A stretch of 64,000 nucleotides of DNA from Novosphingobium flavum (GTDB taxonomy: Bacteria > Pseudomonadota > Alphaproteobacteria > Sphingomonadales > Sphingomonadaceae). The notes beneath the pieces were generated by a model that saw nothing but the letters and a program-made list of their open reading frames with translations, was not told the origin of the DNA and did no database searches. The stretch covers positions 1 to 64,000 of the forward strand of contig NZ_JACLAW010000016.1 of the NCBI RefSeq assembly GCF_014230315.1, read 5' to 3'. Positions 1 to 64,000 of the stretch are shown here, in pieces. Made by a program: the position numbers and the translations under genes. The stretch's first letter is position 1; every line of letters begins with the position of its first letter.

Positions 1-2
1 GG

Positions 3-794
3 CTGGTGCGGCTGGAGCAGCGGCTCGGCACCCGGCTGGTTCATCGCACGACGCGGCGGATGGCCCCGACCTCTGCGGGGCAGGACCTGCTCGGCGCGTT
101 GTTGCCGCTGCGCGCCGCGCTGCGCGAAGCCGAGGACCGCATCGCCGGTAAGCAGGCGGAGATCGGCGGGCCGCTCAGGATCACGGCGCCGACCTCGTTC
201 GGGCGGATGCATGTCGTGCCGCACTTGCCCGCCTTCCTCGAGCGCCATCCCGAGGTGGACCTGGCGATCGACCTGTCCGACGAATTCGTCGACCTGATGG
301 ACGGCAACTACGACCTTGCCATCCGCATCGGGGCGCGGATCGGCGGGGGTCTGGTGGGGCACCGTCTTGCCACCAGCAACCGGGTGCTCTGCGCCGCGCC
401 GGCCTATCTCGACCGGTTCGGCCTGCCCGCCGGCATTGCGGACCTGACGCGCCACCGCCTGCTGGCCACTGAGCGGCAATTGCCGTGGCACCTCGACGGG
501 CCGGAGGGGACGGTGATCCACCATGGCAGAAGCGCGGTGCGGACCAATTCCAGCGAAGTGGTGCGCGAGCTTGCCGTGGGTGGCTGCGGCATTGCCCTGC
601 GCTCGATCTGGGACGTGGCGGACATGTTGGCGAGCGGCGCGCTGCGGCGAATCCTGCCGGCCTGGCGCGGCTCGCGAGAGGTGGGGATCTTCGCGGTTCA
701 TCCGCCGGCCCCGGCCCTGCCCGCGCGGGTCCGGGCGCTGATGGACCATTTGCAAGACGGCCTCAGGGGGCTGGAGGTCACCCGCGGGATTTAG
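3..794 (+). CDS. LysR-family transcriptional regulator (5' end cut off by window)
   Basis: One-component DNA-binding regulator. The visible part begins inside the winged HTH, at the conserved RLEQRLGTRLVHRTTRR segment, so the true start and recognition helix lie left of the window; the GTG at 6 is an internal Val codon and not a start. From about residue 55 the LysR substrate-binding domain follows (GPLRITAPTSFGR, then the DLAIRIG segment), and about 263 residues are visible. This is the subgroup with the TSFGR motif, common among regulators of oxidoreductases and aromatic-compound genes. It converges with the TetR gene 13 bp downstream. The effector cannot be read from the sequence. Confidence 0.9.
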   Translation: MVRLEQRLGTRLVHRTTRRMAPTSAGQDLLGALLPLRAALREAEDRIAGKQAEIGGPLRITAPTSFGRMHVVPHLPAFLERHPEVDLAIDLSDEFVDLMDGNYDLAIRIGARIGGGLVGHRLATSNRVLCAAPAYLDRFGLPAGIADLTRHRLLATERQLPWHLDGPEGTVIHHGRSAVRTNSSEVVRELAVGGCGIALRSIWDVADMLASGALRRILPAWRGSREVGIFAVHPPAPALPARVRALMDHLQDGLRGLEVTRGI

Positions 795-807
795 GCCGAG
801 TTCAGCC

Positions 808-1404
808 TCAACCAACGATCTGCGCGATGATCTCATCCAGGAAGTCGTGCAGGTTTTCCGAGGCGGTACGCATGGTCTGAACCGCCCGAAATGAATGGAG
901 CTCGATCAGGCCATGAAGCGCGAACCAGACGGCCAGTGCCCGCAGTTCGACCGCGCGATCATCGATCGTCAGGCCGGAAGCGCTGGCAATGCTGAGGCGC
1001 ATCAACCGCACCACTTCGGCCTGACCCCGCCCTCCATCGTTCACGAGTTCGCGGCTGCGCGTGGCCGACATCATGACCCCGTACAGAAGCGGATTTCGCA
1101 GCGCGAATTCCACGTAGATCAGGCAAAGCGCGCGAATGCGTTCCGGGCCGGACGCATATCGATCGAAAGCGCTGCCGGTCTCTGCGCAAAGCTCATCGAA
1201 GCCCTCGTCGGCGATCGCTTCCAGCAAGGCCTTCTTGTCGGCAAAGTGCTTGTAGGGAGCACCCGGACTGACGCCCGCCCTGCGCGATGTTGCGCGCAGC
1301 GAAAGCCCGTCGGCACCCTCCTCGTTCAGCAAGGCGCGGCCGGCCTCGATCAACGCGCGGCGAACGTCGCGCGGGCGATCGAGATCGGACTTCGCTAGGT
1401 TCAA
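808..1404 (-). CDS. TetR/AcrR-family regulator with WHG-type C-terminal domain
   Basis: 198-residue repressor-type protein. The N-terminal TetR HTH spans about residues 12-58 (RALIEAGRALLNEEGADGLS, then VSPGAPYKHFADKKALL). The C-terminal ligand/dimer domain has the AVWFALHGLIEL segment near residue 165, characteristic of the WHG subfamily. It is transcribed divergently from the TonB-dependent receptor, with a 231-bp shared intergenic region that contains a GGTAA-N7-TTACC palindrome, so it may control the receptor and itself. The ligand is unknown. Confidence 0.88.
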   Translation of the reverse strand: MNLAKSDLDRPRDVRRALIEAGRALLNEEGADGLSLRATSRRAGVSPGAPYKHFADKKALLEAIADEGFDELCAETGSAFDRYASGPERIRALCLIYVEFALRNPLLYGVMMSATRSRELVNDGGRGQAEVVRLMRLSIASASGLTIDDRAVELRALAVWFALHGLIELHSFRAVQTMRTASENLHDFLDEIIAQIVG

Positions 1405-1518
1405 CTCTGCCTCGTCTGCCAGCCGCGCGCTTCATGGAGCATAGCGTGCAGCACGTTCATTGCACCCGCCTATGCGCGGCCCATTGGTGTGCCATTCGCA
1501 ACAGATTGTCCACAAGTT

Positions 1519-1535
1519 GGTAATCACTGTTTACC
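1519..1535. promoter_or_regulatory. Candidate operator, GGTAA-N7-TTACC palindrome
   Basis: A perfect 5-bp inverted repeat with 7-bp spacer (17 bp in total, the usual size of a TetR-family site). It lies in the divergent region between the TetR gene (start 1404) and the receptor gene (start 1636). The pairing is seen directly; assignment to the neighbouring TetR regulator is inference. Short palindromes of this size also occur by chance. Confidence 0.35.
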
Positions 1536-1635
1536 GCATGGAGTGATATGTTTCCTTCCAGGCACTCGGAGAACCGCGAAATCAAGCGGATGCGAGGCGG
1601 GAATAGCTGGCGGATCGAGCGAGGGGGAGAGGTAT

Positions 1636-3894
1636 ATGGACAACCGGTGGAAGCATACGTCGGGCATGGCGGCCCTGATCGCCGCAGCAGCCCTGGGTTC
1701 GACCAGCGCCCTTGCGCAAGCGAGCGATGGCGGCGGCCTCGGCGAGATCATCGTCACCGCACAGAAGCGGTCCGAGGCGGCGCAAAACGTGCCGGTGGCG
1801 ATTACGTCGATCGATCCGGGCAGGCTGTCGAGCTCCGGCATCACGGACACGACCGAGCTCAAGCAACTCGCACCTGCGCTCAACTTCAATACCAATCTTG
1901 GCGGCTTCGGCCAGCCGCGCATCCGCGGCATCGGCACCACGGCGACCGGCCCCGGCATCGAGAACCCGGTCGCGACCTATGTCGACGGCGTCTACATCGG
2001 TTCGTCCACCGGCGCGATCTTCGCCCTGGCCGACGTCCAGCAGATCGACGTGCTCAACGGGCCGCAGGGCACCCTGTTCGGCCGCAATGCTACCGGCGGC
2101 GTGATCCAGGTTACCACCAAGGAGCCAACCGACACGCCCCACGTCAGCGGGCAGGTCCATTACGGTAACTATGACAGCTGGGGCGGTTCGGCCTATGCCA
2201 CGGGAGGGCTTGCCGATGGGCTCGCCGCCAGCATCGCCGGCGTGTTCAATCAGCAGGACAAGGGCTACGGTCGCAATCTCGCCACCGGCAGCGAAGTACA
2301 GAAGGGCTGGGACTATGGCCTGCGCGGCAAGCTGCGTTGGCAACTGCCCGATGGTGCGACCAGCATCACGCTGGCGGGTGACTATTCGGAATCGAGCCGC
2401 AGCGATCCGGCAATCCGCACTTACCAGGGGCTGACGATCGCGGGCACGCCGACCCCCGGCGGCGACCGCGACATCTACCTGAACGTCGATCCCATCGTGC
2501 GTACCCACCAGGGCGGCGCAATGCTTAACGTCAGCCACGATTTCGCGGGCGTGCAACTGGTCTCGATCTCGTCCTTCCGCGAAGCGCGGCTTTACACCAA
2601 GATCGACGCCGACCAGACCACGGCGAACTCGCTGACCTTTTCGGAAGTGCAGAAGGATCGCCAGTTCACTCAGGAACTCCAGCTGCTGTCCACGGGCACC
2701 GGCCCCTTCAAATGGACGCTCGGCGGTTTCTACATGTGGTCGGAAGGCAAGTACGATCCGATCAAGACCGAGGGCGTGCTGGCTTGCGGCTTTGCCTGTG
2801 CCAACGACATCATCGTCCAGTACGTTCGGCAGAAGCTGAATTCCTGGGCCGCCTTCGCGCAGGGCACCTATGCCATCGACGATACCACCAACATTACGGC
2901 CGGTCTGCGCTATACGATCGACAACCGCCTGATCGACGAGAGCCAGACCATCACCACCGTGCCGTTCTTCGGGGCGAATACCGTTGTCTCGGGCACGGCG
3001 CTGGCATCGAAGAAGTTCCCGAAGCTGACCTGGCGGCTGGCCATGGACCACCGCTTCTCGCCCGAGGTGATGGCCTACGCTTCGTACAACCGCGGCTTCA
3101 AGAGCGGCTCGTTTCAGCCCAACAGCTTCCCGCCCAAGGTACTTCAGCCTGAAACGGTCGATGCCTTCGAAGTGGGGTTGAAGACCGACCTTGCCGACCG
3201 CAAGGTCAGGTTGAACCTTTCGGCCTTCTATTACGACTATACCAACATTCAGGCCAACCAGATCATCCAGGGGCAGCTGTTCGTCTACAACTCCCCCGGC
3301 TCGATCAATTACGGCCTCGATGCGGATCTGGCGATCAGGGCCACGCCGAACCTGACCCTGACCGCTGGCGCCGCCCTCCTGCACGCCCGTTACAAGCAAG
3401 GGTTTACCTCGGCTTTCTGGTCGATTCCGGCTCCCAATGCCAATAGCAACGCCAACCCGTTCTTCCATTCCATCGGCGGCAATTCGGTGATCCAGTGCCC
3501 GGCCGTGGGCGGGGTCAACGCCTTCGTTCCGGCCACTTTCGCGCCCTGCGATGCATCGGGCCTGCACATCCAGAATACGCCGGACGTAACTCTCAACGCC
3601 GGCTTCACCTATTCCGTCCCGGTGGGCAGCGGCCACGTCGATCTGGCGGGCAACGTCTACTACAATGGCGGCTATTACGACGATCCGCAGAACCGCCTGC
3701 GTCAGCCGAACTACACCCTGCTGGATGCCTCGGTAACCTGGTATGCCCGGGCCGACAGTCTCTTCGTCAAGGTCTGGGGCAAGAACCTGGCCGATACCTT
3801 CCATACCCAGCAGCAGAACGCGCTCGACGTGGGCGACAACCGCGTCGCCGCCCCGCCGCGCACCTACGGCGTGACACTCGGTTTCAAATACTGA
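1636..3894 (+). CDS. TonB-dependent outer-membrane receptor
   Basis: 752-residue outer-membrane transporter that takes up a ligand using TonB energy. The start is the ATG at 1636 after an AGGGGGAGAGG Shine-Dalgarno stretch; the frame is open 49 codons further up but without a signal sequence. A signal peptide ends near ALAQA (about residue 27). It is followed by the sphingomonad-type segment EIIVTAQKRSEAAQNVPVAI (TonB box plus plug entrance), a plug domain to about residue 155, and a 22-strand-type barrel ending in an aromatic residue (GVTLGFKY). The next gene is a GcvT-fold O-demethylase-like protein, which suggests an aromatic or methylated ligand, but the substrate cannot be read from sequence. 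Confidence 0.92.
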   Translation: MDNRWKHTSGMAALIAAAALGSTSALAQASDGGGLGEIIVTAQKRSEAAQNVPVAITSIDPGRLSSSGITDTTELKQLAPALNFNTNLGGFGQPRIRGIGTTATGPGIENPVATYVDGVYIGSSTGAIFALADVQQIDVLNGPQGTLFGRNATGGVIQVTTKEPTDTPHVSGQVHYGNYDSWGGSAYATGGLADGLAASIAGVFNQQDKGYGRNLATGSEVQKGWDYGLRGKLRWQLPDGATSITLAGDYSESSRSDPAIRTYQGLTIAGTPTPGGDRDIYLNVDPIVRTHQGGAMLNVSHDFAGVQLVSISSFREARLYTKIDADQTTANSLTFSEVQKDRQFTQELQLLSTGTGPFKWTLGGFYMWSEGKYDPIKTEGVLACGFACANDIIVQYVRQKLNSWAAFAQGTYAIDDTTNITAGLRYTIDNRLIDESQTITTVPFFGANTVVSGTALASKKFPKLTWRLAMDHRFSPEVMAYASYNRGFKSGSFQPNSFPPKVLQPETVDAFEVGLKTDLADRKVRLNLSAFYYDYTNIQANQIIQGQLFVYNSPGSINYGLDADLAIRATPNLTLTAGAALLHARYKQGFTSAFWSIPAPNANSNANPFFHSIGGNSVIQCPAVGGVNAFVPATFAPCDASGLHIQNTPDVTLNAGFTYSVPVGSGHVDLAGNVYYNGGYYDDPQNRLRQPNYTLLDASVTWYARADSLFVKVWGKNLADTFHTQQQNALDVGDNRVAAPPRTYGVTLGFKY

Positions 3895-3979
3895 CTCCCG
3901 GCCGCAAGGCCATCTCAAGCCTGCGCCACCGTTCCCAGGAACCGGTGGCGCCTTTGTTCTCGGGAACAGGAATTCAGCG

Positions 3980-5293
3980 ATGCTCACGTCCCCCTTCAAG
4001 CAGGCCTGCGCGATCCCCTTCTATCCGCAGTACGGCCTGTTCAGCCTCACGGGCGGGTTTGTCCGGCAATGGGAATACAACGGTTGGAAGCGCGAGAGCC
4101 TGTCGTGGAAGAAGACCTGCTACATCCACGCGGGCCTGTCCGGTATGGGCCAGATCACCTATCGCGGCCGCGATGCGGAAGCCTTTCTCGCCCGGACCTT
4201 CGTCAACAACTTCAGCAAGTTTCGCGTCGGCACGGCCAAACATGCCATCGCCTGCGACGATCGCGGTTTGATCGCCGGCCACGGCGTGCTGCAGAAGCGG
4301 GGTGAGGAGGAATTCCGTCTCTATGTCGCCGGGCCTTGGACGCCCTATGCGTTCAGCCGCTTTTCCGGGGATGTCGAGCAGGCGGTGGGCGACGACTTCC
4401 TGTTCCAGATTGCCGGACCGACCTCGCTGGAAACGCTGGAGGCTGCGACCGGGGAGAGCCTGCGCGACATTGCCTTCCTGCGCTATCGGCAGGTCACCAT
4501 CTGCGGTCACGAGATCCAGATCATGCGTCTCGGCATGGCCGGTACGCTGGCCTTCGAACTGCACGGCTCCTTGGCGCATGGACCCGAGATCTATGACGCG
4601 ATCCTGCGCGCCGGGGTTCCTTTCGGGATCGAGCCGCTCGGCTGGCAGACCTTCCAGGTCAACCATGTCGAGGGCGGATTTCCGCAGCAGTTCTGGACCT
4701 TCCAGTCCGCGATGCACGACGATCCCGGCTTTCGCGGATGGATGGCGCAGCAGCCTTGGCACTTCCCCGATCCGGCGCCCGCCGGCAGTGTCGATCCGGC
4801 CGACTTTCGCGCCCGCTGCCGCACTCCTGTCGAGGTCGGCTGGGAGCGTTCGGTTCGGCTTGACCACGATTTTACCGGCCGCGCTGCGGTCGAGGCGGAA
4901 CTGGCCGCGCCGCGGCGGACCGTCGTCACCCTTGAATGGAATGCGGAGGATGTCATCGACATCTATGCCTCGCTGCTGCGCGAAGGCGAGGAATACAAAT
5001 ATCTCGAAATTCCGGTTTCGCCTGCCAATCGGGGAATTTGTGGCCACGCAGATCATGTGATGAAAGATGGTGTGCCGGTCGGCATCTCCTCCGGCACGGT
5101 GTACAGCTATCATTTCCGCAAGGTGATCTCGCACTGTACCATTGATGGGGCTGAAGCGAATGAGGGGGCCGAGGTGGTCATCCTGTGGGGCGACCATGGT
5201 GGGCGACTGAAGGAAGTACGCGCGACCGTCGCCCGGTTCCCATATCTTTGCGAAGGTCGTAATCAGTCGGTCGATCTCACGCGGGTTCCTTAA
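3980..5293 (+). CDS. GcvT-fold aminomethyltransferase family protein, LigM/DesA-like O-demethylase candidate
   Basis: 437 residues, with a GCV_T tetrahydrofolate-binding fold (about 40-290) and a C-terminal barrel domain (about 330-430). The N-terminal stretch WEYNGWKRESLSWKKTCYIH resembles the aminomethyltransferase-like proteins of sphingomonads, which include the THF-dependent vanillate/syringate O-demethylases LigM and DesA (about 470 aa). Such enzymes move a methyl group from an aryl methoxy group to THF. No other glycine-cleavage genes (gcvH, gcvP) are near, which argues against T-protein itself. It lies 85 bp behind the TonB-dependent receptor on the same strand. Family confidence is good; the O-demethylase function is inference. 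Confidence 0.7.
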   Translation: MLTSPFKQACAIPFYPQYGLFSLTGGFVRQWEYNGWKRESLSWKKTCYIHAGLSGMGQITYRGRDAEAFLARTFVNNFSKFRVGTAKHAIACDDRGLIAGHGVLQKRGEEEFRLYVAGPWTPYAFSRFSGDVEQAVGDDFLFQIAGPTSLETLEAATGESLRDIAFLRYRQVTICGHEIQIMRLGMAGTLAFELHGSLAHGPEIYDAILRAGVPFGIEPLGWQTFQVNHVEGGFPQQFWTFQSAMHDDPGFRGWMAQQPWHFPDPAPAGSVDPADFRARCRTPVEVGWERSVRLDHDFTGRAAVEAELAAPRRTVVTLEWNAEDVIDIYASLLREGEEYKYLEIPVSPANRGICGHADHVMKDGVPVGISSGTVYSYHFRKVISHCTIDGAEANEGAEVVILWGDHGGRLKEVRATVARFPYLCEGRNQSVDLTRVP

Positions 5294-5299
5294 GGGCCA

Positions 5300-5509
5300 T
5301 CAATCGCCGTCCAGCAAAGCCCCAGCGGTCACCCCAAGTGGCTCCGCAAGCTTCTCCACGACAGTAATTGTCGGATTCCTCCGTCCTCGCTCGATGTCAC
5401 TGACATAGGTGCGGTGGATGCCGGCGCGGTCGGCGTAGTCTTCCTGGCTCCAGCCTTTGGCCTCGCGCAGGGCGCGTACATTCCGGCCGAGGCGTATCCG
5501 AATATCCAC
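5300..5509 (-). CDS. Small XRE/Cro-type HTH regulator
   Basis: A 69-residue protein that is almost entirely a lambda-repressor-type HTH (RVALREAKGW-like helix 1, then WSQEDYADRAGIHRTYVSDI recognition region, then ERGRRNPTITVVEKLAEPLG). Stand-alone XRE proteins of this size are common as regulators of mobile elements and restriction-modification systems. It ends 7 bp from the end of the convergent O-demethylase-like gene. Upstream, the divergent 120-bp region to the secreted protein gene carries GTCTACAGAC-type palindromes and a 12-bp inverted repeat that could be its operators. It marks the left edge of the terminase-bearing island. Confidence 0.85.
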   Translation of the reverse strand: MDIRIRLGRNVRALREAKGWSQEDYADRAGIHRTYVSDIERGRRNPTITVVEKLAEPLGVTAGALLDGD

Positions 5510-5513
5510 GGCC

Positions 5514-5611
5514 GTCTACAGACAGCCATGTCGCTCATCGATCTACAGACGATCAGTGACATTTGACGTTGACTTGCCCCGCAAACGAAGCCTGATGGGT
5601 GTCACTGATCG
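5514..5611. promoter_or_regulatory. Divergent control region with repeated palindromes
   Basis: Three sequence elements lie between the XRE gene and the secreted-protein gene. GTCTACAGAC at 5514-5523 (arms GTCT/AGAC) is nearly repeated as ATCTACAGAC at 5541-5550. A 12-bp perfect inverted repeat follows, CGATCAGTGACA at 5550-5561 and TGTCACTGATCG at 5600-5611, with a 38-bp spacer holding a TTGACG hexamer at about 5563. The placement fits autoregulation by the XRE protein; this is inferred from position only. Confidence 0.45.
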
Positions 5612-5629
5612 ACGACATTGGGGCGCGGC

Positions 5630-6262
5630 ATGGATGTGCGGATTTGTTGGATGGCGGCAGCGGCTGGGCTGCTGGCAAGCGGGGTAGCGGCCCAGTCCAA
5701 AGAGGAACGGATCGAGCCGAGCCCGGCCCAGTTGGCCAAGCTCAATGCCCTGACCCCGGAAGGCGTCGCGGCGTTGGTGACGGTGAAGGGCGACGAACTC
5801 GAACCGGTGACGGTGCTGACCACGGCCGAGGCGTGGAAGAGCAAGGGCGCCTTTACCGATCCGGTCCGCTCGGACGCGATGCTCCGGGCTTTTATCAGCA
5901 CCAGGACCGGCGAGGTGCGCTGGCAGGTCTACGAGGAGGTCTCGTACAACTATGCCTACCGCATGTTCCGGCAGGCGGTCTATGCGACGGCGGCGGGGGC
6001 GCAGTCGGCTGCGGTGACCGAACTCGCCCACGAGGTGCTGGGCTGCTTCGGCGGGACCTGCTCCTACCGCGACACGCTCGGGTTCGACCTTCCCGAGGCG
6101 GCGGTCCGCGAGATTGCCGCGCAGTACCACCCCGGCGGCTCACCCTTGTGGCGGTTCCGCTTCAAGGCGCAAAGCGGGCTCGACTGGGAAGACCGGATTG
6201 CGCCGGCCGAGGCGGCCGGGCTGCTGCTCGCGGTCGAGCACAGGACGAGCAAACGGCCGTGA
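5630..6262 (+). CDS. Secreted protein of unknown function
   Basis: 210 residues. I chose the ATG at 5630 because it opens directly into a signal peptide (MDVRICWMAAAAGLLASGVA, cleavage likely after AA before QSKEE); a TTG four codons upstream is possible. The mature part has no motif I recognise. It contains a Cys pair in CFGGTCSY (about residue 143) that could form a disulfide, and a KPV-less mixed alpha/beta composition. It overlaps the next gene by 4 bp (GTGA), so the two are probably translated together, although a periplasmic protein and a GIY-YIG nuclease are an odd couple. Function unknown. Confidence 0.7.
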   Translation: MDVRICWMAAAAGLLASGVAAQSKEERIEPSPAQLAKLNALTPEGVAALVTVKGDELEPVTVLTTAEAWKSKGAFTDPVRSDAMLRAFISTRTGEVRWQVYEEVSYNYAYRMFRQAVYATAAGAQSAAVTELAHEVLGCFGGTCSYRDTLGFDLPEAAVREIAAQYHPGGSPLWRFRFKAQSGLDWEDRIAPAEAAGLLLAVEHRTSKRP

Positions 6263-7146
6263 GCGTGTTGCCGGCCAACCTTGATTTCCGGGGAATGCTG
6301 GACCTCGCCAGCCTCGACCCGCGTGAGGTGGTAGCCGTGCGCCATGCCCCGCAGCAGAAGGCCCTGCGCCGCGTGCTGCCCTGGCTGGTGGTCGAGCGCC
6401 CCGAACTGTTCATGGCCTGGCAGCAGATCCAGTGGGAGAAACTGGAAAAGGCCCTGATGCGGGCCCGCTACATGGCCTCGTTCGTGGGGCAGGACAGCGG
6501 CATGGCAACCTTTGCCGGGATCAGCCGGATCACCGGCTGGCAGAGCCTCGATCATGCGGCCTATCTCGACTTTCCCGGCAACCGCGAACTGGCCGACCTC
6601 GGCATGGACCTGCGCGGGCCAGACATGGAACACTGCCTCGCCTTCGAGCTGGAGGAGACCGGTTGCTTTGCCGATTACGTCGGTCGGCTGGTGGTGAACT
6701 GGCCGACGCCCTCGCGTCAGTGGTGGCGCTGGGCTGGCAATGCCTCGTTCCCGGTCAGCGCAATCGATCCGGACAGCCGGTTCGTCCGCGCGATGCCGGA
6801 ATGGAGTGATCTGATCCTGAGCTGGTACGAGTTGCAGAGCCTGCCTGCGTCGTGGATCAGCGCGCTGGCGCAGTGGCGCGGGGTTTACCTGATCCACGAT
6901 GTCGAGAGGCGGGCGGGCTATGTCGGCTCGGCCTATGGCGAGGACAATATCCTCGGCCGCTGGCGGGGTTATGCCCGTACCGGCCACGGCGGCAATGTCG
7001 CTCTGCGCCAGAGCAATCCTGCAAACCTGCGCTTCTCCATCCTCCAGCGCACCTCGCCCGATCTTGAGCCAGCCGATGTCATCGCGCTGGAAGCCAGCTG
7101 GAAGAACCGCCTGCACACCCGCGAGGCCGGGCTCAACCGCAACTGA
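6259..7146 (+). CDS. GIY-YIG nuclease-domain protein
   Basis: 295 residues from a GTG start that overlaps the preceding stop by 4 bp. The C-terminal part, from about residue 208, reads GVYLIHDVERRAGYVGSAYG, which holds the GIY and YIG core motifs (here GVY and YVG). A GRWRGYARTGHGG segment with the conserved Arg and a Glu near the end (ALEASWKNRL) completes a short GIY-YIG domain. The first 200 residues are unfamiliar. The gene is convergent with terL, 4 bp apart. Nucleases of this family act as homing endonucleases, restriction enzymes or repair enzymes; in this setting a phage- or defence-linked role is plausible but not shown. Confidence 0.75.
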   Translation: MSVLPANLDFRGMLDLASLDPREVVAVRHAPQQKALRRVLPWLVVERPELFMAWQQIQWEKLEKALMRARYMASFVGQDSGMATFAGISRITGWQSLDHAAYLDFPGNRELADLGMDLRGPDMEHCLAFELEETGCFADYVGRLVVNWPTPSRQWWRWAGNASFPVSAIDPDSRFVRAMPEWSDLILSWYELQSLPASWISALAQWRGVYLIHDVERRAGYVGSAYGEDNILGRWRGYARTGHGGNVALRQSNPANLRFSILQRTSPDLEPADVIALEASWKNRLHTREAGLNRN

Positions 7147-7150
7147 AGGG

Positions 7151-8716
7151 TCAGTACAGACCAGGATCGTCGTCCTCGTTGACGTTGTACCAGGCCTCGT
7201 CGTCCTCCTCGTCCCGCTCATCGCCGTAGTAGCGGAAGCCGTAGCCGATGCCGATCTCTTCCGGCGCGGCGGGTGGGCTGTTCCACCAGGCGCCGTGCTG
7301 GCGCACCCAGCCGAGCAACTGCGACAGGGCATCGACCTGATCGTCATGGCGCCCGTTGGGGAAGGCGCTCACCTCGCGGATGAACTCGGCCAGCCACGGC
7401 GCATCTTCGGGCACATGGACCCGGCCGGCCTCGATCATCGCGCTGACCCCGAGCGCGCGGCTCTGCTTGTCGGTCTCGGGCCGCCGCCCGACGGGGGAAG
7501 GCACGCCCGGCGGATCGTCGTGCCTCAGGTTCTGGATCAGCTGGGTGCCCGAGGCCTGGTCCTCGATCAGCAGGACATCGGCGCGATGTTCGCGGGCCAG
7601 GCTGATCGCGGTGCGGGTGAGATCGGGCAGTTGCAGCCGGCCCCGGAACAGGTCGAGGATGTAGACGTCGTTGCCGCGGACCAGCGCGGTCACGCAGACC
7701 GACCAGTCGTTGTGGGGGTTGTCCTTGCTTGCCGTATCCCACGACTGGATCACGGTCCCGGGAAAGCGGGCAAAGCCAGCGGTAGCAAACGTCCTGAACC
7801 ACTCGCCCCGGATCACATTGCCGAGCGCGGGCACCGGGTCCTGCTGGTACTGTGCGGCAAAGGCATAGGAGCCCATGGCCGCCTTCAGCTCCATCAGGAC
7901 CGGCAGCGGCTCGCGCGCGGGGTGGAGCAGTTCACCCGCCTTGCGGCGATGGACCCGCCTGCGGGTAAGCGGGATCGTCATGTCTACCTCGGCGATGGCC
8001 GCCAGCGTGAGGTGCTCCCACCCGCCGCTCTCGAGCAGCATCCCGGCCAGGTCATCCTCGTGCAGGCGCTGCATCACGCAGAGCATGGTCCCGCGGCTCT
8101 TGTCGTCGAGCCGGGAGGACAGGGTCGAGCGGAACCAGCCGTTGACGAAGGTGCGGGTGGTCTCCGAGTTCGCCTCCTCGGGCTTGATCACGTCGTCCAT
8201 GATGATGATGTCGCCGCCGCGCCCGGTCAGGGTGCCCCCGACCGAGGTCGAGAGCCGGCCGCCGCGCCGGGTGGTCTCGAAGTCATAGTTGGCCGAGCGC
8301 TTTTGCGCGATGACGGTGCCGGGAAAGGCTTCGCGGTACCAGGCAGACTGCATGACCGAGAGGCAATCGCGCGCCAGCTTGCCCGACAGTTCGTTGGAAT
8401 AGCTGACACAGACGAAGTTGAGGGCCGGGTTCTTGCCCAGCATCCAGGCCACCCAGGCGACGCTGATCGCGATCGACTTGCCGTTGCGCGGGGGCAGGGT
8501 GATGAGCAGGCGGCGGTTGTCGCCGGCCCGGACGCGATCGAGCTGGTGCACGATCGCGTCAAAGTGCCAGTTCCAGACCATGACCTCGCCGCCGTTCACG
8601 AAGGCGAAGGCCTTGCGCAGGAAGTAGGCAAAGTCGTGGACCAGCAGCCAGTTGTGGACCGCGACCGGATCGCTGAACCGGTCCGCCAGCCCGGGAGGCA
8701 GGCCCCGCTCTATCAT
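7151..8716 (-). CDS. terL: Phage terminase large subunit (DNA-packaging ATPase/nuclease)
   Basis: A 521-residue, full-length terminase. The ATPase half has a Walker-A-like PPRNGKS (75-81), Walker B with catalytic acid IIIMDDV (170-176), and a coupling segment near 210. The nuclease half is RNase-H-like, with its acidic residues in QSWDTAS (D327), LIEDQASGT (E385/D386) and DDQVDAL (458-464). It therefore looks intact, not decayed. The very C-terminus is acidic (DERDEEDDEAWYNVNEDDD). It belongs to the family with the psiM2-type C-terminal domain. It overlaps the DUF5681 gene by 4 bp and is last in a leftward operon behind it and the methyltransferase. No portal or capsid gene follows, which is unusual for terL. 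Confidence 0.93.
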   Translation of the reverse strand: MIERGLPPGLADRFSDPVAVHNWLLVHDFAYFLRKAFAFVNGGEVMVWNWHFDAIVHQLDRVRAGDNRRLLITLPPRNGKSIAISVAWVAWMLGKNPALNFVCVSYSNELSGKLARDCLSVMQSAWYREAFPGTVIAQKRSANYDFETTRRGGRLSTSVGGTLTGRGGDIIIMDDVIKPEEANSETTRTFVNGWFRSTLSSRLDDKSRGTMLCVMQRLHEDDLAGMLLESGGWEHLTLAAIAEVDMTIPLTRRRVHRRKAGELLHPAREPLPVLMELKAAMGSYAFAAQYQQDPVPALGNVIRGEWFRTFATAGFARFPGTVIQSWDTASKDNPHNDWSVCVTALVRGNDVYILDLFRGRLQLPDLTRTAISLAREHRADVLLIEDQASGTQLIQNLRHDDPPGVPSPVGRRPETDKQSRALGVSAMIEAGRVHVPEDAPWLAEFIREVSAFPNGRHDDQVDALSQLLGWVRQHGAWWNSPPAAPEEIGIGYGFRYYGDERDEEDDEAWYNVNEDDDPGLY

Positions 8717-9228
8717 GCGGGCCCCTCCGGTTCGTCGGGACCGGGTGCGAGCGGCAAGTCGTGGTCGCTCGGGTCATCCCGCAGATGTCCGGCCATGGCG
8801 GCGTCAGCAGCCGTGGCGGCGGCTTCGACAGGCAACTCGCCGATGCCGGCGAGAAAGCCCTCCAGCATGGCAAGTTCTGCGGGTGGCAAGGTGTTCTTAT
8901 CCCCGCCGCGGTCCTCGGTCCCGAATACCTGCATGATCAGCGGCAGCAGCAGCGCCTGGGCCTTGAGGTCACCGGTGGCGGCGCGAGCGCTGAGGGTGAC
9001 CAGGGCAAGCTGCTGGCGGGTACCCTTCAGGGTCTTGCCGTTGATCTGGATGGTGTGCCGGGCCGAGAGCACCTCGTGTAGATCGGTCTTCAACCCGCGG
9101 CTGCCGCGCGGACGTCCCTTGGGATTGCCCGACTGGCCGGGCTTGAACCGGCTGTGCTTCGGCGGCCGGCCATAGCCGACGAGGTCGTCGTCCGAGGGCT
9201 CGCCGGGGATATCGTCGATTTTGCTCAT
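8713..9228 (-). CDS. DUF5681 domain protein, possible small-terminase-like partner
   Basis: 171 residues. The N-terminal SRFKPGQSGNPKGRPRGSRG (about 26-45) is the DUF5681 signature, a basic Gly/Pro-rich segment found in proteins encoded just before terL in many proteobacterial prophages. A helical middle (residues 45-110) and an Ala/Asp-rich acidic tail follow. By position (between methyltransferase and terL, 4-bp overlap with terL) it may serve as the DNA-recognition or small terminase subunit; that is inference, as the family is not biochemically described to my knowledge. Confidence 0.82.
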   Translation of the reverse strand: MSKIDDIPGEPSDDDLVGYGRPPKHSRFKPGQSGNPKGRPRGSRGLKTDLHEVLSARHTIQINGKTLKGTRQQLALVTLSARAATGDLKAQALLLPLIMQVFGTEDRGGDKNTLPPAELAMLEGFLAGIGELPVEAAATAADAAMAGHLRDDPSDHDLPLAPGPDEPEGPA

Positions 9229-9230
9229 GG

Positions 9231-10544
9231 TCAGTTCTCCTCGACCAGGCCGGCGTGCTCGGCCGCGACCTCGGCAAAGGTCTGACCGGTGGCGGCAAGC
9301 ACCGGGACAAGACCGCTGGCATCGGCCAGACGGGCGAGGGCGGTATCGACATAGCGTGGGTCGAGCTCGATCCCGGCGCCGCGCCGGCCCGTGCGGTGGG
9401 CGGCGATCAGGGTCGAGCCCGAGCCGGCACAGGGATCGAGCGCGATCTCGCCGCGGTTCGAGCAGTCGATCAGGAAGTCGGCGATCAGCGCGGTCGGCTT
9501 GACCGTGCTGTGATCAGCCAGGTCACGCTTGCGGCCCTTGCGGAAGGTGTTCGCGCCGGCATACTTCACGACATTGGTGCGGTAGCGGCCGGTGTCGCCG
9601 AGGCCGAAGTTGTTGGTATGCCTGCCGCGGCCCGACTTGAACACGAAGATCAGCTCGTACTGGCTGCGATAGAAGCTGCCCATGCCGCCGGTGCCCTTGT
9701 CCCAGACCACCAGTTGCTTGTGCTCGGAATAGACCCCGTCGGCCGCATCGAGCAGTTCGCGCGCGTGACGCCAGTCCATCGCGATGTAGTGGATCGAGGC
9801 TTCGGCCGAAAACCGTGCGCACTGGCGGAAGATCGCGCGCAGGAAAGTGGTGAACTCAGCCACGCTCATCTCGCCGGTGCCCATCACGAACTCGCGGTGG
9901 CGGCCGGTGCCCGAGACGAACCCGTCGATCGGCACGTTGTAGGGTGGGTCCGCAAAGACGATTCCCGCCCGGTCTTCGCCGAGCAGGGCTTCGTAGCTCG
10001 CCGCATCGCGCGCGTCGCCGCAGTAGAGCCGGTGCGGGCCGATCAGCCACAGGTCACCCTCGCGGCTGACCGCAACCGCGTCCTCATCCGGCAGTTCGAC
10101 CTTCTCCGGTTTCTCCTCGACCTTGTCCTCCGGCAGCGCGAAGTCGAGGTCGGCGGTCGTGAAGCCGGTGATCTCGAGATCATAGCCGTCGGCGAACAGG
10201 ATCTCGAGCTCTTCGGTGAGCAGCTTGGCATCGTAGCCGGCCAGTTCGCCGAGACGGTTCTCGGCAAGGGCAAAGGCGCGGCGGTCGTGGTCGGTCATGA
10301 ACCGCGCGCGGATCACCGGGACCTCGTCGAGGCCGAGCGCCTTGGCCGCCAGCCAGCGGCCATGCCCGGCCGCGATCATGTTGGCATCGTCGATCACGAT
10401 CGGCACCAGCCAGCCAAACTTCCGAATGGACGCCCCGATCTGGCTGATCTGCTTGTCGGAGTGGGTCCGCGCATTGCGCGGGTTGGGCGTGAGCGAACTG
10501 GTCGCGACCAGCTCGAGATGCGGGTGGTTGGGGATGTGGGTCAT
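9231..10544 (-). CDS. ParB-like domain fused to site-specific DNA methyltransferase
   Basis: 437 residues (ATG at 10544; a TTG one codon upstream is in frame) preceded by a GAGGAG ribosome-binding site. Residues 1-105 form a ParB/Srx-like domain (NPRNARTHSD, then NMIAAGHGRWLAAKALGLDE). The methyltransferase follows, with motif IV DPPY at 199-202 (FADPPYN) and the AdoMet-binding motif I as DPCAGSGST at 370-378. This order (DPPY before motif I) is the beta class, as in CcrM-type N6-adenine or N4-cytosine enzymes. No cognate restriction gene is adjacent, so it is an orphan methyltransferase by position. It is 2 bp from the DUF5681 gene. Target sequence unknown. Confidence 0.9.
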   Translation of the reverse strand: MTHIPNHPHLELVATSSLTPNPRNARTHSDKQISQIGASIRKFGWLVPIVIDDANMIAAGHGRWLAAKALGLDEVPVIRARFMTDHDRRAFALAENRLGELAGYDAKLLTEELEILFADGYDLEITGFTTADLDFALPEDKVEEKPEKVELPDEDAVAVSREGDLWLIGPHRLYCGDARDAASYEALLGEDRAGIVFADPPYNVPIDGFVSGTGRHREFVMGTGEMSVAEFTTFLRAIFRQCARFSAEASIHYIAMDWRHARELLDAADGVYSEHKQLVVWDKGTGGMGSFYRSQYELIFVFKSGRGRHTNNFGLGDTGRYRTNVVKYAGANTFRKGRKRDLADHSTVKPTALIADFLIDCSNRGEIALDPCAGSGSTLIAAHRTGRRGAGIELDPRYVDTALARLADASGLVPVLAATGQTFAEVAAEHAGLVEEN

Positions 10545-10584
10545 CAACTGCTCCTCAAAAAGGAAGCAGTTCAGCTACACCACG

Positions 10585-11205
10585 TCAGCGCCGCTTTGAC
10601 TCACGAAAGCGGGTCCGATTTTTCCCTGATACCAGATTGCGGATTGTCGCCGGGGAAGGGCTGTAGCCTAAAAGCCAACGCACCGTGTTAGCCGTTGTCG
10701 CGAGCGCTCGTTCGCTTGGCGTGCTGCCAGGAGCGACTGAGATTGTCCCGATGATCGGGTGTTCGATCGATTGACTGTTGTGCTCTCGGATCAGTGGGTA
10801 AAGGTCGTCATAGATCCCACGAATGGCGTTGTTCCGCTTGAGCTTCGCGATGCGGTTGTGACAGCGAAGGCTGCGCTGAAATTCGGACAGTCTGGGCACC
10901 TTGCCTTCGAGCCGGGCAACGAGCCATTCAAGATATTTCGCCGGCAGGTTGGGGCGGTGCAGCTTCCGCAGCCTGTGCGCCAACAATACGTTTCTGGGCA
11001 CATTGCGGCGCGGCCGTCCCTTGCGCTGTGCTTGATGTCCAAGCTCCGTTCGGAGCAAGCGCATCATCATGGCCGGCATCAGTGCAGGCGTTACCCGTTC
11101 GGCGGCCTCCAGCAGCATCTCGTCCGTGGGGCATTGGCCCTCCTCGAGGTGCGAGACGACCGTGTCTGTAGTAATAACGGAGATGTTGGAGAAATCGAAT
11201 TTCAC
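10585..11205 (-). CDS. Unknown protein of the island
   Basis: 206 residues, rich in Arg/Leu/Asn, with lower G+C coding than the neighbours. No family recognised. The middle (residues 60-100: RKGRPRRNVPRNVLLAHRLR) is strongly basic and could bind nucleic acid. The C-terminal part (WLLGYSPSPATIRNLVSGK) looks helix-turn-helix-like, with ATIRNLVSGKNR a possible recognition helix. It is the first gene of the leftward run into the methyltransferase, DUF5681 and terL, 40 bp upstream of the methyltransferase start. The 413-bp noncoding stretch upstream carries repeated TTTCCCTG boxes. A regulator or packaging-site binder is a guess only. Confidence 0.6.
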   Translation of the reverse strand: MKFDFSNISVITTDTVVSHLEEGQCPTDEMLLEAAERVTPALMPAMMMRLLRTELGHQAQRKGRPRRNVPRNVLLAHRLRKLHRPNLPAKYLEWLVARLEGKVPRLSEFQRSLRCHNRIAKLKRNNAIRGIYDDLYPLIREHNSQSIEHPIIGTISVAPGSTPSERALATTANTVRWLLGYSPSPATIRNLVSGKNRTRFRESKRR

Positions 11206-11590
11206 GGGAAATGAATGCCTCTGATCCGGCTCGCCTGCAACACGCAGATTTCACTCCGCCGTTCCCAGCATGGCCGGATTTTTTCCCTGTTCGTTCACCA
11301 GGGAAATGCCGGCGGAAGTGGCCGAATTCTGCGAGTGTGATCGAAGAAATTTCTTCCTTTTGGGCGCTTCGTTTCAACAATTCCCTGTAGATTCCCAGTT
11401 AAGTAGGGAAACGGGGCGGCGAGACCCGTTAGGCCCCGACTGCGTCATTCACCATATTTCCCTGAAGATCGCCGGTTTCTCCGATCGTCGCCCTCGCAGG
11501 CGCGGGGTTTCGGTCGCCTTGCGCGGCTGGATCAGGATCTTGTCGGAGGATGGCTTGAGAGAGGGGGGCTTGCTACCTTGGCCCTGACCG
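11206..11590. repeat. A+T-richer noncoding stretch with TTTCCCTG boxes
   Basis: No coding capacity I can support. It holds TTTCCCTG at 11282-11289, its reverse complement CAGGGAAA at 11299-11306 (together an 8-bp perfect inverted repeat with 9-bp spacer), TTCCCTG at 11381-11387 facing TAGGGAAA at 11404-11411, and TTTCCCTG at 11457-11464. A further TTTCCCTG occurs at 10621-10628, inside the 3' end of the unknown ORF. Placement upstream of the island's leftward operon suggests operator sites, packaging (pac/cos) recognition sites or replication iterons. Confidence 0.6.
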
Positions 11591-11615
11591 CTTGAATTTC
11601 GTCGATGAATTCAAG
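11591..11615 (-). terminator. Hairpin just past the tRNA-Leu(GAG) 3' end
   Basis: Inverted repeat CTTGAATT (11591-11598) and AATTCAAG (11608-11615) with a 9-nt loop, starting 3 bp beyond the CCA end of the leftward tRNA. It is probably the 3' processing or termination structure of the tRNA transcript. There is no clear T-run, so termination strength is uncertain. Confidence 0.45.
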
Positions 11616-11618
11616 GGA

Positions 11619-11705
11619 TGGTGCGGTCGAGAAGACTCGAACTTCCACGGGCTTTCGCCCACAACGACCTCAACGTTGCGCGTCTACCAATTCCGCCACG
11701 ACCGC
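11619..11705 (-). tRNA. tRNA-Leu (anticodon GAG)
   Basis: Read on the minus strand it begins GCGGTCGTGGCGGAATTGG, has the D-loop TTGGTAGACGC, an anticodon stem CAACG/CGTTG enclosing TTGAGGT (anticodon GAG), a long variable arm (TGGGCGAAAGCCCG) as expected for a class II Leu tRNA, the T-loop GTTCGAGTC, and an encoded CCA. Its 3' end faces the terminase island, which makes it a plausible integration site. Confidence 0.96.
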
Positions 11706-11836
11706 ATAATCGAACAGGGCCACTTCTAGGAGAAGAAGCTGGCCCCGCGGGGTAGGAGCGCGCCCCTAGCAAATGGTCCGGGGGGCTGCAAGCGATGATA
11801 TGCGCTTTTTGCGAAGGCTTTTTTCAACAGGGCCTC

Positions 11837-12634
11837 TCAGCCCGGTTTCCAGCCGATTTCGGCGAACTTGGCCGAGCGCGGCACATCGGTCACGGCTTCG
11901 TTGATCGTCATGCTCTCGCCCGGGGCGAGCTGGCGCTTGGGTGGGAAGACCTCCCACGAATAGACGATGCGGTCGGCCGAATCGCGCAGCACGATCAGGA
12001 TCGGCGGGACATTGCGGCGTTCCTTGCCGACATTGGTGACCTTGCCGCTTGCCCCGAAGAATTCAGCGCCGTTGGGCAGCGTGCGCCGGTCCTGCCGGTT
12101 GGGCGGGAATTCGAGCACGAGATCGGGCTGGGCCGAGGCGAAGGTCTGGCGCGCAAGCGGCGCCCAGTCGGGCAGCCCGTACCAGGCGACCGCGCCGATC
12201 GCGGCGAAGGCGATCACGGCAAAGACCGAGGCGGCGATGGTGTAGAGTTTGAGCCGGTTGCGCCGCGGCCGGAACGGCGGCTCGTGCGCGAAGCTCGAAT
12301 AGGAGAAGTCTTCCGCTGTCGTCTCGTCGGAATAGACCTGCTGGATGCGCGGTTCTTCGGGAATCGGCGGGGGGGGCTCGGCCTCCGTACCGGAAGGAAC
12401 CGCCTCGCTCGCCGCATCCGCTTCCGGAGCGGCAGCCTGTGCGGCCGGCTCAGCCGAGGCCTGGGCAGGCGGCGGCGCGGCAACCGGCACGGGTTCGGGG
12501 CGCTGTGGCAGCTCCGGGCCATGTTGAAACCACGAATGGCGACACTTCGCGCAGCGCACCGTGCGCCCATCTACGCCGATGGCGCTGTCGGGAACCACGT
12601 AGCGGGTCGCGCAGGCAGGGCAGGCGATGATCAT
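11837..12634 (-). CDS. Zinc-ribbon (MJ0042-type) membrane protein
   Basis: 265 residues. The N-terminus has the CPACATRYVVPDSAIG...VRCAKCRHSW zinc ribbon (Cys pairs at about 5/8 and 28/31), the MJ0042-family signature. A long Pro/Ala/Glu linker (45-115) follows, then one transmembrane helix (about 136-155, IAASVFAVIAFAAIGAVAWY), and a C-terminal periplasmic beta domain of the DUF3426 type with TNVGKERRNVPPI. The role is unknown. It is divergent from ftsE, with about 190 bp between, a conserved arrangement in sphingomonads. Confidence 0.82.
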   Translation of the reverse strand: MIIACPACATRYVVPDSAIGVDGRTVRCAKCRHSWFQHGPELPQRPEPVPVAAPPPAQASAEPAAQAAAPEADAASEAVPSGTEAEPPPPIPEEPRIQQVYSDETTAEDFSYSSFAHEPPFRPRRNRLKLYTIAASVFAVIAFAAIGAVAWYGLPDWAPLARQTFASAQPDLVLEFPPNRQDRRTLPNGAEFFGASGKVTNVGKERRNVPPILIVLRDSADRIVYSWEVFPPKRQLAPGESMTINEAVTDVPRSAKFAEIGWKPG

Positions 12635-12828
12635 GGATGGGGATTAAGCACGTGCGCTTGCCGCCCGACAAGGCCGCGGCCGGAATGCACTCCGGTTGCG
12701 CCCCTTTTTTCCACACCGATTGATGGCTATAGGCCACAAGGGGTAGCCGCCGGTCGGTTCGGGAGCCATTGTTTCGCCGTGTTCGCAACTTTTCGCCGTG
12801 ATCGACGCTGCCTGACTCGGCCTGCCGC

Positions 12829-13557
12829 ATGACGCCGGACGCCGAAGGCGAGATCGTCCAGTTCGACAATGTCGGCCTGCGCTACGGCACGGGGCGCGAG
12901 GTGCTGAGCGACGTTTCCTTCACCCTTTATCCTGGCAGCTTCTATTTCCTCACCGGGGCCAGCGGCGCGGGCAAGACCAGCCTGCTCAAGCTGCTTTACC
13001 TCGCGCAGCGGCCTTCGCGCGGGGCGATCCACATGTTCGGGACAGATGCGATCACCATGCCGCGCGAGCGCCTGCCGCTGCTGCGCCGCCGCCTCGGGGT
13101 CGTGTTCCAGGACTTCCGGCTGGTTCCCCACCTTTCCGCCTTCGACAATGTCGCCCTGCCGCTGCGCGTTTCTGGCGCGGCCGAGCGGGACATTGTCCAG
13201 CCCGTGGCCGACATGCTCGAATGGGTGGGCCTGGCCGACCGGATGGACGCGCGCCCGGCTACGCTGTCGGGCGGGGAGCAGCAGCGCGTGGCCATCGCCC
13301 GCGCGGTGATCGGCCGGCCGCAGTTGCTGGTGGCCGACGAGCCGACCGGCAACGTCGATCCCGACATGGCGGTCAAACTGCTGCGCCTGTTCGAGGCGCT
13401 CAACCGCCTCGGCACCACGGTCGTCGTGGCGACTCACGATGCCCACCTGCTGCGCAAGGTGCCGGAAAGCCTGATCATGCGGCTCGACAAGGGCCGCCTC
13501 TCCGATCCTACCGGGGCCCTGCGCTATCCGCCCCGGCGTCAGACGGGGCCGGCATGA
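12829..13557 (+). CDS. ftsE: Cell-division ABC transporter ATP-binding protein FtsE
   Basis: 242-residue ABC ATPase. Walker A is GASGAGKT (43-50), Q-loop [11 protein letters not shown], signature [14 protein letters not shown], Walker [13 protein letters not shown], and the switch His in VATHD. The FDNVGLRYG start and [18 protein letters not shown] are FtsE-typical. With FtsX it forms an inner-membrane complex that activates peptidoglycan hydrolases at the septum. The stop overlaps the ftsX start (ATGA). Confidence 0.95.
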
Positions 13558-14501
13558 ACGACGCGCCGCCGATTCCGCAGGCCGCCTCTCGCCTGCCGCG
13601 CCGCTCTGCCGAGATCGTGCCGCAGGCACGAATGTCGGGCCCGATACCGTGGGTGATCGCCATCATGGTCGCGCTGATGGTGGTTGCCGCCGCGGGTGGC
13701 CTCGCCCTGCGCAACACCGGCAAGGCGGCGGCGCGCGAGCTTTCCGGCGGGATTACGGTCCAGATCGTCGAGGCGCGCCCGGCCGAGCGCGACCGGCAGG
13801 CCCGCGCCGCCCTGGCCCTGCTCCAGCGCGCGCAGGGGGTGACCGAGCCGCGAATCGTGCCGCAGGCCGAGCTGGACGCGCTGGTCGAGCCGTGGCTGGG
13901 CGAGGCGGTGGACGAGCAGGCGCAGGGCGGCGGGCAGGGGGACAGCCTCGGCGTTCCCGTCCCGGCCCTGATCGATGCGCGGCTGGCCGGATCGCTCGCG
14001 CCCGCGCGCCTCGCGGCCTTGCAGGAGCAGCTCCGCCGCACCGCGCCCTCCGCCCGGGTCGATGATCAGGCGATCTGGCTGCGCCCGGTGTTCGGGGCCG
14101 CGCAGTCGCTGCAGTGGCTGGCCGTGGCGTTGATCGTGCTGCTTTCGGGCGCCACCGGCGCGGCCGTGCTGCTGGCGGCGCGAACCGCGCTCGGCAACAA
14201 CCGCGAGACGATCGAGATCGTCCACCTGCTCGGCGGCACCGATGCGCAGATCGCGGCGATTTTCCAGCGCTCGATCGCATTCGATGCGATCGGCGGCGGC
14301 GTGGTCGGTTTCGGCGCCGCCTTCGTCGTGATTGCCCTGCTCGGGCGCAGCTTTGCCCAGCTTCAGGCCGGGATCGTCACCGGCTCGGCGCTCGGCTGGA
14401 TGGATTGGGCCCTGCTCGCGCTGGTCCCGGCCGTGGCCGCAGTGGTGGCAACGATCACCGCGCGCTGGACAGTGATGCGCGCGCTGCGCCGGATGCTATA
14501 G
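13554..14501 (+). CDS. ftsX: Cell-division permease FtsX
   Basis: 315 residues from the ATG at 13554, overlapping ftsE by 4 bp. It has the four-helix FtsX topology: a cytoplasmic N-tail, TM1 near residues 35-52 (WVIAIMVALMVVAAAGGLAL), a periplasmic loop of about 130 residues (the ECD that contacts hydrolase activators), then three TM helices around 185, 240 and 290. EIVHLLGGTDAQIAAIFQ between TM2 and TM3 is the conserved coupling segment. It is the partner of FtsE. The sequence of the periplasmic loop is low in conservation, as usual. Confidence 0.92.
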   Translation: MNDAPPIPQAASRLPRRSAEIVPQARMSGPIPWVIAIMVALMVVAAAGGLALRNTGKAAARELSGGITVQIVEARPAERDRQARAALALLQRAQGVTEPRIVPQAELDALVEPWLGEAVDEQAQGGGQGDSLGVPVPALIDARLAGSLAPARLAALQEQLRRTAPSARVDDQAIWLRPVFGAAQSLQWLAVALIVLLSGATGAAVLLAARTALGNNRETIEIVHLLGGTDAQIAAIFQRSIAFDAIGGGVVGFGAAFVVIALLGRSFAQLQAGIVTGSALGWMDWALLALVPAVAAVVATITARWTVMRALRRML

Positions 14502-14509
14502 GTTCCCAT

Positions 14510-15040
14510 ATGATCCGCCGTATTTGCTCTTCGCTTCTCCTCCTGTGGATGCTCGGCTTCCTCTGGTTCGCCGTGTTCCTGCCGCGCCCAGCCGGCGGGG
14601 AAAAGACCGACGCCGTGGTCGTGCTGACCGGCTCGGGCGGGCGGATCGACCGCGGGCTGGAAGTGCTTTCGAGCAAGCTGGCCCCGCGCATGCTGGTCTC
14701 GGGCGTGGACCGCGAGGTGACCGCGCGCCAGTTCGCCGCGCAGTACCATATCCCCCGCGCCCGCATGTCCTGCTGCATCACGCTCGGCTACGAATCGGTC
14801 GACACCCGCTCCAATGCGCGCGAAGCGGCGCAGTGGATTGCGAAGAACGGCTTCACCTCGGTCCGTCTGGTGACGAGCGACTGGCACATCCGCCGCGCCG
14901 CCTTCGACCTGTCGCAGGTCGCGCCGCCGGGCCTCACCGTGGTCGAGGACGCGGTCTCGACCCGGCCCAGCTTCAAGGTGCTGTTCCTTGAATACCACAA
15001 GCTGCTGGCGCGGCTGGTGCAGCGGGTGACCGGCTCGTGA
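14510..15040 (+). CDS. YdcF-family (DUF218) membrane-anchored protein
   Basis: 176 residues with a single N-terminal TM helix (about 5-24, ICSSLLLLWMLGFLWFAVFL). The DUF218 fold begins at DAVVVLTGSGGRIDRGLEVL, followed by MLVSGVD, then TRSNAREAAQW and LVTSDWHIRRAAF. These are the conserved motifs of the YdcF/ElyC/SanA group, implicated in envelope and polyprenyl-phosphate metabolism. It sits 8 bp behind ftsX and overlaps plsC (GTGA), so it belongs to an envelope operon. The exact reaction is unknown. Confidence 0.88.
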   Translation: MIRRICSSLLLLWMLGFLWFAVFLPRPAGGEKTDAVVVLTGSGGRIDRGLEVLSSKLAPRMLVSGVDREVTARQFAAQYHIPRARMSCCITLGYESVDTRSNAREAAQWIAKNGFTSVRLVTSDWHIRRAAFDLSQVAPPGLTVVEDAVSTRPSFKVLFLEYHKLLARLVQRVTGS

Positions 15041-15777
15041 CCGCGTCCCCGCTCGCGCCAGAGCTTGCTCAGCCGCTTCCCCCGGCCGGCCCGGCCGACG
15101 TGCTGCGCAGCCTCGCCTTCTACTTGATTTATTATGGCGCGACCGTGCTGCTCGCCTTCGTGGTGACCTTTCGCCTGATCATGCCGGGCCGCGGCTTCGT
15201 TCACACGGTCCACACCTGGGTCCGGTTCCATCGCTGGTGCGTCGAGCATATCCTGCGGATCGAGGTCAGGATCGAAGGACAGGTGCCGGTCGCCCCGGTG
15301 CTGGTGGCGATGAAGCACGAGAGCTATTTCGAAGCGATCGACATGCCGGTCCTGCTCTCCTATCCGGCGGTTTTCGCCAAGATCGAGCTGCTGCACATGC
15401 CGCTGTGGGGCCGCGCCGGGCGGCACTACGGCCTGATCGGGGTCGAGCGCGATCAGGGGGCCAAGGCCCTGCGCACGATGATCAGCGAGGCGAAGAAGCG
15501 TGTTGCCGAGGGGCGCCCGCTGGCGATCTTTCCCGAAGGCACCCGCGTGCAGCACGGCACCCGCCCGCCGCTCCAGGCGGGGTTCGCCGGGATCTACAAG
15601 CTGATCGGCGTGCCGGTCGTGCCGATCGCGATCGACAGCGGCGCGCGCTACAAGCGGCGCTGGAAAAAGCCGGGGCGGATCACCATCCGGATCGGCGAGA
15701 CCATCCCGCCCGGTCTCCCGCGCGAGGAGATCGAGGCGCGCGTCCACGCCGCGATCAACGTGCTGAATCCTGCATGA
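15037..15777 (+). CDS. plsC: 1-acyl-sn-glycerol-3-phosphate acyltransferase (PlsC family)
   Basis: 246 residues from a GTG start. One TM helix occurs near 27-50 (SLAFYLIYYGATVLLAFVVT). It transfers an acyl chain to lysophosphatidate in phospholipid synthesis. Block I reads KHESYFEAIDM, so the catalytic His is followed four residues later by Glu, not the usual Asp (HX4D), a conservative change. Block III is FPEGTRVQHG. Block IV is IGVPVVPIAID. It is in an operon with ftsE, ftsX and ydcF. Confidence 0.9.
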   Translation: MTASPLAPELAQPLPPAGPADVLRSLAFYLIYYGATVLLAFVVTFRLIMPGRGFVHTVHTWVRFHRWCVEHILRIEVRIEGQVPVAPVLVAMKHESYFEAIDMPVLLSYPAVFAKIELLHMPLWGRAGRHYGLIGVERDQGAKALRTMISEAKKRVAEGRPLAIFPEGTRVQHGTRPPLQAGFAGIYKLIGVPVVPIAIDSGARYKRRWKKPGRITIRIGETIPPGLPREEIEARVHAAINVLNPA

Positions 15778-15787
15778 CCGTGCCGGC

Positions 15788-17047
15788 ATGAGCGAGCCGG
15801 AGCGCAAGCGCCGCTGGTACGAGGTGCTGGGGCCGGGGCTGGTGACCGGCGCGGCCGACGACGATCCCTCCGGCGTCGGCACGTACAGCCAGGTCGGCGC
15901 GCAGTTCGGCTATTCGCTTGGCTGGACCCTGTTCTTCGGCTTTCCGCTGCTCGCCTCGATCCAGGCGGTCTGCGCCCAGATCGGCGCAGTGACCGGCAAG
16001 GGGATCGCCCGCAATCTCAGGCAGCACTATCCCCGCTCGCTCCTGCGCGTGACGGTCCTGCTCCTGCTGGTCGCCAATGTGGTCAACATAGGCGCCGATC
16101 TTGGCGCTATGGCCGCCTCGGTCGCCCTGCTGCTGCCGGGCAATGCGATGGCCTGGGTCGTGGGCTTCGGGGTGGTCTCGGTCGTGCTCGAGGTCTGGCT
16201 GAGCTACGAGCGCTATGCCGCTGTTCTGAAATGGACCACGCTCTCGCTGTTCGCCTATGTCGCGGTGGCCTTCGTCGCCCATGTCCCGGTGCTGGAGGCG
16301 CTGCGCGGCCTCACCGTGCCCTCCTTCAGCTTCGGCAAGGAACAGGCCATGGCGCTCGTCGCCGTGTTCGGCACCACGATCAGTCCCTACCTGTTCTTCT
16401 GGCAGGCTGGGCAGGAAGTGGAGGAACAGCACCGCCGCCACGTCAAGCCGCTGATGGTCAGCCCCCGGCAGTTCGTCGGTGAGGAATTGGCGCGGATCCG
16501 GCTCGATACGCTGGTTGGCATGGGCTTTTCCCACATCACCGCGATCTTCATCGTCGTGGCCACGGCGGCGACGCTCCACGCGCACGGCATCCGCGAAATC
16601 GCCAGCGCCGCCCAGGCTGCCGAGGCCCTGCGCCCGATCGCGGGCGACCTTGCCTTCGCTCTCTTCGCGCTGGGGATTGTCGGCACCGGCCTGCTCGCCG
16701 TGCCGATCCTCGCGGGCTCCGCCGCCTATGCGGTCAGCGAGACGTTCGACTGGGTCGAAGGTCTCGACCGCAAGCCGCGCGAGGCCAAGGCCTTCTACGC
16801 GATCATTGCCCTGGCCACGGCGGGCGGCATGGCGCTCAACCTGCTGGCGATCGACCCGATGCAGGCGCTCTATTGGGCCGCCGTGGTCAACGGTCTGCTC
16901 GCCCCGCCGCTGATGGTGGTGACCATGCTGATCTCGCGCAATCCCAGGGTCATGCACAAGCATGTCATTTCGCCGTGGCTGGCCTTCGGCGGCTGGGTCT
17001 CGACCGCGGTGATGACTGCGGTCGCGGCGGTGTTCCTGCTGAGTTAG
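15788..17047 (+). CDS. NRAMP-family divalent-metal transporter, non-canonical motifs
   Basis: 419 residues with about 11 TM helices. The N-terminal ADDDPSGVGTYSQVGAQFGY matches the NRAMP TM1, but the metal-binding DPGN reads DPSG (26-29). The TM6 A/M-P-H motif reads GTTISPY (195-201), so the Met and His ligands are absent. These are typical of a divergent NRAMP-like clade found in many proteobacteria whose substrate is not settled; Mn2+/Fe2+ import should not be assumed. It starts 10 bp after plsC and ends overlapping the convergent tyrA by 4 bp. Confidence 0.85.
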   Translation: MSEPERKRRWYEVLGPGLVTGAADDDPSGVGTYSQVGAQFGYSLGWTLFFGFPLLASIQAVCAQIGAVTGKGIARNLRQHYPRSLLRVTVLLLLVANVVNIGADLGAMAASVALLLPGNAMAWVVGFGVVSVVLEVWLSYERYAAVLKWTTLSLFAYVAVAFVAHVPVLEALRGLTVPSFSFGKEQAMALVAVFGTTISPYLFFWQAGQEVEEQHRRHVKPLMVSPRQFVGEELARIRLDTLVGMGFSHITAIFIVVATAATLHAHGIREIASAAQAAEALRPIAGDLAFALFALGIVGTGLLAVPILAGSAAYAVSETFDWVEGLDRKPREAKAFYAIIALATAGGMALNLLAIDPMQALYWAAVVNGLLAPPLMVVTMLISRNPRVMHKHVISPWLAFGGWVSTAVMTAVAAVFLLS

Positions 17048-17961
17048 CCCTGACCGTTATGGTCGGACCGCCCGAAGTCGGGCCGCGCGTCGTCCTGGCC
17101 CTGTTCGATGATCGAGCGGCGGATCGCGCGGGTGCGGGTGAAGTGATCGAACAACCTGTCGCCCTCGCCGTTGCGGATCGAGCGCTGCAGGGCGGTCAGG
17201 TCCTCGGTGAAGCGCTGGAGGATTTCCAGCACGGCATCGCGGTTGGACAGGAACACGTCGCGCCACATCGTCGGGTCGGAAGCGGCGATGCGGGTAAAGT
17301 CGCGGAAGCCGCCCGCCGAATACTTGATCACCTCGCTCTGGGTCACTTCCTCGAGGTCCGAGGCCGTGCCGACGATGGTATAGGCGATGAGGTGCGGCAC
17401 ATGGCTGGTGACTGCGAGCACCAGATCGTGATGCTGCGGGTTCATCAGCTCGACATGGGCGCCGAGCCCTTCCCAGAACTGGACCAGCTTGGTCAGCAGG
17501 ATCGGATTGGCATCGTCCGGCGGGGTGACGATGCACCAGCGCCGCCCGAACAGGCTGGCAAAGCCCGCGTCCGGGCCGGAGTTTTCCGTGCCCGCAACCG
17601 GGTGGGCCGGGATGATCGCCACGCCGGGCAGGGCCTCGGACAGCGAGGACAGCACGGTCTGCTTGGACGAGCCGACGTCGCTCACCAGCACGCCCGGCTT
17701 GAGGTGGCCCGCCACTTCGCGCGCTGCGGCGCCCATCGCGCCGACCGGCACGCAGAACACCACGAGGTCGGCCCCCGCCACGGCCTCGGCCGCCGTCTCG
17801 CACACCTGCGCCACCAGTCCGCGCGCCCGTGCCCGCTCGCGCGTCGCCGGGTCGGCGTCATAGCCGGTGGTGTGCACACCGGGCAGATACTCCTGCACGG
17901 CCAGCCCGGTCGATCCGCCCAGCAGCCCCAGCCCGATGATCGCGACCGCTCCGAACATCAC
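17044..17961 (-). CDS. tyrA: Prephenate/arogenate dehydrogenase
   Basis: 305-residue NAD(P)-dependent oxidoreductase of tyrosine biosynthesis. N-terminal Rossmann motif [15 protein letters not shown] (about 7-21) with an acidic residue following (GYDADP), then [11 protein letters not shown] and [19 protein letters not shown] (the TyrA substrate-binding His region), and the C-terminal helical PDH domain. Whether it uses prephenate or arogenate cannot be told here. It overlaps hisC by 4 bp; hisC-tyrA pairing is common in alphaproteobacteria, where the HisC enzyme may also transaminate aromatic precursors. Confidence 0.93.
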
Positions 17962-19055
17962 GCAGCCTTGGCCAGATCGCGCAGGATGCGGACGATGTCG
18001 TTCATCTGCTCGGCCGTGCCGATGGTGATGCGCAGCCCATGCGGCAGGCCCTGTCCCGGCAGCCAGCGGACGATGTAGCCCTGCGCGGCAAGCCCGTTGT
18101 AGGCCGTCTCGGCGGTCAGCTTGCCCTCGAACAGCACCAGCACGAAATTGGCCTCGCTCGGCACCGGGCGCAGGCCGTGGTTGGCAAGGCCGCCAAGCGC
18201 CGTGACGAAGCGCGCCCGCTCGGCCGCGTTGTGGCGGCGCGAATGGTCGACGAACTCCTGGTGCTCGACCGCCGCAAGCGTCGCCGCCTGGGCCGAATTG
18301 CTGAGCGGAAACGGCCCGCGGATGCGGTTCATCGTCCCGATCAGTTCCGCCGCGCCGGTTGCCCAGCCGACCCGATCTCCAGCCAGCCCATAAGCCTTGG
18401 AGAAGGTGCGGGTGACCAGCACGTTGCCGGCCGTCTCCGCCAGCGCCAGCGCCCCGTCGTCATCCTCGGGCGCGACATATTCGGCATAGGCCTGATCGAT
18501 CACCAGCAGCACGTCGCCCGGCAGCGCCGCGTGGAGCCGCGCGATTTCGCCCTGCGGCAGGTATGAGCCGGTCGGGTTGTTGGGGTTGGCGATGAACACC
18601 ACGCGCGTCCGCTCGCTCACCAGGGCGAGCAGGGCATCGACGTCCGTGCCATAGTCGTCATCCGGCGCGATCACGGGGGTCGCCCCGCAGCGGCGCGCGG
18701 CGATGTCGTAAAGCGAAAAGCCGTAGCGGACGTAGAGCACCTCGTCCCCCGGCCCGGCATAGCAGCCCGCCGCGATGGCCAGCAGCTCGCCCGATCCGGT
18801 GCCGCAGACGATGCGGGCCGGGTCGATCCCGTGCAGGGCGCCGAGCGCCTTGCGAAGGGCGTGGCTGTCCGGATCGGGATAGAGCGACGGCTTCACCGCA
18901 TGGTCGCGCGCCAGCAGCGCCGCCGGGCTGGTGCCGAGCGGGTTCTCGTTGGCCGAAAGCTTGATCAGCGGGCGCCCGTCCGCGCCGGCCGACTTGCCGG
19001 GGACATAGGCGTGGATCTCGGCGATCCAGGGCTTGGGGGCGGGAAGCTTGGTCAT
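17958..19055 (-). CDS. hisC: Histidinol-phosphate aminotransferase
   Basis: 365-residue PLP aminotransferase, class I/II fold. Conserved ANENPLG (35-41), [10 protein letters not shown] (157-166), IDQAYAEY, and the PLP lysine K220 in [15 protein letters not shown]. It catalyses histidinol phosphate and 2-oxoglutarate interconversion. Its partner tyrA suggests a possible second role in aromatic amino-acid transamination, as seen in related organisms. Confidence 0.93.
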
Positions 19056-19143
19056 GACGGCTGGCCCTTAGCAGGCTTGCGCGCGTTTGACAGCCTCGCT
19101 TGCATTGACACCGTGCCTGCGGTCCCCCAATTCGCTTGCCATT

Positions 19144-20265
19144 ATGGCGACCGCACCGCTCCTTGCCTCCAGCACCGTGCTGGACCTTGCCCAGCCGCTC
19201 CCGCTCGATGGCGGGCAGCAGCTCGACGGCGTGCGCATTGCCTACGAAACCTACGGCACCCTCGCGGCAGACCGCTCCAACGCCATCCTGATCTGCCATG
19301 CGCTGACCGGGGACCAGCACGTCGCCAGCCCGCACCCGATCACCGGCAAGCCCGGTTGGTGGGTGCGCATGGTCGGTCCCGGCAAGCCGATCGACACTGA
19401 CCGCTTCTTCGTGATCTGCGCCAACGTCCTCGGCTCCTGCATGGGCTCGACCGGCCCGGCCAGCCTTGCGCCCGATGGCAAGCCGTGGGGCATGCGCTTC
19501 CCGGTGATCACCGTGCGCGACATGGTCCGCGCCCACGTCGCCCTGCTCGACGCGCTCGGGATCGACTGCCTTCACGCCGTGGTCGGCGGCTCGATGGGCG
19601 GGATGCAGGCGCTCAGCCTCGCCGCCAATTTCCCCGAGCGGGCCGCCGCCGTGCTGGTCCTCGCCTCGACTGCGCGCCACTCCGCGCAGAACATCGCCTT
19701 CCACGAGGTCGGGCGCCAGGCGATCATGGCCGATCCCAAGTGGAAGGATGGGGACTATTACGGAAGCGCCGGGCAAGGGGGCAAGGGCCCGGAAAAGGGC
19801 CTCGCCGTCGCCCGCATGGCCGCGCACATCACCTATCTTTCCGAAGAGGGGATGCACGACAAGTTCGGCCGCAACCTGCAGGACCGTTCGGAAAAGACCT
19901 TCGGCTTCGACGCCGATTTCCAGGTCGAATCCTACCTGCGCTACCAGGGCCTTTCGTTCATCGAGCGGTTCGATGCCAACTCGTACCTCTACATCACCCG
20001 GGCGATGGACTATTTCGATCTGGCCGAGGAACACGGCGGGCGTCTCGCCGATGCCTTCGCGAACAGCACGGCGCGCTTCTGCCTCGTCTCCTTCGATACG
20101 GACTGGCTCTATCCCACCCCCGAATCGCGTTCGATCGCCCATGCGCTCAACGCCGCCGGCTGTCCGGTCAGCTTCATGGAACTGTCGGCCCCCTTCGGGC
20201 ACGATTCCTTCCTGCTCGAAGTCCCCGCGCTTGACGGGGTGATCAAGGGCTTCCTCGGGGCATGA
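19144..20265 (+). CDS. metX: Homoserine O-acyltransferase MetX
   Basis: 373 residues (ATG at 19144; 19 extra codons upstream lack a start context). Alpha/beta-hydrolase fold with nucleophile S150 in [11 protein letters not shown], the acid in SFDTDWLYP, and His353 in FGHDSFLLE. Family members use acetyl-CoA or, often when paired with MetW as here, succinyl-CoA, so the acyl donor is open. Overlaps metW by 4 bp. Confidence 0.94.
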
Positions 20266-20849
20266 ACGCGCTGCGCCCGGATCTCGCGATCATCGCGGAC
20301 AATGTGTCGCCCAGCGCCAGCGTGCTAGACGTCGGCTGCGGCGATGGCGCGCTGCTCTCGGCCCTGCGCGAAAAGGGCTGCGATGCGCGCGGGATGGAGC
20401 TTGATCCCCACAACGTCGCCGAATGCGTGGCGCGCGGGCTCTCGGTCATCCAGGGCGATGCCGACAAGGATCTCGTCTTCTACCCCGACAAGGCGTTCGA
20501 CTGCGCGATCCTCAGCCAGACCCTGCAGACCACGATGCGCCCCGACAAGGTGCTCGACGAACTGCTCCGGATCGGGCGCAAGGCGGTGGTCTCGTTCCCC
20601 AATTTCGCCCACTGGCGGGTGCGCCTCTCGCTGCTGTGGGGCGGCCGCATGCCGGTCACGCGCCTGCTGCCCGTGGCCTGGTACGAAACGCCCAACATCC
20701 ACCACCTGACGATCGACGATTTCCGCGCCCTGATGGCCGAACGCGGGATAAAGGTCGAACACGCCTGGTTCCTCAAGGGTGATCGCCAGACCAGCGCCAC
20801 GGCCGCCAACTTCCGCGCCGAACACGCCGTCTTCCTGATCTCGCGCTAA
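20262..20849 (+). CDS. metW: Methionine-biosynthesis methyltransferase-fold protein MetW
   Basis: 195 residues, SAM-methyltransferase fold with motif [16 protein letters not shown] (about 24-38) and [14 protein letters not shown] overlap with metX. It works with MetX in methionine biosynthesis; its exact chemistry is not clear from sequence. The frame stops just before a repeat-rich spacer. Confidence 0.92.
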
Positions 20850-20871
20850 GGCGCCCTCATCTCCCGCGCCT

Positions 20872-20990
20872 CGTCATTGCGAGGAGCGAAGCATCCCGCT
20901 CACCCGTCGTCATTGCGAGGAGCGCGGCGACGAAGCAATCCAGGGCGGTTGAGCGCAGCGGCCTTGGATTCCTCCGCTGCGCTCGCAAAG
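20872..20990. repeat. Intergenic CGTCATTGCGAG-type repeat, tandem unit
   Basis: CGTCATTGCGAGGAGCG occurs at 20872-20888 and again at 20908-20924 (period 36). Downstream are AAGCAATCCAGGGC and its inverse GGATTCCTCCGC...GCTCGCAA, forming an imperfect palindrome. The same element recurs at 23469 and 42603, always in convergent or terminal intergenic space, a REP-like dispersed family. Confidence 0.75.
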
Positions 20991-20997
20991 AAGTGAC

Positions 20998-21777
20998 TCA
21001 ATCCACCCGCGAAGCATCATTCACGCAGGTCACGCTGTCCCCCCGCGCCAGAACCCAGAGCGATAGCCCTGCCGCCTTGGCCCGCTCCACCGCCAGCGAG
21101 GTCGGCAGCGAAACCGTAACCAGCGTGGTCGCCCCCGCCTTCACCGCCTTCTCGACGATCTCGTAGCTGCACCTTGCGGTCGAGAGCACGAAGCCGCCGT
21201 CCAGCGGCCAGCCGGTCCGCGCCATGCCGCCGATCAGCTTGTCGAGCGCGTTGTGGCGGCCCACGTCCTCGCGGATCTCGGCGATCCGGCCCGAGGGTGT
21301 GCACCAGGCCGCGGCATGTGCCGCCCCGGTGCGGCGGTTCAGGTCCTGCCGCTCGGGCAGTTCCTCCAGCGCGGCAAAGATCGCCTGCGGGTCGATCGGC
21401 TCGTGCGCCGCCACCGGGGGCAGGGGCCGTGTCACTTCGGCGAGGTTCTCCATCCCGCACAGGCCGCAGCTCGATTCGGCCACGCGCGTGCGCACCCGCT
21501 CGGTCAGCCGCTCGATCCCGAGGCCCGCCAGCCTTGCCCGCACGATCCAGCCCTGCTCGACCTCGGCCAGCCCCACGTCGGTCACGTCGTCCGCGCTCGT
21601 CGCCAATCCTTCCGACAGGGCAAAGCCCGTGGCAAAGTCGACGAGGTACTCGGGCGTGGCCATCATCACTGCATAGGCAAGGCCATTGAACTCGAGCGCG
21701 ACCGGGGCTTCCGGCACCCAGTCGCGCGTGACCGGGCGCAGCGCGCCCTCGGCCGATACGGTGAAAGCGTCGGTCAT
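20998..21777 (-). CDS. fdhD: Formate dehydrogenase accessory sulfurtransferase FdhD
   Basis: 259 residues (ATG at 21777; the frame continues upstream as noncoding-looking Arg/Ala-rich sequence). The conserved CxxC is C104/C107 in SSCGLCGMENL; FdhD uses it to transfer sulfur from IscS to the Mo/W-bis-PGD cofactor of formate dehydrogenase. Other family marks are DVGRHNALDKLIG and LSTARCSYEIVEKA. No formate dehydrogenase gene is in the window, so its target is elsewhere. Confidence 0.92.
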   Translation of the reverse strand: MTDAFTVSAEGALRPVTRDWVPEAPVALEFNGLAYAVMMATPEYLVDFATGFALSEGLATSADDVTDVGLAEVEQGWIVRARLAGLGIERLTERVRTRVAESSCGLCGMENLAEVTRPLPPVAAHEPIDPQAIFAALEELPERQDLNRRTGAAHAAAWCTPSGRIAEIREDVGRHNALDKLIGGMARTGWPLDGGFVLSTARCSYEIVEKAVKAGATTLVTVSLPTSLAVERAKAAGLSLWVLARGDSVTCVNDASRVD

Positions 21778-21784
21778 CGCCGCC

Positions 21785-22168
21785 TCAGCCGTAGCGATAG
21801 ACCGCGCAGAGCTTGTTGCCGGTCTGGTCGCGCAGATAGGCAAGGTAGAGGTGCCCGAAGGGACCGTTGCGCTCGCCCGGCGGGCTTTCCGCCGTCGTCC
21901 CGCCATTGGCGATGCCGGCGGCGTGCCAGGCATCGATCTGTTCCGGGCTCTCGGCCTGAAAGCCAATGGTAACGCCGTTGCCGAAGGTCGCAGGCTCGCC
22001 GTTGACCGGCTTCGTCACCAGCAGCACGCCGCCCTTGTGAATGTAGCGCACGCGGCTGCCGTCCGATGCGGGCACGCCCGGCTCGCCGCCGAGAGCGGTG
22101 AACAGCGCGTCGTACAACTGCTGCGAGGCGGGAACGTCATTGCTGCCGACAGTGATGTGAGTGAACAT
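21785..22168 (-). CDS. VOC-superfamily (glyoxalase-like) protein
   Basis: 127 residues from the ATG at 22168. Begins MFTHITVGSNDVPASQQLYD, with the first beta-alpha-beta VOC unit and metal-type His4, then GNGVTIGFQAESPEQIDAWH and GPFGHLYLAYLRDQTGNKLC. It is of the YghJ/bleomycin-resistance-like clade; substrate unknown. It ends 7 bp upstream of fdhD on the same strand, so they may be cotranscribed. Confidence 0.85.
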   Translation of the reverse strand: MFTHITVGSNDVPASQQLYDALFTALGGEPGVPASDGSRVRYIHKGGVLLVTKPVNGEPATFGNGVTIGFQAESPEQIDAWHAAGIANGGTTAESPPGERNGPFGHLYLAYLRDQTGNKLCAVYRYG

Positions 22169-22310
22169 GGAGGCTCCGCTTGGTTGGGTCGCTCTGGTCT
22201 GTGCCCGGCATGGTTCTTGGGCCGAAATCCGCTCCGGCACAATCGCCAGTCTGGCGCTTCAGCCATTTTGGATGAGTGCCATTCAGGTTCGGGCGGCTAT
22301 GAGGCCCGCG

Positions 22311-22691
22311 ATGAAAAACCGCGCCGCCCTTTCCCTCGCCCTGCTGGCCTCGGCCGCCTGCTCCCTCTCCGCTCCCGCTTTCGCCGCCCGTCCGCTCACG
22401 GCGGACGAGCGCATGGCCCTGCGCTGCGGCGCGGCCTTCGCCGTTGTCGCCACCGGTCAGGCCCGGGGCGATGCGGCGATGAAGCAATATCCGCCCATGG
22501 CCCAGCGCGGCCGCGAATACTTCGTGCGCCTCGCCGCGCAGCTGATGGACGATGCCGGGATGGACGAGGCCGGGGTGCGCGCTGCCGCCCGCGCCGAGGC
22601 GCAGGTCCTCGCCCGCCAGCGCGGGGTGGAGGGGATGATGCCCTTCTGCCTCAAGATGCTCGATGCCCAGCCCGGTTTCGCGCCCCGATAA
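22311..22691 (+). CDS. Small secreted protein of unknown function
   Basis: 126 residues. MKNRAALSLALLASAACSLS is a signal peptide, ending at AFAARP. ATG at 22299 (MRPAMKNR) is an alternative start. The mature part is helical, with two Cys (LRCGAAF, MPFCLKM) that may pair. It resembles conserved small periplasmic proteins of sphingomonads, but I recognise no named domain. Confidence 0.7.
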   Translation: MKNRAALSLALLASAACSLSAPAFAARPLTADERMALRCGAAFAVVATGQARGDAAMKQYPPMAQRGREYFVRLAAQLMDDAGMDEAGVRAAARAEAQVLARQRGVEGMMPFCLKMLDAQPGFAPR

Positions 22692-22769
22692 ATCCCCGCC
22701 GCGATAAACAGGCAGTATTCACCGGTTATTTGCGCACCCGGCGGTTGATCTTGGCCGCCGCACTGCGGC

Positions 22770-23453
22770 ATGGCCGTATCCATGTGGCAGCTTTACCAGT
22801 TTCCTCTTTGTCCCTTCAGCCGCAAGGTTCGCCTGCACCTCGCGGAAAAGGGCATTCCCTTTGAGCTGTGGCGCGAAAATCCGTGGGACATGCGCGACGA
22901 ATTCGTGGTGATGAACCCGGCCGCGCGCACCCCGGTGATCCGCAACGAGGAACGCGGCATCACCGTGGTCGATAGCCGTGCAATCTCCGAATATTTCGAG
23001 GAAACGGTCGACAAGAACCCGATGATCAACGGCACCTCGGCCAACCGGGCCGAGATCCGCCGCCTCGTCGCCCTGTTCGACGAGAATTTCTACGGCGACG
23101 TCACCGCTCCGCTTCTGCACGAACGGATGAAGAAGCGCCTCGTCTATCGCCAGTCGCCCGACAGCCGGATGCTGCGCGAGGCGATGAAGCTGGCGCACGA
23201 GCATCTCGAATATATCGACTATCTGATCGATACCCGCCCCTGGCTGGCCGGCGCGACGATGAGCCTCGCCGATCTTGCCGCCGCCGCCCAGATCTCGGTG
23301 GCGGACTACCTTGGCGGGCTCGACTGGTCGGGCCATGAACAGGCCAAAGGCTGGTACTCGGTGTTCAAGAGCCGCCCCAGCTTCCGCCCCCTGCTGGCCG
23401 AACGCATGGAAGTGATTCAGCCGCCGAGCCACTATGCGGACGTGAACTGGTAA
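22770..23453 (+). CDS. Glutathione S-transferase family protein
   Basis: 227 residues, or 223 from the ATG at 22782 (MWQLYQFPLCPFSRKVRLHL). The thioredoxin-fold N-domain carries CPFS at the position of the catalytic Cys/Ser of Omega/Beta-like GSTs, followed by NPAARTPVI (cis-Pro) and DSRAISEYFE (glutathione-binding D/S). The helical C-domain (about 90-215) holds RPWLAGATMSLADLAAAAQI. Substrate unknown. Confidence 0.88.
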   Translation: MAVSMWQLYQFPLCPFSRKVRLHLAEKGIPFELWRENPWDMRDEFVVMNPAARTPVIRNEERGITVVDSRAISEYFEETVDKNPMINGTSANRAEIRRLVALFDENFYGDVTAPLLHERMKKRLVYRQSPDSRMLREAMKLAHEHLEYIDYLIDTRPWLAGATMSLADLAAAAQISVADYLGGLDWSGHEQAKGWYSVFKSRPSFRPLLAERMEVIQPPSHYADVNW

Positions 23454-23468
23454 GATTGTACCCTAATT

Positions 23469-23494
23469 CGTCATTGCTTCGCTGCGCTCGCAAT
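23469..23494. repeat. Short copy of the CGTCATTGC repeat
   Basis: CGTCATTGCTTCGCTGCGCTCGCAA, a truncated copy with the internal palindrome collapsed, between the convergent GST and reductase genes. Same family as 20872-20990 and 42603-42685. Confidence 0.7.
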
Positions 23495-23505
23495 ACCGAG
23501 GGTGC

Positions 23506-24447
23506 TTACGCGAGGCCCCGCTTGTCGCCAAAGCGGCCGTGCTTGCGGTAGCGCACCAGCCAGCGGTCAAGAAACAACCCCATCGGCCGCGCCGTCACGC
23601 CCAGCGCCTTCAGCCCCGGCAGCCCGGTGCCGACATTGCCCGCGCGCAGCAGGGCCAGCTGGTCCGAGCTGATCGGCGTGCCGGGCACGGCGGCGATCAC
23701 GGTCGAGACGATCTCGGGCAGCGGCGCGAACAGCGGCTTGCGGCCCTCGCCGGCGGCGATCCGCTGGTTCAGCTCCAGCATGGTCACCACTTCCGGGCCG
23801 ACCAGTTCAAACGTCTTGCCGCCGAAGCGGGCCGGGTCGGGCAGGGCCGAAGCGACTGCCTGGGCCACGTCGTCGATGAAGACCGGCTGCAGCTTCGCCT
23901 CGGGGCAGAACACCGGCAGGACCGGGGCCGAGGCGATCAGGGCGGCGAACATGTTGATGAACTTGTCGTCCGGCCCGAACACCACCGAGGGGCGCAGCAC
24001 GGTCGCCTTGGGGAAGGCGGCGAGCACGGCCTGCTCGCCTTCGCCCTTGGTCCGCGCATAGTCGGTGGCGGCATTGGCGTCGGCGCCATTGGCCGAACCC
24101 AGCACGAAGGCCGATGCGCCCGCGGCGCTGGCGGCGGCGGCAAGGGCGGCCGGCGCGCGCACGTGCAGCGCATCGAGATCGCCGGTAAACGAGCCCGCGA
24201 GATAGACCACCGCGTCGGCCCCTGCCACCAGCTTGGCGGCATCCGTCTTGGTCACGTCGGCGCGGACGAACTGGATCTGGCCGAGGTTGGCCAGCGGCCT
24301 CAGCTTCACGGCCCGTTCCGGATGGCGGCAGATCACCCTGAGCCTTGCCCCGCGCCCCAGCAGTTCCTGCGCGGCGTGGGAGCCGATGAAGCCATCCCCG
24401 CCGACGAGGACGACGAGCTTGCCGGAAAGGGTATCGGTGCTGGCCAT
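23506..24447 (-). CDS. NAD(P)-binding reductase, NDUFA9-like (atypical SDR)
   Basis: 313 residues from the ATG at 24447. N-terminal NAD(P) motif VVLVGGDGFIGSHAAQELL (about 12-30), then ADVTKTDAAKLVAGADAVV, YARTKGEGEQAV (YxxxK-like) and LRPSVVFGPDDKFINMFAAL. These match the complex-I-NDUFA9-subfamily atypical SDR proteins, present as single genes near coenzyme Q genes in alphaproteobacteria. Substrate unknown. Confidence 0.85.
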   Translation of the reverse strand: MASTDTLSGKLVVLVGGDGFIGSHAAQELLGRGARLRVICRHPERAVKLRPLANLGQIQFVRADVTKTDAAKLVAGADAVVYLAGSFTGDLDALHVRAPAALAAAASAAGASAFVLGSANGADANAATDYARTKGEGEQAVLAAFPKATVLRPSVVFGPDDKFINMFAALIASAPVLPVFCPEAKLQPVFIDDVAQAVASALPDPARFGGKTFELVGPEVVTMLELNQRIAAGEGRKPLFAPLPEIVSTVIAAVPGTPISSDQLALLRAGNVGTGLPGLKALGVTARPMGLFLDRWLVRYRKHGRFGDKRGLA

Positions 24448-24692
24448 GGTAATCCGTGTGACTCGCGCAAGGTTTCGCTGGTGCGGCCTGCCTTGGCACA
24501 GGGCGGCGGCGGCGGCAACAGGGCGCGCTCGCACGGATGTCGCGCCGCTGCGGCGATCGCTTCATCCCGTTGATATTGCACGTGCGAAGCCACGCGATTG
24601 ACCCGGCGCGGGCGCCTCTCTACGGTCCTTCCCTCACTTGGCGCTGTTCCGCGTCAATGCGATAGCGCGATGCGAAGGACACGGGCGGCGGT

Positions 24693-25826
24693 ATGAGTGA
24701 TGATTGCAAGGGCAAGGTTGCGCTGATCACCGGAATCACCGGGCAGGACGGCTCCTACCTCGCCGAATTCCTGCTCGCCAAGGGCTACGAGGTGCACGGC
24801 ATCAAGCGCCGCGCCTCCTCGTTCAACACCCAGCGGATCGACCATATCTATCAGGATCCGCACGCCAATTCGCCCAACCTCAAGCTCCACTACGGCGACC
24901 TGTCGGACACCTCGAACCTCACCCGCGTCCTGTCCGAAGTGCGGCCCGACGAGGTCTACAACCTCGGCGCGCAGAGCCATGTCGCAGTCTCGTTCGAGGC
25001 GCCGGAATATACCGCCGATGTCGACGGGCTCGGCGCCCTGCGCCTGCTCGAGGCGATCCGCTTCCTCGGCCTCGAGAAGAAGACCCGGTTTTACCAGGCC
25101 TCGACCTCGGAGCTTTACGGCCTCGTCCAGGAAACCCCCCAGCGCGAAACCACGCCCTTCCACCCGCGCTCGCCTTATGCCGTGGCCAAGCTCTATGCCT
25201 ACTGGATCACGGTGAACTACCGCGAGGCCTACGGGATCTACGCCTGCAACGGCATCCTGTTCAATCACGAGAGCCCGCGCCGGGGCGAGACCTTCGTCAC
25301 CCGCAAGGTCACGCGCGGCCTCGCCAATATCAGCCAGGGCCTCGAAACCTGCCTCTACATGGGCAACCTCGATTCCCTGCGCGACTGGGGCCACGCCAAG
25401 GACTATGTCCGGATGCAGTGGCTGATGCTGCAGCAGGACGTGGCCGAAGACTTCGTGATCGCCACCGGCGTCCAGTATTCGGTGCGCCAGTTCATCCTCT
25501 GGGCCGCCGCCGAACTCGGCATCACCCTGTCCTTCTCGGGCGAGGGGGTGAACGAGGTGGCCACGGTCGAGGCCGTGGCCGACATCGATGCGGTCACGGT
25601 CCGCCCCGGCGACGTGATCGTGCGGGTTGATCCGCGCTATTTCCGCCCGGCCGAGGTCGAGACCCTGCTTGGCGATCCGACCATGGCGCGCGAAAAGCTC
25701 GGCTGGGTGCCGGAAATCACCGTGCAGGAGATGTGCGCCGAAATGGTCGCCGATGACCTCAAGACCGCGCGCCGCCATGCCCTGCTCAAGCACCACGGGT
25801 TCGAGGTGCCGGTCGCGCTCGAATAG
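24693..25826 (+). CDS. gmd: GDP-mannose 4,6-dehydratase
   Basis: 377-residue SDR enzyme. [15 protein letters not shown] (NAD-binding, about 10-24), HYGDLSD, catalytic [18 protein letters not shown] (Tyr-Lys pair) and [16 protein letters not shown] are diagnostic for Gmd. It makes GDP-4-keto-6-deoxymannose, precursor of GDP-rhamnose, fucose and perosamine in surface glycans. The next two genes are a DprE1/DprE2-like pair 32 bp downstream. Confidence 0.95.
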
Positions 25827-25858
25827 GCGCCAGCCGGGGCCGGAACGGGGGAGACGTA

Positions 25859-27181
25859 ATGCAGCTTTCCGGGTGGGGACGCTATCCGCGGGCGGAGTGC
25901 CGGCTCCTGCGTCCGCGCGCCCTGGATGACGTCTCCGCGCTGGTCGGCCAAACCCCGCTGATCGCGCGCGGCAATGGCCGGGCTTACGGCGATGCCGCGC
26001 TCGGCGCGCCGGAAACACTCGCCATGGGCCAGTTCAACCGGATGCTCGCCTTTGACGAGGCGAGCGGCATCCTCACCGCCCAGGCCGGGGTGCAACTGGC
26101 CGAGGTGATCGACGTGTTCCTGCCGCGCGGCTGGTTCCCCGCCGTCACGCCGGGCACCAAGTTCGTCACCATCGGCGGGGCGATCGCGGCCGACGTCCAC
26201 GGTAAGAACCACCACAAGGACGGCTCTTTCTCCACCTGCGTCGAATGGATCGACCTTGCCGGGCCGGACGGCACGGTGCGCCGCGCCAGCAAGGCCGAAA
26301 ATCCCGAGCTTTTCGCATGGACCTGCGGCGGCATGGGCCTGACCGGGGTGATCCTGCGCGCAGCGATCCGCCTGCGCCGGGTGGAAAGCGGCTGGATCCG
26401 CCAGCGCAGCCATCCCGCTCCGGGCCTCAGGTCGGCCATGGCCCTGTTCGAGGAAAACCACGCGGCGACCTATTCGGTCGCCTGGATCGATTGCCTCGCC
26501 GGGGGCCAGTCGCTCGGCCGCTCGCTCGTGATGACCGGCGAACATGCCGAAGCCGGCGAACTCACCCCGCGCGAAAGCGCCGACCGCTTCGTGCGCCAGG
26601 GCAAGCGCGCCAAGGCTGTGCCGTTCGACTTTCCCCAGATCGCGCTCAACCCGCTCAGCGTCCGCGCCTTCAACGAACTCTACTACGGCGTGGGCGCGTG
26701 GAACCGGGGCGAGGGGCTGATCGATTACGACAGCTACTTCTATCCGCTCGACGCCCTGCTCGAATGGAACCGGATCTACGGCAGGCGGGGCTTCGCCCAG
26801 TTCCAGTGCGTGATCCCGCTCGCCGCCGCCGAGGCGGGCGTGGCCGCGCTGCTGCGCCGCATCGCAAGCTCGGGGCAGGGCTCGTTCCTCGCCGTGCTCA
26901 AGCGGATGGGCCCGCAGGAAAGCCGCTTCTCCTTCCCGATGGAGGGATACACGCTCGCGCTCGATTTCCCGGTCAAGGACGCAAGCGCAGCCTTGTTTAC
27001 CGAACTGGAACGGATCGTCATTGATCATGGCGGCCGGTTCTACCTCGCCAAGGACGCCTTTCTTTCGCCAGAGGCCCTGCGCGCCGCCGATCGACGCACC
27101 GGCCAATTCACCGCCATGCGCGCGGCCAGCGGCAGCGCGGGCCGCTTCGTCTCCGCCCTTTCGGAAAGACTTGAACTTTGA
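25859..27181 (+). CDS. FAD-binding oxidoreductase, DprE1-like
   Basis: 440 residues with a VAO-type FAD domain (ARGNGRAYGDAALGAPETLA at about 42-61, and HGKNHHKDGSF) and a C-terminal substrate domain. MQLSGWGRYPRAE at the start is shared with DprE1, the decaprenylphosphoryl-beta-D-ribose oxidase that oxidises C2 of polyprenyl-phosphoribose. It is followed in 4-bp overlap by a DprE2-like SDR, so together they would epimerise the sugar to the arabinose form. Role in a sphingomonad is open; a related polyprenyl-linked sugar is likely. Confidence 0.8.
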   Translation: MQLSGWGRYPRAECRLLRPRALDDVSALVGQTPLIARGNGRAYGDAALGAPETLAMGQFNRMLAFDEASGILTAQAGVQLAEVIDVFLPRGWFPAVTPGTKFVTIGGAIAADVHGKNHHKDGSFSTCVEWIDLAGPDGTVRRASKAENPELFAWTCGGMGLTGVILRAAIRLRRVESGWIRQRSHPAPGLRSAMALFEENHAATYSVAWIDCLAGGQSLGRSLVMTGEHAEAGELTPRESADRFVRQGKRAKAVPFDFPQIALNPLSVRAFNELYYGVGAWNRGEGLIDYDSYFYPLDALLEWNRIYGRRGFAQFQCVIPLAAAEAGVAALLRRIASSGQGSFLAVLKRMGPQESRFSFPMEGYTLALDFPVKDASAALFTELERIVIDHGGRFYLAKDAFLSPEALRAADRRTGQFTAMRAASGSAGRFVSALSERLEL

Positions 27182-27918
27182 CCCAGACCATCCTGATTCT
27201 CGGCGCCCGCTCCGACATTGGCCTCGCCGTGGCCCATGCCTTCGCGGCCAAGGGCTGGGCGGTCCAGCTCGCCGCCCGCGATGCCGTCGCGCTCAGCGCC
27301 GAACAGGCCGACATCGCCGTGCGCTTCAACGTGCCCGTCACCCTGCATGAACTGGACGCGCTCGATCTCGCCGCGCACGAGCGCTTCATCGCCGCCCTCC
27401 CGGTCCTGCCCGACGTTGCCGTCACCGCGATCGGCCTGATGGGCGAGCAAGCCGAGAACGAGGCTGACCCGGCCAAGGCCGTCACCGTCCTGCGCAGCAA
27501 TTTCGAGGGTCCGGCCAACCTCTTCGCCATCCTCGCCAACTGCATGATCGTGCGCGGCTCGGGCACACTCGTCGGGATCAGCTCGGTCGCAGGCATTCGC
27601 GGCCGCGCCGCCAACTATGTCTACGGCTCGGCCAAGGCCGGGTTCACCGCTTTCCTCTCTGGCCTCAGGAACCGCCTCGCCAAGGGCAAGACCGGGGTCC
27701 ACGTCGTCACGGTCCTCCCCGGCTTCGTCAACACCCGGATGACGGCGGGCATGGACCTGCCCAGGAAGCTCACCGCCGAACCGAAGGAACTCGGCCAAGC
27801 GGTGTGGAGCGCGGTGGAAAAGGGCAGGGACGTGATCTACGTCCGCCCGATCTGGCGCCTCGTCATGCTGATCATCCGCCACATCCCCGAGGCCGTGTTC
27901 AAGAAATTGAGCATCTGA
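27178..27918 (+). CDS. SDR oxidoreductase, DprE2-like
   Basis: 246 residues from a TTG start that overlaps the previous stop (TTGA). Cofactor site ILILGARSDIGLAVAHAFA (about 5-23), catalytic Ser GISSVAGIRGRAANYVYGSAKAGF with YxxxK, and NTRMT. It matches DprE2-type ketoreductases that reduce the 2-keto intermediate produced by DprE1. Paired with the preceding gene. Confidence 0.8.
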   Translation: MTQTILILGARSDIGLAVAHAFAAKGWAVQLAARDAVALSAEQADIAVRFNVPVTLHELDALDLAAHERFIAALPVLPDVAVTAIGLMGEQAENEADPAKAVTVLRSNFEGPANLFAILANCMIVRGSGTLVGISSVAGIRGRAANYVYGSAKAGFTAFLSGLRNRLAKGKTGVHVVTVLPGFVNTRMTAGMDLPRKLTAEPKELGQAVWSAVEKGRDVIYVRPIWRLVMLIIRHIPEAVFKKLSI

Positions 27919-28064
27919 CGGGCGCCGCGGCCATCCCCACCGAGGCAGGCCAACCCCAATTCCGTCGCCCCATGCAGCGCTGCCCAATGCGCGAATGTCT
28001 CGGCGGAACGGCAGCTTCCGGGCCGCCGAACGGGTGTGCCCATGACGGCAATGTCGGGCCTGCT

Positions 28065-28100
28065 GCCCCTACCTCCCGTCGCCCTTGGGAAGGTAGGGGC
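28065..28100. repeat. GC-rich hairpin between dprE2-like and ftsH
   Basis: Arms GCCCCTACC (28065-28073) and GGTAGGGGC (28092-28100) pair fully over 9 bp with an 18-nt loop. It has no following T-run, so I do not call it a terminator. Confidence 0.4.
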
Positions 28101-28207
28101 CCATCCTGACTGGCCTCATGGCGTACCGCGCGCGCCATTCCATTTTCCTACACCGCCCGTTCCTGCGATAGTCCCCCGGTTCCTTGAAAAGCGGAGCCCG
28201 CTGCGTC

Positions 28208-28298
28208 CGGGTTGGACAAGTGTCACCCATGCACTTTACGCCAAGTCCTTGAAATCACGTGGTTCACGCAACGAGCACGGGTTACACTCGTGTCACCC
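28208..28298. promoter_or_regulatory. Duplicated box CGGGTT-N6-GTGTCACCC upstream of ftsH
   Basis: CGGGTT then six bases then GTGTCACCC occurs at 28208-28228 and again at 28278-28298, exactly 70 bp apart (15 of 15 fixed positions identical). Each is preceded by a CTTGAAA at 28183 and 28248. It lies 154-244 bp ahead of the ftsH start. Either a local duplication or two binding sites of one factor. Confidence 0.5.
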
Positions 28299-28451
28299 TG
28301 CCGCGCTCGCCGCCTGCCGGCGCACCGGCAGCTCCGGCACAAATGCCGCAAGCGCTGCCCGGCCGGGCCGATTCCGGCCAGAATCCCGCGCCGTTAGCTT
28401 GCCATTCAGCCCTCCCACCCTACATTGCAGGGCGAAAGGATGCCTCCCCCG

Positions 28452-30386
<1,935 letters not shown>

Positions 30387-30425
30387 CCGCCACGCGCCTG
30401 ATTGCGGCGCGCTGGTGGCACAACG

Positions 30426-30455
30426 AAAAAGGCCCCGGTTTCCCGGGGCCTTTTT
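30426..30455. terminator. Bidirectional rho-independent terminator
   Basis: AAAAA, then GGCCCCGG (30431-30438), loop TTTC, CCGGGGCC (30443-30450), then TTTTT. A perfect 8-bp GC stem flanked by A5 and T5, serving both ftsH (+) and the convergent rpoZ (-). Confidence 0.93.
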
Positions 30456-30476
30456 CTTCTGGCTCTCGCCGACAGT

Positions 30477-30821
30477 TCAGCCGTCGTAATCGCCGCCGAG
30501 CGAGGTGTTGCGCACCGGGGCCGCGGCGGTGATCCGCAGGGCCTCGGCCTGCTGCGACAGCGAGCCGATTTCATCGACTTCGTCGTCGTCTTCGGGCTGG
30601 ACGCGCTGCAGCGAGGAGATGACCGATTCCTTGAGGATGGTCGGCCGCACGGTTTCGTCGGCGATCTCGCGCAGGGCCACGACCGGGTTCTTGTCGCGGT
30701 CACGGTCGATGGTCAGCTCGGCGCCGCCCGAGATTTCGCGCGCACGCTGCGCGGCGAGCAGGACGAGGTCGAAACGGTTGGGAACCTTGTCGACGCAATC
30801 TTCAACGGTAACGCGCGCCAT
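30477..30821 (-). CDS. rpoZ: RNA polymerase omega subunit
   Basis: 114 residues. [20 protein letters not shown] and [15 protein letters not shown] are the conserved omega N-terminal half; [14 protein letters not shown] follows. It chaperones beta' and stabilises the core enzyme. The C-terminal 40 residues are the acidic extension common in alphaproteobacteria. Confidence 0.96.
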
Positions 30822-30922
30822 AGGGCACTCCGGTAAGGCAGAATCTGCTGGAAAGTTCAGCCGCTAGAGGTTGGCTGCGAAAAAGTCAAGGAAAGCGACG
30901 CGGTCCCGCCAATCAGCCCGGC

Positions 30923-32449
30923 TCACTCGTCGTCGCCATAGGCATGCGCGGCGAGCGCATCCTCGGCAAGGTCGGAGAAGCGGGTGATGCGCGATTCGAA
31001 GCGCATCCGCACCTTGCCGGTGGCGCCGTGGCGCTGCTTGGCCACGATCAGTTCGGCGAGGCCATAGACCCGTTCCATTTCCGCCTGCCAGGCGGCATGG
31101 GCATCATGGATCTTGGGGTCGTCCCCGCCGACCGGCTGCTTGGGCTCGCGGGAGGCGACGTAATAGTCCTCGCGGTAAACGAACCAGACCATGTCGGCAT
31201 CCTGCTCGATCGAGCCGGATTCGCGCAGGTCCGACAGCATCGGCCGCTTGTCCTCGCGCTGTTCGACCGCGCGGGAGAGCTGCGACAGCGCGATTACCGG
31301 CACCGACAGTTCCTTGGCGAGCGTCTTGAGGCCGCGCGAGATTTCCGAAATTTCGTTGACGCGGTTGTCGGTCGCCCGGCCCGAACCCTGCAACAGCTGG
31401 AGATAGTCGACCACCACGAGCCCGAGACCATGGCGGCGCTTCAGCCGCCGGGCGCGGGCGCGCAGGCCGGCGATGGTCAGCGCCGGGGTATCGTCGATGA
31501 ACAGCGGCAACTCGGCGAGGCGCTGGCTGGCGAACGACAGCGCCTGGAAATCATCGCGGCTGATCTTGCCCATGCGCAGGGCTTCCGAGCTGATGCCCGA
31601 TTGCTCGGCAAGGATACGCGTCGCCAACTGGTCGGCGCTCATTTCGAGGCTGAAGAAGGCCGTGGCCGCGCCGACCGATTTCTCGTCCGCGATCCCGTCA
31701 AGCCGGTCGCGCCGCAGGCGGTCGGCCGCGTTGAAGGCGATGTTGGTGGCGAGCGAGGTCTTGCCCATGCCCGGGCGCCCCGCGAGGATGATGAGGTCGG
31801 AATCGTGCAGGCCGCCGACCTTCTCGTTGACCGAGGTGAGGCCCGTGGTCTTGCCCGAAACATGCCCGCCCGAGAGCAGCGCCTGCTCGATCATGCCGAG
31901 CGCGGTCTTGGTTGCGGTCGAGAAGTCCTTGGCCTCGTTGTTGGTGCTGGCCCCGTCTGCCACCGCATAGAGCGCGGCCTCGGCCTGCTCGATCTGCTGC
32001 ATCGGCTCGACCGACTGCGAGGTGTCGAGCGCCGATTCGACCAGGTTGCGGCCGACCGAGACCAGCTCGCGCAGCATGGCGAGATCGTAAATCTGCTCGG
32101 CCAGTTCGCGCGGGGCGAGCAGGCCTTGTCCGTCCGCGGTCAGGCGGGCGAGGTAGGTCACCCCGCCCAGTTCGCGCAGGGCCTCGTCCGCCTCGAAATA
32201 GGGCTTGAGCGTGACCGGCGTGACCACCGCCTTGCGATCGAGCAGTTGCACGATCCGCTCGTAGATGCGGGCATGGACCGGTTCGAAAAAATGCCCGGGT
32301 TTCAGCGGGGTATTGAGTTCCTCGATCACCCGGTTGTCAATCAGCACGGCGCCGAGAAAGGCCGCCTCCGCCTCGATGTTGGCGGGCAGTTGGCGCGCCT
32401 GCGGAGGTTGCGGAGCATCGAGTGCGGTGATCAAAAAGTCTTCGGCCAT
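30923..32449 (-). CDS. dnaB: Replicative DNA helicase DnaB
   Basis: 508 residues from the ATG at 32449. N-terminal DnaB domain (PANIEAEAAFLGAVLIDNRV), RecA-like C-domain with Walker A GRPGMGKTS (about 223-231), Walker B VVVDYLQLL, and the H4/arginine-finger region LSQLSRAVEQREDKRPMLSD. No intein is visible. The upstream frame runs another 200 codons but without DnaB homology. Confidence 0.97.
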   Translation of the reverse strand: MAEDFLITALDAPQPPQARQLPANIEAEAAFLGAVLIDNRVIEELNTPLKPGHFFEPVHARIYERIVQLLDRKAVVTPVTLKPYFEADEALRELGGVTYLARLTADGQGLLAPRELAEQIYDLAMLRELVSVGRNLVESALDTSQSVEPMQQIEQAEAALYAVADGASTNNEAKDFSTATKTALGMIEQALLSGGHVSGKTTGLTSVNEKVGGLHDSDLIILAGRPGMGKTSLATNIAFNAADRLRRDRLDGIADEKSVGAATAFFSLEMSADQLATRILAEQSGISSEALRMGKISRDDFQALSFASQRLAELPLFIDDTPALTIAGLRARARRLKRRHGLGLVVVDYLQLLQGSGRATDNRVNEISEISRGLKTLAKELSVPVIALSQLSRAVEQREDKRPMLSDLRESGSIEQDADMVWFVYREDYYVASREPKQPVGGDDPKIHDAHAAWQAEMERVYGLAELIVAKQRHGATGKVRMRFESRITRFSDLAEDALAAHAYGDDE

Positions 32450-32578
32450 GATGGCATCGCAATGCGCCCGGGGCGCGGGCGTGACAAGGTGTCCTTCGAT
32501 CAAATGACAGGCCCTCGCCTGTGGATAGCGGGGAAGGCCTTGCCGGGCGCCCCGGCATTTGCGAAAGCTGCGCCCCCA

Positions 32579-33061
32579 ATGGCGGACCCGCGCATCTCGC
32601 ATATCGACCTCGACGAAGGCACGATCCTGTGGCGCAACGCCGATATCGACCAGGAGCGGCGCGTCGCCGTGTTCGACCTGATCGAGGATAACAGTTTCAA
32701 GCCGCTGCGCGCTTTCTCCGCCGGGCATGAGGGGCCCTACCGGGTTCATCTCTCGGTCCACGACGGCCGGCTGAAGCTCGACATCAGCGACGAGGCGGCT
32801 CAACTGGTCGAAACCCAGATCCTCGGCCTGGGCCGCTTCCGCCGCCACATCCGTGATTATTTCGCGATCTGCGGCTCCTATTATCAGGCCGTGCGCAAGG
32901 CTTCCGCGCGCGAGATCGAGACGATCGACATGGCCCGCCGCGGTGTCCACAACGAGGCGGCCGAGCTTCTGCTCGAACGGCTGGAAGGCAAGATCGAAAC
33001 CGACTTCGCCACGGCGCGCAGGCTCTTTACCTTGATCAGCGTCCTCCATATCAGGGCCTGA
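32579..33061 (+). CDS. UPF0262 family protein
   Basis: 160 residues from the ATG at 32579. RRVAVFDLIEDNSFKP and ILGLGRFRRHIRDYFAICGSYYQAVRK match the UPF0262 family, present nearly throughout alphaproteobacteria. Divergent from dnaB. Function unknown. Confidence 0.9.
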   Translation: MADPRISHIDLDEGTILWRNADIDQERRVAVFDLIEDNSFKPLRAFSAGHEGPYRVHLSVHDGRLKLDISDEAAQLVETQILGLGRFRRHIRDYFAICGSYYQAVRKASAREIETIDMARRGVHNEAAELLLERLEGKIETDFATARRLFTLISVLHIRA

Positions 33062-33119
33062 GGACCGGCCGCCTGATCACGCGGCCGAAACCGGCAACAC
33101 CAGCAGGACGAAACAGGAC

Positions 33120-33818
33120 ATGGCACGCAGGATTGGCTCGCGCTGGCGGCTGCGGCTGGCCGGGATCGCGCTGCTTGCCGCGCTGGTCGCCGTGATCGCC
33201 GGCTGGTGGCATCTGCGCCAGTGGACTCCCACGCGCGCTGCCTGGCCGGTGCAGGGGGTCGAGGTCGGCACGCTTGAGGGGGCGGTGGACTGGACCGCGC
33301 TGAAGGCGGTCGGCGCGGACTTTGCCTATCTCGATGCTTCGGCCAGCGCCTTTGCCCGCGATCCGGCCTTCGTGAAGAACATCGAGGATGCCCGCGCGGC
33401 GAAGCTCAAGGTCGGGGCGATCCACCTTTACGATCCGTGCCAGCCGGCCGAGCGGCAGGCAGCCAATTTCGTTACCGTGATCCCCCGCGATGCCAGCCTG
33501 CTCCCGCCCGCGGTCGATCTTGACCGTCTGGCGGACGATTGCCCGGTCAAGGTCTCGGATTCTGCGGTCGAAAGCGAACTGATGACCTTCCTCAACCAGA
33601 TCGAGATTCACACCGGCAAGCCCGCGATCCTGAAGGTCTCGAAGCGGTTCGAGGAGCGCTATCACGTTGCCGCGCAGATCGACCGCAACCTGTGGCTGAC
33701 CGGCGAGCGCTTCCAGCCCGACTATGCCGGGCGGCCGTGGACGATGTGGACCGCGAACACCCACCTCGTCACCGACGCGGGTGACGAACCCCTGCGCTGG
33801 GTGGTCGTCCAGCCGTGA
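33120..33818 (+). CDS. GH25-like (lysozyme-fold) membrane-anchored protein, altered active site
   Basis: 232 residues, an N-terminal TM anchor (about 11-30), then a GH25-like barrel: GVEVGTLEGAVDWTALKAVGADF corresponds to the family's GIDVS..GxxDW start, and LLPPAVDLDRL to the usual P-x-L-D-I-E strand. At these two spots the family acids are Asp and D-x-E; here they are Glu48 and D133-L-D135, so two acids are shifted by one carbon in length. The C-terminal strand ends in VVVQP. It might be weakly active or only a peptidoglycan-binding protein. Confidence 0.75.
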   Translation: MARRIGSRWRLRLAGIALLAALVAVIAGWWHLRQWTPTRAAWPVQGVEVGTLEGAVDWTALKAVGADFAYLDASASAFARDPAFVKNIEDARAAKLKVGAIHLYDPCQPAERQAANFVTVIPRDASLLPPAVDLDRLADDCPVKVSDSAVESELMTFLNQIEIHTGKPAILKVSKRFEERYHVAAQIDRNLWLTGERFQPDYAGRPWTMWTANTHLVTDAGDEPLRWVVVQP

Positions 33819-33837
33819 TCGCGCTAGGTTCGGCCGC

Positions 33838-34284
33838 ATGACCCGTCCGCCTAGCCGCGCCGCCCTGATCGAAGCCGCCCGCGCCGCCTCGGCCAAGGCC
33901 TATGCCCCCTATTCTGGCTTCCACGTCGGCGCCGCGCTCGGCTTTGCCGATGGCACCCTCGTTTCGGGCGCCAACGTCGAGAATGCGAGCTACGGCCTCG
34001 CGCTCTGCGCCGAGACCGTGGCGACCGCCAGCGCGATGAACGCTGGCGCCCGAGGCGGCCTTGTCGCCGTCGCCCTCGTTGGCGGTCCGGCGGGTGAGGG
34101 GGGCGAGGCCCAGTCCGGCCCCGAGCCGGTCACCCCCTGCGGGCGTTGCCGCCAGGTGCTCAGCGAACTGGCCAAGCTTGGCGGGACTGACCCGGTGGTC
34201 TGGTGCGTTTCGGCCGAGGAAGTGCTCGAACTGCGCTTGTCCGACCTGTTGCCCCATGCTTTTGGGCCGGAAAGCCTGCGCTGA
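33838..34284 (+). CDS. cdd: Cytidine deaminase
   Basis: 148 residues. Zn site: C57-AE59 in ALCAETVA (proton shuttle Glu59) and P-C101-GRC104; substrate segment NVENASYG. Cys-for-His at the first ligand is normal in tetrameric CDAs. Converts cytidine/deoxycytidine to uridine derivatives in salvage. Starts 19 bp after the GH25-like gene. Confidence 0.95.
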   Translation: MTRPPSRAALIEAARAASAKAYAPYSGFHVGAALGFADGTLVSGANVENASYGLALCAETVATASAMNAGARGGLVAVALVGGPAGEGGEAQSGPEPVTPCGRCRQVLSELAKLGGTDPVVWCVSAEEVLELRLSDLLPHAFGPESLR

Positions 34285-34355
34285 ACCGGTCTGGGCTGGT
34301 TTGCGCCAACGCGCATAAGCTTGGTTAAGGAATTACCCCTATTGGTGCGGGCAAG

Positions 34356-35384
34356 ATGATCCGTACCAAGACCGCCTTCATTCTCGGGCCCGGTGCCGCG
34401 GCCGAGCTGCACATGCCGAGCCCGCTCGACGTTCTCGAGCGGATCGCCCAGGCGCTCGACTTTTCGCGCGCTTCGGCCAACCAGCTGACGCGCGACGCCG
34501 CCGCGATCCTGCGCCATGTCGCCAAGCTGGCGGAGCGGACCAAGAGCAGCGAGGAGGCCCTGTTCAAGGCCGCCCAGCGGATCAACCAGTCGGCCAAGGT
34601 CGCCCGCACGATCGAGGGCGTGATCGAGCAGAACAACGATAATCCGCTGGTTGCAGCCTTCGGCAAGCTGGCGCTGGCGGTCTTTACCTTGCAGTCGGAG
34701 CAGCGCTCGTCGGTCCGCGCGACGCCGCAGGGGCACAATGCCCTGCCGTTGCAGACCGGGGACTACTGGCTGCTCGAACTGGGCAAGCTGATCACAGCCG
34801 GCCTGCCGCGCAACAAGCTCGAGCAGGGCCTTGGCGACGTGGTGATCGTCAACTTCGGCTATGACCGGGCGACTGAGCACTTCCTGCCCTTCGTGCTGAC
34901 CACGGCCTATGGCATGACGCTGTCGGAAGCCCAGCGGATCGTCGCCGCGCGGCTCAAGTTCTATCATCCCTATGGTTCGGTGGGCCGCCTGCCCTGGCAA
35001 CTGGGCGACCTGCCCGACGTCGAATTCGCCAACGAGATGCCGTGGAACATGGCCGCGCTCTCGACCGCACTCAAGACTGGCGACCAGGCGCTGGCCGACC
35101 GTGCCAGCCTTGCCGAGCTGCGCGGTGCCGTGGCGAAGTCGCAGCGCATCGTTTTCCTCGGCTGTGATTTCTCGCCGCAGAGCCTCGACCTGATCATCGA
35201 CGGCAGCCTCTCGCACAATCCCGAGCTGATCGTGACGATGAACGGCCTGTCCGGCCCCAACCGCGCCGCCGCGGTCCGCATGCTCAAGCGCAAGAGCGGC
35301 AACGAACGCGACGACCGCCTGATCCTGGCGGAGGGGCGTTGTCTCGACGTGCTCAAGGACTATGCGCTGATGCTGGAGAGCTGA
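34356..35384 (+). CDS. SIR2-like domain protein of unknown role
   Basis: 342 residues. TAFILGPGAAAELHMPSPLD (about 6-25) fits the Rossmann NAD site FxLGAGAS of SIR2-like proteins, with GPGAA in place of GAGAS. Later VVIVNFGYDRATEHFLPFVL (N166, D170) matches the NFNYDxxxE motif, and KFYHPYGSVGRL (H204) matches the catalytic H-x-YGS motif, followed by IVFLGCDFSPQSLDLI. Such stand-alone SIR2-like proteins often act as NADases in antiphage systems, but single housekeeping versions also exist. It lies between cdd and rplK with its own start (GTGCGGGCAAG upstream). Confidence 0.65.
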   Translation: MIRTKTAFILGPGAAAELHMPSPLDVLERIAQALDFSRASANQLTRDAAAILRHVAKLAERTKSSEEALFKAAQRINQSAKVARTIEGVIEQNNDNPLVAAFGKLALAVFTLQSEQRSSVRATPQGHNALPLQTGDYWLLELGKLITAGLPRNKLEQGLGDVVIVNFGYDRATEHFLPFVLTTAYGMTLSEAQRIVAARLKFYHPYGSVGRLPWQLGDLPDVEFANEMPWNMAALSTALKTGDQALADRASLAELRGAVAKSQRIVFLGCDFSPQSLDLIIDGSLSHNPELIVTMNGLSGPNRAAAVRMLKRKSGNERDDRLILAEGRCLDVLKDYALMLES

Positions 35385-35559
35385 GCGTCAGCTCCATGCG
35401 CACTTAGCCCTTGGCTTTTGTGCCGCTTTCGCCTAGGCGCGCACCCTTCGTGAGGGGTGATTCCCTTGTGATTCCGTGCGGGAGGGGCCTTCGGGCACCG
35501 TTGGACCGCTCACTCTGAGGCCCGGATTTCCGGGGCGACAGGAAGAAAGGAGGCCCATC
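35385..35559 (+). promoter_or_regulatory. rplK leader region
   Basis: 175 bp ahead of rplK, GC-rich and structured, with a GTGCGGGAGGGG stretch near 35477 that resembles the L1-binding type of leader controlling rplKA in other bacteria. Autoregulation is expected from the family; the fold was not computed. Confidence 0.3.
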
Positions 35560-35991
35560 GTGGCCAAGAAGATCGAAGGTTACATCAAGCTGCAGGTTCC
35601 TGCAGGCGAAGCCAAGCCCGCGCCGCCGATCGGCCCGGCGCTGGGTCAGCGCGGCGTCAACATCATGGAATTCTGCAAGGCGTTCAACGCCGCCACGCAG
35701 GAAGTTGAAAAGGGCACGCCGCTGCCGGTGGTCATCACCGTCTATTCGGACCGCTCGTTCACCTACGTGACGAAGACCCCGCCGGCGAGCTTCCTGATCA
35801 AGAAGGCCGCTGGCCTCAAGTCGGGCTCGAAGGAGCCGGGCAAGGTTTCGGCCGGAACCATCAAGCGCTCGCAGCTCGCGGAAATCGCGAAGGCCAAGAT
35901 GGTCGATCTCAACGCGAACGATATTGAACAGGCCACCAAGATCATCGAGGGCTCGGCCCGTTCGATGGGCCTTCAGGTTGTGGAGGGCTGA
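35560..35991 (+). CDS. rplK: 50S ribosomal protein L11
   Basis: 143 residues, GTG start at 35560 after a GAAAGGAGG ribosome-binding site. Conserved [20 protein letters not shown] (N-domain) and [13 protein letters not shown]. Binds the GTPase centre. Cotranscribed with rplA, 4 bp apart. Neither nusG nor rplJL is adjacent, so the classical cluster is split here. Confidence 0.97.
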
Positions 35992-35995
35992 TCCG

Positions 35996-36697
35996 ATGGC
36001 AACGCTGACCAAGAAGCACAAGTCGCTGAACGAAAAGCTGGGCGACAACCAGAAGCTCTACAGCATCGATGATGCGATCCAGCTCCTCAAGGACCTGCAG
36101 AGCGCCAAGTTCGACCAGACCCTCGAGGTCGCGCTGAACCTCGGCGTCGACCCGCGCCACGCCGACCAGATGGTCCGCGGCATGGTCACCCTGCCTTCGG
36201 GCACCGGCAAGGACGTCAAGGTTGCCGTCTTCGCCCGCGGTGACAAGGCCGAGGCCGCTCTCGCCGCCGGCGCCGACAAGGTCGGTGCGGAAGACCTCAT
36301 GGAAGACATGCTGGCCGGCAACCTCGACTATGGCCGCGTGATCGCCACGCCGGACATGATGGGCGTTGTCGGCCGCCTCGGCAAGACGCTGGGCCCCAAG
36401 GGCCTGATGCCGAACCCGAAGCTCGGCACCGTCACTCCGAACGTTGCCGACGCGGTCAAGGCTGCCAAGAGCGGCCAGATCGAGTTCCGCGTCGAAAAGG
36501 CCGGCATCATCCACGGCGGCATCGGCAAGCTCTCGTTCTCGAACGAAGCCCTGCGCGCCAACTTCGACGCTTTCGTCGATGCGATCGTCAAGGCCAAGCC
36601 GTCGGGCGCCAAGGGCAAGTACCTGCGCAAGGTCGGCCTGTCCTCTTCGATGGGCCCCGGCCTGAAGATCGACGTTGCTGAAGTTCACGGCGGCTAA
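35996..36697 (+). CDS. rplA: 50S ribosomal protein L1
   Basis: 233 residues. [35 protein letters not shown] and [16 protein letters not shown] are L1 signatures. Binds the L1 stalk and can repress its own mRNA. Followed directly by a terminator. Confidence 0.97.
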
Positions 36698-36720
36698 ACC
36701 GCTCGAACGCGCAAAATACG

Positions 36721-36755
36721 AAAGGGCCGGGGGGAAACCTCCGGCCCTTTTGCTT
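36721..36755 (+). terminator. Rho-independent terminator after rplKA
   Basis: AAAGGGCCGG (36721-36730) pairs with CCGGCCCTTT (36741-36750), extended by GGG/CCT, then TTGCTTTTT. Also serves the convergent cupin gene by its A-rich arm. Confidence 0.9.
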
Positions 36756-36763
36756 TTTGCACT

Positions 36764-37207
36764 TCAGCCCATGAGGCTGACGCCGTGGCGGTCGAAGATC
36801 TCGACCGCCTTGATGATGTCCATCCGGTCGGGCGGCATCTCGGCGTCGAAATCGCGGAACATCTGCGCGGCATTGCTGCCGGGGCCGGTCACTTCCAGCA
36901 TCATCCCGCCGCCCGGGCCGAATCGGAAGGCATGGGGTGAGCCGCCCGGAACGTGGACCAGTGCGCCGGGCTGGAGCATGGTTCCCGCGCCATCGAGGAT
37001 GAACTCGACCTGCCCGTCGAGCACGAAGAAAGCCTCGTCCCACGGATGGCTGTGCGGCGGCGGGCCGGTGCCCTCGTCGCCCTGCTGGAGGGTGAAGCCC
37101 ATGCCGCCCGTTGCCTGGTTGGCGGCGAGGATCGAGATTTCGGCGCCGACAACCTTGAGCGGTTCGCCGGCCTGGCCGGATTGGACGATCAGCGGCGTTC
37201 TTGCCAT
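36764..37207 (-). CDS. Cupin-domain protein
   Basis: 147 residues (ATG at 37207). One double-stranded beta-helix: PPHSHPWDEAFFVLDGQVEF (HxH...E metal motif) and GALVHVPGGSPHAFRF (second His). Small one-domain cupins bind metal and act as isomerases, dioxygenases or sensors. Substrate unknown. Confidence 0.87.
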   Translation of the reverse strand: MARTPLIVQSGQAGEPLKVVGAEISILAANQATGGMGFTLQQGDEGTGPPPHSHPWDEAFFVLDGQVEFILDGAGTMLQPGALVHVPGGSPHAFRFGPGGGMMLEVTGPGSNAAQMFRDFDAEMPPDRMDIIKAVEIFDRHGVSLMG

Positions 37208-37263
37208 GGCCTGTCCCCCTGATTCCTTCCGACAATCTGCGCCTTTTGGGCGCGCGCGTAAAG

Positions 37264-37785
37264 TCAGTCGAGATTGGCGCGGGTGTAGCACTCGACCAGC
37301 AGGGCGAGCGGCTGGCCGCCCGGAAGGGTGAGGCGGGCGCGGTGCGAGAGGATCGTGCCTGCCGGGCAGCCGGCGGCTGCGCCGCGGGTGGAGGAGAGGC
37401 GCTCCCGGCGGAAGTGGAGGGGGGCGACGACCGTGCCGAAGGGCGTGTCGGTCGTGTCGAGGACGCGGTTCATCTCCGGGGTGAGGAGATCGCGCGAATA
37501 CCAGTTATGTGCTTCTGAAAGAACGGAATTTCCGCAGGACAGGCGGACGTGGCGGTAGCCTGCATTGGCCCCGGCCAGTTCGGCGGGCGGGGGGGCATCG
37601 TCGCCCCGGATGCGGCTGGCGGTGATGCGGGCGGGGCTGGCGATGTGGCGGGCCTCGCACCACGCCCCAAGCGCCGCCGTGGCGCTGTCCTGGGCGGCGA
37701 GGGTCTTTTCGAAGCGGGGCAGGGGGGGCGTGCAACCGCACTGCAACGCTACTGCAACGGCAATGCAAATGCGCCTAGATGCCAC
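37264..37785 (-). CDS. Putative lipoprotein, chorismate-lyase-like fold suspected
   Basis: 173 residues from a GTG at 37785, chosen because it leads into a lipoprotein signal ending ALQCGC (lipobox LQCG-C); the start overlaps the 3' end of the CinA-like gene. The body, RHVRLSCGNSVLSEAHNWYS and LTPEMNRVLDTTDTPFGTVV, recalls chorismate lyase/UTRA-type beta sheets. If so, a periplasmic place is odd. Function unknown. Confidence 0.6.
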   Translation of the reverse strand: MASRRICIAVAVALQCGCTPPLPRFEKTLAAQDSATAALGAWCEARHIASPARITASRIRGDDAPPPAELAGANAGYRHVRLSCGNSVLSEAHNWYSRDLLTPEMNRVLDTTDTPFGTVVAPLHFRRERLSSTRGAAAGCPAGTILSHRARLTLPGGQPLALLVECYTRANLD

Positions 37786-38548
37786 CGGGGACGGCTTCCT
37801 TGCCCGCAGCGGCGAGACCGGCGACGAGAGCGGCGACGCAGGCGGCGAGCAGTTCGGGCTCGACCGCGCGAACGACGAAGTTGGCGCCGGTCCTGCCGTC
37901 GCGCCAGAAGGGGTAGGAGCCGATCTGGCTGCCGGGGTGGTCCTTTTCGGTCTGCCCGAGCAGGGCGGCGACCTCGCTCTCACCCACCCAGCAGCCGATC
38001 GTTTCGGAGAGCAGGGGTGCGCCGCCTTCGAGTGTGCCGGTCAGGGCCTCGAGCATGCCGCTGGTGATCGATGGGACCCCGGCCATGATGTGGATGTTGC
38101 CCCACTTGATCCCCGGCGCGCCGGTGTAGCGGTTGGGGATCAGGCTGGCCCCTTCCGGCACGCGGGCCATGCGCAGGCGGGCCTCGGTCAGGCCGCCGCC
38201 GCGGCTTTCGTAATAGGCGGAGAGAATTTCACGCGCCTCGGGGTGGATGACCACGGCGACGCCCAGCGCCTCGGCAATGGCGTCGACCGTGATGTCGTCG
38301 TGAGTCGGGCCGATCCCGCCGGTGGTGAAAAGGTAGTCGTGCCGGGTGCGCAGGGCATTGACCGCCTCGACGATGGCGGGCGTCTCGTCCGCCACGACGC
38401 GCACTTCCTTGAGGCGGATGCCCTGCACCTGCAGCCAGGTGGCGACCTGGGCGATGTTCTTGTCGTGCGTGCGGCCCGAGAGAATCTCGTCTCCGATCAC
38501 GATCAGGGCGGCGGTATAGATGCGCGATTCAGGCGTCAGTTCAGGCAT
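37775..38548 (-). CDS. CinA-like molybdopterin-binding domain protein
   Basis: 257 residues, MoCF_biosynth/CinA N-terminal domain only (TAALIVIGDEILSGRTHDKN, then YLFTTGGIGPTHDDITVDAIA). The C-terminal nicotinamide-nucleotide deamidase domain of full CinA (about 410 aa) is missing. Named as competence/damage-inducible in databases by homology; the substrate is likely an ADP-ribose or nucleotide compound in relatives. Confidence 0.88.
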   Translation of the reverse strand: MPELTPESRIYTAALIVIGDEILSGRTHDKNIAQVATWLQVQGIRLKEVRVVADETPAIVEAVNALRTRHDYLFTTGGIGPTHDDITVDAIAEALGVAVVIHPEAREILSAYYESRGGGLTEARLRMARVPEGASLIPNRYTGAPGIKWGNIHIMAGVPSITSGMLEALTGTLEGGAPLLSETIGCWVGESEVAALLGQTEKDHPGSQIGSYPFWRDGRTGANFVVRAVEPELLAACVAALVAGLAAAGKEAVPGGI

Positions 38549-38649
38549 GGCGCTTGGGTTAGGACGGCTCGCTGCCGATTGCCAGAGCCCTGCGACTTTG
38601 CCAGACCCTGCTCATGCCGATCATCGCCGCGCGCCGCTATCACAATGGC

Positions 38650-39588
38650 ATGACCCAGAACGAGGCCCTGCCGCTCACCGGGGAGCCGCGCGAGGCCTTG
38701 CCGGCCCATGCCTTCGACTGGGTGGGGCTGTGCGAGCCCACACCCGACGAAATGGCCACGGTAAAGCGCCAGTTCTGCCTGCATCCGCTGGCGGTGGAGG
38801 ATGCGCTCAATCCGCAGCAGATGCCCAAGGTCGAGGTCTATGGCCGGACCCTGTTCATCGTCGCCCGCACGGCCGAGTTCGAAGAGGGCGACAAGATCGC
38901 CTATGGCCAGACCGCGATCTTCCTTGGCCACGATTTCATCGTCACCGTTCGGTTCGGCTCGAGCCGGGCCCATCACCCGATCCGCCGCAAGCTGGAGGCC
39001 AATCCCGAGCGGATGGCCGAAGGGGTGGACTATGTTGCCCATGCCATCCTCGATTTCATCGTCGACGGCTTTGCGCCGATCATCGAGCGTTTCGAGGAGG
39101 CGGTTCAGGACATGGAGGAGCGGGCGATCGACACTTTTCCGGAGCCTTCGACGATTCGCCGGATTTTCCGCGTGCGCCGCCAGATTCGCCGTTTCGAGCG
39201 GATCGCCGGGCCGATGGAGGAGGTCTGCGAGCGGCTGGCGACGACCGACCTGCCCAATATCGATCCCGCGGCCCATGTCTGGTTCCGCGACGTGCTCGAC
39301 CATTCGCGCCGGGCGCTGGCGCGGATGCGCGGGCTGAAGGATACCCTGGCCTCGATCGTCGAGACCGCGAGCCTGCTTGAACAGCACCGGCAGGGCGAGA
39401 TGACCCGGCAACTGGCGGCCTGGGCGGCGATCCTGGCCGTGCCGACCGCCATCGCGGGGATCTACGGCATGAACTTCCAGCACATGCCGGAACTCGAATG
39501 GCGCTATGGCTATCCCATGGTGCTGGGCGCGATCCTTGCCGTCTGTGGGGGGCTGTGGCTGCGCTTCAGGCGGATCGGTTGGCTGTAG
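38650..39588 (+). CDS. corA: Magnesium transporter CorA family
   Basis: 312 residues from the ATG at 38650. Large N-terminal cytoplasmic funnel and long helix, then TM1 ending in the IYGMNFQHMPEL signature (GMN about 273-275) and TM2. Imports Mg2+, or in some members exports Zn2+. The soluble part includes KVEVYGRTLFIVARTAEFEE. Adjacent to a CDF exporter 16 bp downstream on the same strand. Confidence 0.93.
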   Translation: MTQNEALPLTGEPREALPAHAFDWVGLCEPTPDEMATVKRQFCLHPLAVEDALNPQQMPKVEVYGRTLFIVARTAEFEEGDKIAYGQTAIFLGHDFIVTVRFGSSRAHHPIRRKLEANPERMAEGVDYVAHAILDFIVDGFAPIIERFEEAVQDMEERAIDTFPEPSTIRRIFRVRRQIRRFERIAGPMEEVCERLATTDLPNIDPAAHVWFRDVLDHSRRALARMRGLKDTLASIVETASLLEQHRQGEMTRQLAAWAAILAVPTAIAGIYGMNFQHMPELEWRYGYPMVLGAILAVCGGLWLRFRRIGWL

Positions 39589-39604
39589 AAGGCGTTGGGG
39601 CACA

Positions 39605-40519
39605 ATGGCGAGCGGATCGAACAAGACCATCCTGATCGCGCTCGGCGCCAATCTCGGCATCGCCGCAGCCAAGTTCGTGGCCGCCGCGATCACCGGGTCG
39701 TCGGCCATGCTGACCGAGGGCGTGCACTCGATGGTCGATTCGACCAACCAGTTGCTGCTGCTCCACGGGCGCAAGCAGGCGCAGCGGCCCGCCGATGCGC
39801 TCCATCCCTTCGGCTATGGCCGCGAGCTCTATTTCTGGTCCTTCGTCGTGGCCATCCTCGTCTTCGCGCTTGGCGCGGGGGTTTCGGTCTATGAAGGCGT
39901 CCTGCACATCCTTGAGCCCGAGGCGGCAAGCGATCCGCTGATCGCCTTTCTCGTGCTGGGCTTTGCCGCGGCGCTGGAGGGCTGGTCGACCGTGGCGGCG
40001 CTGGTCGATTTCAACCGCGCCCGGGGAACGCGCTCGGTGTGGAAGGAAATCCGCCATTCCAAGGACGCGCCGACGCTGGTCCTGCTGCTGGAGAACGCGG
40101 GCGCGCTGGTTGGCCTGGGCGTGGCCGCGTTGGGGCTGGCCCTGTCGCTCGTCACCGGCAATCCGTTCTGGGACGGGCTCGCCTCGGTCCTGATTGGCCT
40201 GGTGCTGGGGGCGCTGGCGCTGGTCCTGCTGTTCGAGGCCAAGGGGCTGCTCATCGGCGAATCGGCCGAGCCGGAACTGGTTGCGGCGATCGGCGCGGCG
40301 GCGCTGGCCCATCCCGGCGTGGTCGCGGTGCGCGAGGTGCTGACGCTGCATCTTGCCCCCGACATGGTGACCGTGCTGATTTCCGCCGATTTCGACGATG
40401 CGATCAGCGCGCGGGCGGTGGAGGGGCTGGTGGCGGCGATCCAGCGCGAAATATCCGGGCGATTTCCGATCGTTACGCGCGTTTTCGTGCAGCCGCGGGA
40501 CCCGCGAGATTCGGCCTGA
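39605..40519 (+). CDS. Cation diffusion facilitator (CDF) transporter
   Basis: 304 residues, about 6 TM helices. GSSAMLTEGVHSMVDSTNQL (TM2, acidic/His metal motif H-x3-D) and HPFGYGRELYFWSFVVAIL are CDF motifs. C-terminal cytoplasmic metallo-chaperone-like domain (about 210-304). A proton-driven exporter of Zn2+, Co2+, Fe2+ or Mn2+; selectivity is not clear. Confidence 0.9.
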   Translation: MASGSNKTILIALGANLGIAAAKFVAAAITGSSAMLTEGVHSMVDSTNQLLLLHGRKQAQRPADALHPFGYGRELYFWSFVVAILVFALGAGVSVYEGVLHILEPEAASDPLIAFLVLGFAAALEGWSTVAALVDFNRARGTRSVWKEIRHSKDAPTLVLLLENAGALVGLGVAALGLALSLVTGNPFWDGLASVLIGLVLGALALVLLFEAKGLLIGESAEPELVAAIGAAALAHPGVVAVREVLTLHLAPDMVTVLISADFDDAISARAVEGLVAAIQREISGRFPIVTRVFVQPRDPRDSA

Positions 40520-40561
40520 ATAACCAATATGGTTTTCGATGGGCCAATCTGGTAAAAAAAT

Positions 40562-40588
40562 GGCCCGGTCGTTGCCGACCGGGCCTTT
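40562..40588. terminator. Terminator hairpin
   Basis: GGCCCGGTC (40562-40570), loop GTTGCC, GACCGGGCC (40577-40585), TTT; preceded by A7 (40554-40560). A perfect 9-bp stem after the CDF gene that also terminates the convergent rimO; about 150 bp of further noncoding sequence follows. Confidence 0.85.
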
Positions 40589-40722
40589 GAAGTCTTGGGA
40601 GAGGATGCCTGAAAGGCCCGTCCTCTTTGCGGCCGACTCGGGTTATTCGCAAGTGCGAAAACGGCGTAGGTAGTTGCATGAAACGCAATTTGATCCGCTC
40701 GCGCCGAATCTACCGCCGCGAT

Positions 40723-42102
40723 TTAAACGATTGCACCAAAGAGATCGTGGGCGTCCGCTTCTTCGATCAGGGCCTCGACGAACATGCCGGGCTGAAGGTC
40801 GGCGGAGGCTCCGCGCAGGTAGACGGCGCCGTCGATTTCGGGCGCATCGGCCTGGCTGCGGCCAGTGGCGCCGATGTCACCATCTTCGTCCGCTTCGCCA
40901 ACCTCATCGATGATAACCGAAATGGTTCGTCCGACCTTGGCGGCGAGCTTGGCCGCGCTGATGCTCTCGGTCTTTTCCATGATCCGGGCGTAGCGCTCTT
41001 CCTTGACCGCCTCGGGCACGGCGCCCGGCAGGTCGTTGGCGGCGGCACCGGCGACGGGTTCGAAGCGGAAGGCGCCGACCCGGTCGAGCTGGGCCTCGTC
41101 CAGCCAGTCCAGCAGGTACTGGAAATCCTCCTCGGTCTCACCGGGGAAGCCGACCACGAAGGACGAGCGGATGGTGAGATCGGGGCAGATCGCCCGCCAG
41201 TCGCGCAGCCGTTCGAGCACCTTGGCCTCGTTGGCGGGGCGCTTCATGGCTTTCAACACCTTGGGGCTGGCGTGCTGGAAGGGAATGTCGAGATAGGGGG
41301 TGAGCAGTCCCTCGGCCATCAGCGGGATCACCGCATCGACGTGGGGATAGGGGTAGACGTAGTGCAGGCGCACCCACGGCTGCTGGCCTTCGGGCGTGCG
41401 CAGCTGGCCGAGCTCGCGGGCAAGGTCGGTCATGTGGGTGCGGACCGGGCGGCCCTTCCACATCCGTTCCTCGTGGCGCACGTCGACCCCGTAGGCAGAC
41501 GTATCCTGGCTGATCACCAGCAGTTCGCGGGTGCCCGAGGCGACCAGCTTTTCCGCCTCGCGCAGCACGGCGTCGATCCGCCGGCTGTCCAGCTTGCCGC
41601 GCAGCTGCGGGATGATGCAGAACGAGCAGGCGTGATTGCAGCCCTCGGAAATCTTGAGGTAGGAATAGTGGCGCGGGGTGAGCTTGACCCCGGCCGCATC
41701 GGGATCGGCCTGGGGGATCAGGTCGACATAGGGCCCGAGGCTGGCGGGCGCGGCTTCGTGCACGGCCTCGACCACGGCTTCATACTGGTGCGCGCCGGTG
41801 ACGGCGAGGACGTCCGGGAATTTCGCCCGGATCACCTCGGCCTCGTTGCCCATGCAGCCGGTGACGATCACGCGGCCGTTCTCGGCAATCGCCTCTCCGA
41901 TTGCGGCCAGACTTTCTTCCTTGGCCGAATCGAGGAAGCCGCAGGTGTTGACCAGCACGACGTCGGCCCCGGCATAGTCGGGGCTCATCGCGTAGCCATC
42001 GGCGCGCAGGCGGGTGAGGATGCGTTCGCTGTCGACCAGGGCCTTGGGGCAGCCCAGGCTGACCATGCCGACGCGGCGGGGGGAGGGGATTTCGGTTGCC
42101 AT
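40723..42102 (-). CDS. rimO: Ribosomal protein S12 methylthiotransferase RimO
   Basis: 459 residues. UPF0004 N-domain ([20 protein letters not shown]), radical-SAM [11 protein letters not shown] (C-x3-C-x2-C) near residue 155, and a C-terminal TRAM domain ([13 protein letters not shown] to the end). Adds a methylthio group to S12 Asp88. ATG at 42102. Confidence 0.96.
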
Positions 42103-42196
42103 TTGGGCCGGCCCATACACGCGCGCGGCTGAATTGGCCATTGCCAAGCGCGGCGCCCCGTGGTGCAGGGGGCACGGTCTATCGGGAGTTGCGCAT

Positions 42197-42592
42197 ATGG
42201 GTCCGGTCAATTGGCTTGGGGTGGCGCTGGGAACGGCCGGTTGCTTCGCGGTTGGCGCGCTCTGGTACGGCGTGCTGTTCGGCAAGCGCTGGCAGCGCGA
42301 GGTGGGGGTGAGCGAGCCGCCCAAGGGCGCGGCCGCAGCCCGGATCATGGGGCTGACCCTGCTGGCGGAGTTCGTGGTGGTCTCGATGCTGGCGCATCTC
42401 GTGGCGCGCACGGCCCCGGCGCCGCATGTGGTGCTGATGATGGCGGGCGGATTCGGCGCGGCGATCATCGCGCCGGCGATCGGGATCAACTACCTGCACC
42501 AGCGCCGATCGCTTGCGCTGTTCGCGATCGATGCGGGGCATATCGTGGTTGGCCTGCTGGTTGCGGGCCTCGCGCTTATCGCGACGGCTTAG
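42197..42592 (+). CDS. DUF1761 membrane protein
   Basis: 131 residues with about four TM helices ([38 protein letters not shown], etc.). The [13 protein letters not shown] segment is typical of DUF1761. Function unknown. Divergent from rimO. Confidence 0.85.
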
Positions 42593-42602
42593 GAAACCGC
42601 TT

Positions 42603-42685
42603 CGTCATTGCGAGGGGCGAAGGCCCGAAGCAATCCAGGGCGGCGTAATACGGCTCTGGATTGCTTCGCTCCGCTCGCAATGACG
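42603..42685. repeat. CGTCATTGCGAG palindromic repeat, full copy
   Basis: CGTCATTGCGAGGGGCG...GAAGCAATCCAGGG (42603-42640) and its inverse TCTGGATTGCTTC...CTCGCAATGACG form a nearly perfect hairpin. Same family as 20872 and 23469. Confidence 0.8.
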
Positions 42686-42700
42686 ATGACTTTAATGCCA

Positions 42701-43573
42701 TCAGGGTTTGGTGTCAGGCGCCTGCTCGGGCAGGACCAGCAGCGGATCGAGCGGGACGGCTTTGCGGCGGATCTCGAAGTGCAGTTCGGTGCCGGGCGAA
42801 ATGCCGGTATCGCCGACGAGGCCGAGGCGTTCGCCGCGCCCCACCTTTTCGCCCTTTTTCACCGTGATCCGGCTGAGCTTGGCATAGGCCGAGTACCAGC
42901 CCTTGCCGTGTTCAAGGATGACGAGGTTGCCGTAGCTTTTCGGCTCCGGCGCGGCGAAGACCACGCGGCCGGGGGCGGCGGCGCTGACCGGCGCGCCCTT
43001 GGCGGCGGGGATGTCGATCCCGTCGTGGCTGCGCGGCAGGTCGCGGGCGATGAAACCGCGCCGGACTTCGCCGGAGAGCGGCCAGACGAATTTCGTGGGT
43101 GCGGCCTTTAGCAGGGCTTTCGACGCTTCGGCGCGGCCCTTGTCCTCGGCTTCCTTGACCACGGCGGCAGCCTTGCCGGGGCTGGCGAGGGTGGGGATGA
43201 CGAGCTTTTGTCCGGCGCGGACCCTGGCCTTGGGATCGAGGCCGTTGGCCGTGGCGATCTGGGGCCATGGTACGCCGGCATCGTAGGCGATGGCAAAGCC
43301 GGTCTCGCCGGGCTTGACCGTCCGTTCGCGGCGGCGGGGGATGACGAGCGCCTGCCCGGTCTTGACCACATAAGGGGCCTTGAGGGCATTGGCCTCGATG
43401 ATCAGGACGCGCGGCACTTCGACCTTGCGGGCGATGCCGGCAAGGGTTTCGCCCGGGCGGACATTGTATTCGTCGACCGTCGTCCAGTCCGGCTCGGGGG
43501 CGGGCTTCCTGGCCGGTTTGCCCGCCGCGAGCAGCAGGGGCAGCGCGGCGAGTAGCAGCGCGGTGCGTTTCAA
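42701..43573 (-). CDS. NlpD-like LysM/M23-family protein, degenerate zinc site
   Basis: 290 residues with signal peptide (about 1-17). Two LysM domains (about 35-79 and 85-127) bind peptidoglycan, then an M23/LytM domain (160-290). Of the Zn/catalytic residues, H183 and D187 (SHDGIDIP) remain and H265 (LHFEIR), but the first His of H-x-H is Glu263 and the YAH His is Lys232. This matches NlpD/EnvC-type non-enzymatic activators of amidases. Position after surE, as in enterobacterial surE-pcm-nlpD, supports this. Confidence 0.85.
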   Translation of the reverse strand: MKRTALLLAALPLLLAAGKPARKPAPEPDWTTVDEYNVRPGETLAGIARKVEVPRVLIIEANALKAPYVVKTGQALVIPRRRERTVKPGETGFAIAYDAGVPWPQIATANGLDPKARVRAGQKLVIPTLASPGKAAAVVKEAEDKGRAEASKALLKAAPTKFVWPLSGEVRRGFIARDLPRSHDGIDIPAAKGAPVSAAAPGRVVFAAPEPKSYGNLVILEHGKGWYSAYAKLSRITVKKGEKVGRGERLGLVGDTGISPGTELHFEIRRKAVPLDPLLVLPEQAPDTKP

Positions 43574-44331
43574 GTGTAGCGGGCCTTGAGCTCGGCCAGC
43601 GATGCCTCGTGCGTCAGGTCGAGCTGTAGCGGGGTGACGGCGACGAAGGCATCGGAAATCGCCTCGAGGTCGGTGTCGTGCCCGGAGGTGTGCTCGATCC
43701 CGTGAAGGCCGAACCAGAAATAGGCGAAGCCGCGCGGGTCGACCCCTTCGACCACCGAGCCGCGCGCATAGTCATGAAAGCCCTGGCGGCAGACGCGGAT
43801 GCCCTTGACCGCCGAGGCCGGGATCGGAGGGAAGTTGATGTTGACCAAGGTGCGCGGGGCAAACGGCAGGTCGAGCAGGGGGGCGATCGCCTTGGCGCCC
43901 CATTCCTCGGCCGCCGAGAAGGAGACGCCTTCGCCCATGCCTTCCTTGGCATAGACCTGGCTCAGCGCGATCGAGCGGATGCCGGCGAGCGAGCCTTCGA
44001 GCGCGGCCGAGACCGTGCCCGAATAGGTCACGTCGTCGCCCAGGTTGGCGCCGCGATTGACGCCCGACAGGATCAGGTCGGGCGGCGAGGGCAGGATCTT
44101 CTTGAGCGCCATGGTGACCGAATCGGTTGGCGTGCCGGCCACGGAGAAGCGCCGCTCGGCATGTTGGCGCATGCGGATCGGGCGGGTGAGGGTGAGCGAG
44201 TGACCCGCGCCGGACTGCTCCTCCGCCGGGGCGCAGATCCAGATGTCGTCGGAAAACTGGCGCGCGATCTTTTCAAGGACGGTGAGGCCCGGGGCGTTGA
44301 TGCCGTCGTCGTTGGTGAGGAGGATGCGCAT
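43570..44331 (-). CDS. surE: 5'-nucleotidase SurE
   Basis: 253 residues. LLTNDDGINAPGL (metal-binding ND-D), SGVNRGANLGDDVTYSGTVSAALEG. A broad 5'/3' nucleotidase and exopolyphosphatase family involved in stationary-phase survival. Overlaps nlpD-like by 4 bp and touches serS by 1 bp. Confidence 0.95.
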   Translation of the reverse strand: MRILLTNDDGINAPGLTVLEKIARQFSDDIWICAPAEEQSGAGHSLTLTRPIRMRQHAERRFSVAGTPTDSVTMALKKILPSPPDLILSGVNRGANLGDDVTYSGTVSAALEGSLAGIRSIALSQVYAKEGMGEGVSFSAAEEWGAKAIAPLLDLPFAPRTLVNINFPPIPASAVKGIRVCRQGFHDYARGSVVEGVDPRGFAYFWFGLHGIEHTSGHDTDLEAISDAFVAVTPLQLDLTHEASLAELKARYT

Positions 44332-45611
44332 CAGGCGGCCGGCGTCAGGCTGGTGAGCCCGCCCATGTAGGGGCAGAGTGCCTCGGGCACGGTGACCGAG
44401 CCGTCGTCCTGCTGGTAGTTTTCCAGCACGGCGACGAGGGTGCGGCCGACGGCGAGGCCGGAGCCGTTGAGGGTGTGGACGAATTCGGTGCCCTTCTGCC
44501 CTTCCGGGCGGAAGCGCGCGTTCATCCGGCGGGCCTGGAAATCACCGCAGTTGGAGATCGAGCTGATCTCGCGGTAAGCGCCTTGGCCCGGGAGCCAGAC
44601 TTCGAGGTCGTAAGTGATCCGGGCGGTGAAGCCCATGTCTCCGGCGCAGAGCAGGACCTTGCGGTAGGGCAGGTTCAGTGCCTGGAGAATGCCTTCGGCG
44701 GCGGCGGTCATCTTCGCGTGTTCGGCATCGCTTTGATCCGGCGCGCAGATGGTCACCAACTCGACCTTGTCGAACTGGTGCTGGCGGATGTAGCCGCGCG
44801 TGTCGCGCCCGGCCGCGCCCGCCTCGGAGCGGAAGCAGGGGGTGAGCGCGGTCATGCGCAGGGGCAGCTGGGCTTCGGTGAGGATCTGGCCCTGCACGGC
44901 ATTGGTGAGGGAAACCTCGGCGGTGGGGATCAGCCAGCGGCCGTCAGTCGTTTTGAACAGGTCCTCGGCGAACTTGGGGAGCTGGCCGGTGCCGAACACG
45001 GCCTCGTCTTTCACCAGCAGCGGCGGGGCGCATTCGGTGTAGCCGTTGGCGGCAGTCTGGGTGTCCAGCATGAACTGGGCGAGGGCGCGCTGGAGGCGGG
45101 CCATCTGGCCGCGCAAAAAGGTGAAGCGGGCGCCGGAGATCAGGGCGCCGGTTTCGAAATCGAGGCCGAGCGCGGGGCCGAGATCAGCGTGTTCCCTGGG
45201 CTGGAAGGCGAATTCGCGCGGGCTGCCCCAGCGGGCGACTTCGACGTTGCCGGCTTCGTCCTCACCCTCGGGCACTTCGGCCACGGGGAGGTTGGGATAG
45301 CGGGCGAGGGCGTCATTCAGATTGACGGTCAGCTCGCGCTCTTCCTGTTCGAGCGCGGGGAGGATGTCCTTGAGGCCGGCGACTTCGGCCTTGAGGCGTT
45401 CGGCCTCGGCCTTGTCACCCTTGCCCATGGCGGCGCCGATGGCCTTGGACGCCTCGTTGCGCTGGCCTTGCGCTTCCTGCATGCGCGTGGCGACGGCGCG
45501 GCGCGCCGTATCGAGCGCGAGGATCGCGCCGGCCATCGGTTCGACCCCGCGCCGGGCGAGGCCGGCGTCGAAGAGGTCAGGATTCTCGCGGATCAGCTTG
45601 ATGTCGTGCAT
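44331..45611 (-). CDS. serS: Seryl-tRNA synthetase
   Basis: 426 residues from the ATG at 45611. N-terminal coiled-coil arm, and class II core with [10 protein letters not shown] (motif 1 side), [21 protein letters not shown] (motif 2) and [19 protein letters not shown] (motif 3). First gene of serS-surE-nlpD. Confidence 0.97.
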
Positions 45612-45676
45612 GGCGCTGCGCAATGCCGCACAGGCACGCGCAGCGCAAGCATGACGGGCCGCATTCGGCCCCTTCG

Positions 45677-45874
45677 TTACTCGGCGTCGGTCGGCACCGA
45701 GCTCTTGCCCAGCATGTGGTAGAGCGGGCAGAACGACAGGAAGCCGGTGGCGAGCGGGATCATCCCGAGCCAGCCGAACGGAGTCTTCGGGCCGATAAAG
45801 GCCAGCAGCATGAGCGTGGCGCCGACGACGATGCGCACGGTGCGCTCGGTGCCCCCAACATTGGTCTCGAACAT
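45677..45874 (-). CDS. DUF2892 small membrane protein (copy 1)
   Basis: 65 residues from the ATG at 45874. [20 protein letters not shown], two TM helices ([25 protein letters not shown]), and C in [13 protein letters not shown]2892 is the YgaP C-terminal-like fold, often linked to sulfur/persulfide handling. 61 bp upstream of serS is another gene on the same strand. Confidence 0.85.
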
Positions 45875-46040
45875 CAATTTACCCCCCAAATTGCGACGGC
45901 CACGGTTAGCCGGACGGCCAAGCGGGACGACCATGCCTCCGGAAAGGCCCGGAGTTGTGGTGGGTGAAATCCTTAACGCTCATGTCTGAGCCAAAGGTAA
46001 ACGCGCCGCAGCGACTCGGGCATTGGCGGGGTTTCCTGGG

Positions 46041-46232
46041 CTATTGCCGCGCGCAGGTGTTGAAGCCGAGCAGCGAATAGAGCGGGCAGGTCGAGAACAG
46101 CCCGGTGGCGAGCGGGATGATCCCGATCCAGCCGAGCGGGGTTTTCGGCCCGACGAAGACGAGCGCAATCAGCACGATGCCGACGACGATGCGCAGCATC
46201 CGGTCAAGCGAGCCGACATTGGTCTTGAACAT
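46041..46232 (-). CDS. DUF2892 small membrane protein (copy 2)
   Basis: 63 residues, MFKTNVGSLDRMLRIVVGIV and TPLGWIGIIPLATGLF STCPLYSLLG. A paralogue of copy 1, 166 bp away, from tandem duplication. Upstream is a 20-bp near palindrome (46260-46279). Confidence 0.85.
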   Translation of the reverse strand: MFKTNVGSLDRMLRIVVGIVLIALVFVGPKTPLGWIGIIPLATGLFSTCPLYSLLGFNTCARQ

Positions 46233-46259
46233 GGCACTCTCCACGGCGTTTGATCAGTT

Positions 46260-46279
46260 GATGCTAATATATTCGCATC
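46260..46279. promoter_or_regulatory. Palindrome GATGCTAATATATTCGCATC
   Basis: Inverted repeat with 9 of 10 arm positions matching, A+T-rich AATATATT core, 28 bp upstream of the second DUF2892 start. Resembles in shape the operators of ArsR-type persulfide regulators (BigR/SqrR) that control DUF2892-containing sulfur genes; that link is inference. Confidence 0.45.
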
Positions 46280-46326
46280 GAAATCGCCGTGGAAGCATTG
46301 ACGGGGATCAAAGCGGGCGCGCCGCG

Positions 46327-47022
46327 TCATTGCACGGGGGCCAGGGCGTGTGGAGAGATCCGCAGGACAGATGTGTTCGTGGCCGAGCGCAACGTGAATC
46401 CCTCGACCAACGTGATTGTGCGCACATGGGTAACCGGTTTGCCGTTGGCGTCGGTAAAAACCTCTTTGGGGCTTTCCGAAACGGCCTGAGCGCAGGCCCG
46501 ACGCTCCAGTTCGGCGCGATTGAGGGCGTTGACCGGCCCGTGCGTTTCTCTCAATCTGCAAAACTCGACATTGCCATCGGGGCCATAGGCAAGTGCCAAG
46601 ATCAACGTGATCTTGGAAGTGGGCGGGACTGACGCTGGCAAGATCCATCGGGTTCGGTTGCTGTAGGTGCCGGAAACGGGCCGTCCCTTCTTGTCGGTGG
46701 CAGGGCTGAAGATGGCGCGGTCACGCAGAAGTTTGCATGTGGCTTCATCCAGGATGGCGGTCCCACTGCTGGCGGCGATTGTACAGTCGGCAACCTTGCC
46801 CGAGGGATCGATGGTCAGGACGAAGCCGACCGTCCCCTGCTGCCTGTAGCGCAAGGCTACGGCGGGATAGTCGTTCGTTGTGATCCAACTGCCGGGTGAG
46901 CCGAGCGGCATGGCGGGGGTCGGGCTTGCGGTTGCCGCGCTGGCTGCGGAGGAAAGCGCCGCCGCGACGAGCGGCGCAAGGATGATCGCCGCCCGGCGGC
47001 GGGCCCATTTGGCAAATTGCAT
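46327..47022 (-). CDS. TonB-type C-terminal domain secreted protein
   Basis: 231 residues from the ATG at 47022. Signal peptide, then TNDYPAVALRYRQQGTVGFVLTIDPSGKVADCTI, the TonB-C fold with the usual YP..A motif. No N-terminal TM-anchor with Pro-rich linker like real TonB, so it is a soluble TonB-C paralogue. C-terminus Arg/Ser-rich. Function unknown. Confidence 0.75.
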   Translation of the reverse strand: MQFAKWARRRAAIILAPLVAAALSSAASAATASPTPAMPLGSPGSWITTNDYPAVALRYRQQGTVGFVLTIDPSGKVADCTIAASSGTAILDEATCKLLRDRAIFSPATDKKGRPVSGTYSNRTRWILPASVPPTSKITLILALAYGPDGNVEFCRLRETHGPVNALNRAELERRACAQAVSESPKEVFTDANGKPVTHVRTITLVEGFTLRSATNTSVLRISPHALAPVQ

Positions 47023-47158
47023 CGAATCCCTTTCGGCCCCGGCAAAGATGGAGCGCAATTGCCTGCGATTGGCAATTGCCGCCTGCGCCGAAACGGCGAC
47101 AACGGCAGTGCAGGCGCCGCTTTTGCGTGGATCAGGTCTGCGAGGGAAGCCCGGGGAA

Positions 47159-47233
47159 TGGTGGGCGCGACAGGGATTGAACCTGTGACCCCACCCGTGT
47201 GAAGGGTGTGCTCTACCGCTGAGCTACGCGCCC
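47159..47233 (-). tRNA. tRNA-Val (anticodon CAC)
   Basis: Minus-strand sequence GGGCGCGTAGCTCAGCGGTA, anticodon arm CACCC TTCACAC GGGTG (anticodon CAC), T-arm AGGTTCAATCC, encoded CCA. A class I tRNA. Confidence 0.96.
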
Positions 47234-47310
47234 ATTCCGTCGGGAGAGGTGCCCCTAGACGCCTTCGCGCGCGTTGACAAGCGGGGAATGGAGCCTAGAG
47301 CGCATTCGCC

Positions 47311-47598
47311 ATGAGCGACCAAAACCAGACCGGCCCCGACGTGCCGCCCGACCACCTCGCGATCAATCCGCGCAGCCCCTTCTTCGATGAAGAGAAGCTG
47401 CGCCGGGGCGTGGGCATCCGCTTCAAGGGCGTGGTGCGCACCAATGTCGAGGAATATTGCATCTCCGAAGGCTGGGTGCGGGTTCAGGCCGGCAAGACGC
47501 TGGATCGCAAGGGCCAGCCGCTGACGCTCAAGCTCAATGGGCCGGTTGAGGCGTGGTTCGAGGATCTGGGCGAGGACGCGCCGGTCGCCAAGGCTTGA
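47311..47598 (+). CDS. DUF3297 family protein
   Basis: 95 residues. PDHLAINPRSPFFDEEKLRR and VGIRFKGVVRTNVEEYCISE are diagnostic of DUF3297, a small alphaproteobacterial/betaproteobacterial family of unknown function. Confidence 0.9.
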   Translation: MSDQNQTGPDVPPDHLAINPRSPFFDEEKLRRGVGIRFKGVVRTNVEEYCISEGWVRVQAGKTLDRKGQPLTLKLNGPVEAWFEDLGEDAPVAKA

Positions 47599-47739
47599 GG
47601 TTTGAGTTTGGCGCGCGGCCTGTTGGCTGCGCGCAGCATTAGCTTCGCTGGCCTTCGGCTGGGCAGGCTCAGGCTGAGCGGACTTGGTGATTGGGGCGTG
47701 CGGGCCCGCCCCTCCGTCGGCCGCCTGTGGCGGCTGCCA

Positions 47740-47774
47740 CCTCCCCATTTGTGCTTTCAGCAAAAATGGGGAGG
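47740..47774. repeat. 11-bp hairpin between DUF3297 and CHAP gene
   Basis: CCTCCCCATTT (47740-47750) and AAATGGGGAGG (47764-47774) pair fully over a 13-nt loop. Likely a terminator for one or both convergent genes, or a REP-like element. Confidence 0.5.
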
Positions 47775-47784
47775 TTCTGCTGGG

Positions 47785-48399
47785 TCAGCGTTCGGCCAGG
47801 CGGGCTTGGATGATGGCGCCGATGGGGTCGTCGAGGTCGGCCTTGGCGATTTGGGTGTCTGCCAGTCTGGCCTTGCCGGGCGGGGACTTGGCCTTTTTCG
47901 GATAGATGAAGCCCGCGACCGGCCAGTGAGTCGCGCCGAGGTTCTGGATCGGATCGAACCAGACGCGGACCTCGCTCCAATCATTTTCGGGTGAGACGTC
48001 GACCGCCGCCACGTCGTCCTCGACCTGGCCGCGCCGTCCGTTGATCGGGCTCCAGTTGGCATGGCGCAGCAGCACCGTGCGCGAATCGATGATCCGGCTG
48101 ACCGCCGCGACGTGGCCCAGTTCCATCCGGCCATAGGGCTTGAAGGCCATGACCGCGCCGACCTTGGGCTGCGGGCCGCGGGCATAGTGGCCTTCGGCCT
48201 GCTGCCACCATGTCCACGCATCGCCGCGAATCTCGATTCCCGAGACCTGCCGGGCATAGGGCACGCATTGCAGATAGGGCGGCAGGTTGGACCCGCCGCC
48301 GCCGGTAACGCCCTGGCTTTCGGCGATCGTGTCGGCCGAAGCGGGCGCCGGAATCAGCGCCAGCGCGGCGACAAGCAGGATCGGCAGTTTCCCCAACAT
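47785..48399 (-). CDS. CHAP-domain secreted protein
   Basis: 204 residues. Signal peptide to ASA (about 1-22), then Cys45 in YLQCVPYARQVSG and His94 in MELGHVAAVSRII, followed by LLRHANWSP, the CHAP catalytic order (Cys-His-acid). Likely a peptidoglycan amidase/endopeptidase. C-terminus Lys/Ala-rich. Confidence 0.88.
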   Translation of the reverse strand: MLGKLPILLVAALALIPAPASADTIAESQGVTGGGGSNLPPYLQCVPYARQVSGIEIRGDAWTWWQQAEGHYARGPQPKVGAVMAFKPYGRMELGHVAAVSRIIDSRTVLLRHANWSPINGRRGQVEDDVAAVDVSPENDWSEVRVWFDPIQNLGATHWPVAGFIYPKKAKSPPGKARLADTQIAKADLDDPIGAIIQARLAER

Positions 48400-48538
48400 G
48401 TGCGAGCCTTCCCCCCGATTGGGTAAAGGCAGGGTCGCAAATCGTGGTTAACATATTGCTGCGGGGATAGGGATTGATCCGCAGCCAAGGTGCAGCGCGC
48501 TTGCACAAAGCGCCGTAAACCGGCAGGGCGGCGGGGAA

Positions 48539-49918
48539 ATGCTGCCACAGGTTATCATCATTGGGCGCCCCAACGTGGGCAAGTCGACCCTGTTCAACCG
48601 TCTCGTCGGCAAGAAGCTGGCCTTGGTGGACGACCAGCCGGGGGTGACGCGCGATCGTCGTTTCGGCGAGGCGCACCTGCTGGGGTTGGACTTCACCATC
48701 GTCGATACGGCCGGGTGGGAGGACGAGGATCCCTCGAGCCTGCCGGGCCGGATGCGGGCGCAGACCGAGGTTTCGGTTCAGGGCGCCGACGTGGCGCTGT
48801 TCGTGTTCGATGCCCGTGCCGGGCTGACCCCGCTTGACGAGGAAATCGCCCGCTGGCTGCGCGAGCAGGAGCTTCCGGTGATCGTGGTGGGCAACAAGGC
48901 CGAGGGGCGCGCCGCGGAATCGGGGCTGCTCGAGGCCTTTTCGCTGGGCCTGGGCGATCCGATCGCCTTTTCGGCCGAGCATGGCCAAGGCCTGGGCGAC
49001 CTGTTCGAGGCCCTGCTGCCGCATCTGGACGACAAACAGCCCGATCCCGAGGCCGAGGCCGAGGAGAGCGAGGAAGACTACGATCCCAAGGCCGTGCTCA
49101 AGCTGGCCATCGTCGGCCGGCCGAATGCGGGCAAGTCAACCCTGATCAATGCCTTGCTCAAGGAAGACCGGCTGCTGACCGGGCCCGAAGCGGGGATAAC
49201 CCGCGATTCGATCTCGATCGACTGGGAGTGGACCGACCCGAAGACCGCCGAGACGCGCCCCGTGCGGCTGATCGACACGGCGGGGATGCGCAAGAAGGCC
49301 CAGGTGGTCGAGAAGCTGGAAAAGCTCTCGGTGGCCGATGCGCGCCGCGCGGTCGACTTTTCCGAGGTGGTGGTCCTGCTGCTCGACGCCACGCGCGGGC
49401 TGGAGCACCAGGACCTCAAGATCGCCTCGATGGTGCTGGAAGAAGGCCGCGCGCTGATCATTGCGATTAACAAGTGGGACGTGGCCGAGGATGCCTCGGG
49501 CCTGTTCAACGGCATCCGCGGCGCGCTGGATGAGGGCCTCGCGCAGGTGCGCGGGGTGCCGCTGGTGGCGGTTTCGGCGCGGACGGGTAAGGCGCTCGAC
49601 ACCCTGCTGCAGGTCGCCTTCGATATCCGCGATGCCTGGTCCAAGCGTGTGCCGACGGCCGCGCTCAACCGCTGGTTCGACGATGCGCTCGGCGCCAATC
49701 CGCCGCCGGCACCGGGCGGCAAGCGGATCAAGTTGCGCTACATCACCCAGGCCAAGACCCGGCCGCCGGGCTTCGTGCTGTTCGGCACCCGGCTCGACAT
49801 GCTGCCGGAGAGCTATCGGCGCTACCTGATCAACGGCATCCGGCGCGAGTTGGGCTTCGATGCCGTGCCGATCCGGCTGACGCTGCGCAGCCCGAAGAAT
49901 CCCTTCGCCACGAAGTAA
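48539..49918 (+). CDS. der: Ribosome-assembly GTPase Der (EngA)
   Basis: 459 residues with two tandem G domains, P-loops GRPNVGKST (about 9-17) and GRPNAGKST (about 193-201), with TAGWED and DTAGMRKKAQ switch segments, and a KH-like C-domain. Needed for 50S assembly. Confidence 0.97.
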   Translation: MLPQVIIIGRPNVGKSTLFNRLVGKKLALVDDQPGVTRDRRFGEAHLLGLDFTIVDTAGWEDEDPSSLPGRMRAQTEVSVQGADVALFVFDARAGLTPLDEEIARWLREQELPVIVVGNKAEGRAAESGLLEAFSLGLGDPIAFSAEHGQGLGDLFEALLPHLDDKQPDPEAEAEESEEDYDPKAVLKLAIVGRPNAGKSTLINALLKEDRLLTGPEAGITRDSISIDWEWTDPKTAETRPVRLIDTAGMRKKAQVVEKLEKLSVADARRAVDFSEVVVLLLDATRGLEHQDLKIASMVLEEGRALIIAINKWDVAEDASGLFNGIRGALDEGLAQVRGVPLVAVSARTGKALDTLLQVAFDIRDAWSKRVPTAALNRWFDDALGANPPPAPGGKRIKLRYITQAKTRPPGFVLFGTRLDMLPESYRRYLINGIRRELGFDAVPIRLTLRSPKNPFATK

Positions 49919-49921
49919 GGT

Positions 49922-51148
49922 TCAGCGCCGGAAGGGCTGGCGGCGCCGCTCGGTCAGCGAGCGCCAGAGCCATTCGAGCGGGCCTTGCCTGTACCGGGCG
50001 AGCCACGGCTTGCTCCAGGCCAGCATCGCCGCCCAGCCGCCCAGCACGTAGAGCGGCTGCTGGCGCGGGGGGACTTTGCCGACCAGGTCGAGGCCCCAGC
50101 CGTAGAAGATGAAGGTCATGACCAGCGTGCAGGCGATGTAGTTGGTGAAGGCCATGCGGCCGGTGGCGACGAGACGCGCGCCGAGGGCGGTGCGGGCAAG
50201 GCGCGGCGCGGCGCGGACGAGGGTGGCCGCGTAGGCCAGGGCCATCAGCAGGTGGGGCAAGGCAGCCACGGCGCTTACGATCAGCATCATCCGGACCGGG
50301 GGGAAGCCGCCCGACCAGGCCCAGGCGAGGATGAGCAGGGTCAGCGTGCCGCCCGCCGCGATGCCGGTGCGGGCGAGGCGGCGCAGGGCGCCGTCCGGCC
50401 AGCCGCCGGAGAAGAAGCCGCTGCGCAGCAGGGCCATGCCGAGCAGCATCAGGGGTAGGGTCTCGCCCATCGAACCGAGTGCGGAGCTGAGCGGTTCGGC
50501 CGCCTGATCGCGCAGCTTTCCGGCAATCTGCGCGGCGAAGCCCTGGTGGTAGGAGGCCATTTCGGCGGCGGTCTTGCTGGCGACGATGGCCTCGGCCTTG
50601 TCGTACCGCGCGGCGTCGGCCGGGCTGGCGGTGCCCGCGATGACGCGGTGTTCGCGCCAGGTTTCGGGCAGGCCGCCGCCGCCGATCAGCAGGTGCCAGC
50701 AGGCGAAGATGGCGAGTGCCCCGGCGGCGAGCCGGCGCGGTGGGGCATGGCGGAAGGGGAGGGCGGCCAGCCCGGCGAGGGCATAGGTGAACAGGATGTC
50801 GCCCCACCACAGCAGCAGGAAGTGGAGATAGCCGAACAGGCCGAGCCAGAGCAGGCGCCGGATCTGCAAGCGGTCGCCATCGCGCGCGGCTTCTTCGGCG
50901 CGGTCGATGAACAGCAGCATCGAGGCCCCGAACAGCAGGCTGAACAGGGCGCGCATCTTGCCCTCGAACAGGATGAAGCCGAGCGCGAAGGCAGCCTTGT
51001 CCGCAAAGGTGGCGGGGTGCGGGACTTGCGGGGTGAGGGTGGCCATGACCGGCCCGGCGAAGCCCGCGATGTTGATCGCGAGAATGCCGAGCACGGCGAC
51101 GCCGCGCACGAGATCGAGCGCGGCGAGGCGAGTGGGCGGTGGAGCCAA
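49922..51148 (-). CDS. DUF418 membrane protein
   Basis: 408 residues, about 8-9 TM helices. RLAALDLVRGVAVLGILAIN and LLFGASMLLFIDR are DUF418 motifs, with the C-terminal RMAFTNYIACTLVMTF. Distantly related to acyltransferase-like membrane proteins; function unknown. Tail-to-tail with der. Confidence 0.87.
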   Translation of the reverse strand: MAPPPTRLAALDLVRGVAVLGILAINIAGFAGPVMATLTPQVPHPATFADKAAFALGFILFEGKMRALFSLLFGASMLLFIDRAEEAARDGDRLQIRRLLWLGLFGYLHFLLLWWGDILFTYALAGLAALPFRHAPPRRLAAGALAIFACWHLLIGGGGLPETWREHRVIAGTASPADAARYDKAEAIVASKTAAEMASYHQGFAAQIAGKLRDQAAEPLSSALGSMGETLPLMLLGMALLRSGFFSGGWPDGALRRLARTGIAAGGTLTLLILAWAWSGGFPPVRMMLIVSAVAALPHLLMALAYAATLVRAAPRLARTALGARLVATGRMAFTNYIACTLVMTFIFYGWGLDLVGKVPPRQQPLYVLGGWAAMLAWSKPWLARYRQGPLEWLWRSLTERRRQPFRR

Positions 51149-51152
51149 GCGG

Positions 51153-52322
51153 TCAGTCCTGAGCGGGGACGCAGGCCAGGCCCGAGCGGGCGAGCGCGGA
51201 GCAGGCGGCGGCGGCGCTCTCGCGGCTGGCGAAGCCGCCGGCCTGGAGCTTGATCACCTTGCCGGCCGTGACGTTGATGCGCGGGTGCCCGGCGAGTTCG
51301 GGGCGGGCGCGGGCCTTGGCCCAGAGCGCATCGGCATTGGCGGAGACGCCGAAAGCGCCGAGCTGGACGCGCCACGGGCCGGACGCGGGGACGGCGGGTT
51401 TCGGGGCGGGTTTGGGCGCGGCTGCGGGTTTGGCCGCGACGACTGGGGCGGGCTTGGGTGGGGGCGCGGTCGCCGGTTTGGCCGTGATGATGGGGGCGGG
51501 TTTGACAGGGCTTGCGGGCTTCGGCGGGGCGGCCGGGCGGGCGTAGTCGGCCCCGGCCGTGGCGGGGCTGCTGCCTGCGGAGGTGCGCACGGCGGCGGTT
51601 ACGGCATCGTCGGGGCGCGGGGCGGGGCGGGCGGCGGAGCGCCCGGCGGGGACCGGGGTGGGATCGGCGAGATCGGCGGCGGCGAGCTGTGTCGCGCGCT
51701 GGGCCTCGGCCTCCTGCCCGAGCCGGGCGGCGAGGGTGACGCCGGCCTGTCGCTGGTCGAGCGGGACGCTTTCGTCCATCTGCGCGATGGCGGCGCGGGC
51801 CTGGGCGAGGCCTGCCCCTTGCGCCAGGGTCATCAGCGCATAGGCGCGCGGCCAGTCTTTCGGTGCAAGGTCGCCGTTGAAGTGGGCAATGCCGAGCAGG
51901 TACTGAGCGCGCGGATCGCCGCGCCCGGCCGCCGCCTTGACATAGGCCATGGCGGTCTGCCGCTCGCCCCGGTCGAACAGGAGGAGGCCGTAATTGTCCG
52001 CCGCCTGGACATGGCCCTGCGCGGCGGCCTTGGCGAAGAGGGCTTCGGCCTTCGACAGGTCGCGCGGGACGCCGCGGCCGAGGCGGTAGGCCTGACCGAG
52101 ATCGAACTGCGCATCGGGATCGCCTTTTTCGGCCGGGCCCTGCCATTCGCGGATCGCGGCGGCATAGTCACCCCGCCCCCAGGCGTCGGCGCCGGCCTTG
52201 ACGTCGGCCATGGCGGCGCCTGCTCCCACCAGCCCGGCTGCCAGCGCCCCGCCGCAGACCCCCAGCGCCGCGCCGCAGACCCATCGCATCATTGCCATCA
52301 TCACCCCCCGCAGGCCCCGCAT
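51153..52322 (-). CDS. Sel1-repeat and SPOR domain secreted protein
   Basis: 389 residues from the ATG at 52322. Signal peptide, Sel1/TPR-like repeats (PDAQFDLGQAYRLGRGV, VQAADNYGLLLFDRG, PRAQYLLGIAHFNGD) at about 50-165, a Pro/Ala/Lys linker (230-310), and C-terminal SPOR domain (SGPWRVQLGAFGVSANADAL to the end). SPOR binds denuded septal glycan. Starts 4 bp downstream of DUF418 on the same strand. Confidence 0.85.
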   Translation of the reverse strand: MRGLRGVMMAMMRWVCGAALGVCGGALAAGLVGAGAAMADVKAGADAWGRGDYAAAIREWQGPAEKGDPDAQFDLGQAYRLGRGVPRDLSKAEALFAKAAAQGHVQAADNYGLLLFDRGERQTAMAYVKAAAGRGDPRAQYLLGIAHFNGDLAPKDWPRAYALMTLAQGAGLAQARAAIAQMDESVPLDQRQAGVTLAARLGQEAEAQRATQLAAADLADPTPVPAGRSAARPAPRPDDAVTAAVRTSAGSSPATAGADYARPAAPPKPASPVKPAPIITAKPATAPPPKPAPVVAAKPAAAPKPAPKPAVPASGPWRVQLGAFGVSANADALWAKARARPELAGHPRINVTAGKVIKLQAGGFASRESAAAACSALARSGLACVPAQD

Positions 52323-52480
52323 CGCCCGACCTTGCCACAGGCGCGCGGGGCTAGGCAAAGTCTTTGTCGGGCCCGGCGCCGGGGCAGAAACCGGCGGTTC
52401 CCATTAACCCGATCTTAGGGACTTTCCGGCTTTATCGCGGCTATCCGCAGGCTGGTTTTGCTTTCCGGGGGGATTGTACG

Positions 52481-53221
52481 TTGCGCGTTCTGGCTCTGGC
52501 ATCGCAGAAAGGTGGATCTGGCAAGACCACACTCTCAGGCCACCTCGCCGTACAGGCGCAGCGTGCCGGGGCGGGTCCTGTCGTCCTCATCGACATCGAC
52601 CCGCAAGGTTCGCTCGCCGACTGGTGGAACGAGCGCGAGGACGATTTTCCCGCTTTCGCGCAGACCACCGTGGCCCGGCTTGCCGCCGACCTCCAGGTGC
52701 TGCGCCAGCAGGGCTTCAAGCTGGCGGTGATCGACACCCCGCCGGCGATCACCATGGCGATCCAGTCGGTCATCTCGGTGGCCGAGCTGATCGTGGTCCC
52801 GACCCGGCCGAGCCCGCATGACCTGCGCGCCGTGGGCGGCACGGTGGACTTGTGCGAACGCGCGGGCAAGCCGCTGCTGTTCGTGCTCAACGGCGCCACC
52901 CCCAAGGCCAAGATCACCAGCGAGGCCGCGGTTGCGCTGTCGCAGCATGGCACGGTCGCCCCGATCACCCTGCATCACCGCACCGACTTTGCCGCCTCGA
53001 TGATTGACGGGCGCACGGTGATGGAAATCGATCCCAACGGCCGCTCTTCGCTCGAGATGGCGGCGCTGTGGAATTACATCGCCGACCGGCTGGAAAAGAA
53101 TTTCCGCCGCACGGTCTTCGCTTCGGCCCCGTCGCCGCAGGCGGTCGCGGTTCCCGGTGCGCCGGGTTCGGGCGTTGCGCGCCCGGTCGGCGGTTTCGGC
53201 CGCCGCGTCGCCGGCTCCTGA
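52481..53221 (+). CDS. ParA-family ATPase
   Basis: 246 residues from a TTG start (LRVLALASQKGGSGKTT), RBS GGGGGGATT. Deviant Walker A KGGSGKTT (10-17), VLIDIDPQGSLADWW and VIDTPP. A ParA/MinD-like positioning ATPase. The following gene has a ribbon-helix-helix-like end, and no ParB is adjacent, so it is an orphan ParA with its own partner. Confidence 0.87.
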   Translation: MRVLALASQKGGSGKTTLSGHLAVQAQRAGAGPVVLIDIDPQGSLADWWNEREDDFPAFAQTTVARLAADLQVLRQQGFKLAVIDTPPAITMAIQSVISVAELIVVPTRPSPHDLRAVGGTVDLCERAGKPLLFVLNGATPKAKITSEAAVALSQHGTVAPITLHHRTDFAASMIDGRTVMEIDPNGRSSLEMAALWNYIADRLEKNFRRTVFASAPSPQAVAVPGAPGSGVARPVGGFGRRVAGS

Positions 53222-53234
53222 GGGACACGCGGCC

Positions 53235-53726
53235 ATGCCCACTCCGCGAACCTCGGGCCGCACTCCGGGCAAGGTTGCCTCACTCGCCACGGTTGCACCG
53301 CTGGCCAGGGTTGCCCGGCTGGCTCCGCACCTGCTCGCCCGCAAGGGCTCTGCCACCCCGGCCATGCGCTCGGGCCTGACCGAATCGGCCGAGGACGATC
53401 TCGGCTGGAACGACATGGGCCATGATGCCGATACCTTTCCGGCAACCGACGTGACCAGCATGGGCAGCGTGGTTGCCTTCCCGAGCGAGCCCGCCGCCGG
53501 TCGCAGCCTTGCGCGCCGCCCGCGCGGGGCCAGCCTCGCCGCCGGGGGCAAGGCCGCCTTCACCCTGCGGCTCGACGCCGAACGCCATCTCAAGCTGCGC
53601 CTTGCCTGCGCGCACGACGCCCGTAGCGCCCAGTCGCTGCTGACCGCCGCGCTTGACCGCCTGCTCGATGACATGCCCGACCTCAGCCAGCTTGCCGACC
53701 AGTCCGGCCGGTCTGGCCGCACCTGA
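53235..53726 (+). CDS. Unknown protein with ribbon-helix-helix-like C-terminus, ParA partner candidate
   Basis: 163 residues. The N-terminal half is disordered (Ala/Arg/Ser). The C-terminal KAAFTLRLDAERHLKLRLAC, SLLTAALDRLLDDMP resembles an RHH DNA-binding or dimerisation unit (beta strand FTLRLD plus helices). It lies 13 bp behind ParA. Confidence 0.65.
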   Translation: MPTPRTSGRTPGKVASLATVAPLARVARLAPHLLARKGSATPAMRSGLTESAEDDLGWNDMGHDADTFPATDVTSMGSVVAFPSEPAAGRSLARRPRGASLAAGGKAAFTLRLDAERHLKLRLACAHDARSAQSLLTAALDRLLDDMPDLSQLADQSGRSGRT

Positions 53727-53767
53727 TCCCCGCTTTTGATTCTGCGCCCGTGAAAGGGAAGTGTGAC

Positions 53768-55135
53768 ATGACCGCCACCACTCGCCAGACCGCCCTTCTT
53801 GCCGGAGCTTCCGTGGCCGCCGCGCTGCTCGCCGGCTGCTCGGGGATGGGCGGGGTCAAGTCCGCCTCCGCCGGTGAGCCGCAGGGCGCCCTGCCGGGCG
53901 CCAAGGTGGACGCGCGGATCGCCAAGGCCGTGACCAAGGCCGAGGGCGAAGTGGCCAAGGCGCCCGACAATGCCGCCGCGCGCGCCGCGCTGGGTCAGGC
54001 CTATCTTTCCGCCGGGCGGTTCGTCTCGGCCGGGACCGCTTTCGACGATGCCATGGCGCTGGGCGACAATTCGGGCCGCACCGCGCTCGGCCTTGCGCTG
54101 GCCAAGCTTGGCTCGGGCCAGTCGCGCGAAGCCGTGGCGATCCTTGACGACTGGCGCGAGGAAATCCCGGCGAGCGACCTGGGCCTTGCCCTTGCCCTTT
54201 CGGGCGAGACTTCGCGCGGGGTGGCCGTGCTGGCCGATGCCCTGCGCGGCGGCGAGAACACGGCGAAGCTGCGCCAGAACCTTGCCTATGCCTATGCCCT
54301 CGACGGGCGCTGGACCGAGGCCAAGCTGATGGCCGCGCAGGACGTTCCGGCCGACCAGCTCGACAAGCGCCTTGCCTTCTGGGCGCTCTCCATGCTGCCC
54401 GACAAGGGCACCGACCGGGTTGCCGCGCTGATCGGCGCGCCGGTCGAGATCCGCGATCCGGGCCAGCCTGCCGCGCTCGCGCTCAAGGCCGCGCCCGAGG
54501 CTCAGCCGCAGCTGGCGATGGCCGACGCGGCGCCGGCTTCGGTGCCGGCTCCCGTCGCTGAAATCGCTCCGGTTGCGGTGCCTGCCGCCGTGCCTGTCAA
54601 GGTGGCCGTTGCCGCGCCGCCCGCCGAACTGCCGCCGGCCATGGCCAGCACGGTCGAGGGCAACGCCGTGGTCCAGCGCCTGCCTGCGCCGAAGAATGCC
54701 CCGCGCATGGTGGCGGTGGCCGCCCCGGCGCCCACGCTCGCCCCGGCGCGCGTAGCCTCGGCCGCGCGGGGTCGCCCGCGCAACGTGGCCGTGACCACGC
54801 GGGTCAAGCCGCTCGCGCCGGGCGCGCACTATGTCCAGCTCGGTGCCTTCTCCAGCCCGCAGGGCGCGCGCCGCGCCTGGGGCATCTACACCAGCCGCGA
54901 TCCGAAGCTCTCGGCCTATGCGATGACGATCACCCAGGCCACGGTGAAGGGCAAGCAGGTCTGGCGCGTGGCCGCCGGGGGCCTGAGTGGCCGCCTTGCC
55001 GCGACCTCGCTGTGCGAACGGCTCAAGGCCTCGGGCGGGGCCTGCTTCGCCTATGCCGCACCGGCCAGGGCGCCGGTTGCTGCACCGGCCGCGCCGATGC
55101 TGGCCGCCGGCGGGCCGCAGCGCGCCCGCCGCTGA
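53768..55135 (+). CDS. TPR lipoprotein with SPOR domain
   Basis: 455 residues from the ATG at 53768. Lipobox LLAGCS (about 20-25), TPR-like region AARAALGQAYLSAGRFVSAG (about 60-180, TadD-like), Ala/Pro/Val linker, and a C-terminal SPOR domain (HYVQLGAFSSPQGARRAWGI, 355-430). Same strand as ParA and its partner, so probably one envelope-division unit. Confidence 0.85.
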   Translation: MTATTRQTALLAGASVAAALLAGCSGMGGVKSASAGEPQGALPGAKVDARIAKAVTKAEGEVAKAPDNAAARAALGQAYLSAGRFVSAGTAFDDAMALGDNSGRTALGLALAKLGSGQSREAVAILDDWREEIPASDLGLALALSGETSRGVAVLADALRGGENTAKLRQNLAYAYALDGRWTEAKLMAAQDVPADQLDKRLAFWALSMLPDKGTDRVAALIGAPVEIRDPGQPAALALKAAPEAQPQLAMADAAPASVPAPVAEIAPVAVPAAVPVKVAVAAPPAELPPAMASTVEGNAVVQRLPAPKNAPRMVAVAAPAPTLAPARVASAARGRPRNVAVTTRVKPLAPGAHYVQLGAFSSPQGARRAWGIYTSRDPKLSAYAMTITQATVKGKQVWRVAAGGLSGRLAATSLCERLKASGGACFAYAAPARAPVAAPAAPMLAAGGPQRARR

Positions 55136-55161
55136 CCGCGCGCATCAATCAAGACAGGGGG

Positions 55162-55196
55162 AGCCCCGCGCCGGAAGGTGCGGGGCTTTATCTTTT
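55162..55196 (+). terminator. Rho-independent terminator after the SPOR gene
   Basis: AGCCCCGC (55162-55169), loop GCCGGAAGGT, GCGGGGCT (55180-55187), then TTATCTTTT. A clear GC-rich stem followed by U-rich sequence. Confidence 0.85.
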
Positions 55197-55322
55197 GCGG
55201 CTGCGTCTCGTGCAAAGCCGGGCGCGCAACTCCCGCCCCCGGCCACTCCCGCTTGCGCAATGGAGGCGATTGTAGTCAATTGCGATTGCCCTTAAGCCTT
55301 GACCTGCGGAGGGACAACGGCC

Positions 55323-55949
55323 TTGGAAATACACGGAATCTACGATCCCTGGCTGGTCGCGCTGTCCTTCGTGGTGGCCTGCGCGGCGGCCTATGCGGCA
55401 CTGCGGCTGGCCGGCAGCGCGAAAGACGGCGACCTGCCGGTCTCGCCCACCTTGCAGCACGTTGCCGCTGCGGCGGTCGTGCTTGGCTCGGGCATCTGGA
55501 CCATGCATTTCGTGGGCATGCTGGCCTTTTCGCTGCCGGGCATGACGATCACCTATCGCCTCGACCTGACCGTGCTGTCACTACTGATCGCGGTGGCCTT
55601 TACCGGGATCGGCTTCACCACGCTGCACAATGCGCGCGGCCTTGGCGAAAGCCATGTCCTGGCGGGTATCCCGATGGGGATCGGCATCCTGACCATGCAC
55701 TACCTCGGCATGGCCGCGATGAAGGGCGAGATGGACCTGCACTACGACGTGTGGCTGGTGATCCTCTCGGCCGTGATCGCGATCACGGCCTCGATCGCGG
55801 CGCTGTGGCTGACCACGCGCCCCGGCCGCATCGCGCGGCGGGGGCTTTCGGCGGTGGTCATGGGCATGGCGATCTGCGGCATGCATTACACCGGGATGAA
55901 GGCGGCACGGTTCCACATGCCCGAGCCGGATTTCTCCGCGCCGGACTGA
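55323..55949 (+). CDS. MHYT-domain membrane sensor
   Basis: 208 residues from a TTG at 55323 with GGAGG 10 bp upstream. Three MHYT-type repeats (MHFVGMLAF, MHYLGMAAM, MHYTGMKAA) among about seven TM helices, proposed to bind copper and sense gases. No GGDEF/EAL output domain is fused here, so it is a bare sensor. Confidence 0.9.
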   Translation: MEIHGIYDPWLVALSFVVACAAAYAALRLAGSAKDGDLPVSPTLQHVAAAAVVLGSGIWTMHFVGMLAFSLPGMTITYRLDLTVLSLLIAVAFTGIGFTTLHNARGLGESHVLAGIPMGIGILTMHYLGMAAMKGEMDLHYDVWLVILSAVIAITASIAALWLTTRPGRIARRGLSAVVMGMAICGMHYTGMKAARFHMPEPDFSAPD

Positions 55950-55955
55950 CCCGGA

Positions 55956-57188
55956 TCAGGCGACCTGCGCCGCGCCCTTGAACAGGGCGGTGCAGCGGCC
56001 TTGCACCGGCTGGCGGTCGAACGGGGTATTGCCCGCGCTGGCGGCCATCTTGTCGGAATTGACGATCCACGGGCGGTCCGCGTCGATCACCGCGAGGTCG
56101 GCGGCAAGGCCTGCCTCAAGCCGTCCGGCCGCGACCCCGAGCAGGCGCGCGGGGTTTTCGGCGAGGAGGGCGAAGGCGCGGGCCGTGTCGATCACCCCGT
56201 CGCGCACCAGATTCAGCGTCATTGGCAGCAGGGTCTCGGCCCCGGCCATGCCCGGTTCGGCATCGGCGAAGGGTAGGCGCTTGTCTTCCGGCCCGCGCGG
56301 ATCGTGGCCCGAGGCGATCACGTCGATCGTGCCATCGGCAATTGCGGCGATCACGGCGCGGCGGTCAGCCTCCTGCCGCAGCGGCGGGGAGAGGCGCAGG
56401 AAGGTGCGGAAATCGGCGAGCGCCGTGTCCGACAGCATAAAGTGGGCCGGGGTGACCCCCGCCGTGACCGCGACGCCGCGGGCCTTGGCGGCGCGGACGA
56501 GATCGAGCGCGGCGCGGGTCGTGACCTGCCGGATGTGGAGGCGGGCGCCGGCCATTTCGGCCAGGGCAATGTCGCGCGCGACGGCAAGGGCCTCGGCCTC
56601 GGCCGGAGCGGAGGGCAGGCCGAGGCGGGTTGCCATTTCAGAGGCCGTCGCGACCGCGCTGCCGGTGATCCCGGCGTCTTCGGCATGGGTGACGACGACC
56701 ATGCCGAGCATGGCGCAGTAGCGCAGCAGGCGCAGCATGGTGCCCGAATCGGAAATCCAGCCGCGCCCGGTGCTGACGGCTTTCGCGCCAGCATCGCGCA
56801 TCAGGGCGACTTCGGCGATTTCGTTGCCTTCGAGCGCGCGGGTGGCGGCGGCGAGCGGGTGGACCCACAGGCCGGGCTTGCCCGACTGGGCTGCGAAGCG
56901 CACGCGGGCCGGATGGTCGAGCGGCGGGCCTTGGTCGGGCATCAGCGCGGCGCGGGTGATCCCGCCGAAGTGGAAGGCAGGCTTGTCGACCGCGAAGACG
57001 CCGAGATCGACGAGGCCGGGGGCAACGAGCTGGCCCCTGGCGTCGAACAGGCGGTCCCCCTCCTGCGGGGTGACGTCGGGGCCGAGCGCGGTGATCCGGT
57101 CACCCTCGGTGCGGATCGTGCCCCTCACCGGCTCGCCGGTGGGCAGGACGAGGCGGGCGTTGGTGATGGCGAGCGGCTGGGAAATCAT
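55956..57188 (-). CDS. pyrC: Dihydroorotase-like protein PyrC', catalytic motif lost
   Basis: 410 residues, amidohydrolase fold. The metal-binding D-x-H-x-H at the start of the barrel is D61-L-G63-V-F65 in [11 protein letters not shown], so both His are gone; later [11 protein letters not shown] keeps its Asp. It overlaps pyrB by 4 bp, the arrangement of pseudomonad pyrB-pyrC', where the inactive DHOase is a structural partner of ATCase. An active dihydroorotase must be elsewhere. Confidence 0.9.
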
Positions 57189-58198
57189 TGCCAGCCCTCC
57201 ACGCCGCGCCCGCGCCTTGTCAGCACGTCGAGGCAGGCCATGCGCATGGCCACGCCCATCTCGACCTGGGTGGTGATCAGCGAGCAGCGCGGATCGTCGG
57301 CCACGTTGCTGTCAATCTCGATCCCGCGGTTCATCGGCCCGGGGTGCATCACGAAGGCGCCGGGCGCGGCCTTGGCGAGGCGGTCTACCGTCAGTCCGTA
57401 GAGGTGGCGGTATTCGCGGGGGGAGGGGACGAACTGGCCCTGCATCCGCTCCAGCTGGAGGCGCAGCATCATCACCACGTCGGCCCCGGCGAGGGCGGCA
57501 TCGAAATCATGGTAGGGCGTGACCTTGAGCTGTTCGATCTCGGCCGGCATCAGCGCGGGCGGGGCGCAGACGCGGACCTCGGCGCCGAGCGTGGTGAGCG
57601 CGTGGATGTTGGAACGGGCGACGCGGCTGTGGAGGATGTCGCCGCAGATCACCACCTTGAGGCCGCAGAACGGCTCGCCGCTCTCCCCCCGCTCGCGGAA
57701 GGCGCGGCGCATGGTGAGGGCATCGAGCAGGCCCTGCGTGGGGTGTTCGTGCTGGCCGTCTCCGGCGTTGAGCACGGGGCAATCAACCTTTTCCGCGATC
57801 AGCCGGACGGCGCCCGAGCTGGCGTGGCGGATCACGATCCCGTCGGCCCGCATGGCGTTGAGGGTGAGGGCCGTGTCGATCAGCGTTTCGCCCTTCTTCA
57901 CCGACGAGGTGGCCGCGTGCATGTTGATCACGTCGGCGCCGAGCCGTTTGCCTGCGATCTCGAACGACAGCAGGGTGCGGGTCGAGTTCTCGAAGAAGGC
58001 GTTGATGATGGTCAGCCCCGAGAGAACCTCGGCGCGCTTCTGCGCGTGACGGTTGAGATCGACCCACTGTTCCGCCTCGTCGAGCAGGAAGAGTAGTTCG
58101 TGCGGGGCGAGGCCGGCCAGGCCGAGCAGGTCGCGATGCGGAAAGGCATCGCCGCCCGCGGGATAGCGGCCTTGCGGGGAAGAGTTCGAGGCTGTCAT
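57185..58198 (-). CDS. pyrB: Aspartate carbamoyltransferase catalytic subunit
   Basis: 337 residues from the ATG at 58198. Carbamoyl-phosphate site [12 protein letters not shown] (STRT), [16 protein letters not shown], and SRVARSN. First committed step of pyrimidine synthesis. Forms an operon with pyrC'. Confidence 0.96.
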
Positions 58199-58293
58199 TG
58201 AAGACAGCGCCTTAGAGGGTGTTTGCCGGTTCGCCAACTGGTGGGAGGGATTCTTTGTGCGTGGACCGGTCCCGCCTGACGGCGTGACCTCGC

Positions 58294-58381
58294 GCCACCC
58301 ACCACCCCGCACCCCCGGCCCAACCGCCCATCGAGTGTACCCTGTGGGCGGTTGGGCCGGGGGTGCGGGGTGGTGGGTGGC
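58294..58381. repeat. 37-bp perfect inverted repeat, 14-nt loop
   Basis: Arms 58294-58330 and 58345-58381 are exact reverse complements over 37 bp (start GCCACCCACCACCCCGCACC, inner end CAACCGCCCA), with loop 58331-58344. Lies in the divergent pyrB/sppA region and would form a very stable cruciform or RNA hairpin. All strands of it give Pro/Gly/His-rich pseudo-ORFs. Confidence 0.95.
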
Positions 58382-58383
58382 AA

Positions 58384-58405
58384 GCCCCTCGCGGAGGCGA
58401 GGGGC
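58384..58405. repeat. Second hairpin next to the 37-bp inverted repeat
   Basis: GCCCCTCGC (58384-58392), loop GGAG, GCGAGGGGC (58397-58405), 9-bp perfect stem three bases after the long repeat. Part of the same structured element, 78 bp before sppA. Confidence 0.75.
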
Positions 58406-58482
58406 GCACCAAGCAAAGAATTGCAAAGCGCTCCACCGGTTCTATCAGGAACCTACTCTCCACTGTGCAGGTTCGACGCTTC

Positions 58483-60360
58483 ATGAAGTTCGCGCGCAAG
58501 GTCTGGCGGCTGTTGGTCGCGATCAAGGATGGGCTGTCGCTGCTGTTCCTGCTGCTGTTTTTCGGCGCGATCTATGCCCTGCTGGCCGGGCGGCCCGGCC
58601 CGGCGCAGGTGCGCGAGGGCGCGCTGTTGCTGCGGCTCAAGGGTGCGGTGGTGGAAGAGCCGGCCGAGGCCGATCCGATCGCCCTGCTGATGAGCGGCGG
58701 GGCGGGGCCGGCCCAGATGCGCGAGCGCGATCTGGTTCGCGCGATCGATACGGCGGCGGGCGACCGCCGGATCAAGGCGGTCGTGCTCGACCTTTCGGGG
58801 TTCACGGGCGCGGGACGGGTGCACCTGGCCGAACTGGGCGCGGCGCTGGACCGGGTGAAAGCGGCGAAGAAGCCGGTGCTGACCTATGCCACCGCCTATG
58901 ACGACGATTCGCTGCTGCTGGCCGCCCATGCCAGCGAGGCGTGGATCAACCCGTTGGGCGCGGCCTATGTGTTGGGGCCGGGCGGGAACAGCCCCTATTA
59001 CGGAGACCTCCTCGCCAAGTGGAAGGTGCAGGTCCACGTCTACCGGGTCGGCACTTACAAGGAATTCGTCGAGCCATATGTGCGCGACGCCATGTCCGAG
59101 CCGGCGCGCGAGGCGCGCAAGGCCGTGCTGGGGGCGCTTTTCGGGGAATGGAAGGCCAATGTCGCCAAGGCGCGGCCCAAGGCCAACCTGGCGCTGGTGA
59201 CCAGCGATCCCGGGGCCTGGCTCAAGGCCTCGGGCGGGGATACGGCCAAGGCGGCGGTCGCGGCCGGGCTGGTCGACCGGATCGGTGACCGGGTGGAGTT
59301 CGGCGAGCGGGTGGCCGCCCTGGTGGGCGAGGACAAGCTCGATCCCAAGGCGGGCTCGTTCGTGCATACCCCGCTGAAGGCCTGGCTCGCGGCGAATCCC
59401 GCCCCGGGCGGCGGCAAGGGCATCGCCGTTCTGACCATCGCCGGGGATATCGTCGATGGCGATGCCGGGCCGGGGATGGCCGGGGGTGACCGGATCGCGG
59501 CCCTGCTGGACGGAGCCGAGGCGAAGAACATCGCCGGGCTGGTGGTGCGGGTCGATTCGCCCGGCGGCTCGGTGCTGGCCTCCGAGCAGATCCGCCGCGC
59601 GATCGAGCGGGTCAAGGCGCGCGGGATTCCGGTGGCCGTGTCGATGGCCAACCTTGCGGCGAGCGGGGGCTACTGGGTTTCGACCCCGGGTGCGCGGATC
59701 TTCGCCGAGCCCGAGACGGTGACCGGTTCGATCGGGATCTTCGCGGTCCTGCCGAGCTTCGAGAAGACGCTGGCCGACTACGGGGTCAAGTCCGACGGGG
59801 TGGGGACCACGCCGATGTCGGGCCAACCCGATATCATCGGCGGCTTCACGCCTGAGGTCGATTCGGTGTTCCAGCAGGGAATCGAGGCCGGCTATGCCCG
59901 GTTCATCGGTCTCGTCGCCAAGTCGCGGGGGAAAACTCCCGCCGATATCGACCGGATCGCGCAGGGGCGCATCTGGGATGGAGGAACGGCGCGGCAGATC
60001 GGGCTGGTCGACCAGTTCGGCGGGCTTGACGATGCGCTCGGCTGGGTCGCGGGGCAGGCGAAACTGGACGAGGGCGACTGGCACCCGGTCTATCTCGGCG
60101 CGGGCCAGGGCGGACTGGCGGCCATGCTGGGCAAGGTGATCGGCGGCGACGACGACAGCGAGGCGCCGGAAAGCGACGCCGTGGCCCGCATCGCCCAGCG
60201 GCGCCAGCAGGCGCTGGGCGCGGCTCTCGCCTCGGTCCAGCGGCTCATGGGCGCCGAGGGCGCGCAGGCGCGGTGCCTTGGTTGTCCCGACGTTCCTGCC
60301 GCCCGCGGCGCGCAGCCAGCGCGGGGCTGGCTGGCGCTGCTGGTGCGGATTTTCGGCTAG
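58483..60360 (+). CDS. sppA: Signal peptide peptidase SppA, 67-kDa type
   Basis: 625 residues from the ATG at 58483. N-terminal TM (about 15-35), then two S49 domains. Catalytic K193 in RVGTYKEFVEPY and S393 in ANLAASGGYWVS. Cleaves signal-peptide remnants in the inner membrane. The double-length form matches E. coli SppA. Confidence 0.93.
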   Translation: MKFARKVWRLLVAIKDGLSLLFLLLFFGAIYALLAGRPGPAQVREGALLLRLKGAVVEEPAEADPIALLMSGGAGPAQMRERDLVRAIDTAAGDRRIKAVVLDLSGFTGAGRVHLAELGAALDRVKAAKKPVLTYATAYDDDSLLLAAHASEAWINPLGAAYVLGPGGNSPYYGDLLAKWKVQVHVYRVGTYKEFVEPYVRDAMSEPAREARKAVLGALFGEWKANVAKARPKANLALVTSDPGAWLKASGGDTAKAAVAAGLVDRIGDRVEFGERVAALVGEDKLDPKAGSFVHTPLKAWLAANPAPGGGKGIAVLTIAGDIVDGDAGPGMAGGDRIAALLDGAEAKNIAGLVVRVDSPGGSVLASEQIRRAIERVKARGIPVAVSMANLAASGGYWVSTPGARIFAEPETVTGSIGIFAVLPSFEKTLADYGVKSDGVGTTPMSGQPDIIGGFTPEVDSVFQQGIEAGYARFIGLVAKSRGKTPADIDRIAQGRIWDGGTARQIGLVDQFGGLDDALGWVAGQAKLDEGDWHPVYLGAGQGGLAAMLGKVIGGDDDSEAPESDAVARIAQRRQQALGAALASVQRLMGAEGAQARCLGCPDVPAARGAQPARGWLALLVRIFG

Positions 60361-60542
60361 GTCTCGACCGGGACTTCGCTGGGCGTTACGCCCGGATTGT
60401 CGGTATCCGGGCCCTGCGGCGGGAAGCCTTCGGGCTCGGGTGGGACCCCGTCGGGCGTGATGACCGGGGGCAGTTCGCCGGGGAGCGACGGATCGATCGG
60501 CTCGGCTTCGTCGGGGCCGGGCGGCGCGGGCTGGGTGGCCAT
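60357..60542 (-). CDS. Small Pro/Glu-rich protein
   Basis: 61 residues, MATQPAPPGPDEAEPIDPSL and an acidic Pro-rich repeat-like body, disordered. Preceded by a good TAGGAGTTT-like site on the minus strand (GGAGACATCAGGAG). Convergent and overlapping sppA by 4 bp. Function unknown. Confidence 0.5.
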   Translation of the reverse strand: MATQPAPPGPDEAEPIDPSLPGELPPVITPDGVPPEPEGFPPQGPDTDNPGVTPSEVPVET

Positions 60543-60671
60543 GGGAAACTCCTGATGTCTCCTGGAACCAGCGTCCCGCCTGCAATATGGTTCCCCCCGC
60601 CCGGCAGCGCTTGCCCTTTTCGCGCGGGGCCGCTACGGGCCTCGGCTTCGGAATTTGGGCTTCGTCGGCAT

Positions 60672-60756
60672 GCGGGCGTGGCGGAATTGGTAGACGCGCT
60701 GGTTTTAGGTACCAGTATCGCAAGATGTGGGGGTTCGAGTCCCTTCGCCCGCACCA
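60672..60756 (+). tRNA. tRNA-Leu (anticodon UAG)
   Basis: GCGGGCGTGGCGGAATTGG, anticodon arm CTGGT TTTAGGT ACCAG (anticodon TAG), long variable arm, GTTCGAGTC, encoded CCA. Class II. 58 bp ahead of tig. Confidence 0.96.
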
Positions 60757-60814
60757 GTTTCCAGCCATCTTCGGGCCGACGCGGCAAGGGTGTTTGAAGA
60801 AGGCTTCTTTTGTC

Positions 60815-62365
60815 ATGCAGATTGTCGAGACCACCAACGAGGGTTTGAAGCGCGCCTACACGATCACGATCAAGGCCAGCCTGATCGCCGATCGCGTGGA
60901 AGGCGAAGTGGCGAAGATCGCGCCGCAGGTGCGGATGCCCGGTTTCCGCCCGGGCAAGGTGCCGGCCAACCTCGTCAAGAAGATGCACGGCGCCGCGCTC
61001 CATAGCGATGCGCTGCAGGCCGCGATCCGCGAAGCGATGGACAAGCTGGTGGCCGACAAGGCCCTGCGCCCGGCCATGCAGCCCGCCGTCGCGCTGGGTG
61101 AAGGCTACGAGGAAGGCAAGGACGCCGAGCTGACCGTCAGCCTCGAGGTCCTGCCCGTGATCGCCGCGCCGTCGGTCGATGGCCTCAAGCTCGACAAGCT
61201 GACCGTTCCGGTCACCGACGAGCAGGTCGACGAGCAGCTCCAGCGCATCGCCGCCGGCGCCAAGAACTTCACCGAGGCCAAGAAGGGCCACAAGGCCGCG
61301 ACCGGCGACCAGCTGATCATCGACTTCGCCGGCAAGCTTGACGGCGAGCTGTTCGACGGCGGTTCGGCCGAGGACGCGGCGCTGGAAATCGGCTCGGGCC
61401 GCTTCATCCCCGGCTTCGAGGAGCAGCTGGTCGGCGTGAAGGCCGGTGACGAGACCACCATCACCGTGACTTTCCCGGCCGACTATCCGGCCGCCAACCT
61501 TGCCGGCAAGGACGCGACCTTCGACATCAAGGTCAAGGAAGTGAAGGTCGCCGGCGAGACCAAGATCGACGAGGACTTCGCCAAGAACCTCGGCCTCGAG
61601 AGCCTTGAGCAGCTCAAGGGCCTGCTGCGCGGCCAGCTGGAGCAGGAAACTGCCGGCCTAACCCGCACCCAGATGAAGCGCCAGCTGCTCGACATCCTTG
61701 CCGCCGGCCACGATTTCGACGTGCCGCCCTCGATGGTGGAAGCCGAGTTCGAGCAGATCTGGGCCCAGCTGACGCAGGAAGCCCAGCGCGAGGAAAACCC
61801 CGAGGAAGCTCTCGCGGAGATCGAGGCCGAGAAGGGCGACTACCGCAAGATCGCCGAGCGCCGCGTGCGTCTTGGCCTGCTGCTGTCGGAAATCGGCCAG
61901 GCCAACGGCGTGGAAGTGAGCCAGCAGGAAATGTCCATGCTGCTCTCGCAGGCTGCCCAGCAGTACCGCCCGGAAGACCGCCAGCGCTTCATCGAATACG
62001 TCCGCTCCGAGCCGCTCGCCGCCGCCCAGCTGCGCGCCCCGCTCTATGAGGACAAGGTCGTCGACTTCCTGTTCGACAAGGCCGAAGTGAGCGAGCGCGA
62101 AGTGACCCGCGACGAGCTGCAGGCCGCGATCGAAGCCGAGGAAGGCGCTGTCGCCGCTCCGGCCGAGAAGAAGAAGGCCCCGGCGAAGAAGGCGACCAAG
62201 GCCGCCGCAGAAGCTCCGGCTGAAGCTCCGGCCGCGGACGCTGCCGAGAAGCCGGCCAAGAAGGCTCCGGCGAAGAAGGCCAAGGCCGAGGAAGCTGCCG
62301 CCGAGGGCGCCGAAGAGGCCGCTCCGAAGAAGAAGGCTCCGGCCAAGAAGAAGACCGAGGCCTGA
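60815..62365 (+). CDS. tig: Trigger factor with histone-like C-terminal tail
   Basis: 516 residues, about 70-80 more than usual. Ribosome-binding GFRPGKVPANL (about 44-54), PPIase domain (DQLIIDFAGKLDGELFDGG, about 165-245), C-domain to about 440. Residues 447-516 are an Ala/Lys/Pro/Glu tail with repeated KKAPAKKA, like histone H1 or AlgP. Peptidyl-prolyl isomerase and nascent-chain chaperone. Confidence 0.95.
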   Translation: MQIVETTNEGLKRAYTITIKASLIADRVEGEVAKIAPQVRMPGFRPGKVPANLVKKMHGAALHSDALQAAIREAMDKLVADKALRPAMQPAVALGEGYEEGKDAELTVSLEVLPVIAAPSVDGLKLDKLTVPVTDEQVDEQLQRIAAGAKNFTEAKKGHKAATGDQLIIDFAGKLDGELFDGGSAEDAALEIGSGRFIPGFEEQLVGVKAGDETTITVTFPADYPAANLAGKDATFDIKVKEVKVAGETKIDEDFAKNLGLESLEQLKGLLRGQLEQETAGLTRTQMKRQLLDILAAGHDFDVPPSMVEAEFEQIWAQLTQEAQREENPEEALAEIEAEKGDYRKIAERRVRLGLLLSEIGQANGVEVSQQEMSMLLSQAAQQYRPEDRQRFIEYVRSEPLAAAQLRAPLYEDKVVDFLFDKAEVSEREVTRDELQAAIEAEEGAVAAPAEKKKAPAKKATKAAAEAPAEAPAADAAEKPAKKAPAKKAKAEEAAAEGAEEAAPKKKAPAKKKTEA

Positions 62366-62392
62366 TCCGCGCGATCGGTGCCAGGTGCGAGG

Positions 62393-62418
62393 GGGCGGGC
62401 CGCAAGGTCCGCCCTTTT
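62393..62418 (+). terminator. Terminator after tig
   Basis: GGGCGGGCC (62393-62401), GCAA tetraloop, GGTCCGCCC (62406-62414), TTTT. 9-bp stem with one G-U. Confidence 0.88.
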
Positions 62419-62764
62419 CGTTTCTTTCCGGCCAATCGGGCGGCGGAGCGCGGAAGCCAAGTGCGCCGACGCCCCTTGCGGAACGCCGGCGCTTCCCCTC
62501 GGTGGTGGGGGGAATGGATCGCCCCGGGCGGGGCCTTGCCCTGGAATGGCTGGCGCGCGGATTCGGTTCCAGCGACGTTTGATCCGATCCGGTTGGAATT
62601 TTTCGCGGAATTCGCGGGCGAAGCCGGCGGGCCGCACGGGGCAGGGAGCCGGCTGCCGGCCTTTTCCGGGGCGGGAGGCCGTTCCCCCCGCTTTTCGGGG
62701 TTAATGCCCTTGAACATCGCCGCCCGGCACGCGACATAGGCCGGACAACGCAATGAGGACCTCC
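62419..62764. promoter_or_regulatory. tig-clpP spacer with candidate heat-shock promoter
   Basis: 346 bp without a supportable gene. GC-rich, with short imperfect palindromes (CCGGCTGCCGG near 62655). CTTGAA at 62709-62714 and GACATA at 62733-62738, 18 bp apart, could form a sigma-32-like promoter 27 bp before the clpP start; weak match. Confidence 0.35.
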
Positions 62765-63448
62765 ATGCTCGATCTGTTCGGTGCTTCTTCTGCCCAGGGC
62801 AAGTTTTCTGTCGATCCCGTTACCGGCGCGCTCGTGCCGGTGGTGGTCGAGCAGACGAGCCGGGGGGAACGTTCCTTCGACATCTATTCGCGCCTTCTGC
62901 GCGAGCGCATCATCTTCGTGACCGGCGAGATCGAGGACCACATGGCCTCGATCATCGTGGCGCAGTTGCTGTTCCTCGAATCGGAAAATCCGTCGAAGGA
63001 CATCTCGATGTACATCAACTCGCCCGGCGGCGTGGTGACGGCGGGCATGGCGATCCACGACACCATGCAGTACATCCGCCCGCGCGTTTCGACCGTGTGC
63101 ATCGGCCAGGCCGCCTCGATGGGCTCGTTCCTGCTCGCCTCCGGCGAGCCGGGGATGCGCATTGCCCTGCCGAACTCGCGGATCATGGTTCACCAGCCCT
63201 CGGGCGGGGCGCGCGGCATGGCCTCGGACATCGAGATCCAGGCCCGCGAGATCCTGCGGATGCGCAAGCGTCTCAATGACATGTACGTGAAGTACACGGG
63301 CAAGACCCTCGACGAGATCGAGCGGGCGATGGACCGCGACACCTTCCTCGAGGCCGACGAGGCACTGGCCTTCGGCCTGGTCGACAAGGTGTTCGAGAGC
63401 CGTCCGGCGTCCGACGCGATCCCGTCGCCGGACGACCCGACGACCTGA
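62765..63448 (+). CDS. clpP: ATP-dependent Clp protease proteolytic subunit
   Basis: 227 residues from the ATG at 62765, served by the AGGACC Shine-Dalgarno; an ATG four codons earlier (62753) lacks one. Catalytic S118 (GQAASMGS) and H143 (IMVHQPSGG), and Asp192 in the DRDT region. A 14-mer protease working with ClpX. Confidence 0.96.
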
Positions 63449-63474
63449 GGCGAGATAGGTAGTTGTCCTTGGGT

Positions 63475-63528
63475 AGGGCCTTCCACTTCATGAGCCGGGA
63501 GCCTTCAGCACCCGGCAAGGAAGGCCTT
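63475..63528. other. Compound stem-loop between clpP and clpX
   Basis: Outer stem AGGGCCTTCC (63475-63484) with GGAAGGCCTT (63519-63528), 10 bp with one G-U; inner stem GCCGGG (63494-63499) with CCCGGC (63511-63516). No T-run follows, so it is more likely a processing or attenuation structure than a full terminator. Confidence 0.65.
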
Positions 63529-63607
63529 GCTAAAGGGCAGGATTGATAAAAATCGGCGCCGGGCTATCCTCGGCGAGTCTCCCCCGCGGGGACTAACAGG
63601 AAAAGGC

Positions 63608-64000
63608 ATGACGAAACTGAGCGGATCGGACGCTAAGAGCACCCTCTACTGCAGCTTCTGCGGAAAGTCGCAGCACGAGGTGCGCAAGCTCATCGCCGGG
63701 CCGACGGTGTTCATCTGCGATGAATGCGTCGAGCTGTGCAACGACATCATTCGCGAGGAAACCAAGGCCGGCATCGCCGGCAAGAAGGACGGCGGCGTGC
63801 CGTCGCCCCGCGACATCTTCGAGACGCTGAACGACTATGTGATCGGGCAGGACCGCGCCAAGCGCGTGCTGTCGGTGGCGGTGCACAACCACTACAAGCG
63901 CTTGAAGCACAGTGGCAAGGGCGGCGAGGTTGAGCTGTCGAAGTCCAACATCCTGCTTGTCGGGCCGACCGGTTGCGGCAAGACGCTGCTGGCCCAGACC
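63608..64000 (+). CDS. clpX: Clp protease ATP-binding subunit ClpX (3' end beyond window)
   Basis: 131 residues visible, runs off the window end. N-terminal zinc-binding domain (C-x2-C...C-x2-[11 protein letters not shown] and FICDECVEL), then AAA+ with [15 protein letters not shown] and Walker [11 protein letters not shown] at about residue 119-128. Unfolds and feeds substrates to ClpP. Preceded by AAAAGG. Confidence 0.97.

Follow-up and report, generated by a model that had tools for sequence, protein, structure and literature searches.

The gene block beside tRNA-Leu(GAG) in Novosphingobium flavum is read here, at about even confidence, as belonging to a widespread class of integrative elements that lack a capsid: a compact mobile element whose terminase would process DNA at its own site, probably packaging it into another particle, a role that we infer. 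Across distant bacteria, the core of this element (a ParB-methyltransferase, a DUF5681 protein and the terminase large subunit, TerL) is conserved and under selection without detected virion genes, and a non-coding cis site accompanies the core in many loci. Moreover, a large serine recombinase is often nearby, and the 3′ end of a tRNA borders some of the copies. No such cassette was found described in the literature searched at title and abstract level.

Gene content of the block

The block (Table 1) lies in a window of 64,000 nt, positions 1 to 64,000 of contig NZ_JACLAW010000016.1. A sequence-only reading had named u206, the ParB-methyltransferase, DUF5681, TerL, GIY-YIG and XRE genes, all of which are present, and had overlooked u214. 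The run from u206 to TerL faces u214 and the GIY-YIG gene, which overlap by 4 bp. TerL matches PF17289 (3.2e-18) and phrog_38 (1e-104), and its unbroken frame with both motor and nuclease regions bears out the earlier view that it is intact. The same holds for the claimed lack of structural genes and integrase: TerL's terminase models aside, the family matches listed for each of the seven proteins (the best 25 for XRE and for the methyltransferase) include neither, nor a replication gene (primase or replicase).

Table 1. Features of the block and its tRNA, in window coordinates.
Feature	Position	Strand	Remarks
XRE regulator	5300..5509	-	69 aa; outermost gene of the unit; resembles restriction-modification control proteins
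Putative divergent promoter/operator	5510..5629	.	conserved; inferred; between XRE and cargo genes
u214	5630..6262	+	first cargo gene; predicted exported (signal peptide by eye)
UzuA-family GIY-YIG protein (Uzume defence family)	6259..7146	+	second cargo gene
TerL, terminase large subunit	7151..8716	-	521 aa; convergent with cargo genes
DUF5681 protein, candidate small terminase subunit	8713..9228	-	PF18932 6.1e-20
ParB_N-N6/N4 DNA methyltransferase fusion	9231..10547	-	PF01555 4.1e-21; PF02195 7.2e-9; phrog_498 5e-107
u206	10585..11205	-	206 aa; first gene of the u206-methyltransferase-DUF5681-TerL run
Composite non-coding cis site, conserved	11259..11457	-	head towards tRNA; nhmmer 2.7e-30 (copy in training set)
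tRNA-Leu(gag)	11619..11705	-	ARAGORN; Rfam RF00005 tRNA 4.7e-9

The genome carries four diverged methyltransferase-DUF5681-TerL cassettes: C7 (the window copy), C8, C2 and C12. C8 is a second copy of the whole seven-gene unit, with about 75% DNA identity over window positions 5302-10650, including a gap, and because the unit recurs in this way, its composition is more than chance. Between C7 and C8, dN/dS ranges from 0.07 to 0.42, where the C8 stretch used for u214 extends past the gene's stop and that codon was skipped. The XRE protein (PF01381, 4.7e-20; PADLOC control protein, 3.2e-21) has homologues with 85-94% identity at the three other cassettes, and the XRE gene with about 100 bp upstream shows 76-90% DNA homology with C8, C12 and C2; the sequences were also compared by eye. 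Of the two unnamed proteins, u206 matched no Pfam family, with homologues at the same place in C8, L030 and L033, and u214 matched no Pfam or PHROGs family at E ≤ 0.1 and gave weak matches only in NCBIfam and PADLOC (E = 0.014 and 0.0059), while being retained in C8 with a dN/dS of 0.21.

Further, at least 80 genome loci (loci rather than genomes, as L074 and L083 come from one genome) were retrieved by TerL; among those listed, 70 have the methyltransferase, 70 have DUF5681 and 65 have both, the last ranging from alphaproteobacteria to acidobacteria. In a viral collection, DUF5681 adjoins this TerL on at least 20 contigs, and the methyltransferase is present on 19 of them; exact repeats of 12-200 bases at the two ends, a sign of circularity, were found in 0 of 20 viral DUF5681 contigs.

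TerL lineage and virion genes

In a tree of 161 TerLs, one bipartition (support 0.85) unites 88 of 90 DUF5681-linked TerLs and includes no locus with a detected portal. Residues K80, D174, D175, D327, E385 and D459 are invariant in 100 of 100 cassette TerLs, and D462 is conserved in 99 of 99. TerL function requires a portal; together with a TerL lineage of its own over several phyla, this requirement makes docking on the portals of many unrelated helpers a poor fit.

Proteins encoded behind phage TerLs (91 in total) matched none of the 105 cassette loci, in 67 of which the sequence continues for 3 kb or more past TerL, whereas 42 of 49 phage loci had a match to a protein from a different phage locus. 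Consistent with this, 114 genes from behind cassette TerLs gave no head protein among the 25 of 76 PHROGs families listed (at most two ORFs of 130-700 aa per locus, taken from the first 4.5 kb after TerL in the 62 loci, without L024, where 4 kb or more follows). The slightly different phage set (at most two ORFs of 130-900 aa per locus, taken from the 49 loci where 1.5 kb or more follows) gave many head proteins among the 25 of 112 families listed. Portal and capsid HMMs matched 0 of 105 cassette loci, but of the 60 comparison loci they recovered only 13 and 7, about as many as the 11 and 7 sequences from which they were built, and they were discarded as evidence. Across the genome, portal PF04860 and capsid PF05065 match solely on another contig, C21, in a GTA-like cluster that has a separate terminase as well as portal, capsid and tail genes and by gene order appears RcGTA-like; no helper is known, the only portal and HK97 capsid found being in that cluster.

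The sequence-only reading had noted that terL frameshifts across strains would mark a simple prophage remnant; internal stops occur in 2 of 100 cassette TerLs, and neither other phage relics nor degenerate frames were found in the block. With the missing phage neighbours and the conserved TerL, this makes an ordinary prophage remnant unlikely.

DUF5681 as a candidate small terminase

The DUF5681 protein occupies the position of a small subunit beside TerL and is a candidate for that role. Leptospira phage LE3 has the gene order DUF5681-like protein, TerL, portal, the first two directly adjacent. In the AF2 model of the cassette's DUF5681 protein, the core is well predicted (58 of 171 residues with pLDDT ≥ 90). 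Identification by fold failed, as the structure search gave no PDB match at E ≤ 0.001 and one viral small terminase at E 0.08.

A conserved cis site

The cis site is a non-coding element of about 190 bp, in which a conserved head is followed by repeated TTCCCTG/CAGGGAA boxes; its top 8-mer was observed 38 times versus 3.5 expected. A first HMM, built from 12 loci, detected the site at 1e-4 in 31 of the 94 oriented loci and a second-round HMM in 38 of them, with 36 of the 38 sites upstream of the methyltransferase on its strand; reversed sequence gave no matches. At E 0.01, the site was not found in 56 of the 94 oriented loci; many loci lack upstream DNA, and 72 of the oriented loci have more than 1.5 kb of it. 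Searched genome-wide, site model R1 placed the four cassettes as its best four places, three of them untrained, with 85.2 bits for the window's site. No Rfam match appeared up to E 1. As read from the alignment, the head of the site seems to resemble a tRNA T-arm.

The site lies 2.8-4.8 kb from the methyltransferase in C8, L033, L058 and L136, and at the other end in L065 and L100, and it also occurs without TerL. This variable placement and occurrence without TerL indicate that the site is not just a promoter. In 10 of 59 genus genomes the site is present with no TerL match, which counts against the proposed element. Beside some sites are broken relatives (L256, L261, L263 and L267), which look like broken cassettes rather than phages.

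Location, ends and mobility

The block does sit at the 3′ end of tRNA-Leu, as the sequence-only reading had it, but no direct repeat of the tRNA end bounding the block was found, and hence no classical att duplication. Of 59 cis sites, 6 lie no more than 500 bp from a tRNA, in each case one for Ser, Leu or Tyr with its 3′ end facing the site, and 53 have no tRNA in that range; 7 of the 15 other tRNAs in cis-site loci are also Ser or Leu. The link of the cassette to tRNAs is weak. C8 has no tRNA in the 19.7 kb fetched.

At the tRNA-Leu locus, 13 of 14 relatives fetched share the tRNA-zinc-ribbon-FtsE order. The block was seen in none of the 14 (the tRNA was seen in 13, of which two have less than 1 kb beyond it), but a clean empty site, as the suggested check would require, cannot be named, because on the tRNA 3′ side the 11 relatives compared by genes share no gene with one another or with the window, except for one LysR gene found in L224 and the window. 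A further genome, G004, carries a related element at the same tRNA-Leu without a detected TerL.

A serine recombinase lies near 36 of 105 cassette loci. The C2-type enzyme was not found on the contigs of C7 or C8; with no recombinase of its relatives' family on this contig, the window copy could move only in trans. The distinct left flank of L074 and L080 was considered as the cassette's own end and rejected, as it appears to be an island with a tyrosine integrase, inserted between the cassette and tRNA-Ser (integrase named by eye).

Cargo and defence

The GIY-YIG protein matches PADLOC UzuA at 5.5e-72 over residues 8-295 of 295, making it a full-length homologue, while its PF01541 match (E 0.006) is below the Pfam cut-off; it is 68% identical to the C8 copy. 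UzuA reportedly originates in Millman et al. 2022. It occurs in 3 of 105 cassette loci, and so looks like cargo rather than the methyltransferase's partner, which weakens the suggestion that nuclease and modification enzyme form one defence unit, even though the family assignment favors it. At 1e-5, PADLOC returned 20 families from 114 genes near TerL versus 192 from 114 genes more than 7 kb away; these counts are of families rather than genes, and nothing points to a higher density beside TerL, leaving defence enrichment there unsupported.

Proposed working and alternative explanations

In the proposed element, DUF5681, with or without the ParB domain, would recognize the cis site; TerL would cut there and drive element DNA into the portal of another phage's or gene transfer agent's particle, and methylation would mark or protect that DNA. 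The XRE-controlled slot beyond TerL may be the place for exchangeable cargo, and UzuA, the present cargo, is predicted to repay the host by blocking phages. Terminase genes and a conserved site, through which packaging might be redirected, are present; this copy has no integrase or recombinase of its own. The satellite and DNA-transfer ideas of the sequence-only reading are possible and unproven.

A broader claim, rather less likely than not, is that this terminase lineage left phages and now powers DNA processing in a distinct class of mobile elements in several bacterial phyla, in which TerL, DUF5681 and the ParB-methyltransferase would act on the ~190-bp site without a capsid, moving or policing DNA.

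It is improbable that the trio is instead a chromosomal, restriction-like defence system, in which the methyltransferase would mark self, DUF5681 recognize a site, and TerL, as nuclease and motor, destroy unmarked incoming DNA, with UzuA and XRE as a second defence unit. A standalone three-gene cassette under purifying selection, invariant TerL residues, the control-protein-like XRE beside UzuA, and C12 cargo resembling PADLOC candidate PDC-S11 (1.1e-10) are consistent with such a system; however, a cis site apart from the genes, serine recombinases in the vicinity and a position at tRNAs are features of mobile elements, there is no indication that defence genes are denser beside TerL than farther off, and TerL and DUF5681 match no PADLOC model at E ≤ 0.1.

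Quite improbable is a capsid-independent TerS/TerL machine that would cut the composite site and aid excision, replication or insertion, with or without the serine recombinase. It would account for a TerL clade separate from portal-bearing phages, a site that travels with the cassette, an RNase H-like nuclease domain (PF17289), and C7 and C8 lying at different places with no C2-kind recombinase on either contig; but we know of no precedent, C7 and C8 are too diverged to show recent movement, and neither a right end nor a target duplication is defined. Finally, there is very little chance that a decayed prophage retained its terminase-methyltransferase end by accident: the phage-like DUF5681-TerL order (followed by a portal in LE3), the broken relatives and the two interrupted TerLs would suit it, but the same genes recur without detected virion genes in 105 loci, in a single TerL clade with invariant residues and purifying selection, and the broken copies do not look like phages.

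Comparison with known systems

The packaging element proposed here resembles phage satellites (P4-like, PICI and capsid-forming PICI) in being small and tRNA-linked, in combining genes of a packaging type with a regulator like a repressor and a cargo gene for defence, and in lacking a full virion set, as neither a portal or capsid nor any other protein from behind phage TerLs was found. It differs in that its terminase pair is accompanied by a ParB-methyltransferase and the ~190-bp site but not by a capsid, portal or replication gene; in addition, the window cassette has no integrase, the serine recombinase being near other copies, and no helper is known. It shares a full-length UzuA homologue with the Uzume anti-phage gene, here paired with the predicted exported u214 and a divergent XRE, and would be predicted to protect against phage. 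Like an RcGTA-like gene transfer agent, it would place a terminase in the bacterial chromosome at the service of DNA transfer, but the GTA-like cluster is elsewhere, with its own particle genes, and the cassette has none. A type II restriction-modification system with a GIY-YIG enzyme and C protein would likewise have methyltransferase, control-like XRE and GIY-YIG genes within 6 kb; in contrast, this methyltransferase is kept with TerL and DUF5681 and not with UzuA.

Such loci are easily mistaken for prophage debris. If the cassette is a satellite, it retains a motor and perhaps a packaging site only, an extreme of helper dependence; otherwise, a motor of viral origin now serves a new use. 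Both readings are directly testable, since a single genome offers four natural copies, the cis site is defined and the active-site residues are invariant.

Gene content of the block and its copies

On the minus strand, tRNA-Leu(gag) is followed by a non-coding stretch, u206 (a protein without an assigned family), the ParB-fused methyltransferase, the DUF5681 protein and TerL; facing this run on the plus strand are u214, likewise without an assigned family, and the GIY-YIG gene, which overlap by 4 bp, and beyond them lies the XRE gene on the minus strand. This is the gene block described by the sequence-only reading, with one gene, u214, added. The same reading had found no integrase or structural genes, and indeed none occurs among the families listed for the block's proteins, the terminase itself excepted. 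The GIY-YIG protein is a full-length homologue of UzuA, of the Uzume defence family (PADLOC, 5.5e-72), and its GIY-YIG domain is scored weakly by Pfam (0.006). A GCV_T-like gene abuts the block nearly spacer-free, its stop six bases from the XRE stop.

Coordinates of features in the window and at related loci
Feature	Location	Coordinates	Description
GCV_T-like gene	window	3980-5293	
DNA homology between the window copy (C7) and C8	window	5302 (XRE end) to 10650	gapped
Composite cis site	window	11259-11457	
ImmA/IrrE-type peptidase gene	L005 (C8 copy)	8668-9477	PF06114, 1.6e-15; cis site on one side, u206 on the other
Cassette variant	L033	3306-8172	different serine recombinase and RepB/ParB-like genes; site on one side, u206 on the other
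GTA-like cluster (L189)	C21, window's own genome (G000)	~10000-20900	terminase, portal, prohead protease, capsid and tail genes

TerL matches occur at four places in the whole genome. Contig C8 repeats the seven-gene set, adjoining an enolase gene, with a TerL 75% identical to that of the window copy; contigs C2 and C12 have the methyltransferase, DUF5681, TerL and XRE, with different cargo in the TerL-XRE interval and a serine recombinase some kb off. Between C7 and C8, dN/dS is 0.07 for XRE, 0.21 for u214, 0.23 for the methyltransferase, 0.29 for TerL, 0.32 for UzuA, 0.41 for u206 and 0.42 for DUF5681, and this range points to purifying selection rather than decay. The C2 serine recombinase has seven matching places in the genome, four of them strong, and none is on C7 or C8, making movement in trans conceivable.

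Distinction from phage fragments

The cassette loci were compared with phage loci using 91 proteins located behind phage TerLs, taken from the viral scan (tblastn, 1e-4). None of the 105 cassette loci was matched, a negative that weighs most for the 67 with at least 3 kb behind TerL; in contrast, 42 of 49 phage loci were matched by another phage locus's protein at less than 80% identity. Similarly, PHROGs returned 76 families for the 114 genes behind cassette TerLs; the best 25 comprise recombinases, further enzymes acting on nucleic acids and unknowns, with no head protein, whereas portal and head proteins dominate the best 25 of the 112 families from the 91 genes behind phage TerLs.

Further, the TerLs of every matching isolated phage are less than 60% identical, the best among the 40 matches listed reaching 38.7%. 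A FastTree of 161 TerLs contains one bipartition (support 0.85) of 98 sequences, comprising 88 of the 90 DUF5681-linked TerLs (all except L061 and L068) and ten others; no portal or capsid was detected for any of the 98. K80, D174, D175, D327, E385 and D459 are invariant in 100 cassette TerLs, as is D462 in all 99 with a residue at that position, and internal stops occur in 2 of the 100; the roles of the invariant residues are assigned from general knowledge of terminases. The lack of tblastn matches, the PHROGs contrast, the TerLs' own bipartition and the invariant residues together argue, as had been suspected, against an ordinary prophage remnant, making that origin unlikely.

Distribution among relatives

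Scanning genome contigs with a seven-row TerL alignment yielded a sample of at least 80 loci, mostly from Alphaproteobacteria but also from Ralstonia, Rudaea, Acidobacteria, Endomicrobium and one record titled Actinobacteria. The methyltransferase is present in 70 of 80, DUF5681 in 70 of 80 and both in 65 of 80, several contigs ending early. The 105 loci studied are these 80, the genome's own four, one Sphingobium plasmid and 20 viral-collection contigs picked for carrying DUF5681. A serine recombinase lies near the trio of methyltransferase, DUF5681 and TerL in 36 of 105 loci (including 18 of 80 genome loci and 16 of 20 viral-collection contigs), XRE is a recurrent neighbour in 14 of 105, and UzuA is found in three of 105 (C7, C8 and L081).

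Within the genus, 8 of 59 genomes, own included, have a TerL match, which is a fragment in G049 and a fragment with a stop in G041. Within the order, 53 of 197 genomes have a DUF5681 match, against 0 of 14 control genomes; the presence of DUF5681 alone need not signal a cassette, since genomes G024 and G030 have it and no TerL match.

At least 20 short viral-collection contigs (within L107-L136) carry DUF5681 and TerL, 19 of them also the methyltransferase and 16 a serine recombinase. No match to proteins from behind phage TerLs was found in them, and they were perhaps classed as viral on account of the terminase. Separately, one genome has two copies of a cassette stretch (L074 and L083), 97% identical over 3.3 kb with different adjoining genes, a possible recent duplication or movement.

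A conserved cis site

Across the 1.6 kb before the methyltransferase in 94 oriented loci, the top 8-mer, ACAGGGAA/TTCCCTGT, occurred 38 times, where the remainder of the loci predicts 3.5. The composite site spans about 190 bp, with a conserved head of GCAGTC, then GAACC and GTCTC. Behind this head come a TTCCCTG-CAGGGAA pair (spacing about 22 bp) and, past a variable spacer, a second pair (spacing about 17 bp). An initial HMM built on 12 loci located the site at 1e-4 in 31 of the 94 oriented loci, of which 19 had not been used in training; a follow-up HMM built on those 31 located it in 38 of 94 at 0.01, with 36 of the 38 upstream of the methyltransferase on the same strand. Reversed sequences gave zero HMM matches to the site. 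At 0.01, 56 of the 94 loci thus gave no match to the site; more than 1.5 kb before the methyltransferase was available in 72 of the 94.

The 4.1-Mb genome was searched with a sequence-only model of 15 sites that included the window site and left out those of C8, C12 and C2. Its best four places are the four cassettes (E 7e-24, 1.6e-12, 1.5e-6 and 3e-4); those ranked next are partial, with E of at least 0.01, the other-strand reading of the C8 site excepted. The site lies 2.8-4.8 kb from the methyltransferase in C8, L033, L058 and L136, and beyond the recombinase, at the opposite end, in L065 and L100, indicating that it is not simply a promoter.

Overall, 17 of 59 genus genomes have the site, including seven of the eight with a TerL match; in the eighth, G026, the TerL locus is just 3 kb. 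Ten have the site and no TerL match. Several of these sites retain cassette remains, for example methyltransferase pieces (L256, L261, L267), a TerL piece (L263), or XRE together with a protein resembling the C12 cargo (L269). Other genus copies (L253, L254, L257-L260, L262, L264) appear solitary, and may be scars, targets or something else; L264 comes from a genome (G055) with a cassette elsewhere, and L262 from one (G049) with a TerL piece elsewhere.

Association with tRNA genes

The 129 loci searched contain 59 sites. Six of these lie no more than 500 bp from a tRNA (Leu once, Ser three times, Tyr twice), and each of those tRNAs has its 3′ end toward the site. Leu, Ser and Tyr tRNAs are the ones distinguished by a long variable arm. 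The link is suggestive only, because L075/L082 and L065/L100 may be non-independent pairs and because Ser and Leu also account for seven of the other 15 tRNAs in these loci. An element in G004 at tRNA-Leu(gag) combines the site with the methyltransferase, DUF5681, XRE and a serine recombinase that is diverged, and has no TerL match; an FtsE match lies about 1.2 kb away, the same arrangement as in the window, and the element is in the opposite orientation. A duplication of the tRNA end was looked for and not found. In L074 and L080, an apparent tyrosine-integrase gene occupies the position of tRNA-Ser in L075, with the tRNA-Ser 3′ end at the junction to the cassette.

Possible mode of action

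The terminase would act in a packaging-type role at the cis site, with the particle supplied from elsewhere. This role is favoured by the position of DUF5681 directly before TerL, where a small terminase subunit would be expected, and by the gene order of Leptospira phage LE3, in which a DUF5681-like protein overlaps TerL and the portal follows. The predicted DUF5681 structure has a confident core and no significant match among solved structures, with one viral small terminase at E 0.08. The genome's only portal (PF04860) and HK97 capsid (PF05065) matches belong to the GTA-like cluster on C21, which has its own terminase and, in our reading, resembles RcGTA in gene order.

A capsid-independent or a defence role for the terminase cassette keeps substantial weight, because one TerL lineage across phyla should misfit many helpers' portals. 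The C12 cargo resembles the defence candidate PDC-S11, and UzuA is best regarded as cargo of an XRE-controlled slot; however, defence genes showed no sign of higher density beside TerL than farther away, so no defence-cargo rule is claimed.

DUF5681 appears in PMC8954984. The titles and abstract openings listed contain no description of a terminase-methyltransferase element without capsid genes, an absence that proves nothing since subscription papers and most preprints were outside this scope. Altogether, it is well supported, and very probable, that the block belongs to a terminase-methyltransferase element that is widespread, capsid-less and equipped with a cis site of its own, and packaging by another particle is the most likely single reading of its mode of action.
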